A stretch of 64,000 bases of DNA from Lunularia cruciata (Eukaryota > Streptophyta > Marchantiopsida > Lunulariales > Lunulariaceae). The translations under genes and the position numbers were made by a program. Below the pieces are notes generated by a model that worked only from the letters and a program-made list of their open reading frames with translations, made no database searches and was not told the DNA's origin. The stretch lies in NCBI GenBank assembly GCA_948567375.1, contig OX419761.1, positions 44,678,243 through 44,742,242 on the forward strand. The letters are read 5' to 3'. Below, one piece after another: positions 1 through 64,000 of the stretch (positions within the stretch are counted from its first letter, which is position 1; the number at the start of each line of letters is the position of its first letter).

Positions 1-1330
1 GTGCCTAGGTTATTGTGGATTGGCACCAACAAAAGTTACGGTTTAAGGACATTTTGTCCAAAGATCAAAAGTTGGTGACCGTCAATTGGATGAAGGTTCC
101 TTACCTTGGGGAAACAACTTTGTCAGAAGACAAAGGTGAATCCAAAGATTCATCATCTTTGTCTTCGAAAGACTCCAAAGACAAAGTCCAAGTCAATTAT
201 TTGGAATGCTACGAGGTAGAGGTCAAAGACAAAGACCCATACAACATTTTGTCGGGTGAACACGACTTGGAGGAAGTGAGTTTGACTACAATTTGGCTTG
301 GATTAAGATGAGTAAGCCATGTGGAAGGAGTCATCAACCCTAATGACTGTCAAGATATTGTCTTGATTGAAGGAAAAATTTTAAAGATTTTGAAGACAGT
401 CACTTTGGAGGAGTTGGTAGGATACACTGCCCTATTTATAGAATTCTAGGATGTATTTGCTTGGTCTATTGATCAAATGCCAGGTATTCTAGGAGAATTT
501 GGAGAACACTAGATTGATCTGGTTGAAGGTGCAGTTCTGGTTCGACAAAGACAATATTGCCTGAACTCAAAGTACTCACTCTTGTGAAAGATGAAATTGA
601 TAAGTACTTAGGGGCCAGAATAATATTTCTTGTCTTGAGGAGTGAGTGGGTTTCCCCTATAGTCATCATTCCAAAGAAGAAGATTGGGAAGATTCAAGTG
701 TGCCAAGATTTTTGCAAGTTGAATGTAGTGACAAGGAAGGACCATCATCCTTTGCCTTTTACAGATACAATTTTGGACCAAGTAGCTGGTCACCCTTGTT
801 ACAGTTTTCTTGCTGGATTTTAAGGGTACAATCAAGTATCCTTCCAAGAAGAGTACAAGGATAAAACTACATTCACAACCAATTGGGGCACTTTTGCTTA
901 TAATCAAACACCCTTTTGGTTGTGTAATGCTCCAACTACTTTCCAGCGGATGATGAATGCAATCTTCAAGGATTTTATGCACAAATTTGTGGAGGTCTTC
1001 ATTGATGATTTTTGTGTGTTTAGACAAAGAGATGTACATTTGGATTACCTCTGCCAAACTTTTGAAAGGTGTTGCTTTGCCGGTTTGTCATTACACTTGA
1101 AGAAATGTTTCTTCATAATGAAGGAGGGAATTCTTTTGGGGCATTGGGTGTCAAGCCAAGGTTGAAGTTGATGTTGGGAAGGTCATAGTTATCTCAGCTT
1201 TGGAATCCCCAAAAAACATCCATGAGCTGAGAGCCTTCTTAGGACATGTCAGATACTACAAATGCTTTGTTTCAAGTTATGTGGTGCTTGCAATACTCCT
1301 TACAAAGCTGCTGAAGAAGTCCAAAGACTA
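1..1330 (+). pseudogene. Element J: Ty3/gypsy reverse transcriptase relic
   Basis: Broken pol of a Ty3/gypsy retrotransposon that enters from the left edge. The pre-RT linker is recognisable by DVFAWSIDQMPGI near 450-490. It is followed by RT motifs: SEWVSPIV near 640-660, a VCQDFCKLNVVTRKDHHPLP block near 700-755, NAPTTFQRMMNAIF near 928-970 and the catalytic box FIDDF near 1000-1015. FIDDF keeps both aspartates of the usual [FY]xDD. Pieces lie in different frames with stops, so at least two frameshifts are present. The RNA-directed DNA polymerase would have copied element RNA in the virus-like particle. Gag and protease lie outside the window. Confidence 0.85.
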
Positions 1331-1389
1331 CTTATGGAAAGTAGAACAAGAAGAAGCTTCCAAGTATTGAAAAGGAGGGCCACCAAATT

Positions 1390-1970
1390 GGGATGCTCCT
1401 TTTCATATGTATGTGGACACTTCATCCATGGCAATTGGAGTTGTCTTAAGTCAAAAGGACAAAAAGAAGAAGGATTATCCGGTTTATTATGCCAACCGAC
1501 AATTATCAGTTTCAGAAAAGAACTATTCAACAACTAAAAGAAAAGCACTTGGAATGGTTTATGCCTACAAGAAATTTTGCCACTACTTGCTGGGATACGA
1601 GTTTTTCTTCTATGTTGACCATAACGTATTGCAACATTTGGTCAAGAAGGCAGATTTGTTTGGGAAAATTGCAAGATGGATCTTGTTATTACAAGAATTC
1701 ACATACACTATACAAGGGAAGGGAGCATTGCATTCAGATACGGACTTCCTATCCAAGTTAGAAACTCAAGACCAAGACTTGGAAGTTGATGATCGATATC
1801 CTAATGAAGAACGGTATCATCTAATGGCTGCTCAAAGTACAAGGTATGCGGTCAAATATCACTATCTGCATACTTGTCATTGTCCTAAGGGGCTGGACCA
1901 GGAGCAGAGGGCAGTCTTCCTCAAGAAGATGGGACCGTACCAATTAAAAAAAACATTTTGTTTAAGATAG
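1390..1970 (+). pseudogene. Element J: RNase H domain
   Basis: One open stretch (1407-1970) carries a Ty3/gypsy RNase H. MYVDTSSMAIGVVLSQ near 1407-1455 gives the first catalytic Asp, ANRQLSVSEKNYSTTKRKAL the central Glu region, and YVDHNVLQHL near 1610-1640 corresponds to the conserved TDHxxL segment with Val in place of Thr. It follows the RT and precedes the integrase zinc region. The domain would remove the RNA strand during cDNA synthesis. The piece itself has no internal stop, but the upstream and downstream joins are broken. Confidence 0.8.
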
Positions 1971-2059
1971 GCAAAGATGAAGTACTTTGGAGATGTTTGG
2001 AGACATACAAAGTCAGAGGAGTCATTGAGTCCATACACTAAACCATTGGAAGACACTAT

Positions 2060-3050
2060 GCCCTGAAGAATACTATGAAGAAAATACTTTCAGTAGGGTA
2101 TTGGTCGCCTACAATGTATAAAGATACGTATGCCCATATTTGAAGTTGTGATGCTTGTCAAAGAACAAGAAAACCAACAATGACTTCCCAATGGCTTTTG
2201 AGGCTTTTTGCCATTGGCTTCATTTGAGAAATGGGGTATTGATTTTGTGGGTCCAATTCAACCAGTGACCCAAGTCATAAGGAAGAGGTTCATCTTGGTA
2301 TGCACTGATTATGCTACCAAGATGGTAGAAGCCAAAGCAACCTGGAGAGATGATGCAGAAATAGTTGCAAAATTTTTCTTCCAAAACATCATTTCCCGTT
2401 ACGGGTGTCCTCTGGAATTGGTCAGTGATCTGGGAACTCATTTTTTGAACTCTATGGTGGAAGCATTAACCAAGTACTTCAAGATTAAACATCAGAAGAT
2501 GACTCCCTACAATTCAAAAGCTAATGGACTAATGGAGAAGGCCACTGGATTCTTGTGTAAAATTTTGAACAAGGTGACAGTCAATTATGCCTATAACTGG
2601 GACATGAAGTTACCTGCAGCTTTATGGGCATACAAAACAACTGAAAACATTACCACCAAGCAAACTCCCTATTTCTTGACATACGGATTGCATCCCATAC
2701 TACGAGTTGAATTTGAAAAACTGACATATTGGATTTTGTGCAAAGAACGATTGTCGGAGGAAGAAAGCCAAGACCTTTGGATCCACCAACTGATGTGGTT
2801 AGAAGAGAGAAGGGATGATGCAATGCAAACTAAGAAGGAAATACAAGAACAACAGAAGGTCCATCACAATGAGCAAATCAAGCATATGGTTGTTCAAGTA
2901 GATGACTTAGTATTATTATATGACAATCGCCAAATGATTTTTCCAGGTAAACTACATTTAAGGTGGATGGGGCCGTACCGTGTTATGCACATTTATGCCA
3001 ATGGCTCTATTCAACTTGCAGACCTGGAAGGCAATCTCTTTGCCACTTGA
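2060..3050 (+). pseudogene. Element J: DDE integrase
   Basis: A remnant of the zinc-binding HHCC region ends in CDACQRTRKPT near 2150-2180, with a stop just before it. The catalytic core (2208-3050, 280 residues open) shows GIDFVGP for the first Asp. The second is SDLGTHF, where family members normally have DRGTHF; the Asp is kept and the following Arg is Leu. The Glu is in ANGLMEK. WMGPYRV near 2965 is the start of the C-terminal GPY module. The gene ends about 90 bp before a polypurine tract, as expected for the last pol domain. No chromodomain is visible. Confidence 0.85.
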
Positions 3051-3141
3051 GTAAACGGGTGGAGGGTTAGAAAATATTAGACCACGGACCCGACTTTGTA
3101 TAAAGAACCAATTGTCTGTGTTTGTGGGGACGCTTACATTT

Positions 3142-3152
3142 GAGGGAGGGGG
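3142..3152 (+). promoter_or_regulatory. Polypurine tract of element J
   Basis: A purine run (gagggaggggg) lies two bases before TGTGG, the start of the long terminal repeat. Such tracts resist RNase H and prime plus-strand synthesis. Its position fixes the left edge of the LTR. Confidence 0.7.
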
Positions 3153-3154
3153 TA

Positions 3155-6100
3155 TGTGGTGCCCACATTTTTTTCCTGGTTTGTTAGCATTATGAGGAAG
3201 AAGTAAGTAAAAAAGCCAAATTACAAAGAAAAGAATAGATGGGAGTGTCTGTGGAGTAAACCCAAAGAAGTTGACTTTGGGTTAGAAAATGGAAGTACTT
3301 GGAAGGGAAGTACAACAAAACAAGTCCAAAGACGGTCATCTTTGGATTGGGCAGCAAAGGCCAATACAAAGACGGTCTAAAAACTTCTTTGTGCCAAGAA
3401 AGTACACTTCAAGAAATACAAGAGGTAGAAGAACCATGTCTGGTCAGTGACAAGACAGTGACACGCAAAAGAGGGAGTCAATTTTCAAATTGGCTGAAGA
3501 ATGACTGCACTTCAGGGAAATATAAAATTGTGGTTGCCCAGGGGAAAATTGACTATGTCAAGTAGATATCCTATTCCTTTGAGTAGTCATCCTGCAGTGA
3601 TACGTATCAAGAAGCTAATTGAGAGTGAAATTTTCCAAAATCCAAAAGGGGTTAGAGTGTTGCATCCAGGAGAGGGAATACTCTCTAGTGTTGAAGAATG
3701 AGAGAGCAAATCATGGCAAAGAAGTTCAAGAACGCCCTTGAAATAAGAAGCTTTGCTATTTGGAGGTTAGATGTCATAGCAAGGATCAAAGTCTTGAATA
3801 ACCTTTGTATTACCTTTTTAGCATGGAATTGAAATTTTAGTTTCCTATGAGTCATGGCAGAGACAGCTGCCAGTAATTGTGTGGAAGGTCCTAAAGTTGA
3901 GGGGAAGAGAGGAAATCTGGCTTGATGGACTGAGTCAGATTGGAGGTTAGTGTTGGTAAAGGAAACACGAGAGCCAACGGGGATCACCTTCTATTGGAAG
4001 TATGAGGCTGCAGAGGAGACTATGGAAATTTGCAATTCCTTCTTCACTTTGTGTTTTACTAATGGTTACAAGGTGGAGTCCTTTCAAGACCCAATTAAGC
4101 AAAGCATCATAGGAGCGATAATGGTGATGTTCAATCCCAAACGAACAACATACATGAACATGCAACAATCAGTCTTCTTTCACTAGATGTTTGCAAGAGT
4201 AAAGGCAAATTGGGCAAAGTGTTTCCACTAGCAAACAAGGCAAATGGTCGTCAATTGGTGAAAAAATTCACCTCCTCACTATTTTGCACCGTTGTAGCGC
4301 ATTTCTACTTTGGGTTGAATTTGCTGACAGCGGAGGAGAGGCGTCACATGGTATCACATTTTCATCCTGATTTGAGACAAGAAGTGGATGAAGAAGAGCA
4401 GCATTACATGGCACACCTGCAAGCCAATGATGACCATTTCTTTAAAATGGGACAATAGGAGATGGAAGAAGTCATAAGCCCAAAGAAGAAGAAGTAGACT
4501 CAACCCAAAGAAGCAGAGTTACCTCCAGCCCAAAGGAAGAGATCAAGACTCATTGTGCGGAGTAGAAGGTGGTAAAAGAAGAACCTTCAAAAACTGAGTC
4601 TGAAGGGGAGACAAAGTCTAAAGGAGAAGACTCAAAAGAAGAGGAACTCACATTACAAAGTGAGGAATCCAGAAGTGAGAGTGAAGGTGAAGATGAAGTG
4701 TAGCAAGTGGCTGAAGCAGAAGGAGATGAAGATTTTCATGCAATGATTGACTGTATGGAGAGAAATGCTTATCCTTGTGTAGCCCTAGTTGTGGAAGAGA
4801 AGGAGTACCCTACGAGCCCAAGTTCAGCAGGTAAGGGAGAAGGAAGCTCGGATGCAATATCGCTGAAAGTACAAAGATCAAGACTTTGGAAGAAGGAGTT
4901 GGCGGAAGAAGTGAAGTATGAAGATGTGGCCAAAGACAAAGAGACCTTTGGAGGAATACAATATTTAGCGCATGTCATAATGCCACTGTTGGAGTTGTTG
5001 AAAGAGCAGCAAAAGGTAATTCTGCAGTCTAGGATGAAGGTAAAGAACAAGTTGTAGGTGGTGGAGTATCTGCTGGCTGAAGTGAAGGGATTGCAAGAAA
5101 GAGTAACCCAAAGAGACAAGGAAGTTGAAGAACTTTGGGTGGATACAGTCTTGAAGAAGAAGAATTTTGAGAGGTTGCAATAGAGTTTTGACTCAAGAGG
5201 GAGAGAAATGCAGCATCAAGCCAAAGAGTTGAAGGAGTAGATGATGTTGCTGACCAAGATGAAAGAGGAGGTCAAGGAAGTGTGCATCAAGACTACCATG
5301 TGAAATCGATGGCAGCAATGATAGAGCAAGAGTTAGATGGTTTGAGGAAGAGTGCAGCTGGGAAGGATCAAGCATGGCAGAGAGAGTTGGCGATTAGACA
5401 TCAAGAAGAAGAAAGGTTGAGAGAATTGGTAAAGGTGCTGAGTTATAGAGTTCTTAGTATGTGGAGGAGAAGAAGATCCTCGCTGCTGAGTACAAAGACA
5501 AGTTGAGGATGTATTGGGAGGAGTTGAAGGCAGAGCAATCTTGAGGTTATACATTGGAATCAGTAGGAGAAGTTGTGGGAAAATTGAGAGCTATGTTGTG
5601 CACTGAGGCAAGCGGAAGGTTGGAAGAAGCAAGACTACACAAGTTAAAGTTGCTTGTGCACAAAAATTAGAAGAGGAGAGCTAAGGATGTTGATATGAAC
5701 ACTCTACTAATCAGATTGAGGGAGCGAGTCAATAGAAAGATGTTGGAAGTAGGAGATTAGTCTTAGAATAGATTAAGTGAATTCAGAGTTAAAAAGAATT
5801 AGGATTAGTGTGAAGGAGGAGAAGTCCGATGTTGAAGAAGTAGGAATTTAAGTATCTTTGGAGATATTAGAGAGGAGTGGGGTGCAAGATAAGGAAGATG
5901 GATTAGCCATGAGTCTAATTGCAGATCATACCGAAGACATTATAGAAATAGTGAAGGATTTGGTAGTTGAAGATAAACCTGAAGAAGGAGGAGTAATAAC
6001 AAGATCATCAGGTTTGGAAGTTGATGAAGAGATTGACATCAAATCAGAGTAGTAACCGTTTTGAGATTTGAAGAGGCAAATATGAGGAGGTGCATTTTCA

Positions 6101-6845
6101 TTTTGGATTTATAGGTTAGAAGAGTTGTTAGGAAATGGTATAGTTGTTGGTAAATGTTGATTGCTTGCCTATTTGAAGGTGGCATTTGTAGTATGATGTT
6201 GTTCAATATTCATATTTCTGAAGATAGATAAAGTGAAGTGTTGATTTCAGTGCTTGTCGTTTGAGCTTAATTCTAAGTTTCAACTTTGTGATTGTGTTTG
6301 TAGTGGTTGGAGAATTTTGAGTGCAAATCAATGTGCTTGTTGGATGTTAGTTTCCGCAGCTTGATCTTCATTTTGTGTGTTTGATCCTAAGTGAAGTGCA
6401 ATCGGAGCAATGCCTTGACAGATCTTAGAGGAATTGTAGTGTTGGTAGTATTTTGCATTGTGAGTGCAGTGCAAAGTTGATGTGAAGCAATTTTGGTCAA
6501 GGAAGTTGTGCCTTCAATGGAGGGGTGGAACATAATTCTAAGGTGAAGTCGTTTTGCAATGAAGTGCCATCTTTGGGACAATCTGAATCATCACAATCAA
6601 GATTTGTTTGGACAGAATTTGCTATGTTGTGATTATGGGTGTGTGAATTAGTGACAAGTTTTCAAGATTGTGAGCGTATTACTCTCTTCTGGGTGTGGTT
6701 TCTACTTGAGAGATTAAAGAGGAACCCAAGAAGAACTACATTGTTATTGTTTGACTTTGTATTTGACCAATTCTGACTAGTATCTTTGCGGGAACAAACT
6801 TTACTTACCTGATTATTGCAAATATCACTTTGCCGGGTTGTCACA
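3155..6845 (+). repeat. Element J: 3' long terminal repeat, about 3.7 kb
   Basis: It begins TGTGGTGCCCACAT right after the polypurine tract and ends CCGGGTTGTCACA. The same two ends bound three other copies, all differently interrupted: F (35427-37319, minus strand, with a 5-bp duplication), K (59923-62919, minus strand) and the left edge of G (27046). The sequence therefore behaves as an LTR, but it is unusually long and holds protein-coding relics described separately. J and G have an extra ~2 kb segment that F and K lack. A target duplication cannot be tested because the 5' LTR is outside the window. Confidence 0.65.
3299..6052 (+). pseudogene. LTR-internal coding relic (acidic, coiled-coil protein)
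   Basis: Several open pieces in the same strand (3299-3565, 3950-4186, 4210-4458, 4707-5057, 5282-5506, 5858-6052) read like one decayed protein. The central part has FYFGLNLLTAEERRHMVSHF and is matched by FYFGLNLLNAAEQHKMVLHF at 52250-52310. The end, closing in EVDEEIDIKSE then stop, is matched on the minus strand at 36220 and 60708. The segment near 5620-5750 (LHKLKLLVHK, then AKDVDMNTLL) matches K near 61140-61050. The composition is Glu/Lys-rich and coiled-coil-like. I recognise no catalytic domain; a gag-like role is possible but unproven. Confidence 0.5.
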
Positions 6846-8746
6846 ACTTCACTATGAGCAAAGTGGCCACATCTTAGCTCCATTAATAAGGGAACCTACT
6901 CCAACCTCCATGATAGATTGGGTTTGTTTAGTCATTGTGTGTTGTATTCCATGCTTACAAGGTTATTAGCAAGGGCGTTTATTACTTGGGTAGACAATTC
7001 CAACCATATTTGTTTGGTGAGAGATCCACTTCCTACATTCTCTTGGTCATTGCATCAGCATCTTACAAATTGCTTGGCTCCTTCTTGGGCATTAGGTGCA
7101 CAATAGGAGCGGCCTCCAAGACAAGAAACAACCTTTACCTCAAGGATATTGGTACTAAGGAAGCCTTAATGCCAAAAAATTCCACATCATTAGTTAACTA
7201 CAAAATCAGGTCGATGATGCTAACCTTAACCCATGCTTTTGGGGAGATCCTCTTGTTCCCTTACTTTTCCCTAGTGGAGTGGGCATGTTTCTGCAATTTA
7301 CCCTTGCAAAAACATGAATTTTCCTCTAGGTCAATGATATCCACCTTCTCCTATTGTAGGTGCTTGGCAAGGCTTCTTGGAGCTTCCCTTGTCAACTTCT
7401 TGCCTTTGGCAATAGAACCACTCACCTTGACCTGAGCCAATTCTACTAGCTTGTCATTCATGGTAGACTTCTTTTTTTGTCAACCTCAACTTCTTCTTCT
7501 CTTTGTTGAGGTTGAGGATATTGTTACACCCTTCTTTGGGCTAGTTGTCTTCTTCTATTTATCGCATATAGCCTCTACTCCTATGGGATTGAGTGGTTCA
7601 CGTTCCATTTCCTATGCTCCCAAGGTTGTGTGCATTTGCAACTTTAGTAGATACTCCTGCTCCTTTCTAGTCCATTTGGTGAGGTGGGAGACCAATTGTG
7701 GTGGTACATGGAGGCTTACATATTGTCTCCATATCCACTTTGTCATCTCTTGGTAGCTCTTCTTAAAAATTGCCATTTTTTGGGACATTAGAGCTATCTC
7801 CTTGACAATGCTTTCTTTTAATTAGAAGGTGCTTGGGCCAAGTACTCCACAATTGCCATTAGCATTGATCCCATAGTAAAAGGCTTTCCTCATTTTGTCT
7901 TTTATGTAGGGAATGATTTGTTGAATCCCACACAACATTTGCTTAGCTTTGTAAATAATACAAGATCATAATACAATGCTTCCACATAAAAAAAATTAGA
8001 TGAGAGCATCAATGAGGGATGCAATCAGATACAACGCATTCCCTTGGCCTTTGATGAGCCACTTAAAGTTTTTCATGATAAAATAGAGTGGCAGATATGT
8101 CACCAATGCCTTGGGAACCCATTTTTGTGCATGGTTCCAGATACATTGTTATATTCTGCATTGTTATATTCTTAAAGAAAAACAGCCCTTGTAGGTGTTG
8201 TAGGATGAATTGGAAATCATTCCATCTCATTGTTTCTCCAATAAACATGTTGCAAATCTGCACAATTGTCTAATTCTTGGAAAACCTTCTCAAATTCTTG
8301 CATTGGCAAGACTCTGTCTACTCAATGATTCTCTACCTTCTATTAAAATTCATAAATTATTATGATGATGTTCTCTTGACTATCTAAGATTGCTTCCTCA
8401 ATTAGTCTAGTTGTGAATTGCTGCTCCTCTCATATAGAATCTTTGACCTACTACTTACTTTGAGCTTTCCTTGATGAAATGAGCACTTTCACTTGATAGG
8501 TTGCTTCTTGGCACAACAACTCAGCTATTTTCTCTCTTGCAAAGTCAGAATTGTAAACTAAAAGATTTCAGGAATTTTGTGAGGGTTTTATAGGAGTTGG
8601 ATCACCTTTAAGGAATGTTGTACTTTCTTGTTTTGCATTTAAATTCCTACAAATGTCTTGCCATCCTAATTTGGAAGTGGAAACATCATCATGAATTTAG
8701 GATTCTTTTGCACTTGAATTGAGACCATTGCACCTATTGTGCCATC
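6846..8746. other. Decayed sequence, no recognisable gene
   Basis: The longest open stretch (6935-7435, plus) has no recognisable domain. The minus strand here gives lysine-rich broken pieces that could be an old retrotransposon gag or linker region, but I cannot identify it. No terminal repeat was seen. Confidence 0.4.
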
Positions 8747-8881
8747 TAGAAGCTGGAGATGAATCATCCTTCATGTGGTACTAATTTTGCCTAGAAGCTG
8801 GAGATGAATCATCCTTCATGTGGCACTAATTTTGCCTAGAAGCTGGAGATGAATCATCCTTCATGTGACACTAATTTTGCC
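8747..8881. repeat. Tandem repeat, 45 bp x 3
   Basis: Three consecutive copies of a 45-bp unit starting tagaagctggagatgaatca. They differ only at one or two positions (ggtact, ggcact, gacact). A short minisatellite in decayed retroelement sequence. Confidence 0.95.
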
Positions 8882-9099
8882 TTTAAACGTGAAATAACAC
8901 AACCATAGTCACATTTAACAAGCATCACACATGCAAGCATATTGGTTGGCATCTATTGAAATAGAGGCCACTAGTACCTTGTAAGGTAAACCTTATGTAA
9001 AGTCAGCTCACCAAAGAAGTGCTCTCTTGATTTGTCCAAGTGGCAAACCTTTGACACTATGGGCTAATGCAACACTAAAGTACTCAATAGAGATCTCCA

Positions 9100-10480
9100 T
9101 GTAAAATACTAAAAGGAAGTGCAAACATTTGTGTTTGGACCATAATAAGTCAAAGTTTACACTTCCCATAAAGAAGAGAGGATATGATTTGGGCCATCCA
9201 AGACAATTATGTAGTTATGTTGTCATGCATGTAGAAAAGATGGAAGTCTACATGAACTATGCTAAAGGAGCAAATGGTAGGCAGTCCAAGAATACAAGAC
9301 AAGAAGTTGATGTTATCATGAGACTTTCTTGGATGGTACTCCATTGTAAAAGAGAACTCTTGTAGAAGGAGCATCCAATAGGCCAATTTTCTTGCATGGT
9401 AGGGGTTTATTAATCAAGTATTTGAGTGCATCATGATCTACATGCAAGATGAAATTGTTTGCCCATCATATAGTGTTGAAATTTTTGGACATCAAAAATC
9501 ATCTTGAGGCATTCTCATTCAATTGTCTAGTAGTTTCTTTCAACTAAGCTAAGTTGCCTGTTGGCATAGCAGATTAAGTGTTCATATTGCTTGTCATTGT
9601 ATTGAGCTATAATATAACCCATAGTGGTGTTTGAGGTGTTTATGGAAACCCAAAAAATCATTCCCAATTTAGGTCTGCCAAAATTGGAGCAATGGCTAAT
9701 TTTTGCTTCAAGGTCTTAAATGAATCTATGCATTTTTCCATCCACACAAAGTTGACTATGGTATGCATTAGGTCCATTAGTGAAGAGGCAGTCTTAGCAT
9801 ACATATGAATATATTGCATGTAATATTCCATATAGCCTTATAAACTTTGTAGCTCTTATATAGTCTCTAGGATGGGTAACTCCTGAATGATCTAGATCTT
9901 CTTTAGGTCCACCATTATTTCATTTTCATAGACTAGGTGACCAAGAAGAGACCCACAATAGATGGCAAATTGCACTTTTGTGGAATTAAAGAAATCCTCA
10001 CTTACCTAGAAATGTGCAAAATAGCTCTTAGCATGCTCATATGGTGTTGTGGGAATTGTGTGTGCACATATCATCAAGATACACCTCTATGTCCATCCTC
10101 ATTGCACCAAAGAAGTTCATTATGTAGTGTTGAAATATTGCATGAGCATTGTATAACCCAAAGTGCATCACATAGTGGTCATAAGTGCCCCACTCCATGG
10201 CAAATGTAGTCTTGTATTGATTTTTTGGAGCAATGGTAATCTAGTTGTAGCCAAAATACGTGTCCATAAATGAAAAGCATTGGCTATGGGCACTTTGTTC
10301 AAAAGTGTCCATGAATAAGATTGGGAATGGGTTTGGGATGGTCTGGGCATTTGGTTTCTAGAAGTCCACACAAATGCATACTTTCCTGTATCCTTTTTAA
10401 GGACAACCAATACTAGGTATGCCCATGTGGTCTCTCCTGTGGGATAGATAAAAATGCAATCCCAAGTCAAGTAAGCCTCT
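9100..10480 (-). pseudogene. Minus-strand Ty3/gypsy RT-RNase H relic
   Basis: Reading from 10480 down to 9100 with frame changes gives a gypsy RT: KDTGKYAFCVDF, then YFGYNQITIAPKNQYKTTFA, then HFGLYNA, then a degenerate catalytic box VYLDDM near 10090-10070. RNase H follows, with CYANRQLSLVERNY near 9560-9520 and YMMGKQFHL near 9450. Many stops and frameshifts mark it as old. No gag or integrase was recognised beside it. Confidence 0.7.
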
Positions 10481-10490
10481 CCTTTCTTTC

Positions 10491-12390
10491 AATCTCTTGC
10501 TCTCAAAACTCATAGACATGAACTTGCCTTATGTCCATTCTCTCCACATAAAACACTTAGAATCACTCTTTCTTCCAAATGGTGCAAGTTTTTGAGTCCA
10601 CTCAACACTCTCTTCAAATTCTACTCTAAACTCTCATTTCTTCAAATCAACAACTACTATCACTTCAACCCCTTGAGGAACCTAACATAACCTCAACTTC
10701 CACTCCTTATGGCCTTCCAACTTCCACTCTTAGTTGTTCTTCATGCATGAGAACTCAATTCTCTAGAAATCACCTCTCTTGACAATGTCGATCATTTCTC
10801 CCAAATTATAACTTTCACTCCTTTGGAATTTTGTACACCTGATCAAAATCATAGGGAATCCTCCTTTGCAAAATTTCATTCCTTGTCATCAAGTGATTTG
10901 GCCTGGGCACCTTTCTATTCAATACACATGTTTCAGATTTGATCGAAACATCACTCCCTCACTTTAGCAATTCATAACTCTTTATCTAGGAATGATGTCC
11001 CTTTGATTTTTTGGCTAGAAGGTAGCCTACTTATCACTCAATTTTCTTGGAAGTTTTTAGAGCAATCCTAGCCAAAATTTCAGAAATGGTAAATTCTATA
11101 CCAATTTTTAGAAATCATGAACTTTTTTTGGAGCAATTTACCCTACCAACTTCCAAAAAATCTAGCTTAGTGTGTGTAATGACTCTCATAGTAATTATAA
11201 ATGAGCTAACTAAAAGATAATCTAAGTTATAATCTATGAAAAATTTCAAATCTAGATCTGAAACTTGAATTTTTACTCAAAATGACCATTATTCCCAAAA
11301 TCTATAGTCCACTTCACACAAATTCTCCAATACCTCTCATATCACCTCAAAAATATCATAAGGAATTGCATGGTATAGAAATGGGTATAAGTTCTCTAAC
11401 ATAAGTTTAGACCTCTCCTTCCTTAATATTCTCTCCAAGTGAGCTCTCATAGCCTCCTTCTACCTTATATAGAATTGTATACAGAACATTATCTTGCCTT
11501 CTAGAGAAATTCTTGCATCAAAACTAAAAATTGTGAGTGAACTTATCACTCAGGATAAATCTCTAATGGCTCTTAAGTTAATGCTACATGGACTAATAAG
11601 GCAAGGAATTCATCACACTCTTCTAGGACACCTCCAAGACTCAAGACATTGCTCATCAAAGAACTCAATGAGAGAGAGATAGTTGCAAATGAAAAGATGA
11701 TGAGTACATCATAATCTCTAGTTTATATACATGTAAATTAGTTACACGCCAAAGTTACTAATTACCATAGTAACTCATGTTACTAGGCAAATGTCATATA
11801 AAGTCTAAAGTCTAAAGGAATATCCAAGCTCATCGGAATAATCCCCTAAGCATATAGTCTTATCTTGATCCTATCACCTTTCTCTAAAGTAGCATCAACT
11901 TTATCTTAGCCATTATTAACTCCAACTAATCATGGCTACTATAGAAGTTTGGCTAAACTCCATATATAATATCTTCAAATACTTACAATACAAGACTAAA
12001 TATCCCAATAAAGCATATATGCACCAATGGATCAAGGAAGATGAAGTGGATATTCAAAGAAAAGATGTCTTTAAATGAAGTTCTCAAGATAGTACTTTTT
12101 GCCAAAGATCCTTCACAAAATAAGGTCTTGTTAGTTGTAGAAACCTTGCAATAATGATCTTTGGAGTAAGAAGAAGTCCAAGACAATAGAGTAGGAACTT
12201 TCTTTGAGAAATAATTTACATCTTCCCAAGACACACAGAATGTAGATACTTGTGTATAAAAGTTGGGATAAGATAAGATAAGATAAGATAAGGAGATAGC
12301 CAATGTATAGTATAGATTAGGACAAGTGCAATTTTTTTCAGATCTTTGCATTGCCTCTTATTGTTAGATCTCTTCTTCTTTGAGTAGGTT
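10491..12390 (-). mobile_element. Minus-strand LTR and leader fragment, same family as element C
   Basis: The reverse complement of about 11.53-11.92 kb matches the 3' half of element C's LTR (27.66-28.03 kb), including the stretch with tttgcaactatctctctctc and the words before its end. The reverse complement of about 10.9-11.5 kb matches C's leader (28.06-28.75 kb), with the same tctagaaggcaagataatgt start. It is a diverged minus-strand 5' end. The outer LTR edge could not be fixed; about 12.0-12.39 kb is only doubtfully part of it. Confidence 0.6.
12268..12292. repeat. Pentanucleotide microsatellite (ATAAG)5
   Basis: Five perfect copies of ATAAG in a row. Confidence 0.95.
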
Positions 12391-12392
12391 TT

Positions 12393-13086
12393 GCTCTTTA
12401 TGGCTACATGTCAACTATAAATATTTATTTACTTAGTCAAAGAAAAATAAAATGAAAGGTCAAAAGCTCTATCTTGCTTATTCCAAATACTAGGACCATG
12501 TCTTTGTTGAGGTATTGTAGTAGGAGTGCCAAGTGTATGATTGTGACATTCCTAATTTCCATGACCATGTACATATACCTTAAGGAAGAAGAAAAAGATC
12601 AAAAAAATGTGTTTTTCTCATTTAGAGTAGTAGTGTAGAGAGTAGTTAGCTTTAGTGATAGAAGAAGTAGGCTCCCAATTCCTTTATGCAAAAGTTAGTG
12701 ATAAGGGAAATGGTGAGGTTCTATAAGAGTTCTATCCAAGAGCCAAGAGGTTCTATTGAGGTTCTATAAGAGTTTGGATCCAAAATAGAATCCAGACCCA
12801 AAATCAAAAATAAATAACAAATTGACATAAAAGCCACATGCATAAGAAGGCTCATACAATACAATAGGCACCAACAATATAGTCAAACGTAAAAGTTTCC
12901 CCACACATGAAAACCACATCTAACTTTGAACCTTGGGAAGCAAACCATTTCCTAAGATGAGTAGGAACTTAAATCTCCCTTTCCAACTCAAACCACATGC
13001 CTTTGTGTACTCTTTGAGAGAGAGCAAAACTTTTCAAGAGATAATTGATCATTGTACCATTTTGTTTGTTAGTTGCCAAGAGCTTT
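12393..13086. other. No recognisable feature
   Basis: AT-rich sequence without convincing coding potential. The phrase gaggttctataagagtt occurs twice near 12715-12775, a short local duplication. Nothing else was identified. Confidence 0.4.
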
Positions 13087-13213
13087 CTTTCTAGATCATT
13101 CTTTGAAGTGCTTCAAAGGACATTTGAGAGCTCACTTTTCCATCCTAGGGTAAAATTGAAAGAGTGGGATGAGGATTTTAGCTTCTAGGAATTTGAGGGA
13201 AGTTTCTTGCAGA
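13087..13213. repeat. Left part of a ~200-bp direct repeat interrupted by element A
   Basis: The sequence tttctttctagatcattctt and what follows up to the insertion point is repeated at 23223-23350. When element A and one duplicated CAGA are removed, the first copy continues into 23153-23222, and a second copy follows directly. The second copy has TAGA where the first has the target CAGA, so it serves as an adjacent empty site and confirms A's ends. Confidence 0.8.
13210..13213. repeat. Target-site duplication CAGA, left of element A
   Basis: CAGA lies immediately before TGTCACGCC and again immediately after GCACGACA at 23149-23152. Four-base duplications are made by DDE-type integration. Confidence 0.85.
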
Positions 13214-13660
13214 TGTCACGCCATTTGTAGTTCCGCATCTAGATGCTCGGACACTGGAGTTCCAGTGATGGTAGTTAGAGTTATTCTAGCTGTTTCTCAG
13301 GGACTACTTTTCAACGGTTAGATTTTGTGTTCGGGGTACTGACTTCACGTGGGGCCCACCGTCACTTTGCACCGTTTGCACCGTCGAGTGTGCCGTCAGC
13401 GGGACCGTTAGGGTTTCAGGGCTAGCTCGAGTCCAGGGGGTATAGTTTTGAAGTGAGCTCCAGAGAGCTCACTTCTCTGATGTTGAGCCTTCGAGTTCCT
13501 GGCTATGGTGGACAGAGGCCGGCGAGCGTCACCTGGATTCTCTATGCTTGAGTGGGTGTGGCTTGACTATAATCAGTGCCCAGTTGTTGGCAGTTTATAG
13601 AGTGACAGATCAAGTACTGATCTGAGTTGAGTTGAGTTGAAGTGTTAAGCAATCTGATTA
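13214..13660 (+). repeat. Element A: A1 terminal repeat
   Basis: 447 bp starting TGTCACGCC and ending gcaatctgatta. It is repeated as A2 (22595-23042) but, unlike a normal 5' LTR, is not followed by the 105-bp B module that closes the element's 3' end. It presumably holds the promoter; no TATA box was confidently placed. Confidence 0.9.
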
Positions 13661-13668
13661 CATCAGAG
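13658..13668 (+). promoter_or_regulatory. Candidate primer-binding site at the end of A1
   Basis: ttacatcagag directly at the A1 boundary shares 8 of 11 bases with the initiator-Met site TGGTATCAGAG, including an unbroken ATCAGAG, but lacks TGG. The same sequence is at the matching point of copy B. Adjacent placement supports it; the missing TGG argues against. Confidence 0.35.
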
Positions 13669-14392
13669 AAGTCAAGTCAGGGGGAAATCGGGTGTAGGAA
13701 TGTTGAGTGTTGGTGGTATCTCCAAGCTCGGTGGATCGTGGTAGCTCGATTCAGGTTTTATGTTTCCCTAGTGTGCAGAAGCTCGTGTAGTTGATGCAAA
13801 TTTGGCAGTTAGGCGGACGGTGTGCGGAAGCGCTGGCCAAATTTCGAGCAAAGAAGGAGCAATTTTTGAGCAGTGTTGTGATTTTGAGCTCAGGAGGTGA
13901 AAGCAAGACCAATTTGCTGCGAGTTGGGCTCAGAAAGTGAAATTGAAGGTGGAGTTGGAAAGCTCTTCTCATGAAATTGTGATTTGGAAAAACCCGTTTT
14001 GTCAATTTGGCTCGAGTGGAAAGTTAGCGGGGGATTTGGCGGACACCCATCTTTAGGGTTTATGTCAGATTTTCGTCAGATTTTGGGCCAGAATTGGAGG
14101 AGTTTTGCTGTTTGGCCAGATTTGGAGAAGTTTCGCTAGTTTGGAGGAGTTTCGCAGATTTGGAGAAGTTTTGCCAATTTTGGAGGAGGTTCGAAGTGGC
14201 AACAAGAAAGGCCTCATTTGGCTGAATTTCGGCGTTTCAAGGCTTCGAGGCATAGGGCTGTGGGCTATGAGAGGCTACGAAGGCCTAGAAGGGCCAGAAG
14301 GGCCAGCAAGCCAGCTTGCTGGCGTGAGGTTAGCTAGTTTAGTGTAGATCTTGGTCATTGGTTGGCAAAATCTGCATTTCTTGCTAGATTGT

Positions 14393-14466
14393 GCGCAACA
14401 GGGTTTGACCCCTAGATCTCTTGTTCCTAGACTGGTGCCCTAGCCAACTGGTCCACCCTCACTTGT
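14393..14466 (-). other. tRNA-like relic in the leader
   Basis: The minus strand has an A-box-like TGGACCAGTTGG (14445-14456) and a B-box-like GGGTCAAACCC (14401-14411) at tRNA spacing, with a 7-nt loop region between weak anticodon-stem partners. Pairing of the acceptor and D stems is poor, so this is not a working tRNA gene. It is also present in copy B (40551-40624), so it belongs to the element. It may be a captured tRNA or SINE head. Confidence 0.45.
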
Positions 14467-14596
14467 TGTCATAGTGACTGTGCCACTGTTATCTATACAC
14501 ATGTAGCTTTGGCTAGGAGAGGCAGTTTGATCCCATTCTTGGTGATCTTGGTAGCTTAGGACTTAGATCCGAACTACTCTTATGTCAAATGCCAAA

Positions 14597-14609
14597 TGGT
14601 GGCAGAGTC
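14597..14609 (+). promoter_or_regulatory. Alternative primer-binding-site-like sequence
   Basis: TGGTGGCAGAGTC matches 9 of 12 bases of the initiator-Met site TGGTATCAGAGC and starts with TGG. It is conserved in copy B at 40756. It lies about 0.94 kb downstream of A1, and A2/B2 contain no copy of the sequence between, so a standard LTR boundary here is unlikely. Confidence 0.25.
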
Positions 14610-15016
14610 AATCCCGTGTTGTGTTATGAGATGGAGGGTTTTTGTTTAGATTTCTTGTGATTGGATCCCCTCCATTCTCTGCTTCCTGTTTGTGCACCAC
14701 GTTTGTGTGAGGTGCCTTGACTTTTGAGCGTTGGTGCTCTGGTGTGCTCTCGGTGGTGAGGCTGGAGTGATGACCAGTCAGACTACCTTTGTTTCTCTCC
14801 GGTGAGGCTGGAAGTGATGACCTGCAGACCGTGAGAGTGCGTGTTATGATGGCAGGTTACAGGTTGCCCTTCCCCTAGTGTTGTTATCTCGATAGAGTTA
14901 CATTAGTGGGTGGTGTTTAGTTGGTGTTGGCACGTGGTGGTGTTGGCACTTGGTGGGGTACTTGCGGTTGCGACTTGCGGTTGCAGTTGGTGGTTCGGGT
15001 TTGCTGTTGCAGTTAC

Positions 15017-16123
15017 ATGGTCACGACGGAGTTCTTTGGAGATTCCAGAGGAGTTAGCCCTGCAGTACGCAGTGGGTTTACTCGGAGTGGTGCTCGGTAT
15101 CAGCCTGTATCTCAGGTCCCAATGAGGGAGGAGATTGACTCTGAGTTGGAGTTTGACACAGGAGCTGATTCAGTTGAGAGTGCACTTGGTGTGTCTGCAC
15201 CGTTGTTGTGGGACATGGACGAGATTTATGGGGCCTCCAAAGGCCCTAGGCGTTACTCTGGTACAGTGGGTACCATTGAGTTGGATGACTTCATCCAGGA
15301 GTTCGATAGTTGGTGTGATCTGCAGCAGATGCGGAACCCGACTTTGTTCACACCCTTCATGGCATGGAAGGGGTTGTTTCAGCACTTGGAGGGTCCACCG
15401 ATGGACGACTACCATGAGTTCAGGAGAGCTCATTTGGAGGAGATTGAGTTATGGAGACAGTATTGGTCTCCTCACTATGTCTCTATCACTTCAGGCTCGG
15501 TGGCCAGGAGTAGATCGGCTGTACCTACGAGTTCTAGCTCGAGTAGTGTGGGTGGAGCTAGTGGAGGTGCACTAGCTGGAGATAGTGCTACTACGATTGG
15601 AGGTACCGCTGCAGGAGGTGGTGTGGTACCGGGGTTTAACCCCATGGTGGAGTTCCTATGTTTGAGGCAGAACTACCAGGGAGTGCGGACTGACAAGCTG
15701 AGGAGCTTGCAGGAGTTCCAGCGGAAGGCTGGAGAGAGCCTACGCGAGGCATATACTCGCATGAGGCGGCTGATCAGTTTCACTCAGTGAGTTACTGAGG
15801 CCCAGGCAGTCCAGTTTTGGTATGGGATACTGGACAGGGAGTTGCGACGTAGAGTTCGTGATGCTACGTTGTTGCAGGCTACTTCGCCCACTTTGGCAGT
15901 AGTCTTTGGTTTGGCTGAGCGTATTGAGCTCAACATGGTGGAGGAGAGAGTGGTGACATCTGGATTTGGTAGGGAGACCTCATCCACGGTTGTGACTTCT
16001 TCTGGAGTGCAGCAGAGTGCACCACGCCCAGTTGTTTTTTGAGGACAGGGTGGACAGCCCAGATCCTATGGAGCGAGTGGAGGGCCTAGTGGAGTTAGAC
16101 CCTTACCCTCATTTTTGGGTCAG
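15017..16123 (+). pseudogene. Element A: gag (capsid) region
   Basis: Structural protein region that would form the virus-like particle. The segment GTIELDDFIQEFDSWCDL near 15270-15325 and FQRKAGESLREAYTRMRRLI near 15718-15777 fit the retrotransposon gag fold, with TQxVTEAQAVQFWYGILD continuing after the stop at 15788. A Ser/Gly-rich linker lies near 15525-15625. B has no stop at 15788 (GGA), so gag was open at that point in the common ancestor. TGA 16040 and TAG 16124 separate it from the zinc knuckles in both copies. Confidence 0.7.
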
Positions 16124-16150
16124 TAGCAGCCAGTGAGTGGTGGTGTTGCT

Positions 16151-16285
16151 TGTTGGACTTGTGGTGGACCTCACCATAGGAGAGAGTGTACTCAAGGCAG
16201 CGGACCTGATACCTCTGGTGCATCACAGCCAGCACAGAGGCAGTGTGAGCACTGCCATAGATTTGGTCATACTAGTGACCGCTGT
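16151..16285 (+). CDS. Element A: two zinc knuckles (nucleocapsid)
   Basis: First knuckle CWTCGGPHHRREC (C-x2-C-x3-H-x4-C; the neighbouring His allows x4/x3). Second, canonical CEHCHRFGHTSDRC (C-x2-C-x4-H-x4-C), 16244-16285. An RGG-rich stretch follows (16340-16400), then a short heptad-like IEQLEQRLASM. These bind RNA in retroelement nucleocapsid proteins. They lie inside the 702-codon open stretch 16133-18241 that continues to protease and methyltransferase. Confidence 0.85.
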
Positions 16286-17099
16286 TTTGACCTACACCCG
16301 GAGTTACGGAGTGGTAGGGCTGCTATGGCAGGTAGTAGAGGAGCTCCAGTTCATGGAGGACGAGGTGGTAGAGGTGGTGGTAGAGGATCTACACCTAGTA
16401 GGAGTGCGGTACCTGCCCTTACTTCTGACACAGCTATGGCTACTCGGATTGAGCAGTTGGAGCAGAGATTGGCTAGTATGGCTATTGCTCAGAGGAGATC
16501 AGATTCGGGTGCTGAGGCTTCCACCTCATATGTTGGTGATAGAGATGCTTTGGACTTCATGTGCGGAGCAGCACAGGTGGATGCATCGGCAGCAGTGACT
16601 AGGAGTGCAATACGTGCTCCAGAGCCTAGAGGAGCATCAGTGGAGTTGGACCCACAGAGAGGAGAGGTTGGGAGACAGGTCAGACTTCCCCAGTCTTTCA
16701 TGCTATCTGAGGCATTGCAGACGACATCCATGGTTCCTAGACGTCCCAGTGCAGGTGTGGTAGGTGGTGATGGAGTACATGATGGACTACCTGCTAGTCA
16801 GCCACCTACTCCTACACAGACTGAGTCTAGCATGATGTTGGGGGCGGCTCAGCTGATTATGCGGCATCCTTTATTTTCAGCCAGTGACATGTTTACATTG
16901 GGAGTTGACCCAGCCCCAGTGTTCCGGTTGGCTGCCACATTGTGTGAGAGTAGGGATGGTGCAGTTCCTACTACTAGAGCAGAGGTGGTTGGTAGTGGAG
17001 CTAACTTGGTTGAGGAGCATGGGATCCGTTCAACAACCAGTGGTTTATGGCAGGCAGCAGCGGCTAGACTGGAGGAGTTGCCAGCTAGACCGGCCTTTG

Positions 17100-17500
17100 A
17101 GAGAGCGTGGTTTACACCTGGTGTTGTCCTATTGGATAACCAGAGGGGGATCTTTCGTTTGGTGGGACCTTCAGGGAAGGTCTATACACCACAAAGAGTC
17201 TTGTTAGACTCTGGTGCGCAGCCCCTTATGTTGGGGAAGGCTGCAGTTGTTGGTCTGGAGTTACGGAAGACCGATGTGGAGAGGTGTCCATTTCAGATCC
17301 AGACATCTCTAGGTGGTGGTTTGACACAATACATCACACGTGGGGAGCTTGTTGTCCAGGTTCAGCCTGGTCATCCGACTGATAGCTCAGTGGTGAGAGC
17401 TCAGGCTATTGCGACGATAGCTGAGTCCTATGATGTGCTAGTTGGGGGAGCAGTGTTATACCCTATGGGTTTCAATATTGACTATTGGGAGGAGACAGCC
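17100..17500 (+). CDS. Element A: aspartic protease
   Basis: VLLDSGAQPLMLG with the catalytic DSG (Asp codon 17207-17209), followed by ITRGELVVQVQPG and YDVLVGGAVLYPMG, which corresponds to the family's ILGxxxL segment. The domain would cleave the polyprotein. Copy B has a TAG right after DSGA (43365). Between here and the methyltransferase lie about 135 residues with no recognised domain, including a hydrophobic AALVLAFSGAV and an acidic stretch DECEDEPPE. Confidence 0.8.
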
Positions 17501-17904
17501 TCTTATAGACCTGGTTGGCAGTCTCGTGAGGGACGGGTATGTCGCCTACCAGTACGCTTTAGTAGTGGCAGTCTTGGCTCACTACAGTTCGGGACCATGG
17601 CAGCATTAGTTTTGGCTTTCAGCGGTGCAGTTACTTGGCCTGGTGACTTGTTGGAGGGGAACGCCCATGCAGAGGATACTCCAGTACCAGAGGAGATCAC
17701 TCGGCTATGGAGTACGAGTGGGATTGTTCCATCCACCTTGGATGTTCCATTGTGGAGTTCAGAGGAGGCATTGCAGCAGCATGCAGATCAGTTGGTGCAG
17801 CAGGCTTGGAGTGGAGCCTTCGTACCATCAGGGGATGAGTGTGAGGATGAGCCTCCAGAGGCGATTGCTTTGACACCTCTGGATACCACACTCATTGCTT
17901 GGCA

Positions 17905-18900
17905 GTATCCAGTAGAGGGGATATGCCTATTGGAGTTGTTTGGTGGGATCAGCAGCGGACTAGCTGCGGTGTTACAGGCGGGTATCCGAGTACAGAGGTA
18001 CTTGTATGTAGAGAGAGATGAGACTGCTAGGCGAGTCTCTCTACATCATGTGGCACACTTGGCCTATCGGTATCCGGAGTTATTACCGATGTCAGCAGTC
18101 AGAGGTTACCAGAAGGCCTTACCAGGAGACATTTCCTTACTGGGGGCGCATGACCTAAAGAGACATGGGCCTGTTCACTTGGTGATTTTTGGATGGCCAT
18201 GTCAGGGACATACACGTGCGGGCCGCGGTTTGGGTCTTTAGGATCCTTGTTCTGGTGTGTTTTGGGAGATGTTACGGATATTACGACATCTCCAGGTTCA
18301 TCAGTCTGTTTCTCCAGCTTACCTTTTGGAGAACGTTCCTTTGTTGGGTGATTCTCGCACTAGAGTGGTGGCGAGTACACATCAGGTCCATTCTTGGATG
18401 GGACCTGCTGTATTGTTAGATGCAGCCAGAGTGGGATCACGAGCTCATCGTCTTCGTCTTTGGTGGACGAACCTTTTACCCAGAGAGGTTCTATAGCGTG
18501 CTTATGATGGGATTCAGCGACTGGACCACATTCTTGTTGATGATATCTTGGATGTTGGGCGTCAGTCTCAGACAGTGGTAGTGGCTGATAGGTCACCTAT
18601 GGCAGTGGTGAACCTAGTTGGACAGCCTAGAGCTGCATTTCCCACACTCATGAGTTTCCCAAGCTCTCATGCTTTTTGAGAGGGAGGACCTGGACTTGTT
18701 TGGGACTCACAATTACAGCAGTTGGTGGAGCCCAATGTTGATGAGAGAGAGCAGGCGATGGGTTTTCGCACCGGTATTACCGCTGTTCCAGTAGTGTCAG
18801 AGGCATCCAGGCGTCAGGTGTTAGGTTAGGCTATGGACCTGAACTGTTTGACCTGGATTGTGAGCCTTGGTTTGGCAGAGCAACGTAGGATGCGTTTGAT
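17905..18900 (+). CDS. Element A: C5-cytosine DNA methyltransferase domain
   Basis: Transfers a methyl group from S-adenosylmethionine to cytosine in DNA. Motifs in canonical order: I, CLLELFGGISSGLAAVL (about 17923-17973); II-like YVERDETARRV; IV, GWPCQGHTRAG with catalytic Cys codon 18200-18202; VI, LLENVPLLG with ENV at 18329-18337; VIII, SRAHRLRLWWTN (about 18438-18473); IX-like EPNVDEREQAMGF (about 18730-18768); X-like RRQVLG, stop, AMDLNCLTWIVS (18809-18868). ENV followed by SRAHRxRxWW is most like the DNMT3 type. The unpermuted order differs from plant DRM enzymes. It sits between protease and RT in the same frame. Stops at 18239, 18494, 18677 and 18827 break this copy; B reads CAG at the first two. 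Confidence 0.88.
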
Positions 18901-19201
18901 AGGCATCACCACTCGGACACTTGTGAGCCCTGTGCCGATCGAGACGATTCAGGCACATGCTGGGGGCGATGGACCGAGTGGACATGGTATTCTTGGGACA
19001 CATCCAGTAGCTACTAGGGAGAGTGGTCTACTTGGAGTCCATCCAGGTGAGCGTGGGCTACTTGGATTACCCCCTTGGTCCACATGGGATGCAGCCAGAG
19101 GACGTATGGAGCTTGCAGCTAGAGTGGAGGGAGTTTTTCACACAGAGGTTGGGACCTCTAGTGGTCGGGAGCATGACACCATTGCTCCCAAGGGCCCAGT
19201 G

Positions 19202-19399
19202 TAGCAGCCAGTCAGTACGTCTTCCACTCCTACTACAGTTACAGAGGATACTTGGGAGCCAGATCTTGGACCCAAGCTTACTGGAGAGGAAAGACGGAGG
19301 GTTTGGAGGTTCTTGAGGAGTCACACGAGTTGTTTTGCCTTCAGTATGAAGAATTTGGGTGCTCTGAAGGGACTTGGTATACGGATTGAGCTGACTAAC
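19202..19399 (+). other. Linker between methyltransferase and RT
   Basis: A TAG at 19202-19204 followed by CAG CCA opens this stretch. The frame then continues through a Thr/Ser-rich linker and ERRRVWRFLRSHTSCFAF, the usual segment before the RT fingers, into the RT. Copy B has lost this part. Confidence 0.6.
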
Positions 19400-20290
19400 G
19401 ACACACCTGTTTTCCGACGTCCTTATCGATATAGTGAGATGGAGAGGACATTGATTCAGAGCCGGAGTCGTGACCTTTTTGAGGCTGGTTTGGTGGAGAT
19501 TTCACATGGAGAGTATGCATCAGCGATAGGGATGCCAGCCAAGAAGGATATGCATGGCAACTATACAGATAGGCGGATGTGTGGAGATTACCGTCCTATC
19601 AACCGACAGACCAGGGCTGATCGGTATGCCATGCCTACACCGAAGGAGATTTTTGATGCGATTGGGCATGCAAAGGTCTTCAGTACTTTGGATCTTCGAG
19701 CGGGATATCATCAGTTGCCGATCAGGGAGGAAGATAAGTCCAAGACAGCATTTTGGGCTATTGATCCTCACGGCAAGGATGTGTTATATCAGTGGAGATT
19801 CTTACCATTTGGGTTGAAGAATGCTCCTGCTGAGTTCCAGAGGGTCATGGATAGGATCCTAGCTGGACTGGATTTTGCTCGGTGCTATATTGATGACATT
19901 TTGGTATATAGCACTACTGTGGAGGAGCATGAGAGACAATTGTTGGAGGTGTTTGAGAGGTTGAGATCTCATGGACTCAAATTACATCCTGGGAAGTGTA
20001 GGTTCTTCCATGAGCAGGTTGAGTATTTGGGTCACACTATCTACCCCGGAGGACTTGGTGTTCAGCAGACCAAGGTGGAGGCTATTGCACATATTCCTCG
20101 GCCTACGGATGTGAGCAGAGTGCGAGCATTCCTTGGGTTGGCAAACTTCTATCGCCGCTATGTTAGAGGATTTAGTGCCATTGCCAAGGCCTTGACAAAG
20201 CTGACCAAGCTAACACAGGAGTGGTGTTGGGGAGATGAGCAGGAGAGAGCTTTTGTAGAGCTCAAGGAGAGGTTGACATCTGCTCCTATT
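19400..20290 (+). CDS. Element A: reverse transcriptase
   Basis: Intact RT within the 627-codon open stretch 19313-21196. Motifs in order: RRPYRYSEMER, a GMPAKKD segment where relatives have VxVKKKDG, MCGDYRPINRQT, FSTLDLRAGYHQLPI, FLPFGLKNAPAEFQRVMD, the catalytic YIDDILVY (YIDD codons 19886-19897), and VEYLGHTI then RAFLGLANFYRRYV. All expected polymerase aspartates are present. It would synthesise element cDNA. Copy B lacks the whole domain through an in-frame deletion. Confidence 0.93.
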
Positions 20291-20700
20291 TTGAGGAGAC
20301 CGATTAGGGGACGACCATTTCAGGTTCACATTGATTGGAGTATGTTGGGGCTTGGAGCGGTGCTCACCCAACATGATGATGAGGAGAAGGAGTTTGTGGT
20401 GGCCTATGCTAGTCGCTCCAACAATTCAGCGGAGGCGAAGTATAGTTCATATGAGGGAGAGTGCTTGGCAGCAGTTTGGGCAGTAGCACATTTCCAATGT
20501 TACCTATTTGGTAACCCCTTCACTCTCATCACTGATCATCAGCCGTTGAAGTGGTTGATGGAGTCCGACAAGCTTTCAGGGAAGCTTGCACGATGGGCTC
20601 TGATTTTACAGGAGTATGATTTCACGGTTGTTCACAGACCTGGAATGGTGAACCGTGATGCAGATGGGTTGAGTAGAAACCCATGTCCCAACCAGCAGGA
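20291..20700 (+). CDS. Element A: RNase H
   Basis: FQVHIDWSMLGLGAVLTQ (first Asp), YASRSNNSAEAKYSSYEGEC (Glu) and LITDHQPLKWL (Asp), then LARWALILQEYDF and HRPGMVNRDADGLSR with the late Asp. All catalytic acidic residues are visible. It is contiguous with the RT in the same open frame. It would degrade the RNA template. Confidence 0.9.
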
Positions 20701-20929
20701 TCAGACCAGAGCACGTTGGCATGGTGAGACAGATGAGGAGATGGTGCCAGGTTGGCATGCATCGGCCTTTCTGTGTATATTTGCAGAGACTTTGGTGGTA
20801 TCTCTCTCAGCACATACAGGAGGAGTTATTGAGGTCACAGATCCAGAGAGTGAAGATATTGGTACAGTTCAGCGAGACATTCATGATGATGTCTTAGTGA
20901 TGGACTATCTTCGCACTGGTGTTGTGGGT

Positions 20930-22170
20930 GGCACAGTTGGGGCCAAGGAGAGAGACCGTGTTCTTCAGCGAGCCAGACGGTTCAGATTGGAGGGTAGACA
21001 TCTTTTGCGTGTATGGGAGGATGGTAGAGTGCGAGTAGTACCACTTCCATCACAGAGACCACAGTTGGTCCGTCATGCTCATGAGGAGCTAGGACATTTT
21101 GGAGTAAAGCGTACATATAGCTTGCTCCAGAGTCATTATTGGTGGCGCGGTATGCAGACCGAGGTACAGCAGTTTGTTGCCAGATGTGTGGTTTGAGACC
21201 GAGTTAGAGCATCATTCAATGCTCCTACGCCACAGTTACACCCATTACCTATCATGGGATTGGGTTACCATTGGAGTTTGGACTTTGCCGGACCTTTACC
21301 ACTGACTGTGAGACATCATCGGTATGTTTTGGTGATGGTGGAGCACTTCTCCAAGTGGATTGAGTTGGTGGCACTTCTTGACAAGTCTAGTGAAGGGACA
21401 GCTTACTCGTTCCTGGATCGAGTTCTTAGTCATTTTGGTGCACCAGCTGAGGTTTTGACTGATCAGAGTACAGAGTTCTTGGGAGAGTTTCAGGTCTTGT
21501 GTGACAAGGCTTTGATTGATCATCGTACTACATCCCGAGATCACCCTGAGGCAGATGGCTTAGCAGAGAGAGTGGTTCAGATGGTGAAGAGAGGATTGCG
21601 AAAGTATGGTTTGCAGAGAGGCCACTTGGGAGATTGGGATCTCCAGTTACCTTGGTTGGCCATGGGCTATCGGTTCAGCCGGCAAGCCTCCTTAGCATCC
21701 TTCTCTCCATACTTTCTACTCTATGGACGAGATCCAGATTTACCTGCAGCCATTTGTCGAGATGCTACTGTAGTTTTGGACTTGGATGACCCTGATGTAT
21801 GGATGAGCGCATGTTCTCAGCGGGCAGAGATCTTTCGGAGAGTGATGCCAATGGCCTTCGAGAACTTGGCGATTGCTCAGCATAGAGATACTTTACGCTA
21901 TGCTACCATTCGAGGAGGAGGTTATAGACCCTCGATCCGTCGATTTCATCCAGGTGACTATGTATATCTACAGCAGACAGCACCAACGACACTTGATGTT
22001 TCTACAGGCCGCACTATCTTGAGAGTGCGTGAGGTTTTGCCATCTGGAGTCCTTGTGTTAGAAGGACGTGATGGTGTTGTTTGGAAGGATCATGTGCGCA
22101 ATTGTGTGCCATGCCACCTCCCAAACATTGATGGTACTATGGACCCAAGCTTGGCACTTGTACGTGCAGG
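20930..22170 (+). CDS. Element A: integrase (zinc region, DDE core, C-terminal module)
   Basis: The zinc region has HAHEELGHFG and ends RCVV followed by TGA (21194-21196), where B reads TGT; the TGA replaces the last zinc-binding Cys. The core has SLDFAGP (Asp codon 21281), LTDQSTEF (Asp codon 21461) and ADGLAERVVQ (Glu codon 21566). By my count 34 residues separate Asp and Glu, one fewer than in element E. The C-terminal part has HPGDYVYLQQ and TILRVREVLPSGVLVLEG, a GPY-like module. It would join cDNA to host DNA with the observed 4-bp stagger. Confidence 0.88.
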
Positions 22171-22174
22171 CTTG

Positions 22175-22315
22175 AGGTGTATGTTATGTGGCTCTTTTGG
22201 TGGAGCTGCTACTATGTTAGTGTGTGATAGCTGTTCGAGAGGATGGCATATGGCATGTATGACTCCTCCCCTCACGGTGGTTCCTCAGGGACAATGGTTA
22301 TGTCCTAGATGTACT
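22175..22315 (+). CDS. Element A: C-terminal PHD finger
   Basis: The last 47 residues form a C4HC3 zinc finger: CMLC, CDSC, HMAC and CPRC, with spacing C-x2-C-x11-C-x2-C-x4-H-x2-C-x14-C-x2-C and the hallmark Trp two residues before the last Cys pair (QWLCPRC). PHD fingers usually bind the N-terminal tail of histone H3. It sits where chromoviruses carry a chromodomain and is followed by the stop. All eight ligands are kept in copy B (46161-46301). A reader role in target choice is inferred. Confidence 0.9.
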
Positions 22316-22338
22316 TGACCTATAGCTAGTTCATTCTT

Positions 22339-22429
22339 TATATGGTATAGATTGCAGACAGGCGACTAACGATGGGGCTCCATAGCACCCGGCCTCCTGA
22401 TCTTTGCCCATTAGAGGGTATACCATATA
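22339..22429 (+). promoter_or_regulatory. Inverted repeat before the polypurine tract (possible RNA hairpin)
   Basis: tatatggtata (22339-22349) and its perfect complement tataccatata (22419-22429) flank 69 bases. Copy B keeps it with one mismatch (46325-46335 and 46405-46415). It could be a packaging or 3'-end RNA structure; no function is shown. Confidence 0.35.
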
Positions 22430-22473
22430 CTTAGAGTAGATGGCTATCTGGAGTTAGAGGGACCTAACCGCCA

Positions 22474-22485
22474 GCTAGGGGGGCG
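22474..22485 (+). promoter_or_regulatory. Polypurine tract of element A
   Basis: gctaggggggcg just before B1 (ATTGTGG). Copy B has gctagggggca at 46460-46470. It implies that plus-strand DNA begins at B1, so the repeat made by reverse transcription would be B1-A2. Confidence 0.6.
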
Positions 22486-22592
22486 ATTGTGGCACTTTAG
22501 AGTCTATGTATGACTTATGTGTGAGTTGTGCTTTTATAGTGTATGATGTTGACAGCGATGTATGTTGTGTAGCGATGTATATACGCACGACA
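22486..22592 (+). repeat. Element A: B1 repeat module
   Basis: 107 bp from ATTGTGGCAC to GCACGACA, nearly identical (three differences) to B2. It is joined through GC to A2. Confidence 0.9.
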
Positions 22593-22599
22593 GCTGTCA
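22588..22599. promoter_or_regulatory. Palindromic B1/A2 junction GACAGCTGTC
   Basis: A 10-bp perfect palindrome made of the end of B (GACA), GC, and the start of A (TGTC), at about 22589-22598. These two sequences are exactly the outer ends of the inserted element, so the junction looks like joined element ends. It is also present in copy B at about 46574-46583. Confidence 0.7.
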
Positions 22600-23042
22600 C
22601 GCCATTTGTAGTTCCGCATCTAGATGCTCGGACACTAGAGTTCTAGTGATGGTAGTTAGAGTTATTCTAGCTGTTTCTCAGGGACTACTTTCCGACGGTT
22701 AGATTTCGTGTTAGGGGTACTGACTTCACGGTGGGGCCCACCGTCACTTTGCACCGTTTGCACCGTCGAGTGTGCCGTCAGCGGGACCGTTAGGGTTTCA
22801 GGGCTAGCTCGAGTCCAGGGGGTATAGTTTCGAAGTGAGCTCCAGAGAGCTCACTTCTCTGATGTTGAGCCTTCGAGTTCCTGGCTATGGTGGATAGAGG
22901 CCGGCGAGCGTCACCTGGATTCTCTATGCTTGAGTGGGTGTGGCTTGACTGTAATCAGTGCCCAGTTGTTGGCAGTTTATAGAGTGACAGATCAAGTACT
23001 GATCTGAGTTGAGTTGAGTTGAAGTGTTAAGCAATCTGATTA
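22595..23042 (+). repeat. Element A: A2 terminal repeat
   Basis: A copy of A1 (about ten differences in 447 bp, mostly transitions). It is followed by B2 instead of the leader. Confidence 0.9.
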
Positions 23043-23148
23043 TTGTGGTACTTTAGAGTCTATGTATGACTTATATGTGAGTTGTGCTTTTATAGTGTAT
23101 GATGTTGACAGCGATGTATGTTGTGTAGCGATGTATATATGCACGACA
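23043..23148 (+). repeat. Element A: B2 repeat module
   Basis: The second copy of the 105-bp B module, from TTGTGGTAC to GCACGACA. It forms the right end of the insertion and is followed by the CAGA duplication (23149-23152). Confidence 0.9.
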
Positions 23149-23152
23149 CAGA

Positions 23153-24669
23153 GCTTCAAGGTCTATTACCTCCTATAGCCAGAACCATTACATCAAGGGG
23201 AGGAGAAGAATATAGCAAAATTTGTTCTTTCTAGATCAATCTTTGAAGTGCTATAGAGGACATTTGGGAGCTCAATTTTCCATCCTAGGGGAAAATCGGA
23301 AGAGTGAGGTGAGGAGTTTAGCTTCTATGACTTTAAAGGAAGTATCCTATAGAGTGTCAAGGTCTGATACTTGATATATCTCAAGCAATTGACATCAAGA
23401 GTGGAAATGGCAATATGATATAATTCTGATTATTGTGAGGAAGTGTAAGAGGGAGGAAATGAAAATTGTGTGCAGGAACAAGGAGAAAAGATGATGTTTC
23501 ACACTATGACCACCCACTAATCTCAACTTAGAGAAGCTTACACCCATAGTGCTTAAGAGATGAAACTTGATTAATTAAGAGAGCACTTGACCAAAATTGG
23601 TTATGAAGTCTAGATGGATTTACCATGAGGGATTTGATCTAAACCCATGGTTCAAGAGTTAATCATTTTGCACATAATAGAGAGTATGGAGCCAACCATT
23701 AGAGGGAATCCCTGAAATTGGGAGTTGGCAATCACCTTGGGTGCCTACCAATTGACATATATGGGAGAGGGATTGATTGGCACCAAGGGGCATTGCCTTG
23801 GAAAAGGCTACCAAATAGGTTTTTGGAGAGACAACCTATGACTCTAAGCATAGGTTTAATCTTAACTTGATCACTAACTCCAAAATCAGGAGAGTCTTTG
23901 AGTTCTTGCTTTGTATCTTATATCATGAGCATCCCATCCAAATCAATAAAGTATGGGCAATGATAGTATTGATTGCTTGAGTGGGAAACAAGATAGTGCA
24001 CTAGGGACTTCTCCCACATAAACATATCCATAAGTTTGCACAGAGCATAAGTCAAATAAATAGGTACGCTTGGTCAAGCACATTCTTATTCCTTGTCTAT
24101 CACAAGCATAACATGCTCATCTAAGGAGAGAAAAAAGAGTGAGAGTGAAAATTAAAAGCCTAGTAGGAATATACAAGAAGAAGTCCAAATTCTAGTCAAG
24201 TAGATCCTAGTGAGGAAGATGGCAAGGGAGTACATCAAGAGCTACAAGACCATGAAGGGAGGCCACTAGAGACCAATCATGCCTTGATTCCTTTTGGGAG
24301 GCTTTAAAGATTCCTACCTCTGGATTGAACACATGTAGGACTAGTCCTCTATTTCTTGAGTGAAGCTCCAAAGAGTAGCAGAAGGGGTTGACTAGAGTGA
24401 GGTCTCAAAGCTTACACCTAACTACTCTACTTTAACAAATTGCCTCTCTCTTTGAGGAAGATGTTGGAAGAAATTGCACTTGGATTTGAGAGAGCAACAA
24501 GAATACAAATTTGGTTATTATATGGAGCAAAATTCATTCATCAATCTGGTCAAGAAAAAAATGCATAAAAATTACACAAATTTCATGTGGTTTGGCTAAT
24601 ATCTACCTATATCCATTATTGCATAGGATTTTTTTATTCAAGAATTATCAAAGTCACTACTAACCATCA
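23153..24669. other. Flank of element A; second ~200-bp repeat copy, then nothing recognisable
   Basis: 23153-23222 completes the interrupted repeat and 23223-23420 is its second copy. Beyond that I see AT-rich sequence without a convincing gene or terminal repeat. Confidence 0.5.
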
Positions 24670-24771
24670 ACACTACAAATATATATACATTTGTACTTGC
24701 CCTTATCTAGTTCTAGAATGACACTAGAAATATATATACATTTGCACTTGCCCTTATCTAGTTCTAGAATG
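24670..24771. repeat. Tandem duplication, 51 bp x 2
   Basis: 24670-24720 and 24721-24771 are near-identical, each ending cttatctagttctagaatg. Confidence 0.95.
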
Positions 24772-25247
24772 TGTGGTGGAAAATGATCTCCTATCTAATC
24801 CTAGATTGTTTAGTACTAATTGATACATGTCACCTTACAAAGTTCACAACTAAGATCCATTATTGCAGCTGATTGTAGGGTAGATTCTTAGTCCTCCATG
24901 TGCGTCCTATAGTAGAATCCTATAGCTCCCACAAGACACATTTGTCTTGAACTTCAAGTAGATGTAGCTTCTTTTCTAGAGCTAATTTACCTTGGTCTTG
25001 GTATCTATGGAAAGCCCTTGAGAAGATGCATTTAACACAACAAGGAAAGTCTTATTTTCATGTGTATTCACATAGATATTAGTCCCAATGTGAGTTGCCT
25101 TTCTATGCACTTCCATAAATGGAATCTTGTAGTTGAAGATCTGTCCCAAACTTACACTTCTATGTTCTCATGTAACATTTATCCGATATTGACTCTTCAA
25201 TGTTCCTCTAAAGAATTCCCATAATTTATCAAACTTTGTACTTAACA
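24772..25247 (-). repeat. Copia element H: 3' LTR (left edge uncertain)
   Basis: On the minus strand, CCAAATGGGAGAC (25260-25248, polypurine tract) is followed at 25247 by TGTTAAGTACAAAG. The tract followed by TGTT is typical of plant copia elements. The distal edge of the LTR was not determined; 24772 is a guess. Confidence 0.5.
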
Positions 25248-25251
25248 GTCT

Positions 25252-27045
25252 CCCATTTGGAGTTTGATGTTACTTTTCACTAATCAATTAATTTTGAAGT
25301 CCAACTACAACTATGCATTGCTTGAGTTTCTCAATGTAGACTATCATGGTAAAGATATATGTGGGATTGATAACTCTAGCAATCTTTACAAAAGTAATAC
25401 TCCGTTATCTATCCATTCATAAATGAAATGATACCTCAACAACTATGCATTGCTTGAGTTTCTCAATGTTGACTATCTTGGTAAAGATATATGTGGGATT
25501 GATTACTCTAGCAATCTTTCCAAAAGTCAATACTCCATTATCTATCCATTCATAAATGAAATGATACCTCAATTGAATATGCTTTGTCTTAGCATCAAAC
25601 ACAAGATTCTCTACAAGATTGATAGCACTCTAATTATCACTATAGAGAATATTGTCATCTTGTTTCTTGCCCAACTCTATCAAAAAAACTTCAACCATAT
25701 CATCTCCTTGCTAGCCTCTAAGATGGCTATGTACTCAACTTCCATGGTAGAAAGAGCAACACTCTTTTTCAACCAAGACATCCAACCAATGGCAATACTA
25801 CCCAAGGTCAACATATATCTTGTATTGCTCTTTCTGTTATCCAAGTCTCCTCCTAAATTTGTATCAATGAAGACCTATAAAACAAAATCTATTTGCTTGA
25901 AACAAAGTGCCTTATCAAATGTACCTTTTAAGTAGCATAAGAACTATTTTACTTCTTCTCAATGCTCACTTGGGTTCGACATAAATTTTCTACAACTCCC
26001 ATTGCATGAGCAATTTTTGGCCGAGTGCATACCATTGCATACATCAAACTGCCAACTACTTATGCATAAGGTATTATACCATTGTACTCTCTATTTGCAT
26101 CAATTCTTGGTGATTGATCCTCAGAGAGTTTGAATTGACTTCCCAAGGGAATAGTTCAAATTGTAGCATACTATAGACCAAATTTGTCCATCAACTTCTT
26201 GATGTACTTCTCTTGAGACAACTTCAACATACCTACAAATCTTTCTCTACAAATCCTTATTCCAAGTATCTATTGTGAAGGACCCAGGTCTTCCATTTCA
26301 AATACATCAAACAATTGGTACTTTTTCTTGTTGATTTCTCTCATGTTGGATCCAACAACCAATGTATCATCAACATAAAGCAGCAAGATGATGTATGAAT
26401 CAACAAATGACTTAATGTAGAAAAAGTGATCTGTTTTGCATCTAGTGTAACCATTGCTGGCCATAAATCCATCAAATTTTCAAGCACTATTGTTAGAAGC
26501 CTATTCCAAACCATAAAGGCTCTTCTTCAACTTGCAAACAATGTCCTCCTTGTTAGTGATTTGAAATCCCTCCAGATATGCCATATAGACATCCTCCTCA
26601 AGGTCTTCATGTGGAAATGTTGTTTTATATCTAGTTGCTCTAGATGCAAATCCTGTGTAGTCATAAGAAGACTAATTTAATAGTAGTCATCTTAACTATG
26701 TGAAAGAAAATCCCATCGTAGTCTATACCTTTGGTTTATTGAAAATCTTTTACCATAATTTTAGCCTTGTACCCCATCATATTCTTTGATTTTTTACACT
26801 AATTTTTGCAATACCTTCTTAATCTTTGGTAGCTTGGTTAATGACCAAGTCTCCTTATTCTCTAAGGATGATATCTCTTCCTTCATTGCAAGCTTACATT
26901 GCAATAAGTCCTCCTTTTGCATTGTCTTTGAGTAGCACTCACATTTACCATTTCTTGTCAGGAGTAAAACAATACATAGGTAGGGAATACCTCTCTATTG
27001 GTTCTTGTAATCTAGTAGATCTACTCAAATCACTTGTAGGTTGTG
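25252..27045 (-). pseudogene. Copia element H: integrase-RT linker, RT and RNase H relic
   Basis: The minus strand, from high to low coordinates, has RRSTR-type linker words (DLSRSTRLQEPIERYSLP near 27040-26985). The copia RT catalytic region follows: YIILLLYVDDTLVVGSN in an open stretch 26464-26270, with YVDD near 26370. RNase H follows, with STMEVEYIAI and YSDNQSAINL near 25750-25610 and KTKHIQLRYHF near 25600-25570. Frameshifts are numerous. The 5' part is cut off by element G at 27046. Confidence 0.85.
25308..25571. repeat. 132-bp tandem duplication inside the copia RNase H
   Basis: 25308-25439 and 25440-25571 are adjacent copies with a few substitutions, both beginning caactatgcattgcttgag. 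The extra copy duplicates part of the RNase H coding sequence, so it arose after or during decay. Confidence 0.9.
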
Positions 27046-27467
27046 GTACCCACATATTTTATTTTTCTTATTTATGAAGAAGAAGTGTACAAAAAATGTT
27101 GTATTGCACTTGTATGGCATCATAAGGCAAAGAATGGTGTCTTTGGGTTGTAACCCGAGGTAAAATGACTTTGTATCAAAAGATGAAGTACTCAAATGGG
27201 TCTGTAACACCCATTTGTGCATGTGTGTGGTATTGTGATATTTAGCTTGGTATTACAAGTACTTGAGAGATATTATTTATATAGAGATAAAGAATGGTTC
27301 TACACTAGTCATGATTAGCTAGATTTAGTCACTTTAAACTCTAAAATAAAGTCCCCTCTACACTTCTTCATACATAAGAAAAATAAAATATGTGGGTACC
27401 ACAACCTACAAGTGATTTGAGTAGATCTACTAGATTACAAGAACCAATAGAGAGGTATTCCCTACCT
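26978..27467. repeat. Long inverted repeat (110/107-bp arms, 273-bp spacer)
   Basis: Left arm 26978-27087, right arm 27361-27467. The left arm crosses the copia-G boundary (VPQPTSDLSRSTRL coding on the minus strand plus the start TGTGGTACCC of G). The right arm is its inverted copy placed inside element C's 5' LTR. The matching LTR at 50640-51270 has no such insert. Confidence 0.9.
27046..27202 (+). mobile_element. Element G: left end of a long-LTR element, interrupted by C
   Basis: It starts TGTGGTACCCACAT inside the copia coding sequence and is cut at 27202 by element C. The sequence resumes at 51271 (CAACCCAAAG words typical of the family). A 4-bp GGTC (27199-27202 and 51271-51274) flanks C. 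Confidence 0.6.
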
Positions 27468-28032
27468 AAATCCCTAAAGAGGAGATTTAGAGGGAGCCTT
27501 ATTTTAGAGGAGGTGGAAAAGATGAGCACCACTATTTTGGATTCTAGTGTGTTGACTTGGTATTATTTCTAGGTGTTTGGCTTTGAGAAGAGAGTTGAGA
27601 ACTCTTGGGCCCACAAACCTTTTTGTTTTGGATTCTTCTTTAGTCCAAGGATAGCCCATGTGAAGGAATCCTTGACTTAGTCAAGATAAGATCACATGCT
27701 TAGGGGAATATGCCCATGTGAATGGACATTCCTTTCTACTTTTTGACTTTACTTGACCTTTAGCCTAGTAACTTGAGTTACTCCAGTAATTAGTACTTTG
27801 GTATGTAACTATTTCACAAGTATATAAACAAGGGGTGAGGAGGTACTCATGATCCTTTCATTTGCAACTATCTCTTTCTCATTGAGTTCTCTAGTGAGCA
27901 ATGTCTTGAGTCTTGGACTGTTAGCCTTGGAGGAGTATAATGGAGTTGGGGTTCCTTGCCTTCTTAGTCCATGGTGCGCTACTATAATAGCCATCAGAGG
28001 TTCATCTTGAGTGAGAGACAGGCTGGCTCACA
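27203..28032 (+). repeat. Element C: 5' LTR with an inserted inverted fragment
   Basis: It starts TGTAACACCC and ends ctggctcaca. It is about 200 bp longer than the 3' LTR, mainly because of the inverted copy of neighbouring copia/G sequence at 27361-27467 and a segment the 3' LTR lost. A TATA-like tatataaacaag lies near 27822-27834. Confidence 0.85.
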
Positions 28033-28036
28033 TTTT

Positions 28037-28055
28037 TGGTTCCGTTGCTGGGACC
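28037..28055 (+). promoter_or_regulatory. Element C: primer-binding site
   Basis: TGGTTCCGTTGCTGGGACC lies four bases after the LTR. It resembles the tRNA-Asp-complementary site of Athila/Tat-type plant gypsy elements (TGGCGCCGTTGCCGGGG). Confidence 0.55.
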
Positions 28056-28949
28056 TCTCTAGAAGGCAAGATAATGTTCCGCGTTCAATTCTACATTAGG
28101 CAGAAGGAGGCTATGAGAGCTCACTTGGAGAGAACATTAGGAGAAGAGAGGGTTGAAATTTTGTTAGAGAACTAGGATCCATTTTTATACCTTGTAGCTC
28201 ATTATGATATCTTTAAAGTGATTTTGTACATCTTATACACATGAGAGGATTTGGAGAGATTGTGTGAGGTGGATTGCAGATTTTGGGAATGAAGGTGATT
28301 TTGGGCAAAATCTCAAGTTTGAAATCTGAACTTGAAATTTCTACACATGATAGCTTGGGTTATCTTTCAGTTAGCACACTTGGAATTATTGTGAGAGCTA
28401 TTATGGGCATTGAGTTAGAAGTTTTGAAAGTTGATATGGTAAACTGCTCCCGCAACTGCATGCTCTCTGGAAAATTTTACAGAGTCTGCTATTTCTTTAA
28501 ATTTCAGCGGATTGTTGTGGAAATTCCTTAGAAATTTCAATACATAATATCCTACTTGCTGACACAAAAATTAGAGAGACATCATTCTTGAGCAGGGAGT
28601 TATGAGCTTTTGAAGTGAGAGGGGTGGTTTTCAGACCAAATCTGAAATATGTGTGCTGGATAGAAATGTGTCTAGGCCAAATGGCTCAATGAAAAGATCT
28701 GAAATTTTTCAAGGAGGGACAACCTGGAGTTGTGATCACGTGTGCAAAATTTCAGAGGACTGTCACATACTAGTTGAGAGACCTGAGTGAAATTGTGAAG
28801 AAGGGTCAATTCTGTAGAGTGGAGATCTCATGCATGAGGAGTTTGAGAGCAACAAAAAGTATGTTTGAGTGTTTAGATTCATCTTGGGAACATGGAGGGT
28901 CACCAAGAGTGGAAATTGAGACTATGCAAAGTTCCCCAAGGGTTTGAGG

Positions 28950-29364
28950 TGATTATGGGGGTGGATTTGAGGAAAAGAGAGTTTACAATAGAATTGAAGA
29001 GAGTGTTGAGAGGATCCAAAAATCTACACCATTTGGAGGAAAGAGTCAGACTAAGTGCTTTCTATGTGGAGAGAAGGGACATAAGGCAAGTTCATGTCCA
29101 TTGACCTTTGAGAGCAAGAGATTGAGGGAAAGGAGAGGCTTACTTGACTTGGGTTTACATGTTGGACCTTCTTCACCAAGATTGGGAGGGAGAAGATCTA
29201 AGACCAAGGAGTTGTGTGAGGTTTGTGGAGTTGAAGGACTTCCAAAAGGACAAGAGTGTAGTGGAGTAAAATCACTTTTGGAGACCTTGGTGAAGGATCT
29301 AAAAGAGAGTCTTAGTACAGCTACAGGAATACTACCACCGTCATCAGCTAGTTCTCAAGATTAG
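28950..29364 (+). pseudogene. Element C: zinc-knuckle reading frame upstream of gag
   Basis: In frame with 29101-29364, CFLCGEKGHKASSC (about 29056-29097) forms a CCHC knuckle (C-x2-C-x4-H-x4-C). A basic stretch and a second Cys cluster follow (CEVCGVEGLPKGQEC, about 29215-29260), with a stop after SSASSQD. It precedes the recognisable gag by 220 bp, an unusual place for a knuckle. It may be an extra leader ORF or part of an older gag. No start codon is assigned. Confidence 0.5.
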
Positions 29365-29584
29365 TGATGGAGATAATCTTTCATGGATAAACTATCCATG
29401 AGGGTTCAATTAATATGCACTCTAGGATTTGATCTTGCTATAGAAATCTTAGAGCAACCTGAGCCTTTTGTGTTCCCTAGGGTGGATTACTCTCAAATGG
29501 TATTAGTCATGTACATACTCTATTAGTTATAGAGTGAGAGAAAAGAAAAAAAATTGAGAGAAAGAAAGATAGTGAGAGGTTAAG

Positions 29585-30585
29585 ATGGGGAAACTTCCGG
29601 TTTTCTTTGGCAAGGATGGAGAAGATGTGGAGGTCTTTGTGAGAGACTTCAAGAGAGCTTGCATAGGAAAAAATGAGAGGAGGAAGAATGAGTGGGCCTC
29701 ATATTTACCAAATCTCTTTGAGGATGTAGCACTTACATGGTATGAGTTAGAATACCAAAAGAGAGAGAGGAGAGATAAGGAAGAGGAGTCTTGGGAGACT
29801 TTGACTTCAGCACTCATTGAAAACTTTCTTCCTTAGAGAGTTATGAGAGATTGATGAGTGAGGTTACCTTTCTCAAGCAAGGAGATGGAGAGAAAGTGAG
29901 AGTCTATGTGGAAAGAGTGGAAAAGTTAGAGTCCAGATTTTGCATAGTGTTGAGGAAGGGTGGGGATGATGTGGAGACTACTATGATCGGCATAGGAGCC
30001 ATGCTCACCAAGAATTTTGTGGGAGGGTTGAGACCACAAATGAGAAGCAAAGTGAGATATGAGAAACCTTCTTCCAAGGTTGAAGCTATCAAAATTGCAA
30101 TTCGTACGGAGGAGATTTTGGAAGGGGATGAGAGTGATTTGGTGGTGAAAGAGGTTGTGCATCCTCCTCAAGGTTACAAGTATGGTGGAACTTCTGATAC
30201 TTTGGTGGTAAGGGTTGTACCACAAGTAGAAGTTGCTCCAATTCTTGCACCTCCACCAAAGGATCCACTTCAAACCATCACAGAACAACTTGCGGATCTT
30301 AAGATCAATGTGGTGCAACTATGAGAGAAAAGAGAGGTGGATCAGAATGTAGGGAGAGGGCCTAGACGTTATGGAAACTATCCATATAGAGGAGGCCAAC
30401 CAGCCAACAACTTCAATGATAGAAATTGTTTTGGTTGTGGAGGAAGAGGCCATATCCAATGGAATTGCCCAAATTCTACTTACTATGGAGGAAGGGGTTA
30501 TGAGGGAGCCAATAGAGAGAAAGAGGGAGGTCGTGAAACCCAAGTGGCTCCTAATCCAAAAAAAGGTAAGAGGATAGCATCCATA
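29585..30585 (+). pseudogene. Element C: gag with zinc knuckle
   Basis: MGKLPVFFGKDGEDVEVFVR starts a gag. VALTWYELEYQKR near 29740 is the usual capsid segment, and the second piece (29851-30324) continues with ETLTSAL..., a frameshift lying near 29840. A single TGA at 30322 interrupts before the nucleocapsid part, where CFGCGGRGHIQWNC (about 30429-30470) is a canonical CCHC knuckle followed by Gly/Arg-rich sequence. It is a capsid precursor that packages element RNA. Confidence 0.75.
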
Positions 30586-30984
30586 GATGTGGTTGAGAGC
30601 AAGTATGAGAAGGGAGAGTGCTCAAACTCCAAGGGTCTTAATTTGGAGCTTTTGGCACAAGAGAAGAAGAGAGCTTGTTTTGCAAAGGATGTTCATTCTT
30701 CTCAAGGATTTACTCCAAGCAAGGATACTCCTATGTCTACTAGGAGCACTCGCACCTCAACACCATTGACAAAAAAGACTCCAAGGAAGAAGTTTGGGAT
30801 GGAGGATTTCTTGATTTCAAAGCAACAATGGAACTACAATGTGTTGGGGATGTTGGTAGTCACAAGGCTAACATCACAATGGGCCAATTGATTGCTTTGA
30901 ACCCTACCTGGAGAAAGGAGCTTAGATGTCATTTGAGTTCTACAAGGAGCAAGAGAAAGAAGAAGGAAAAAGCTCCAGTATCAA

Positions 30985-31337
30985 TAAGGGTGGTGGTTGC
31001 CAAGCCAGCACCATGGGAGGCTTGTGAATATGCCTCCAAAATTGATGTGAGAGTGAATGGTCACAACATCAAGGATGCACTTGTTGATGAAGGATCAGCA
31101 GTGAATGCCATGTTAAAAAGGTTGATGAAGAAGTTGGGTATGATACCCTCAAGACCTTCAACATTTGTGGTGAGCATGGAAAACAAGCAACAAGTTAGAC
31201 CAATAGGGGTGATGGATAAAGTGATAGTTTCAATTATGGGAGTTCAAAATCTCATGTCTTTCCAAGTCTTGAAGGATTCAAGCTATAACTTACTTCTTGG
31301 GAGGCCATGGTTGAGAGAAACACACATAACTGATTGA
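30985..31337 (+). pseudogene. Element C: aspartic protease
   Basis: DVRVNGHNIKDALVDEGSAV then VMDKVIVSIMGVQ and YNLLLGRPWLR fit a retroelement aspartic protease. The catalytic triad reads DEG where family members have DSG or DTG, so activity is doubtful even without the frame breaks. It follows gag in another frame. Confidence 0.7.
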
Positions 31338-31555
31338 TGGCACAAAGGGTACTTGAGGATTGGGCCATCAAACCATAGAGTCATAGTTCTTATGACTAAC
31401 ACCACCAACACTTTGGATTTAGATACATCATCTTCTGATTATTGGGAATCAGATTCAGAAGAAGGAGCTTCAGGTGTGGACACAAGCATGGAGGAGGAGA
31501 CTTCCACGGAGGAGGATGAACTGAATCGGATTCAGATGTATATCCCTTGTAGGCT

Positions 31556-31914
31556 ATGGATTTTGCACCTAAGCCAGAGGTTTTGAAGGACCCAGATAAA
31601 TCACCATTGACACTTGAGGAGGTAGAGAGAAGGTTAGCTACCCTCAAGTATGGCCCTAATGTTACCAAGGAAGAGACGGTGAGATTTGAGGAGATTTTCC
31701 ACAAGTTCATCCATGTTTTTGCTTTCAGTTACAAGGATTTGAAGGAAGTCACCTTAGAGGAGCACAAGATAGAGGTGGAGTCACATGCAAGACCAATCTA
31801 CCAAAAGCAACATTGCATTAGCCCACCAATATCTTTGGGTGTGAAGGAGGAGATTGATAAGCTCAAGGAAGCCGGATTTATCTTTGAGGTGGAGAATTCA
31901 GAATGGGTGTCTCC
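31556..31914 (+). pseudogene. Element C: RT N-terminal part, cut by element E
   Basis: A linker with EEIFHKFIHVFAFSYKDLKE, then HARPIYQKQH and VKEEIDKLKEAGFIFEVENS, ending ...EWVSPIV at the AATTG duplication (31915-31919). The polymerase continues at 48094 with IVKKNNGKLWVCVDYKKLN. Confidence 0.85.
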
Positions 31915-31919
31915 AATTG

Positions 31920-32656
31920 TGTAATACCAAGAGCTAGCCACATGATCTAGATGTGAAATTTGGTTTGGTAACATCTAGAATGATGTTATACATGATGGTC
32001 AAAATAGATAAGATAGAAGTATCACCAAAAGATGACTTCTACTAATAGAGCAGAAACCAAAATAGACTTGAGAACCTTAGAACCAAAAGCTAGACATATG
32101 ATTTAAAGGCAACAATTGGTTTGGTAACATCTGGAAGGATGTTACATATGATGGACTAAACAGATCAGAAAGAAGTATCACCAAAAGGGGACTTCTACTA
32201 ATAGAGTAGGAACCAAAATATGCCTGAAATCTTTGAAGGCAATTTCAGAGGCCTAAACGGATGAATTAGGCCTCAAAAATGTGCAAATTCCCCCCCCCTC
32301 AATGAAAGAAAGGCTGGCCTTCCCTCCCCCTTGCTTTGTCTTGTCAAGAGCTTTCCAATGGTACCTTACGTGATTCTGAGATTCCTATAGGAAGATTCCC
32401 TAAAAGATTCCCTCCGGTCAAAGCTTGTTTGACCAACCAGATAGGACCTAAACCAGACATGTCACCCATCCAAGTAAGTAATCCAAGGGTGGAGCTTGTT
32501 GACATGTCACCTATCTATGTCTTTAATCCTATGGTAGAGCTTCCTTGGAGTAGATCCTCTTTGTCTATATAATAAAGAGAAGGTGCTTCTTTGGGGCATC
32601 AAATGTTTGAGTGTGCAATTTGTGTTTTCCTCTTCTCTTGTCCTCGGAGTATTACA
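31920..32656 (+). repeat. Element E: 5' LTR
   Basis: 737 bp, very similar to 47351-48093 and to 62986-63725. tctatataataaagagaagg near 32561-32580 is a likely TATA region, conserved in all three. Confidence 0.93.
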
Positions 32657-32657
32657 A

Positions 32658-32669
32658 TGGTATCAGAGC
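32658..32669 (+). promoter_or_regulatory. Element E: primer-binding site
   Basis: TGGTATCAGAGC, a perfect initiator-Met tRNA site one base after the LTR. Confidence 0.92.
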
Positions 32670-32796
32670 GAGTGTTTTAGTCCAAGAGAGTGGATCACCC
32701 CTCTTGGAATAGCACGAACTACTAAAACTGAGTAATTTGAGGTGGAGAACATAGAGTAATTGCTAGACTTAGGAAGGACTTTAGAGAGCGGATGGG

Positions 32797-33018
32797 ATGG
32801 ATGCGCCAAGAGGACAATTTCCCGCACCTAGCTTTCCATTCTCAAACCCATTCCACATCAAGGTTATGTACATCCAGCATGAGCAGATGAGGGTATTGCT
32901 AGTTTATCACTTTGGTGCAGAATTCATGGATAGAGTGATGAACTCACCAAACCCGGTGATTCTACCTATGATGATATATGACAGAGAGTGGGATTTGATA
33001 ATCTATATTCTATTATGA
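32797..33018 (+). pseudogene. Element E: leader ORF
   Basis: MDAPRGQFPAPSFPFSNPFH starts a 73-codon frame. The same start occurs in the second E-family copy (63866), so the frame is conserved within the family. No domain was recognised. It may be a former N-terminal gag extension or separate leader peptide; stops and frame breaks follow in 33019-33240. Confidence 0.45.
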
Positions 33019-33259
33019 TAATATGGATATGAATGTCCCAAATCCTCTCCCTTTCAACACTCAAGTAGAAATCCGTTATGTAGTGAGACCGAAAGTGATG
33101 CTTAGAGATTTTGTGGTTAGGAATTTTGGTGAGGAGTATTATCAATGAGTGATAACTTCTGAGGTCCCAATGTTAATTCCGATAGTTTGTGCGCATTATA
33201 GAGTGATTATATTGACTCTGTATTGAAGTAGACATTAGCAATTGAGTGTTGCAGGAACC

Positions 33260-34350
33260 ATGGATCCGCAATTGCAAGAGTTGGTGCAAGGAATACAAGG
33301 GATGTTAAATGAATTTCGAGAGATGAAGATGACCATGGAGACATTACAAAGTCAAGTGCAGATCCTCAAGAACGATCAAGCCATGCAAGAAGAAGAGCCG
33401 TCTCAAAACCGAGTACCTGCGACTAAAGTACTTGGAGAGGCACCCGTGCCTACAAACCCTATCAATGATGAAGCCACATTGCTACTCCGGATGAAGAAGA
33501 CCTGCAACATCAAGCCTTACAAGGGGCAGCGTAAGATGGGAGTAGTGGAAAATTGGATCTTGAGAATGAATTGATATTTCTGATTGTTCTCAACAAAGAT
33601 CACAAAGCATGCTATAGGCGTGTTTGCATGTGGGTACTTGACTGATAAAGCCCTCACATGGTATGATGCTTGGGAATGATCCATGTTGGCAGAGAGAAGA
33701 GAGGTCACATGGACAGCAATGCAAGAAGGATTGCTAAAGAATTTCCAATCGGTGGATTCTGTCCAGATGGCTTGAACCTAACTATGGGGATTGAGACAAA
33801 AGAATAGGATACAAGAGTATGTGGAGGCATTCTTGGATCTACAAGTAGCAATTACCGTCATGAGTCCAGCAGAGGCTCTCGACAATTTCAAACAAGGGTT
33901 GAAAGAGCGGATTCGCCAAGAAGTCATGGTGCAAAATCCTCGCACGGTATTTGAAGTCATTGCATGTGCGTAGAGAATAGCAAGAGCATTAGGAGGAGGT
34001 GAAGGATTAGTTCCACCTCAACATTATTGGGCAAAAATGCCACACATGGGTGGACCAATACCGATGGAATTGGGCAACCTTTGATTCCGGGATCGAGGAG
34101 CATGACCACTTCAAGGGAAGCGGGGACGGGTAGAAGAACAAAGAGATGGAGTCCCATGAGGAGAAGGGACTCGAGGAGAACAATGCCATTGTTACAATTG
34201 TGGCCATATTGGGCATGTATCTACCAACTGTTGCACTCGTTTCCCTAGAGGCCCTCGGCCTTCGTACAGGCAATCTTTGAACAACATGGAGAGGCACATT
34301 GAAGAAAAGGATGTGGAAATCCCTTCGGAAAATGAAGATTGCCAGTAAAT
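33260..34350 (+). pseudogene. Element E: gag with zinc knuckle
   Basis: MDPQLQELVQGIQGMLNEFR starts a coiled-coil N-terminus (33260), followed by capsid words ALTWYDAWE near 33650 and QKNRIQEYVEAFLDLQV then DNFKQGLKERIRQEVM (33795-33930). A CCHC knuckle C-x2-C-x4-H-x4-C (YNCGHIGH core) lies at 34190-34231. Stops and at least two frameshifts are present. Confidence 0.8.
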
Positions 34351-34434
34351 GTACCTCACGGCCTTACTGGCTCAATAAAGAAGTTGACAAGCAAGGTAAG
34401 GAAGAAGAATAATGCGCAAAGATCCAGAAAGGCA

Positions 34435-34790
34435 ACCTCACAATTGATTGTCGTGAATGGAATCCAAGAAGGAAATCAAGTGAGAGTATTAATAGATCTG
34501 GGAGCAACATAGAATTTCTTGTCTCGCTTTTTTGCAATAAGATTGGGAATGGATCTAAAGAGAGATGGGAGTGAAGAAGTAGAGTTACCTAATGGGCAAA
34601 CAAAGAGGATTGAATCATTACCTAGACGGGTAACCCTCTCTATAGGAGAATATCAAGAAGCAATTGAGTGGTGAGTGATACAGTTAGCTTGTTATGATGC
34701 AATTTTAGGCATACCATGGATGGAGCAATACAACCCTATGGTGGATTGGAGGAATAAAGTAGTGAGAACCCACCAATGGTCAATCATTGG
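34435..34790 (+). pseudogene. Element E: aspartic protease
   Basis: VRVLIDLGAT, then a stop, then NFLSRFFA corresponds to the LIDSGATHNFIS region of chromoviruses. Here DSG is DLG and the following His position is TAG. ACYDAILGIPWMEQYNPMVDW is the C-terminal protease signature. Inactive. Confidence 0.8.
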
Positions 34791-34879
34791 GGTTAAAGAA
34801 ACATCACACAGGCAGAAATTACCTCTATATATCATAGGGTCGGCAACTGTCTGTAAGACCGATAGATGTTTTATGGGTC

Positions 34880-35426
34880 TTATAAGAGAAGTCCTAAGTG
34901 CACAACTCGATGGACAAATTCTTGAGAAATTGAAGGATGTGGTGGATGAGTTTCAAGATGTCTTTCCCGATGATCTACCCTCGGGATTACCACCAAAAAG
35001 GCGTGTAGATCACAAAATTGAGACACTCCCGAGGAAGATACCTCCTTGTAAGGCCCCATATCACCTATCACCTCATGAGTTGGAGGAGTGTAAGACTCAA
35101 ATTGAGGAGATGCTACAAAAAGGGTTCATCCAACCTAGCGTATCACCATATAGGGCCCTTGTCTTGTTTGTGAAGAAGAAGGATGGTACAATGCACATGT
35201 GCATTGACTATCGTGGTCTCAATTAGCAAATAGTGAAGAACAAAAACCCTTACCTTGCATGGATGACCTGTTTGATCAACTCCATGGAGCGAGATACTTC
35301 ACCAAACTAGACTTGCGGAGTAGTTATAATCAAATTTGAATTGCAGAGGAGGATGTGTACAAAACTGCCTTTCGAACCAAGTATGGCCACTTTGAGTATC
35401 TTGTGATGCCTTTTGGCCTCACCAAT
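34880..35426 (+). pseudogene. Element E: RT N-terminal half, cut by F
   Basis: Linker DEFQDVFPDDLPSGLPPKR, then DHKIETLP, PYHLSPHELEE, a SVSPYRALVLFVKKKDG segment and MCIDYRGLN, then stops, ending at MPFGLTN exactly at the F insertion. The other half starts at 37325 with APATF. Confidence 0.88.
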
Positions 35427-37319
35427 TGTGACAACCTGGCAAATATCACTTTTGCGCTAATTGGGTAAGTAAAGTTTGTTCCCATAGAGATACGAGTCAA
35501 AAATTTCCAAATACGAAGTCAAACAGTAACAATGTAGTTCTTCTTGGTTGCATCTTTAATCTCTCAGGTAGAAACCACACCCAGAAGAGAGTAACAAGCA
35601 CCGACTCGCAGTCTTGTCACAAATTAACACTTCATAATAACAACTCCACAAATCTCTCCAAACAATCTTGATTGTGATGATTCAAGCTCTCTCGAAAATG
35701 GCTCTTCATTGCAAAACAACTTTGCCTCAGAATTGTGTTCCACCCCTCCACTGAAAGCATAACTTCCTCAATCAAATTGCTTCACATCAACCTCGCACTG
35801 CACTCACAAATGCAAAATACTACCAACACTACAATTCCTCTCAGATCTGTCAAGGCATTGCTTTGATTGCACTTCAATGAGGATCAAAAACAAAGAATGA
35901 AGATCAAGGCTATGGAATCCAACATCCAACAAGCACACTGACTTGCACTTTGAATTTCTTCAAACACTCACAAACACAATCACAAAGTTGATACTTGGGA
36001 TCAAGCTCAAGCAACGAGCACTGCTTCACAACACTTTGCTTTATCTATTCTCAGAAATTATGAGCATTGAACAACAATTCTTTGCAAATGCCACTCTTAA
36101 ATAGTGAAGCAATCAACAGTTCTAACAATTATATCGTTCTACAACAACTCTTCTAACCTGTAGATCCGAAATGACAATGCACCTCTTCATATCTACCTCT
36201 TCATATCTCAAAAATGTTACTACTCCGATCCAATGTCTACTTCGTCATCGGCTTTCAAACTCGAACCCAAAGTAATCTTACTTCCTATTACTCTATCTTC
36301 AGGTTTCACAACTCCTAATTTCTCCATTAATTCTAACACTTCTCCTTCTTGATCTGCAATTTCTATCATAATTAAGCCTTCTAAATCTTTATCTCCCACC
36401 CCACTCTTCTCTAAAGTGTCAAATGTCAAATCCGAAGACATCTACACTCCTATCTCTATTACTTTGGGTCTAACTACTATCAATTCCTTTGCTAATTCTA
36501 TTGTGTCATCATTAAGAATTGTAATTGAAAGCATGAATACACTATATACACCTTCAATTTGTAACCCACTTTCCCCTAATCACTCATGTAACTGACCCGA
36601 AAACACTTATTGTCTGATCCTGCACTTCGGGTTTATTCACTATTGCTACTTCTCCTTCAATTCCTGTTCCATCTTCAATCAAAACTGAAATTGAAGTCAT
36701 GGATATCCTAACTATCTTCTTTCTCTACTCTAACTATCTCTAATACCTCTAGCAAGATTCCCAAAGTCACCTTCACTGCACTCCGAGGTCTGACTATCTC
36801 GGGTTGAATCATATTTGTCTTGAGGCAAAGTCTTTAGACCCGAAGTCATGTAAACCCGAAGTCCGAAGTCACATTGACCCGAAGAACCTCAACCCAAAGT
36901 ACATCTACTCCCAAAACTTCAAATGCTTGTAACTTCTTCTACAGACCTCCAAAATTTTCGATTTTGGTGGCAATGGAAATCCCTAAACAAGACGCTTCCA
37001 ACAAGATATAGCACGATTGATTTAGATTTGTCATCACTAAGATATGGCCCCCGCAGTATTCCTGACTTGTAACCTTCATTTCTCCTTCGGGTTTGCCCTC
37101 CTTCAACGTTTGATCCGAGTTTTTCCTCCTCTAACACGAAGTAAGCTTCTTCGGGTCTGATCCAATCCAAATCCTTCTTTCTCTTACATGAAGTTGACTT
37201 CCTTGGGTCGGATCAAAACACAAGTTTCCCTTCATTTCTTCTCCATTTGGTTTCAATTTGGTTTCTACAAGACACTTCTTCTTCAAAACTCATCCAAAAT
37301 GAAAAATATGGGTACCACA
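35427..37319 (-). mobile_element. F: solo long LTR of the J/G/K family
   Basis: On the minus strand it begins TGTGGTACCCATATTTTTC (37319) and ends TTGTCACA (35427). It is flanked by the perfect 5-bp duplication CCAAT (35422-35426 and 37320-37324) inside E's RT. No internal domain or second LTR lies between, so it is a solo LTR formed by recombination. Length is 1,893 bp. Confidence 0.9.
36220..36441 (-). pseudogene. Coding relic in LTR F
   Basis: A 73-codon piece ending LKADDEVDIGSE then stop, matching the ends of the coding relics in J (5858-6052) and K (two copies). It is acidic and coiled-coil-like. Function unknown. Confidence 0.5.
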
Positions 37320-37324
37320 CCAAT

Positions 37325-38190
37325 GCACCTGCCACTTTCATGAGTCTAATGAATGACATATTTCATCTATACTTGGATAAGTCTGTTATCGTCTTCTTGG
37401 ATGATATCTTAGTATATAGTAGCACAATGACAGAACACAAACAACATCTACGAGAGGTTCTCCATATTTTAAGATAGAATCAATTGTACGCCAAAATCTC
37501 AAAGTGTGAGTTTGGCAAGTCTGAAGTAAACTACTTGGGGCATAGAGTAAGTGCAGAGGGCATTCAAGTATTGATAAATAAAATAGAGGTCATTCAAAAA
37601 TGGAGTGCTCCAGAAGATCAGACTCAACTTAAGAGCTTCTTGGGGTTGATAGGATTCTATCGTAGATTTGTCAAGGACTTCTTTAAGGTTGCACAGCCTT
37701 TAACGACACTACTTGGCAAGGGGAAGAAGTGGATATGGAGAATTGCACAAGAGTTGGCCTTTCAAGAATTGAAGGCCGCCTTGCTACATGCACCAATCTT
37801 GAAGTGGTATGACCCAAAATGTCCAATTGAGTTGGCTACAGATGCATAAGGCGTGGCAATAGGAGCAGTCATACAACAAGAGTGGCATGACGAATGGCAT
37901 CCAATTGCATATTTCTCTCAAAATTTGTTACCAGTAGAGCGCAACTTCCACACCAAAAAATGAGAAGAGCTAGCCATCATTCTAGCAACCAAGCATTGGA
38001 AGCACTATTTGGGCAAGAAGGCATTTGTAGTAGAGACAGACCACAAACCTCTAGTCTACCTCGAGATGCAGAAGGATCTATCTTGTCGTCAAATTCGGTG
38101 GGCAGAGTGGCAACAACGCTTTAACATGACAATCACCTACGTGGAAGGTAAGAAGCAACTTGCAGATGCATTCACCCGCATGCCAATGGC
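37325..38190 (+). pseudogene. Element E: RT C-terminal half and RNase H
   Basis: APATFMSLMNDIFH, then the catalytic VFLDDILVYSS near 37388-37420, [34 protein letters not shown], then RNase H with IELATDA near 37830 (TAA follows), AYFSQNLLPVERNF, and VVETDHKPLVYL near 38030. Catalytic residues are present, but stops at about 37475, 37847 and 37962 break it. Confidence 0.9.
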
Positions 38191-38299
38191 AAATAACTTG
38201 GTGGTAGAGGTTAAGATTAACCCTAAATTCTGGCCACAGATTTTGGCTGCTACAAAAACTGATCCACAGATTGTAGAAGCGCAATCATCCAAAGGTGTC

Positions 38300-39417
38300 A
38301 CCAGCACCCAAGGACTCATCTTTTGGGATGTCAGATTATGGATCCCAAATGTTCCAAAATTACGCACCACTATTCTAGCGGAATGTCATGATTCGGCCAT
38401 TGCAGCTCATGTCGGAGTGGACAAGACCTTGGATGCAGTCAAGCGCCATTACTATTGGCCCAAGATGAGCAACGACATGATGGACTACGTGCATAGCTGC
38501 CTACTTTGTCAACAGAACAAAGCTTCTAATCAAACTCCTGCAGGGCTCCTTCAACCTCTTCCCACTCCAACCCAACGTTGGGAACAAGTGAGTATGGATC
38601 TCGTCTATGAATTACCCAAGACTACCTCAGGGTTTGACTCCATCATGGTCTTTGTGGACCAGCTCAGCAAAATGATTCATGTATGCCCTACCACCAAGGA
38701 GGTGACCACTCCACAACTAGCTCAATTATACTTAGATGCAGTCTTTGCTCACCATGGCTTGTCTAGAGTACTCATCACCGATAGAGGCACCCAATTCACC
38801 AGTTTGTTTTGGCAAACTCTCTTTGGTTTCTTCAAAACCAAGTTGGCCATGTCCATAGCTTACCACCCACAAACAGATGGCCAAACAGAGCGGGCTAATT
38901 GCACGATTGAAGACATGTTACACGGCTTCACCTTAGAAGAGCAAGAGAGGTGGGACACCCTACTCCCGTTGGTGGAATTTGCTTACAACAATTCAATGAA
39001 TGCATCCACCCAAGTCACTCTATTTTTCCTCATGTATGGTGAGCATCCCTTCACTCCTTCTAGCTTGATGAAGATCCATCAAGTGGCTACCAAGGTCGAT
39101 GCAGTCAACACATTTGTTTCTAGAATCCAACAAGGTGTGGAGAGCGCTAAGCACAGATTACAGATTGTGCAAAATCGACAGAAGCAGTAAGTTGATGCAC
39201 ACCGTAGGCACATGGAGTTCAATGTTGGGGATCAAGTGTGGCTATCGACAACCAACCTCACATTAGTTGGACCTCATAAGCTCAAACCTTGTTTTATTGG
39301 GCCTTTCTCGATTCTTTGTCGCATCAACGTTGTGGCCTATCACCTTGAGCTACCACCATACATGGAGATTCATCCAGTGTTCCATGTCTCCCTACTACGC
39401 AGATATGCTCCCCGATC
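38300..39417 (+). CDS. Element E: integrase
   Basis: Open from 38009 to 39190 (393 codons including the end of RNase H). Zinc region AAHVGVDKTL with CLLCQQNK. Core with VSMDLVYELP, ITDRGTQFTS and YHPQTDGQTERAN, so all three D, D, E are intact. The C-terminal GPF module (CFIGPFSIL) and HPVFHVSLLRRY continue in 39212-39417 after one stop (39188). Element B interrupts after RYAPRSG. Confidence 0.93.
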
Positions 39418-39421
39418 AGGC
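39418..39421. repeat. Target-site duplication AGGC, left of element B
   Basis: AGGC precedes TGTCACGCC and follows GCACGACA at 47085-47088. Confidence 0.8.
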
Positions 39422-39841
39422 TGTCACGCCATTTGTAGTTCCGCATCTAGCTGCTCGGACACGGGAGTTCCAATGATAGTAGTTAGAGTTATTCTAGTAG
39501 TTTCTCAGGGACTACTTTCTGACAGTCTGATTTGGTGTTCGGGGTATTGACTTCACGGTGGGGCCCACCGTCACTTTGCACCGTTCACACCGTCGAGTGT
39601 GCCGTCAGCGGGACCGTTAGGGTTCCAGTGCTAGCTCGAGTCCAGGGGGGTATAGTTTTGAAGTGAGCCTTCGAGTTCCTGGCTATGGTGGACAGAGGCC
39701 GGCGAACGTCACTTGGATTCTCTATGCTTGAGTGGGTGTGGCTTGACTGTAATCAGTGCCCAGTTGTTGGCAGTTTATAGAGTGACAGATCAAGTACTAA
39801 TCTGAGTTGAGTTGAGTTGAGAGTGTTAAGCAATCTGATTA
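39422..39841 (+). repeat. Element B: A1 terminal repeat
   Basis: Corresponds to A's 13214-13660 with a short deletion in the middle (the 'gctccagagagctcac' part is missing). It is followed directly by the leader sequence catcagagaag. Confidence 0.9.
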
Positions 39842-41159
39842 CATCAGAGAAGTGAAGTCAGGGGGAAATCGGGTGCACGAACGTTGAGTGTTGGTGGTAT
39901 CTCCAAGCTTGGTGGATCGTGGTAGCTCAATTCAAGTTCTGTGTTTCCTTAGTGTGCAGAAGCTCGTTCAAGTGATTCAGATTTGGCAATTAGGCAAACG
40001 GTGTGCGGAAGCACTGGCCAAATTTCGAGCAAAGAAGGAGCAATTTTCAAGCAGTGTTGTGATTTTGAGCTCAAGAGGTGAAGGCAGGACCAATTTGCTG
40101 CGAGTTGGGTTTAGAAAGTGAAATTAAAGGTGGAGTTGGGAAGGTCTTCTCATGAAATTGTGATTTGGAAAAACCCGTTTTGTCAATTTGGCTCGAGTGG
40201 AAAGTTAGCGGGGGATTTGGTGGATAGCCATCTTTAGGGTTTACGTCAAATTTAGGGCCAGATTTGGAGGAGTTTTTGCTGTTTGGCTAGATTTGGAGGA
40301 GTTTTGCTAGTTTGGAGGACTTTCGTAGATTTGGAGAAGTTTCACCAATTTTGGAGGAGGTTTCAAAGTGGCAACAAGAAAGGCCTCATTTGGCTGAATT
40401 TCGGCATTTCAAGGCTTCAGGGCTATGAGAGGCTAAGAAGGCCTAGAAGGGCCAGAAGGGCCAGCAAGCTAGCTTGCTGGCGTGAGGCTAGCTAGTTTAG
40501 AGTAGATCTTGGTCATTGGTTGGCAAAATCTGCCTTTCTTGCTAGATTGTGCGCTACAGGGTTTGACCCCTAGATCTCTTGTTCCTAGACTGGTGCCCTA
40601 GCCAACTGGTCCACCCTCACTTGTTGTCTTAGTGATTGCGCCACTATTATCTATACATATGTAGCTTTGGCTAGGAGAGGCAGTTTGATCCCATTCTTGG
40701 TGATCTTGGTAGCTTATGACTTAGATCCAAACTGCTCTTTATGTCAAATGCCAAATGGTGGCAGAGTCAGTCCCGTGTTGTGTTATGAGATAGAGTGTCT
40801 TTGTTTAGATTTCTTGTGATTGGATCCCCTCCATTCTCTGCTTCCTATTTGTGCACCATGTTTGTGTGAGGTGCTTGACTTTTGAGCGTTGGTGCTCTGG
40901 TGTGCTCTTGGTGGTGAGGCTGGAGTGATGACCAGTCAGACTACCTTTGTTTCTCTCCGATGAGGCAGGAAGTGATGACCTGCAGACCGTGAGAGTGTGT
41001 GTTATGATGGTAGGTTATAGGTTGCCTTTCCCCTAGTGTAGTTATCTCGGTTAGAGTTACATTAGTGGGTGGTGTCTAGTTGGTGTTGGCACTTGGTGGG
41101 GCACTTGCGGTTGCGACTTGCGGTTGCAGTTGGTGGTTTGGGTCTGTTGTTGTAGTTAC
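39842..41159 (+). other. Element B: 5' leader with tRNA-like relic
   Basis: Closely matches A's leader. It includes the tRNA-like segment (40551-40624, minus strand; B-box 40559-40569, A-box 40603-40614) and the TGGTGGCAGAGTC site at 40756. Confidence 0.65.
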
Positions 41160-44100
41160 TTGGTCACGACGGAGTTCTTTGGAGATTCTAGAGGAGTTAG
41201 CCCTGCAGTACCCAGTGGGTTTACTCGGAGTGGTGCTCGGTATCAACCTGTATCTCAGGTCCCAGTGAGGAAGGAGATTGACTCTGAGTTGGAGTTCGAC
41301 ACAGGAGCTGATTCAGTTGAGAGTGCACTTGGTGTGTCCGCACTGTTGTTGTGGGACATGGACGAGATTTATGGGGCCTCCAAAGGCCCTAGGCGTTACT
41401 CTGGTACAATGGGTACCATTGAGTTGGATGACTTCATCCAGGAGTTCGATAGTTGGTATGATCTGCAGCAGATGCGGAACTCAACTTTGTTCACACCCTT
41501 CATGGCATGGAAGGGGTTGTTTCAGCATCTAGAGGGTCTGCCGATGGATGACTACCATGAGTTCAAGAGAGCTCATTTGGAGGAGATTGAGTTATGGAGA
41601 CAGTATTGGTCTCCACACTATGTCTCCATCACTTCAAGCTCGGTGGCTAGGAGTAGATCGGCTATACCCATGAGTTCTAGCTCGAGTAGTGTTGGTGGAG
41701 CTAGTGGAGGTGCACTAGCTGGAGATAGTGCTACTACGAGTGGAGGTACCACTGCAGGAGGTGGTGTGGTACCGGGGTTTAACCCCATGGTGGAGTTCTT
41801 CCTGTGTTTGAGGCAGAACTACCAGGGAGTGCGGACTGACAAGCTGAGGAGCTTGCACGAGTTCCAGCGGAAGGCTGGAGAGAGCCTACGTGAGGCATAT
41901 ACTCGCATGAGGCGGCTGATCAGTTTCACTCAGGGAGTTACTGAGGCCCACGCAGTCCAATTTTGGTATGGGATACTGGACAGGGAGTTGGGACGTAGAG
42001 TTTGTGATGCTACGTTGTTGCAAGCTACTTTGCCCACTTTGGTAGTACTCTTTGGTTTGGCTGAGCGTATTGAGCTCAACATGGTAGAGGAGAGAGTGGT
42101 GACATCTGGATTTGGTAGAGAGACCTCATCCACGGCTGTGACTTCTTCTAGGGTGCAGCAGAGTGCACCACGCCCAGTTGGTTTTTGAGGACAGGGTGGA
42201 CAACCCAGATCCTATGGAGCAAGTGGAGGGCCTAGTGGAGTTAGACCCTTACCCTCATTTTTGGGTCAGTAGCAGCCAGTGAGTGGTGGTGTTGCTTGTT
42301 GGACTTGTGGTGGACCTCACCATAGGAGAAAGTGTACTCAGGGCAACAGACCTGATACCTCTGGTGCATCACAGCCAGCACAGAGGCAGTGTGAGCACTG
42401 CCACAGATTTGGTCACACTAGTGACCGGTGTTTTGACCTACACCCGGAGTTACGGAGTGGTAGGGCTGCTATGGCAGGTAGTAGAGGAGCTCCAATTCAT
42501 GGAGGACAAGGTGGTAGAGGTGGTGGTAGAGGATCTACACCTAGTAGGGGTGCAGTACCTGCCCTTACTCCTGACACAGCTATGGCTACTCGGATTGAGC
42601 AGTTGGAGCAGAGATTGGCTAGTATGGCTATTGCTCAGAGGAGATCAGATTCGGATGCTGAGGCTTCCACCTCATATGTTGGTGATAGAGATGCTTTGGA
42701 CTTCATGTGCGGAGCAACACAAGTAGATGCATCTGCAGCAGTGACTAGGAATGCAGTATGTGCTCCAGAGCCTAGAGGAGCATTAGTGGAGTTGGACCCA
42801 TAGAGAGGAGAGGTTGGGAGACAGGTCAAACTTCCCCAATCTTTCACGCTATCTGAGGCATTACAGACAACATCCATGGTTCCTAGATGTCCTAGTGCAG
42901 GTGTGGTAGGTGGTGATGGAGTACCTGATGGAGTACATGCTAGTCAGCCACCTGCTACTACACAGACTGAGTCTAGCATGATGTTGGGGGCGGCTCAGCT
43001 GATTATGCGGCATCCTTTGTTTTCAGCCAGTGACATGTTTACATTGGGAGTTGACCCAGCCCCAGTATTCCGGTTGGCTGCCACGTTGTGTGAGAGTAGG
43101 GATGGTACAGTTCCTACTACTAGAGCAGAGGTGGTTGGTAGTGGAGCTGACTTGGTTGAGGAGCATGGGATCCGTTCAACGACCAGTGGTTTATGGCAGG
43201 CAGCAGTGGCTAGACTGGAGGAGTTGCCAGCTAGACCGGCCTTTGAGAGAGCGCGGTTTACACTTGGTGTTGTCCTATTGGATAACCAGAGGGGGATTTT
43301 TTGTTTGGTGGGACCTTCAGGGAAGGTCTATACACCACAAAGAGTCTTGTTAGACTCTGGTGCGTAGCCCTTTATGTTGGGGAAGGCTGCAGTTGTTGGT
43401 CTGGAGTTACGGAAGAGCAATGTAGAGAGGTGTCCATTTTAGATCCAAACATCTCTAGGTGGTGGTTCGACATAGTACATCACACGTGGAGAGCTTGTTG
43501 TCCAAGTTCAGCCTGGTCATCCGACTGATAGCTCGGTGGTGAGAGCTCAGGCTATTGTGACAATAGCTGAGTCATATGATGTGCTAGTTGGGGGAGCAGT
43601 GTTATACCCTATGGGTTTCAACATTGACTATTGGGAGGAGACAGCCTCTTATAGACCTGGTTGGCAGTCTGGTGAGGGACGGGTATGTCACCTACCAGTA
43701 TGCTTCAGTAGTGGCAGTCTTGGCTCACTACAGTCCGAGACCATGGCAGCATCAGTTTTAGCTTTCAGCGGTGCAGTTACTTGGCCTAGTGACTTGTTGG
43801 AGGGGAACACCCATGCAGAGGATACTCCAGTACCAGAGGAGATTACTCGACTATGGAGTACGAGTGGGATTGTTCCATCCACCTTGGATGTTCCATTGTG
43901 GAGTTCAGAGGAGGTATTGCAGCAACATGCAGATCAGTTGGTGCAGCAGGCTTGGAGTGGAGCCTTCATACCATCAGGGGATGAGTGTGAGGATGAGCCT
44001 CTAGAGGTGATTGCTTTGACACCTCTGGATACCACACTCATTGCTTGGCAATATCCAGTAGAGGGGATATGCCTATTGGAGTTGTTTGGTGGGATCAGCA

Positions 44101-44756
44101 CCGGACTAGCTGCGGTGTTACAAGCAGGTATCCAAGTACAAAGGTACTTGTATGTAGAGAGAGATGAGACTGCTAGGCGAGTCTCTCTACATCATGTGGC
44201 ACACTTGGCTTATCGGTATTCGGAGTTATTACCGATGTCAGCAGTCAGAGGTTACCAGAAGGCCTTGCTAGGAGACATTTCCTTACTGGGGGCGCATGAC
44301 CTAGAGAGACATGGGCCTATTCACTTGGTGATTTCTGGATGGCCATGTCAGGGACATACACGTGCGGGCCACGGTTTGGGTCTTCAGGATCCTTGTTCTG
44401 GTGTGTTTTGGGAGATGTTACAGATACTATGACATCTCCAGGTTCATCAGTCTGTTTCTCCAGCTTACCTTTTGGAGAACGTTCCATTGATGGGTGATTC
44501 TCGTACTAGAGTGGTGGCGAGTACACATCAGGTCCATTCATGGATGGGACCTGCTGTATTGTTAGATGCAGCCAGAGTGGGATCACGGGCTCATTGTCTT
44601 CGTCTTTGGTGGACGAACCTCTTACCCAGAGAGGTTCTACAGCGTAGTTATGATGGGATTCAGCAACTAGACCACATTCTTGTTGATGATATCTTGGATG
44701 TTGGACGTCAGTCTCAAACAGTGGTAGTGGCTGATAGGTCACCTATGGCAGTGGTT
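41160..44756 (+). pseudogene. Element B: gag-protease-methyltransferase (truncated) frame
   Basis: One frame without frameshift. Gag is open to TGA 42186. Then come TAG 42270 and knuckles CWTCGGPHHRRKC and CEHCHRFGHTSDRC from about 42297. Protease DSGA is followed by TAG at 43365. Methyltransferase motifs I (LELFGGISTGLAAVL), IV (GWPCQGHTRAG), VI (ENV) and VIII (SRAHCLRLWWTN) are present; motifs IX and X are deleted. Further stops: 42801, 43440, 43473, 44430. All these positions are CAG, CAA or CGA in A except the two shared ones. The downstream frame continues without interruption across the deletion. Confidence 0.88.
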
Positions 44757-46304
44757 CTGTGTATATTTGCAGAGGCTTTGGTGGTATCTTTCTCAGTGCA
44801 TACAGGAGGAGTTATTGCGGTCACAGATCCAAAGAGTGAAGATATCGGTACAGTTCAGTGAGACATTCATGATGATGTCTTAGTGATGGACTATCTTTGC
44901 ACTAGTCTTGTGGGTGGCACAGTTGGGGCCAAGGAGAGAGACCGTGTTCTTCAGCGAGCAAGACGGTTCAGATTGGACGGTAGACATATTTTGCATATAT
45001 GGGAGGATGGTAGAGTGCGAGTAGTACCACTTCCATCTCAGAGACCACAATTGGTCTGTCATGCTCATGAGGAGCTAGGACATTTTGGAGTAAAGCATAC
45101 ATATAGCTTACTTCAGAGTCATTATTGGTGGCGCGGTATGCAGACCAAGGTACAGCAGTTCGTTGCCAGATGTGTGGTTTGTGACCGAGTTAGAGCATCA
45201 ATTAATGCTCCTACACCACAGTTACACCCATTACCTATCATGGTATTGGGTTACCGTTGGAGTTTGGACTTTGCCGGACCTTTATCGCTGACTATGAGAC
45301 ATCATCGGTATGTTTTGGTGATGGTGGAGCACTTCTCCAAGTGGATTGAGTTGGTGGCACTTCCTGACAAGTCTAGTGAAGGGACAGCTTACTTATTCCT
45401 GGATCAAGTTCTTAGTCATTTTGGTGCACCAGCTGAGGTTTTGACTGATCAGGGTACAGAGTTCTTGGGGGAGTTTCAGGTATTGTGTGACAAGGCTTTG
45501 ATTGATCATCGTACTACATCCCGAGATCACCCTGAGGCAGATGGCTTAGCAGAGAGAGTGGTTCAGACGGTGAAGAGAGGATTGCAAAAGTATGGTTTGT
45601 AGAGAGGCCACTTGGGAGATTGGGATCTCCAGTTACCTTGGTTGGCCATGGGGTATCGGTTCAGCCGGCAAGCCTCCTTAGCATCCTTCTCTCCATACTT
45701 TCTACTCTATGGACAAGATCCAGATTTACCTACAGCCATTCGTCAAGATGCTACTATAGTTTTGGACTTGGATGACCTCAATGTATGGATGAGCGCATGT
45801 TCTCAGTGGGCAGAGATCTTTCGGAGAGTGATGCCGATGGCCTTTGAGAACTTGGTGATTGCTCAGCATAGAGATACTTTATGCTATGCTACCATTTGAG
45901 GAGGAGGTTATAGACCCTCAATCCATTGATTTCATCCATGCGACTATGTATATCAACAGCAGATAGCACCGATGACACTAGATGTTTCTACAGGCCGTAC
46001 TATCTTGAGAGTGCGTGAGGTTTTGCCATTTAGAGTCCTTGTGTTAGAAGGACGTGATGGTGTTGTTTGGAAGGATCATGTGCGCAATTGTGCACCATGC
46101 CACCTCCCAAACATTGATGGTACTATGGACCCAAGCTTGGCACTTGTACGTGCAGGCTTGAGGTGTATGTTATGTGGCTCTTCTGGTGGAGCTGCTACTA
46201 TATTAGTGTGTGATAGCTGTTCGAGAGGATGGCATATGGCATGTATGACTCCTCCCCTCATGGTGGTTCCTCAAGGACAGTGGTTATGTCCTAGATGTAC
46301 TTGA
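44757..46304 (+). pseudogene. Element B: integrase and PHD finger
   Basis: After the deletion junction the frame carries HAHEELGHFG and the intact zinc Cys pair (CVVCDR, where A has a stop), then SLDFAGP, LTDQGTEF and ADGLAERVVQ. Stops: TGA 44859, TAG 45600, TGA 45897, TGA 45927, each CGA or CAG in A. The PHD finger (46161-46301) keeps all eight ligands and the Trp. Differences in the finger are few (for example Ser for Phe after CMLCGS). Confidence 0.88.
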
Positions 46305-46470
46305 CCTATAGCTAGTTCATTCTTTATATGGTATAGATTGCAGACAGGCGACTAACGATGGGGCTCCATAGCACCCGGCCTCCTGATCTTTGCCCATTAG
46401 AGGGTATACTATATACTTAGAGTAGATGGCTATCTGGAGTTAGAGGGACCTAACCGCCAGCTAGGGGGCA

Positions 46471-46577
46471 ATTGTGGCACTTTAGAGTCTATGTATGACT
46501 TATGTGTGAGTTGTGCTTTTATAGTGTATGATGTTGACAACGATGTATGTTGTGTAGCGATGTATATACGCACGACA
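46471..46577 (+). repeat. Element B: B1 repeat module
   Basis: ATTGTGGCAC to GCACGACA, preceded by the polypurine tract ctaggggg and joined via GC to A2 with the same GACAGCTGTC palindrome as in copy A. Confidence 0.9.
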
Positions 46578-46579
46578 GC

Positions 46580-46992
46580 TGTCACGCCATTTGTAGTTCC
46601 GCATCTAGCTGCTCGGACACCGGAGTTCCAGTGATAGTAGTTAGAGTTATTCTAGTAGTTTCTCAAGGACTACTTTCCGACAGTCTGATTTGGTGTTTTG
46701 GGTACTGACTTCATGGTGGGGCCCACCGTCACTTTGCACCGTTCACACCGTCGAGTGTGCCATCAATGGGACCGTTAGGGTTCCAGTGCTAGCTCGAGTG
46801 CACTTCTCTGATGTTGAGCCTTCGAGTTCTTGGCTATGGTGGACAGAGGCCGGCGAGCGTCACCTGGATTCTCTATGCTTGAGTGGGTGTGGCTTGACTG
46901 TAATCAGTGCCCAGTTGTTGGCAGTTTATAGAGTGACAGATCAAGTACTGATCTAAGTTGAGTTGAGTTGAGAGTGTTAAGCAATCTGATTA
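46580..46992 (+). repeat. Element B: A2 terminal repeat
   Basis: A second copy of A1 with a deletion of about 30 bp after gctagctcgag. Confidence 0.9.
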
Positions 46993-47084
46993 TTGTGGCA
47001 CTTTAGAGTCTATGTATGACTTATGTGTGAGTTGTGCTTTTATAGTGTATGATGTTGACAGTGATGTATGTTGTACGCACGACA
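46993..47084 (+). repeat. Element B: B2 repeat module
   Basis: A copy of B1 with a short deletion (tgtagcgatgtata missing). It ends GCACGACA and is followed by AGGC. Confidence 0.88.
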
Positions 47085-47088
47085 AGGC

Positions 47089-47336
47089 CAAGATCATTCC
47101 ACACAAGACATTTGACCTTGTCCGACACTCATTGATGGCACAGAGGAATATGAAGTGGAGCGGATTCTCCAAAAATGCATGTGTGGTACTCGCCATCCAT
47201 GGGTGGACTGTCTAGTCTAATGGAAAGGTTACCCCCTCTTTGAAGCAACTTGGGAGCCCGCTGCCAATTTGGCACATGCACTGGTGTTGGTGCAAGCATT
47301 TGAGCAACAATTGCACAATGAGGACATTGCGTCTTA
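47089..47336 (+). pseudogene. Element E: chromodomain at the integrase C-terminus
   Basis: Downstream of B the E polyprotein resumes. A frame with EEYEVERILQKC (about 47144-47180), WVDCLV, a stop in the conserved WKGY position pair (stop then WKGYPLFEATWEP), and LAHALVLVQAFEQQL is a typical chromodomain with its C-terminal helix. Chromodomains of chromoviruses bind methylated histone H3 and steer integration. The TAA ends just before the polypurine tract. Confidence 0.85.
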
Positions 47337-47350
47337 AAAGGAGGGAGGTC
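47337..47350 (+). promoter_or_regulatory. Polypurine tract of element E
   Basis: aaaggagggaggtc immediately before TGTAATACC. Confidence 0.8.
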
Positions 47351-48093
47351 TGTAATACCAAGAGCTAGCCATATGATCTAGATGTGAAATTCAGTTTGGT
47401 AACATCTAGAATGATGTTATACATGATGGTCAAAATAGATAAGATAGAAGTATCACCAAAAGATGACTTCTACTAATAGGGTAGAAATCGAAATAGACTT
47501 GAGAACCTTAGAACCAATAGCTAGACATATGATTTAAAAGCAAGAATTGGTTTGGTAACATCTGGAAGGATGTTACACATGATGGACTAAACAGATCAGA
47601 AATAGGTATCACCAAAAGGGGACTTCTACTAATAGAGTAGGAACCAAAATATGCCTGATCTTTGAAGGCAATTTTAGAGGCCTAAACGGATGAATTAGGC
47701 CTCAAAAATGTGCAGATCCCCCCACCCTCCCAACAGAGGAAAGGGTGGCCTTTTCCTCCCCCCTGCTTTGTCTCATCAAGAGCTTTCCAATGGTACCTTA
47801 CTCATGTGATTCTAATATTCCTACAAGAAGATTCTCTAAAAGATTCCCTCCGGTCAAAGCTTGTTTGACCAACCAGAAAGGACCTAGACCGGACATGTCA
47901 CCCATCCAAGTAAGTAATCCAAGGGTGGAGCTTGCTGACATGTCACCTATCTATGTCCTTAATCCTATGGTGGAGCTTCCTTGGAGGAGATCCTCTTTGT
48001 CTATATAACAAAGAGAAGGTGCTCCTTTGGGGCATCGAATGTTTGAGTATGCAATTTGTATTTTCTCTCTTCTCTTGTCCTTGGAGTATTACA
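47351..48093 (+). repeat. Element E: 3' LTR
   Basis: 743 bp, followed by the AATTG duplication and the resumed RT of element C. Confidence 0.93.
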
Positions 48094-48830
48094 AATTGTC
48101 ATTGTGAAGAAAAATAATGGCAAGCTTTGGGTATGTGTGGATTACAAGAAGCTCAATGTTGTTACCAAGAAAGACTACTACCCATTGCCATTCATTGATG
48201 AGATCTTGGAGGAGGTTGCAGGTCATGATATAGTTTTGGAGATGGTTATAGTGGATATAACCAAATCAAGATTGTGCCAGAGCATCAACAACTCACCACA
48301 TTCACCACACCTTGGGGAACTTACGCTTTCAAGGTCATGCCTTTTGGGCTTTGCAATGCTCTAGCCACACTCCAACATGAACAAGGTATTTGAACCTTTC
48401 ATTGGGAAATTTGTGAGAGACTTCATTGATGACTTTGTGTCTATGGGAGCAAGGAGGAGCACTTTGAGCACCTAATCAAGGTCTTGCAATGCTTGGATGA
48501 GGCAAATGCATCACTCAACCCAAAGAAGTGCATTTTTGGATGTGAAGAAGGTCTAATTTTGGGGCACATCATCTCCAAAGATGGAATAGTAGTTGATCCT
48601 GAGAAGGTGAGAAAAATCTCAGACCTTCCATTCCCTTCAAGCTTGACAAAGTTACGCCAATTCTTGGGGATAGTTGGATACTATAGGAGGTTCATCTTCT
48701 CATTTTCCAACAAAGCTTATGCATTGACCATCTACATGAAGAAGGGTGTAGATTACATGGTGATTTTGGAGGACAAGGAGGCTCTCAAAGCTTTTTAGGA
48801 GCTCAAGCAATCCCTTGTTGTAGCTCCAAT
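48094..48830 (+). pseudogene. Element C: RT C-terminal part
   Basis: IVKKNNGKLWVCVDYKKLN, KKDYYPLPFIDEILEEVAGH, a shifted GYNQIKIVPEHQ segment, FKVMPFGLCNA, then the catalytic FIDDF near 48423, LNPKKCIFG, LGHIISKDGI and RQFLGIVGYYRRFI. At least two frameshifts. The Asp pair is retained. Confidence 0.88.
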
Positions 48831-48839
48831 TCTTGCTAA

Positions 48840-49463
48840 ACCTGATCAGAGTAAGCTTTTCATCCTCTACATTGATGTTCTAATGTAGCTATAGGATGCA
48901 CTCTTAGTCAATTAGACCACGATGGGCATGATCATCCAATAGCTTATGCTAGTAGGCATATGGTTTCAGCAGAGAAGGACTACTCTGTCATGGAGAGAGA
49001 AGGGTTTAGGGTTGCAGTGATCTTTGGTCTCAAGAAGTTTAGACACTACTTGATTGGAGGGAAAGCCACCATTGTCACAGATCACAAGGCTTTGAAGTAC
49101 ATCTTCAACAAGCCTAATGTTGATGGGAGACTAGCAAGGTGGATGATACTCTTGTCTGAGGATGACTGCACCATTGAGGATAGGCCAAGAAAGAAACATG
49201 CAAATGTTGATTTGTTATCTAGGGCCTATGATCATGATGGAGATGAGCCAATGGATGATTCCTTTCCGGATGAGGAGCTCATGACAATCTCAATCACTCA
49301 AGAGGTTCCAATGGAGTACAAGGAGATTGTGGATTTTGTGACAAGAGGTAACTATCCAAAAGGGATGCATGCTAGGGAGAGGAAGGCCCTTGCAGCAAGA
49401 TCTAAACCTTACACAATGGTGGAGGATATTATTTTTCACCAAGGAGCAGATGGTCTACTTTGA
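48840..49463 (+). pseudogene. Element C: RNase H and linker
   Basis: ILYIDV near 48865 (stop soon after), then the open piece 48960-49463 with SAEKDYSVMEREGFRVAVIF, IVTDHKALKYIF and KKHANVDLLSRAY. The final part runs to the integrase zinc region. Decayed but recognisable. Confidence 0.85.
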
Positions 49464-50591
49464 AGAGCAGTGGGTAAGGAAGAGTCTATCCTACTTATAA
49501 AGGAGTTTCATAATGGTTTAGTGTGTGGAGGACACTTTGCAGGAAAGGCGACTGCTTTCAAGATTTAAGATGTAGGTTACCATTGGAGAGGGATTTTCAA
49601 GGATTGTCTTGATTATTGCAAAACTTGTCATGTTTGTCAAGCTCTCGCTAGAAAGTCTACATCCACTCCACCACTGAGATCAATTCCATTGCTAAGACCT
49701 TTTGAGAAGTGGGGAATTGATTTTGTAGGTCCTCTTAATAGAACCACAAGGAACAATCGGTACATTGTAGTAGTTACTGATTACCTTACTAAGTGGGTTG
49801 AGACTAGACCATTGAGGACAAAAATGGACCAAAATGAAGATGAACTAGGTAGATTTCTATATGAATGCATTATCACTAGGTTTGGATGCCCTTTGGAGTT
49901 AGTTTTTGATAGAGGAGGAGAGTTTATAGGAAGCATTACTACAGCCATGCTACAACATTTCTTTATCACACATAGAGTAACTACATCTTATAAGCCAAAT
50001 TCCAATGGCTTGGCAGAGAGAACCAATCAGACCTTGTGCATGATGTTGGCCAAAGATGCAGAAATGGAGGGGGCTAAACATCATTGGGACAAGAGGATTC
50101 ATGCATTTTTGTGGGAGTACAGGACAACCATGAAGACTTCCACCAGGTATTCTCCATTTTAATTGGTATATGGTATTGAGTCTACCTTATCTAATCACTT
50201 TGATCTTCCTACCTTCCAAAGCATTCATAAGAGATTGAAGAAAGCACAAGGAGGTGATGTAGAGAAGTCAAGGAAGGATCAACTCATGGAGTTGGAAGAG
50301 GCAAGAGCAGTTGTTATGGTTTGAGTGGAGCAAGCCCAAAGGAAACAAAAGGAGAACTATGACAAGAGGCAAGGCAAGAAGAAGGTGGAGCCTTTCAAAG
50401 AAGGTGATTGGGTAATGTTGTTTGATTCTATTTGATTCAAGAGAGTGCAAAAGAAGTTTTTGCCTAAATACTTTGGACCTTTCATAGTGGAGAAGATGTG
50501 GGGCAATTACACCTATGATCTCAAGGAGTTAGGAAGAAGACACTTTGATAGGATTAACCATGATAAGTTGAAGATGTACCATAAAAGGTAG
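49464..50591 (+). pseudogene. Element C: integrase
   Basis: Zinc region with EFHNGLVCGGHFAG and CKTCHVCQA. Core 49689-50162 open with GIDFVGP, FDRGGEFIGS and NGLAERTNQT, all three acidic residues present. C-terminal GPF-like KYFGPFIVEKMW near 50468. Stops at 50160, 50322 and 50434. No chromodomain follows; the frame ends about 50 bp before the 3' LTR. Confidence 0.88.
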
Positions 50592-50639
50592 AGAGACCTT
50601 CACTTTGAGGACAAAGTGAAAACTTAGTCCGAGGGTAAA

Positions 50640-51270
50640 TGTAACACCTATTTGTGCATGTGTGTGGTATTGTGATATTTAACTTGGTATTACAAGTATT
50701 TTAGAGATTTTATTTATATAGAGATAAAGGATGGTTCTACATAAGTCATGATAAGCTAGAGTTAGTCATAGCTAAGATAGAGGGGACCTTACTTTAGAGG
50801 AGGTGGAAAAGATGAGCACTACTATTTTGGATTCTAGTGTGTTGACTTGGTATTATTCCTAGGTGTTTGGCTTTGAGGAAAGAGTTGAGAACTCTTGGGC
50901 CCGCAAGCCTTTTTGTTTTGGATTCTTCTTTAGTCCAAGGATAGCCCATGTGAAGGAATCCTTGACTTAGTGGTTGGGTCAAGATAAGATCACATGCTAG
51001 CCTAGTAACTTGAGTTACTCTAGTAATTAGTAACTTTGGTACGTAACTATTTCACAAGTATATAAACAAGAAGTGAGGAGGTACTTATGATCCTTTCATT
51101 TGCAACTATCTCTCTCTCATTGAGTTCTCTAGTGAGCAATGTCTTGAGTCTTGGAGTGTTAGCCTTGGAGGAGTATGATGGAGTTGGGGTTCCTTGCCTT
51201 CTTAGTCCATGGTGTGCTACCATAATAGCCATCAGAGGTTCATCTTGAGTGAGAGATAGGCCGACTCACA
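50640..51270 (+). repeat. Element C: 3' LTR
   Basis: 631 bp, TGTAACACC...GACTCACA. It lacks the inverted insert found in the 5' LTR. tatataaacaag near 51060 is the likely TATA region. Confidence 0.9.
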
Positions 51271-53164
51271 GGTCCTGTCAGCATTCAACCCAAAGTAAGG
51301 AGACTTTGTCTCAAGGATGCTCAACCCAAGGCAAGGACATTGTAACAACTTTCCTTTGGGTTGGACATTCAAGAAGGTGCTGCACATAAAAATGGTTGGC
51401 CTATGAGCGGGGGAAATTGACATTGGCAAGAGCATGCACAAGGTGTGATTTCTTGGTAGAAGCTCAAAGTGAAGAAAGATTGAGGTGACATGCCACTATA
51501 AAATTTAGGATAGAGATGAAGAGATGACAAGTAATTTCCCATCATCATTAAGGAGTCGTCCTGAGGGAGATCAAGGAAAAGGGAGTGTAGTAAGAGATGT
51601 GTTTGTGCATTGAGAGGAAGTCAAGAGAGTTAGTCTGGGAGTAGGGCAAAAGAATAATCACCAACCCAGAATGGAGGAGAGTAAGATGGAAGGTGGAAAG
51701 AAGAACTTGAAATTTGTAGTGAGAAATCATACAATATAGAGGTTGGATGTGATTGTAAGAATCACAGTCTTGAGCAGGCTTTGGATCATATTTCTGGCAT
51801 GGAACTAGAACCTTAGTTTTCTAGTTTTCATGATCAAGATCATTGAGAGTAAGTGTCTGGACAGACCCAGAGGATAAGAGAGGAAATCCAGCTCAATGGA
51901 CAGAGTCGGATTGGAGGTTAGTACTCCAAAGAGAGGCAGATGAGGAGCAAGGAGCCACATTCTTGGAGAGAGGAGAGGTAGTTGAAGAAACCCAAGAGGT
52001 GCAAGGCGCCTTTTCTTCAAAATGCACAAAGAATGGTTATAAAGTTGAGAGTTACAAGGACCCTGTGAGGAGAGGCATCATAGTAGCAATGATGGTTATC
52101 TTCAAGCCAGAGCAAACCACTTTATGTGATGAAACATCAAGCGGTCTTTTTCCATAAGATGTATGCAGGGGAACCAATCAATTAAGCAAAGTGCTTTCAT
52201 CAACGCACAAGATAGATTGTGTGGAATTTTGAGGGATAAGTCACCTCCACACTTTTATTTGGGATTGAATCTGTTGAATGCGGCAGAACAACACAAGATG
52301 GTGTTGCACTTCCATCCCAACTTAAGGAGAGATGTTGATGCGGAGAAGCAGCAATACATTCTTCATATCTGGAGCAATGACGAGTACTACATGCAGATAG
52401 GCCAGAGCATGCAATTGGCGGTGAATGTTCCAAAGTCAAAGAAGAGGAGTCAACCAAAAGACAAAGTAGCAGCAACAAGACCTTGGAAGACCAAGAAAGT
52501 AAACCCAAAGAAGGACCTGGTGGTAATCGCATCATCAGGAGAAGAATCAGAAGGGGAAGCTTAGTACAAGTCAGAAGACTTGGAGAGAAAGGAAGAACCC
52601 AAACTCACATTGCAGAGTGGAGATGCAACCGGTACCAGAGGAGGAAGAGGGAAAGTTGGAGGTGGTAGAAGAAGATTCCAAAGAAAGAGGAAGAGGAGGT
52701 TATCATTCAAAGAGGTATCCACTCCAGAAGAAATGTGACGTATGAGGTGGGGCTGAGTAGAAGAAGAGAAATGAAAAGTGGAAGTTTGGGAAGCAAGGAA
52801 TCCATTCCAATAAGGCAACTTTGGCTGAGGAGAAGAGTGTCAGGCAAAGAAGAAACAAAGAAGGAGAAAAGGCCGCAAGTAGAAGTGATCAAAGCGGAAG
52901 AGTAGAGGATCTATGGGAGATTGTATGCTCACTGCTGATAAAGTTGGAGGAGAGGAAGAAAGAGATACAGTTGGAGTATCCAGAGGTAAAGACTAGGTTG
53001 CAAGTGTTGGCAAGGTTGGAAAAAGAGAACTTGGAGTTGAAGGAGAGTATAACCCAAGGAGAGGTGCAAAGAGAGGTATTATGAGTAGATACAGTAGTAC
53101 TGAATCAAGTAATTGAGAACTTAAAGAGAGAAGTGGGAAGTAAAGAGAGAGTAATAGAGCAAAA
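51271..53164 (+). mobile_element. Element G: right part (long-LTR family) with coding relics
   Basis: Continuation of the long-LTR sequence begun at 27046. Coding pieces 51843-52157, 52163-52564 and 52821-53084 match J: SDWRLVLQRE, NGYKVESYKDPV, YLGLNLL and LHFHPNLRRDV correspond to J words at 3930-4380. The end is Lys/Glu-rich coiled coil. G is cut at about 53164 by element I. I could not find its right end. Confidence 0.6.
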
Positions 53165-53558
53165 TGTAAAGAGAGAGTAATAGAGCAAAATAGAGAAATA
53201 GGAGAAGGGAAGGTCACATTGGAAACTCTTGCTCAAGGAGAACTCCACATCCCTAGTTTTAGCTTGGCTTTGATATTTATAGGAAACTTGGGTACAAGGC
53301 TCTCAAGAAGCTTCCAAGAAAGGGTCCTTCTAGAAGCCACTTACTTGGAGTGCAAGCTTAGCTAGCCATTTATTTAGCATGCAAGCTAAGCTAGACATCA
53401 AGTTGGCATACATGTTACTCAACCCTTGGAAAGTTCTTAGAAACTTCTAACCAAGAATCTTTATGGTGCTTCTAGAACATTCTTAGAGTTTCTTAGCTAC
53501 TTATTAATTCTACAACCAATTAGCTATATTTAGTTTCCACTAACTCCATATTATCACA
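53165..53558 (-). repeat. Element I: 3' LTR
   Basis: Matches 57828-58175; it carries an extra short internal duplication (gcaagctaagctag). Its left boundary adjoins a 26-bp tandem duplication in G, so the exact start is uncertain. Confidence 0.7.
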
Positions 53559-53699
53559 TATTCCCTAATTGCTAACTAGTGACATCTTTGTTGTCATAGA
53601 ATCTTCAAACTCTTTTATAACCGCTAGAGATGAGAAAGATGTTCTCATGTGGCATTGTGAAGAGGATACCATTTCCAAAGGATCTTATATTTAGTACAT

Positions 53700-56100
53700 C
53701 TGTGGTTGCCAGATTGGATGTTGCAATGTACAAATATATGGTCAACTTTGTATTCTTCATGATTGTTAATAGTGATTGGAAGAGGAGAAGGTTGAAGACA
53801 AGTAAGAGAGGATAATAGGTCAGAGACTTAGCTTGGTGCAAGGACATAGAGAGCCTAGACAAGAAGGTAGAAGTATGAGTGATATGAGATGATGGTGGAG
53901 CAAAAAGAGAATCTAGAACAAGTAGATCTTGCTCATAATTAGAGAAGAAGGGAGAGAAGCTTGTACTTGCCTACTTAGAATTATTGAAGGCATACTTGGT
54001 AGCCATAATACAAGTATCCAAATAATTATGATAGTGCTGATAAAAGAACATAACATATCTTCCAAAGTGGTATTTTCTTGTTGTGTACCTAGAATTTTGA
54101 GGATGATAGGCTATAAAGGCAAGCTTGGTGTTGAGAAGTTTGAAAATTACTTGCCAAATTTACCAATAACTTGAGGATTATGATTAGAGGTGAGAACCCA
54201 ATGCATCTATTTGTGTTTGAAGACCATAATGAAGTAAATTTGGGACAATCTTGGAGCATCCTTGGTATCTATGGTGAGTGTCAAGTGAATCTACTTGCTA
54301 AACTTATCTTCAACCATCACAATTATTGTATGACCTTGATCTGTCTTTGGCAAGGATGTGATGAGGTCTATACTTGCATGTTCCCATCAATAAGTGGCAA
54401 TTTGGAGTGGTTGAAGTAGTCCACTTGGTTTCTAGTTGTTAGCCATGTTCCTTTGATAGCTCTCACAAGTTTGGACAAATTCTCAAACCTATTGTGTCAT
54501 GTTTTGCCCCCACTATTGAAATTCTAGAATACTCAAGGTCTTTTCCACAACCATGTGACCAACAATTGGTAAGGTGTGCACTTCTTGAAGTTGCCCAAGT
54601 CATACATCTCCCATAGTTTGAACATAGATTTGGTTCTCATAAAATAGAAGGTTATCTTTGAATAAAAAATTATTGTACTCCTTGTCATATGTTGCAAGGT
54701 AACTTTGGACAAGATGAAAGAAAGAATTGTGTTGTAAAGTAGTCTTGAATTTTTTTGTACCTTAGCATCCATAAAAAATGTGGTGATTGATGTTATTATG
54801 GGAGATTTAAGAAGAATCTTCAAATTAGATCATTGTGAAAATATATCATGAATGACATAAAATTTCCAAGCTTAATATCAAAAAATTTAATTTGTTCCTC
54901 CCATCAATAATGCCAACTCTTCATGTGTTCCAAATGTAAAGTCTACAACAAGGGTTTATAATTTGTTTGCATTATCACTTGTTTTCCCAAGAGGTAATTT
55001 CTTTGCACCTTTGTTTCATATACCATTACAAGTTATTCTTGATCACAAATGGAATTATTCCTTTTTTTGTTTTAGTTGTTGAAATAGAAAGGCAATGGAA
55101 TGCAATCCATCCAAAAGTTCTTGGTGGATCACAATTCCTATTGCAAAGTTAGAAACAACAAATTCAACCATGCAAGGTAGTAGAGGATTATATGGTTGGA
55201 GGATGGGTATTGAAGACACCATAACCTTAACTTTGAATTCTTCTTCTTGCTTGGTAGTCCATTCAAAGCTTGCTATCTTTCTTGGACATTAGCAAATAGT
55301 GTGGCCACATGATCATAATAATGGATGAACCATCAATAAAACTTGCCAATCCATTAAACCCCCAAACCTCCATGGCATTCTTAGGAGTAGGCCAATTAGT
55401 AATGGTCTTGATATTCTCCTCTTCTATCTTGATCCCCTTTGCTTAAACCTTATGGCCAAAGAAGGTAACTTCCTTTTGACAAAAGATACACTTGGACTTC
55501 TTGCATTAGAACTTCCATTCTCATAATCATTGTAAGACTTATCACATATTGTCCTTGTGTGCTACCTCTATCTTACTACATCTTTCAAAATTAAAATTTC
55601 ATTCATGAACACTACTGCATGTCAATCCAATAGTGTGTCTAATACCTAATACATTTGATCCATGAAGATTGCAAAAGCATAAGTGAGCCTAAAAAGTAAA
55701 ACTCTCCATTAAAATACCTATATGTTGTACAAAAGGGAAGTCCTTTGCATGCCTTCTCCATCAATTGGAATCAACCAATAGCCACTTTGAAGATCCAACT
55801 TGGAAAAGTATCATGTGCCACTTAATTGATCCAATTCAAGGTAAGCAATATTTATTCTTCATGGTTTGTTTATTAGGACCATGGTAGTCAATATATAATT
55901 AAAGCACTCCATCCTTCTTTGGTACAAATAGTATGATACTTCCCAAGGAGACGTACTATCTCTTATAAAATCCTTTTCCAACAACTAAATCAATATTGTT
56001 CAATATTCTTCTGACTCTTTGATGGGAGTTGATAGATTGCTCTTTCACTAGAGTACACCCTAGCAACAACTAGATCCTAAAGAGGGTAATCCATTTGGAA
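53700..56100 (-). pseudogene. Element I: pol relic
   Basis: RT and connection words on the minus strand (CTKEGWSALIIY near 55.9 kb, NWPTPKNAMEVWGF near 55.4 kb) and an RNase H to integrase stretch in the open piece 54823-54533. No catalytic Asp pair could be confirmed. Confidence 0.6.
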
Positions 56101-56799
56101 GGTCATTTAGAAATATGTCTACAAACTCTTGACTTATCTAATCAACTAGAGTTTTTGAGGCTTCTTGTCCTCATTATATTTTCCTTGCACAATTCACTTG
56201 TCCAATAGAAAAAATAAGTATATCTTCTTCCAAAGCTTGTTCTATAGTTGCTATATTGATAAACTTCTCATCTTGGAGTTTACTACTCTTAGCTATATCT
56301 TGTTCAAGGTACCAAACAACCTAATCAATAATCCTTATCTTGGCATTGTGCTTGAATTTATCATCAGATCCAATCATATTGAACCCTATGATATTCAATC
56401 CAAAGAAGACCTAAAATGAATTGTAGTATAAAAGAGCTATTATAAATCTCCTATATTCTGAATACTCCTCGCAATCCTGAATGTCATAGGATGTAGGTTT
56501 AAAATGTAGAACCCCTTCTACCATTTGCCATCATCAGTTTGCTACCTAAAACTAGTTTAATAGGAATTCATAATCCCTTTGCTAATTGTATGGACATGCA
56601 ACTCTCAGAAATCTCACAATCAACCAAAATCCTACAACCACAATTAGATATTATATTTTGCAAGTGAATCCTATTGGAACAATAAGATTCCTAATAAATG
56701 GCTTGATATCTCTTACTAGGACTTTTTATTTCCCTAAACTTATGCCCCAAGAATTTTATTGGGCATTATGTCAAGGTTATCCATTCCTAGTTGAACATT

Positions 56800-57480
56800 T
56801 GGCAATGCAATGTCCAACAATTAAAAAATACCACCATGTTATTGCAATTTTCTATGTTTGTAGTGCTAAGAAGTCTTAGTTGGATTGCATCAATCTCTAT
56901 TGGTGCTAATTCTTCCACTTGTGTGTGGTGTATTTTTAGGTTCTAGTTCAAGACCAAGTTGTGGAAACCAAGCAATCAAAGTGCTTAGCCAATTGCATAG
57001 CTTCATCCAAATGTTTGGGCTCATGTATGGTAACTTGCAATTTGGTGTATGATTTTAACCCTTCTTGTATATTTGGAATCTACATCATTATTTTTTGGAA
57101 TTGGGTGATGTAGCTCCTTAGAGAACCAATTTACCTCAATTTTACCAATTTATCTTGTGTGGTTTGTGTAGCATTCATTGCTTGGAATCTCCCAATTATT
57201 GCACTCTTTAATTCTTCACATATCATACATTGGAGCAACATATTTCCATTAAGCTTTCTCTACCTAAAATTGGTAGCATAGTTTTGCCACTCTATCCTAT
57301 TAGCTTGAAGCAAAAAGGATCAATCATTGTTCACCTAGAAGATTTGTAGCTTCAAAGTATCACTCATAATGAATATAAGATTCTCCATTGCAATTGGTAA
57401 ATTCTTGCCTTCAATTAGCTTAAGCTTTAGAAAGTGCACTTGATATTCTTCTTTTGGAAAGTTACTCTCTCTATTTCATT
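56800..57480 (-). pseudogene. Element I: gag relic
   Basis: GSLRSYITQFQKIMM and IPNIQEGLKSYTKLQV and DEAMQLAKHFD on the minus strand correspond to the retrotransposon gag domain. Stops are frequent. Confidence 0.65.
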
Positions 57481-57827
57481 GATCCTCATAGTCTCTCTTC
57501 TCCAAACAATAAAGTAAGATGATCTATCTATTGTTGCATAGCCATGATAACTTTGAGCATAACCACCGTGGCTATTACAACTCTACCAAAATACTTATTC
57601 AAAAATATCTATCTTAACACATAAATGTAACATGTCCACAATTCTCCATAAGTTACAATTGGAAGGATCAAATGTTTATCAAATAAGGTAATTGGATTCA
57701 AATTTTGATAATGAATTGCATTAAAGTATGCTTTGGTAATACATGGACATGGAAATCTTGATGGTTTGGAGGAAATAGATTTGGTGGTCCATAGATTCCA
57801 TCCATCCCATTCTTACTCTTATATAAA

Positions 57828-58175
57828 TGTAAAAGATTGAGAGCAATAGGAGAATAAGAGATCACACTAGATACTCTCACTTGAGGGGAACTCCAAATAA
57901 CTAGCTTAAGCTCAACTTTGATATTTATAGGCAACTTGGGTACAAGCTCCCAAGAAGCTTCCAAGGAAAGTTTCTTCTAGTTACCATCTTACTTGGTGTG
58001 CAAGCTTAGTTAGCCATCAACTTGGCATACAAGTTACTCAATGCTCCAAAAGTTCCTAGAAGCTTCTCACCAAGAAGCTTCCTGGATGCTTTTTAAATAT
58101 TCTTAGAGTTTCCTAGCTATATGTTAATTCTACCACTTGTAAGTTATATTTAGCTTCTACTAACTCCATATTACA
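57828..58175 (-). repeat. Element I: 5' LTR
   Basis: On the minus strand it begins TGTAATATGGAGTTAG. Downstream (lower coordinates) the gag region follows. Confidence 0.7.
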
Positions 58176-59922
58176 CTACTTACCTCAAAGTTGTATAAGA
58201 GAGAATAAAGAAACATCTTCCAATTGATCTTCTAGTGTATTGATGACTTCCCCAATCAAAGTCAGAGTTTCCTTTAATTATAATACTTGACTTACTATTA
58301 GTTAGCTCCTTGGAGAATGTACCTTGAATCTATGAAAAAAACATTTCTGGTAGTTGTCCAATGTATAGGGTTGGGATTGCTTATACTTGGTAGATGACTA
58401 AAACCATAAGCTAGATCTAGCATAGTGCTAACCATAACCTACATTAGAGTTCCAACTACTAATTGATATGGTATTGATTTCATGTATTTTTCTTACTATT
58501 ATCTTTAGGATAGTCTTGAAGACCTAATGTCATCCAATACTCTATAATATTTAAAACAGATTTGCTATCTTACTTGTTAAACTTAGTAAGAAGATGCTTG
58601 AAGGAATGTTCTTGGGAAAGGTTGATCTTCTCATGACTTATATTTTGTCTAATTTTAATTTAAGGAAATTACTTATCTCTCTCAAATCAATAGTCTCAAA
58701 CCCTTGCTTGAGAGACTCTTTGATGGAGAGTAGAAGAGGAAGATATTACTTGCAAGGATGCAATTGAGTGCTAGAGCAACATAATGAGAACCAAAATGAT
58801 GGACATTTAGATCAGTGTTAGTTCCCAAGCATTTATTACTAAGACTCAATAAAATACATCAAATTTTTGGTAGAATTATTTGACAAATTGTTTCAAGTTG
58901 TATAGAGCTTAGCAGTAGAGTAGAGTAGAGTCAATTGTTGTAGTTGTCAAGTTGTAGAGTCAATTGGCATTGCTATATTCTTGATTTTTCTTTAGGTATT
59001 CAAGAGTTAGAAGTCCCTAAGGAATGTGCATCAAGATTCTTTTATTCAATTCCATTGAGGAATTTTGTCTTAACATCCAGCACATGCATTTCCAAGTCAT
59101 GTTGATTTAAAAAGCAAGTAATAATTTGGTTGTTGTCATTTTCACAACTAAAGAATAAGGCTCTATGTTCTTGGTAATCATTACCAAGAACTTTGGTCCT
59201 CTTGAAAGACTAGTTCTAAATTATTAGGAATTATTCATCTATGTTGTAATGACTAGGTGACATTCAAATTTGTAAGGTCCCACAAAGGATATGTGTCAAA
59301 GGTGACTAAAAATGAGATAAAGTATCACAAAGATGGCATTCTATTTTTTATTTAACCTCTTGGGCAAAGTCATTCCTACAAGAAGGTAGTGTCACCACCC
59401 CTATTGCACTACAAAAGGATAAAATCACAAGTAATAATGCTCATTGGGGGTTTCAGATTTAGCACCCACTAAAGTTTATGAGCAATGAACCCAAGTCCAT
59501 AAAATTATTTATTGGTTCCCATAAAAAATTGCTCTTGAAAGGGAGTGTTTCTATAAAACTGAGTACATGTGATGAAAATAGGTTACAAGGGCTTGGGGGT
59601 TCAGTTTAGACCTTTTATTGGCCCCTAAGTAGCTAAGAATTAGGCAATAAATTAGTGACAAGAAGACAAATGGGTTAGTAATACTAAATCCATGTATTGA
59701 CACACATTGCAATTGGGAGCTTTTGAAGTTGTGAGCTTGTCTATGTATAAGAATATAACAAAAGAGGGAGAGAAGAGCAATTTAGAAGCACAAAATAGAG
59801 AGGTAGTGCAATGCAACATCATCATTACAAGAAGTTAGGATTGAGAAGTATGAGAGTTCAATTTGAAATTGATTCCATTTGAAAACTTGAAGAATGATGG
59901 AAGGAGTTTAATTGAATGCAAT
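58176..59922. other. No recognisable feature
   Basis: AT-rich sequence. It contains a short gtagagtagagtagagtcaa simple repeat near 58918 and a repeated gtagagtcaattg. It may include the end of G, but no match was found. Confidence 0.4.
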
Positions 59923-60707
59923 TGTGACAACCCGGCAAATATCACTTTTGCGGTAATCGGGTAAGTAAAGTTTGTTCCCGCAGAGATACGATTCAGAATT
60001 GGTCAAATATGAAGTCAAAAGTAACAATGTAGTTCTTCTTGGTTGCGTCTTTAATCTCTCAGGTAGAAACCACACCCAAAAGAAAGTAACAAGCACTGAC
60101 TTGCAATCTTGTCACAAATTAACACTCCTTAATCACAACTCCATCAAATCTTTCCAAACAATCTTGATTGTGATGATTCAGGCTCTCCCAAAAACGGCAC
60201 TTCACTGCAAAACGATTTCGCCTCAAAATTGTGTTCCACCCCTCCACTGAAGGCACAACTTCCTTGATCAAAATTGCTTCACATCAACTTTGCACTACAC
60301 TCACAAATGCAAAATACTACCAACACTACAATTCCTCTCAGATCTATCAAGCCATTGCTTCAATTGCACTTCACTCAGGATCAAACATACCAAATGAAGA
60401 TCAAGGCTGTGGAATCCAACATCCAACAAGCACACTAACTTGCACTTTGAATTTCTCCAAACACTCATAAACACAATCACAAAGTTGATACTCGGAATCA
60501 AGCTCAAGCGATGAGCATTGCTTCACAACACTTTGCTTTATCTATTCTCAAAAATAATTAGCACTGAACAACAATTCTTTGTGAATGCCACTCTTAAGTA
60601 GTGAATCAATCGACAACTATACCGTTCTACAACAACTTTTCTAACCTGCAGATCCGAAATAACAATGCACCTCTTCATATCTGCCTCTTCATATCTCAAA
60701 ATTGTTA

Positions 60708-61148
60708 CTAATCCAATCCGATGTCTACTTCTTCTTCGGCTTTCAAACCCGAACCCAAAGTAAATTTACTTCCTACTACTTTATCCTCGGGTTTCATATC
60801 TTCTACCTCTTCTACCAATTCCAACAGTTCTCTTTCTGAAATTCCACTAGTGGGTAATCTATCTAACTCTTCATCTCTTGAACCACTCTTCTCTAATGTC
60901 TCCATTGGTAGTTTCGAAGACATTTGCACTCCTATGTTATCTACTTCGGGTTTTGCTCTAACATCTTTCTGAAGTTTTTCTATCTCTATTTTCACTAAGT
61001 CTAATCTAATCAAAATGTTATCCTCTACCTCTAAGATCTTCCTATCTACACAAGTTCTTAGATTGATAAACAAAGCATTCAAGTTTGTATCCTTTGCATG
61101 TCTTCGCCTCATCTCCTGCACCAACAATTTCAACTCGTGCAGCCTCAT
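60708..61148 (-). pseudogene. Coding relic in LTR K (copy 1)
   Basis: 146 open codons on the minus strand starting MRLHELKLLVQEM and ending EEEVDIGLD. It is Leu/Glu/Lys-rich with a coiled-coil-like N-terminal half. It matches J's LTR relic near 5620-6052 over most of its length and F's relic at its end, the longest open version of this family here. Function unknown. Confidence 0.55.
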
Positions 61149-61803
61149 CTCTTCAATCCAAATATTGGCCTATGTACTTAACATTGCAATCATCTTGAGG
61201 ACAATCTCCTTCAAAGGCTCTAGTCTCATCTTCCTTTCACGTTCTCAATCTGCAAGCCAATCCTCCCTGTACATTGCAAACTCCGCCTTGAACATTGCCA
61301 ACTTCACCTCCGAATTGTGTTCCACCCCTCCACTTAAGGCACAACTTCCTCGATCAAAATTGCTTCACATCAACTTCGCATTGCACTCACAAAAGCAGAA
61401 TACTACCAACACTACAATTCCTCTCAGATCTGTCAAGGCATTGCTTCGATTGCACTTCACTCAGGATCAAACACACAGAGTGAAGATCAAGGCTGCGGAA
61501 TCCAACATCCAACAAGCACTCTAACTTGCACTTCGAATTTCTCCAAACACTCACAAACACAATTACAAAGTTGATACTCGGAATCAAGCTCAAGCAACGA
61601 GCACTGCTTCACAGCACTTCGCTTTATCTATTCTCAAAAATAATGAGCATTGAACAACATTTTCCTGCGAATACCACTCTTAAATAGTGAAGCAATAGAC
61701 AGTTCTAACAACTATACCGTTCTACAACAACTATTCTAAACCTGGAGATCCGAAATGACAATGCACCTCTTCATATCTACCCCTTCAAATCTCAAATCGG
61801 TTA

Positions 61804-62118
61804 CTAATCTGATCCGATGTCTACTTCTTCCTCAGCTTTCAAACCCGAACCCGAAGTAATCTTACTTCCTATCACTTTTTCCTTGGGTTTCACAACTCCC
61901 AATTCCTCCACTAATTCTAACACTTCTCCTTCATGATATGAAATTCCTATCATAGTTAAGCCTTCTAAATCTCTATCTCCCAACCCACTCTTCTCTAAAG
62001 TGTCAAATGTCAAATCCGAAGACACTTGCACTCCTATCTCTCTTACTTCGGGTCTAACTATTATCAATTCTTTTACTAATTCTACTATGTCATCATCAAG
62101 AATTGTAATTGAAAGCAT
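61804..62118 (-). pseudogene. Coding relic in LTR K (copy 2)
   Basis: 104 codons ending KAEEEVDIGSD, paralogous to 60708-61148 by the internal duplication and closer to F's 36220-36441 piece (SDLTFDTLEKSG in both). Confidence 0.5.
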
Positions 62119-62985
62119 GAATACACTATCTACACATTCAATTTGTAACCCACTTTCCCCTAATCACTCATGTTACTAACCCAAAGACACTTACTGTCTG
62201 ATCCTGCACTTCGGGTTTATTCACTACTGCTACTTCTCCTTCAATTCATGTTCCATCTTCAATTAGAACTAAAATTGAAGTCATGGGTATCCTAACTATC
62301 TTCTTTCTCTACTCTAACTTCCTCTGATCCCTCTGGCAAAACTCCCCAAGTCACCTTCACTGCACTTCGAGGTCAGACTACCTCTGATTTAGTCATCTTC
62401 ATCTTGAGGCAAAGTCTTTAGACCCGAAGTCATGTAAACCCAAAGTCCGAAATACGAAATCCGAAGTCACGTTGACCCGAAGACACTTTGACCCGAAGTA
62501 CATCTACTCCCAAAACTTCAAATGCTTGTAACTTCTTGTACAGACCTCCAAACTCTGTGATTTTGGTAGCAATAAAAAGCCCTGACCGAGACGCTTCCAA
62601 CGAGATATAGCACGCTTGATTTGGACGTGTCTTCATTGAGATATGGCCCCCGCAAGAATCCTGATCTACAACTTCTATTTCTCCTTCGGGTTTGCCCTCC
62701 TTCAGCGCTTGATCCGAGTTTTTCCCTCCTTTGACATGAAGTAAGCTTCTTCGGGTCTGATCCAGACCGAGCCCTTCTTCCTCTTACACAAAATTGACAT
62801 CCTCGGGTCTGATCAAAACACAAGTTTGTACTCATTTCTTCTCCATTTGGTTTCAATTTGGTTTCAGCAAGGCATTTCTTCTTCTAAACTCGTCCAAAAT
62901 GAAAAATGTAGGTACCACATGTATGCTGACAGGGCATTTCCGAGTACTTCGCGTTATGACCCAAAGACACGTTACTTTGGGTTTC

Positions 62986-63725
62986 TGTAATACCAAGGGT
63001 TAGCCATATGATCTAGATGTGAAATTCGGTTTGGTAACATCTAGAATGATGTATACATGATGGTCAAAATAGATCAAATAGAAGTATCACCAAAAGAGTA
63101 CTTCTACTAATAGGGCAGAAACCAAAATAGACTTGAGAACCTTAGAACCAATAGCTAGACATATGATTTAAAGGTGAGAATTGGTTTGGTAACATCTGGA
63201 AGGATGTTACACATGATGGACTAAACAGATCAAAAAGAGGTATCACCAAAAGGGGACTTCTACTAATAGAGTAGGAACCAAAATATGCCTGAAATCTTTG
63301 AAGGCAATTTTGGAGGCCTAAACGGATGAATTAGGCCTTGAAAATGTGCAAATTCCTCCCCCCCAATGGAGGAAAGGCTGGCCTTCCCTCCCCCCTGGTT
63401 TGTCTCGTTGAGAGCTTTCCAACAGTACCTTACTCATGTGATTCTGAGATTCCTACAGGAAGATTCCCTAAAAGATTCCCTCTGGTCAAAGCTCGTTTGA
63501 CCTACCAGATAGGACCTAGACCAGACAGGTCACCCATCCAAGTAAGTAATCCAAGGGTGGAGCTTGCTGACATATCACCTATGTGTGTCCCTAATCCTAT
63601 GGTGGAGCTTCCTTGGAGGAGATCCTCTTTGTCTATATAATAAAGAGAAGGTGCTCCCTTGGGGCATCGAATGTTTGAGTGTGCAATCTGTGTTTTCTCT
63701 CTTCTCTTGTCCTCGGAGTATTACA
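62986..63725 (+). repeat. Second E-family element: 5' LTR
   Basis: 740 bp, with the conserved tctatataataaagagaagg TATA region. Confidence 0.92.
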
Positions 63726-63865
63726 ATGGGATCAGAGCGAGTGTTCTAGTCCAAGAGAGTGGATCACCCCTCTTGGAATAGCACGAACTACTGAAATTGA
63801 GTAATTTGAGGTGGAGAACATAGAGTAATCGCTAGACTTAGGAAGGACTTTAGAGAGCGGATGGG

Positions 63866-64000
63866 ATGGATGCGCCGGGGGGACAATTCCCCGCACCTAG
63901 CTTTCTATTCTCAAACCCATTCCACATCAAGGTTATGTACATCCAGCGTGAGCAGATGAGAGTATCACTAGTTTATCACTTTGGTGCAAAATTCATGGAC
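63866..64000 (+). CDS. Second E-family element: leader ORF, partial
   Basis: ATG at 63866 starts MDAPGGQFPAPS, 45 codons open to the window edge and collinear with 32797-32931 of element E. No domain was recognised. Confidence 0.5.
   Translation, partial: MDAPGGQFPAPSFLFSNPFHIKVMYIQREQMRVSLVYHFGAKFMD

Follow-up and report, generated by a model that had tools for sequence, protein, structure and literature searches.

A degraded Ty3/gypsy-type retrotransposon with a DNMT3-like cytosine methyltransferase domain and a PHD finger, and its relatives among bryophytes and algae

The closest described counterparts of the element analyzed here are the KnitGypsy-Dnmt3 elements of the alga Klebsormidium nitens, in which, according to the main text of de Mendoza et al. 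2018 (PMC5890265), a DNMT3 is carried by gypsy elements with DIRS-like repeats. The same text demonstrates CG methylation by retrotransposon DNMTs and reports purifying selection on the KnitGypsy methyltransferase (Ka/Ks < 0.2). A 2025 paper that cites it places such elements 'in streptophytes and dinoflagellates'. Why a transposon keeps an enzyme of its own silencing system is a question that has stood since 2018. A preliminary description of the present locus had likened it to these charophyte elements, and the likeness extends, as far as that main text describes them, to a DNMT3 within the gypsy coding region and to the DIRS-like repeats.

Two copies of the element lie on the forward strand of the window, by which is meant the whole stretch of 64,000 nucleotides that was analyzed. 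The extent of copy 1 was set by its direct repeats and an end-by-end check, and the features of both copies are as follows.

13210-13213 and 23149-23152: CAGA direct repeats around copy 1, a 4-base flanking duplication
13214-23148, + strand: copy 1 of the element, termini TGTC...GACA
13214-13660, + strand: repeat A1, 97.6% identical to A2 over 452 columns
14921-15787, + strand: gag-like region (weak Pfam Retrotrans_gag match, E 0.19, below the cut-off)
16151-16285, + strand: two zinc knuckles (CWTCGG..., CEHCHR...), from sequence and alignment with relatives
16973-17600, + strand: aspartic protease region, active-site DSG at 17201-17221
17921-18892, + strand: C5-cytosine methyltransferase domain, DNMT3 class by sequence, with catalytic Cys codon at 18200 and four in-frame stops
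19202-19204, + strand: stop between DNMT and reverse transcriptase (RT) in a UAG-CAR-YYA context, RT continuing in the same frame
19205-21193, + strand: RT, RNase H and integrase H2C2 zinc domain (Pfam)
21197-22171, + strand: DDE integrase core and C-terminal part (Pfam rve, 2.2e-11)
22172-22315, + strand: PHD finger (C4HC3) after the integrase (PF00628, 1.2e-10)
22487-22592, + strand: repeat B1, directly 3' of the purine-rich tract AGGGGGG
22595-23042, + strand: repeat A2, from direct-repeat alignment
23043-23148, + strand: repeat B2, from direct-repeat alignment
39418-39421 and 47085-47088: AGGC direct repeats around copy 2, a 4-base flanking duplication
39422-47084, + strand: copy 2 of the same family, in A-coding-B-A-B order

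Copy 2, the PHD finger behind the integrase, the repeat order A-coding-B-A-B and the stop that separates DNMT from RT are all additions to the preliminary description. The Ty3/gypsy identity that it proposed is borne out by the Pfam RT, RNase H and integrase domains of copy 1 (RVT_1, E = 5.7e-32; RT_RNaseH, 2.3e-35; Integrase_H2C2, 5.3e-16), and the sequence of domains, protease - RT - RNase H - DDE integrase, is the Ty3/gypsy order. The three integrase residues fall at D 21275-21292, D 21455-21478 and E 21551-21571. Protease, DNMT and RT (YIDD at 19886-19897) lie together in the frame of 14921, which holds ten stops (15788, 16040, 16124, 18239, 18494, 18677, 18827, 19202, 21194 and 22316), the last being the end of pol. 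At 65% identity, the gag-like region aligns with the N-terminus of P0189, a Marchantia protein. P0189 is uninterrupted, spans the gag, zinc-knuckle, protease and DNMT regions, and belongs to a cluster of 18 member sequences. Neither the zinc knuckles nor the protease has a Pfam match in the window piece; a Pfam aspartyl protease is present at the protease position in the relatives P0130, P0131 and P0222. Among the seven pieces scanned with Pfam there was no match to a tyrosine recombinase (phage-integrase domain) and none to a chromodomain at E <= 1, and tRNA and Rfam scans returned no matches.

Both copies (2/2) have the repeat order A-coding-B-A-B, in which the 5' end is without B, and this order rules out a conventional LTR pair with one whole repeat at each end. 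When the flanks of copy 1 are joined without the element, they align gap-free at the joint against a downstream sister unit, with 78% identity over 60 columns on the left and 60% over 40 columns on the right, so that the left end is well fixed and the right end less firmly. The flank of copy 1 is itself duplicated (13085-13218 and 23225-23359, 84%), the sister unit standing as the empty site.

The methyltransferase motifs quoted in the preliminary description are present in canonical order, in one frame with protease and RT (I 17930-17959, IV 18191-18205, VI 18323-18337, VIII 18434-18457, IX 18740-18766 and X 18809-18844), and the catalytic Cys codon lies exactly where it had been placed, at 18200. 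The order I-IV-VI-VIII-IX-X is likewise unpermuted, as had been stated, and a DRM-like permutation is thereby ruled out. Translated with X at the stops, the domain scores 29.8 bits on PF00145, where the cut-off is 22 (E = 5.4e-7), and this significant match, together with the number of homologues (219), rules out a chance assembly of motifs. The claim that the methyltransferase is complete stands for the motif set and fails for the reading frame: four in-frame stops (18239, 18494, 18677 and 18827) lie inside the domain, and copy 1 as it stands is therefore unable to make the whole enzyme.

Assignment of the domain to the DNMT3 class is made from sequence and agrees with what had first been proposed. 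By sequence profile the domain matches the catalytic domain of DNMT3A/DNMT3B best, and the structure predicted for an intact relative can be superposed on DNMT3A/B, its best fit among solved structures, with 19-27% identity in the structural alignments among the matches listed. Among solved structures the domain is closer to DNMT3 than to DRM, DNMT2 or bacterial enzymes; DNMT1/CMT chains appear neither among the PDB matches at E <= 10 nor in the best 50 structural matches, which in both cases is an absence from the list and does not exclude them. Out of 242 proteins collected, 109 contain all three DNMT blocks; of these domains, 96 match a tolerant pattern for the motif IV Cys, 102 one for motif VI and 83 one for motif VIII, and 74 match all three, the misses including divergent spellings, damaged copies and damaged gene models. 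In P0221 and P0222 motif IV reads WECQ and not WPCQ. Between the two window copies, dN/dS for the N-terminal half of the DNMT is 0.31 (227 codons), which is not below the value for gag (0.22); the zinc knuckle-protease region has 0.45, the end of RNase H plus H2C2 0.55, integrase 0.53 and the PHD finger 0.40 (48 codons). For these values stop codons were skipped, and decay after insertion raises them.

In all, 219 proteins match the DNMT domain at E <= 1e-3, the best at 2e-155 with 74% identity, and identities among the best 120 of the 219 range from 39 to 75%. Two further overlapping protein searches gave at least 106 and at least 70 matches among the best 8000 candidates scored. All protein searches for relatives were seeded with the DNMT, and their scope is accordingly the DNMT-bearing members of the lineage. 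The named relatives comprise liverworts (Marchantia polymorpha, Marchantia paleacea, Riccia sorocarpa and Calypogeia fissa), peat mosses (Sphagnum troendelagicum, S. tenellum, S. jensenii and S. fallax) and one alga (Closterium sp. NIES-54), and many others are metagenome proteins. The best named relatives being bryophyte, the locus does come from a plant-type genome, as the preliminary description had supposed. Its further statement that no such land-plant element is known can be kept for print, where none was found, but not for the databases, which already hold proteins from Marchantia, Sphagnum, Calypogeia and Riccia. P0122, a protein of the family, is recorded as coming from the metagenome-assembled genome of a bacterium (Candidatus Obscuribacterales) and is probably algal or plant contamination. 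Searches of viral contigs with the protein query P0002 or with RT found no relatives; a profile search found 16 loci with cytosine methyltransferases, seven of which were taken as outgroup.

The methyltransferase is not a peculiarity of one copy, as many other family members carry it, and in the larger relatives it adjoins gag, protease, RT or integrase. Domain maps, which cover relatives of 560 aa or more, reveal three layouts: gag-zinc knuckle-protease-DNMT, ending before RT; DNMT continuing into RT with no stop (P0217, P0222, P0235 and P0240); and RT-RNase H-DNMT (P0179, P0221, P0228, P0232 and P0233), with P0221 and P0232 extending to integrase and PHD. In a quick DNMT tree, with long branches and an outgroup of one DNMT3A fragment and the seven viral enzymes, a clade of 11 rows (SH-aLRT 97) unites P0221, P0228 and P0232 with the DNMT-integrase proteins P0224, P0226, P0229 and P0231, its remaining four rows being without a known layout. 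In the same tree the window copy falls in a set of nine rows with Sphagnum, Marchantia and Calypogeia (SH-aLRT 100). In trees built from the same carriers, copy 1, P0225 (Sphagnum), P0193 and P0202 (both Marchantia) form one clade for RT (100/99) and for DNMT (100/100). Support is weak (89/73) for grouping the DNMT carriers by RT apart from three other elements of the window, and the deeper forks are mostly unresolved, so that one capture and several captures are not separable. The range of carriers, from Marchantia, Sphagnum, Calypogeia and Riccia to Closterium, suggests long retention of the enzyme and not one recent capture.

The stop at 19202 and the two triplets behind it read UAG-CAG-CCA, after which the same frame enters RT. 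The context UAG-CAR-YYA is a leaky stop context known from tobacco mosaic virus, and we take the UAG at 19202 to be a candidate leaky-stop motif of that type. It is seen in copy 1 alone and sits 125 residues past the last DNMT block. Among 40 proteins with protease and DNMT and without an RT match, 29 terminate 76-200 residues past the last DNMT block, 10 terminate closer to it and one farther on; some of the 29 ends may be ends of gene models or contigs, and P0192, P0194 and P0197 are marked partial by their source. On this comparison of protein ends, 19202 is probably a natural boundary between reading frames. The Marchantia models P0191, P0193 and P0196 join DNMT to RT, perhaps by modeled introns. 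A TAG in leaky-stop context accounts for 2 of 170 TAG triplets in copy 1 (16124 and 19202) and 1 of 166 in copy 2 (42270), and the remaining two in the window fall beyond either copy. The stops between gag and the zinc knuckles, 16040/16124 in copy 1 and 42186/42270 in copy 2, are common to both copies and may be ancestral, leaky or the product of parallel decay. Marchantia P0189 has an open frame across this region, with no stop at the position of 16124, which makes plain decay there as likely as a leaky stop.

A PHD finger is present in all eight relatives that run past the integrase, as it is in copy 1. Counted over the 14 long proteins with an integrase match, these are 8/14, the other six ending within the integrase. 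The eight zinc ligands are invariant in an alignment of nine rows picked for having the PHD. Its best relatives by sequence among solved structures are the PHD fingers of CHD4, KMT2D, KMT2C, PHF12, KDM5B, KAT6A and PHF21A, several of which read unmodified H3K4. That the PHD finger of the element might do the same is a guess. The predicted model of integrase plus PHD is middling (pLDDT 67.7).

Copy 2 is without 2160 bases equivalent to 18609-20768 of copy 1 (the end of the DNMT and most of RT), and its B2 is altered internally. Over 7639 aligned bases the two copies share 95.1% identity, and both are dead. Differences of C-to-T type, counted at sites from both copies, amount to 97/782 at CG, 115/1426 at CHG and 90/5246 at CHH, a CG-to-CHH ratio of 7 compared to 2.3 to 6.2 for six other repeat pairs in the window, some of which overlap one another and most of which are older than the element pair. 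CG and CHG exceed CHH in all six of these pairs. The decay pattern suggests that both copies were methylated at CG and CHG like the other repeats of the window, and their own DNMT thus did not spare them host methylation. An imprint of the element's own enzyme in this decay was considered and set aside, as it is not separable from the excess in the six other pairs.

Elsewhere in the window, the observed/expected CpG ratio is 0.21 outside both copies against 0.48 and 0.40 inside, a marked CpG depletion that fits heavy methylation of old repeats. Other gypsy-type fragments lie at 695-3050, 35250-39187, 48229-50189 and 55338-55889, with RT-matching stretches 25-41% identical to copy 1; Pfam scans of some of their reading frames found RT, RNase H and integrase domains but neither PHD nor DNMT. 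A repeat with internal units of ~156 bases recurs at 31917-32930, 47349-48094 and 62983-63999 (about 92-93% identical). The inverted repeat 26977-27082 / 27363-27468, with 106-base arms that are 99% complementary and 280 bases apart, is a recent hairpin or small inverted-repeat element.

The reading that we favor, and hold to be probable though well short of assured, is that copy 1 is a decayed Ty3/gypsy copy from a bryophyte and related algal family that has long carried a de novo cytosine methyltransferase of DNMT3 class, used in the following way. Leakage at the UAG after the DNMT would allow the enzyme to be made with Gag-protease and in excess over RT-integrase, and the DNMT would enter the particle together with Gag-protease. 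The enzyme would methylate freshly made double-stranded cDNA, with CG the most likely target, and the methylated cDNA would reach the nucleus resembling methylated resident DNA. Such self-methylation by the element enzyme is what we infer from its sequence and setting. The molecule that integrates would begin and end at the B|A junction, like a two-unit circle (B-A-B-A) opened at that point: with a unit B-A, in which B1 follows the purine tract and A1 precedes the coding region, a two-unit circle cut at the second B|A would give A-coding-B-A-B. At the target, the PHD finger would read the histone H3 tail, in the role that the chromodomain has in chromoviruses, the gypsy elements whose integrase is followed by such a domain. 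More tentatively, and at less than even likelihood, the same parts could be those of an old gypsy lineage of bryophytes and algae in which DNMT and PHD finger have stayed together, an association that would predate land plants and be no chance event in a single alga. In it the DNMT would mark the copy, the PHD finger pick the chromatin, a DDE integrase insert a molecule cut at the B|A junction of a circle and the leaky UAG set the enzyme's dose.

It is also conceivable, though somewhat unlikely, that the methyltransferase acts in trans on the host genome (other copies or host genes), tuning copy number or silencing in place of marking its own cDNA. Acting in trans is natural to de novo DNMTs, and the copies show CG and CHG decay with a CG-to-CHH ratio above that of the six other pairs, but those pairs share the excess, so that the host's own machinery could account for it, and most of them are older than the element pair. 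The main text of de Mendoza et al. 2018 (PMC5890265) discusses host-wide effects and slowed retrotransposition; it also describes the K. nitens methylome as land-plant-like despite such elements. An unlikelier reading still is that DNA methylation is not the protein's job, and that it binds RNA or DNA or is an RNA methyltransferase. The change of motif IV from WPCQ to WECQ in P0221 and P0222 would fit such a role, as would the failure of the SymbioLINE DNMT to methylate DNA in yeast (main text of PMC5890265), whereas RNA enzymes of the DNMT2 type fit far worse than DNMT3 by sequence and the motif IV Cys, VI and VIII are kept in 96, 102 and 83 of the 109 domains.

The broken DNMT domain in both window copies could be taken to mean that the enzyme is a passenger, a host DNMT3 captured once by accident and decaying unused. 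This is very improbable, as the larger homologues keep the domain beside element genes, dN/dS is 0.31, and a passenger would hardly last over a divergence of 39-75% identity (best 120 of 219). That the window holds a contaminant or an assembly chimera is close to negligible: the filing of the relative P0122 under a bacterial genome is set against the presence of two copies that have unlike surroundings and are each bounded by a separate 4-base duplication, and against homologues in contigs of >20 million bases named Marchantia, Sphagnum and Calypogeia.

Should the family be as described under the favored reading of a long-kept, self-methylating DNMT3-class enzyme, it could be tested in the model plant Marchantia polymorpha, where P0189 is already annotated. 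The PHD finger adds a hypothesis of target choice, and the repeat order raises the question of how DIRS-like ends are handled by a DDE integrase. It should be noted for annotation that some Marchantia and Sphagnum records named 'DNA (cytosine-5-)-methyltransferase' (P0190 and P0136 among them) are retrotransposon proteins.

Compared to known systems, the element shares with chromoviruses the order protease-RT-RNase H-integrase and a module of histone-reading type after the integrase, but it has a PHD finger for the chromodomain, a DNMT and split repeats. With the catalytic domain of DNMT3A/DNMT3B it shares the motif order, without an ADD or PWWP match in the pieces scanned. The split repeats are of DIRS type (A-coding-B-A-B), with the DIRS tyrosine recombinase replaced by a DDE integrase. 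SymbioDIRS-Dnmt3 of Symbiodinium, as described in the main text of PMC5890265, also has a DNMT3 in a retrotransposon polyprotein and A-coding-B-A-B repeats, but uses a tyrosine recombinase where the present element has a DDE integrase and 4-base flanking duplications. The closest likeness, drawn from anatomy as given in the same text, is to KnitGypsy-Dnmt3: both have the gypsy domain set with an unpermuted DNMT3-class domain inside the coding region, a DIRS-type repeat order alongside it, and purifying selection on the DNMT (Ka/Ks < 0.2 there and 0.31 here, from two copies). Proteins labeled Klebsormidium are not among the matches listed in the three protein searches. The host here is of bryophyte kind and not a charophyte, and, unlike KnitGypsy-Dnmt3 as that text presents it, the DNMT is the last domain of its reading frame, ahead of an in-frame stop, and the integrase is followed by a PHD finger; the main text of PMC5890265 never uses the word PHD. 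The open-access literature searched yielded no report of DNMT-bearing land-plant elements or of their PHD finger, and the family is annotated, yet apparently undescribed, in Marchantia, Sphagnum and other plants. Set beside the known retrotransposon DNMT3 systems, the family extends the host range and adds a PHD partner and a candidate boundary between reading frames.
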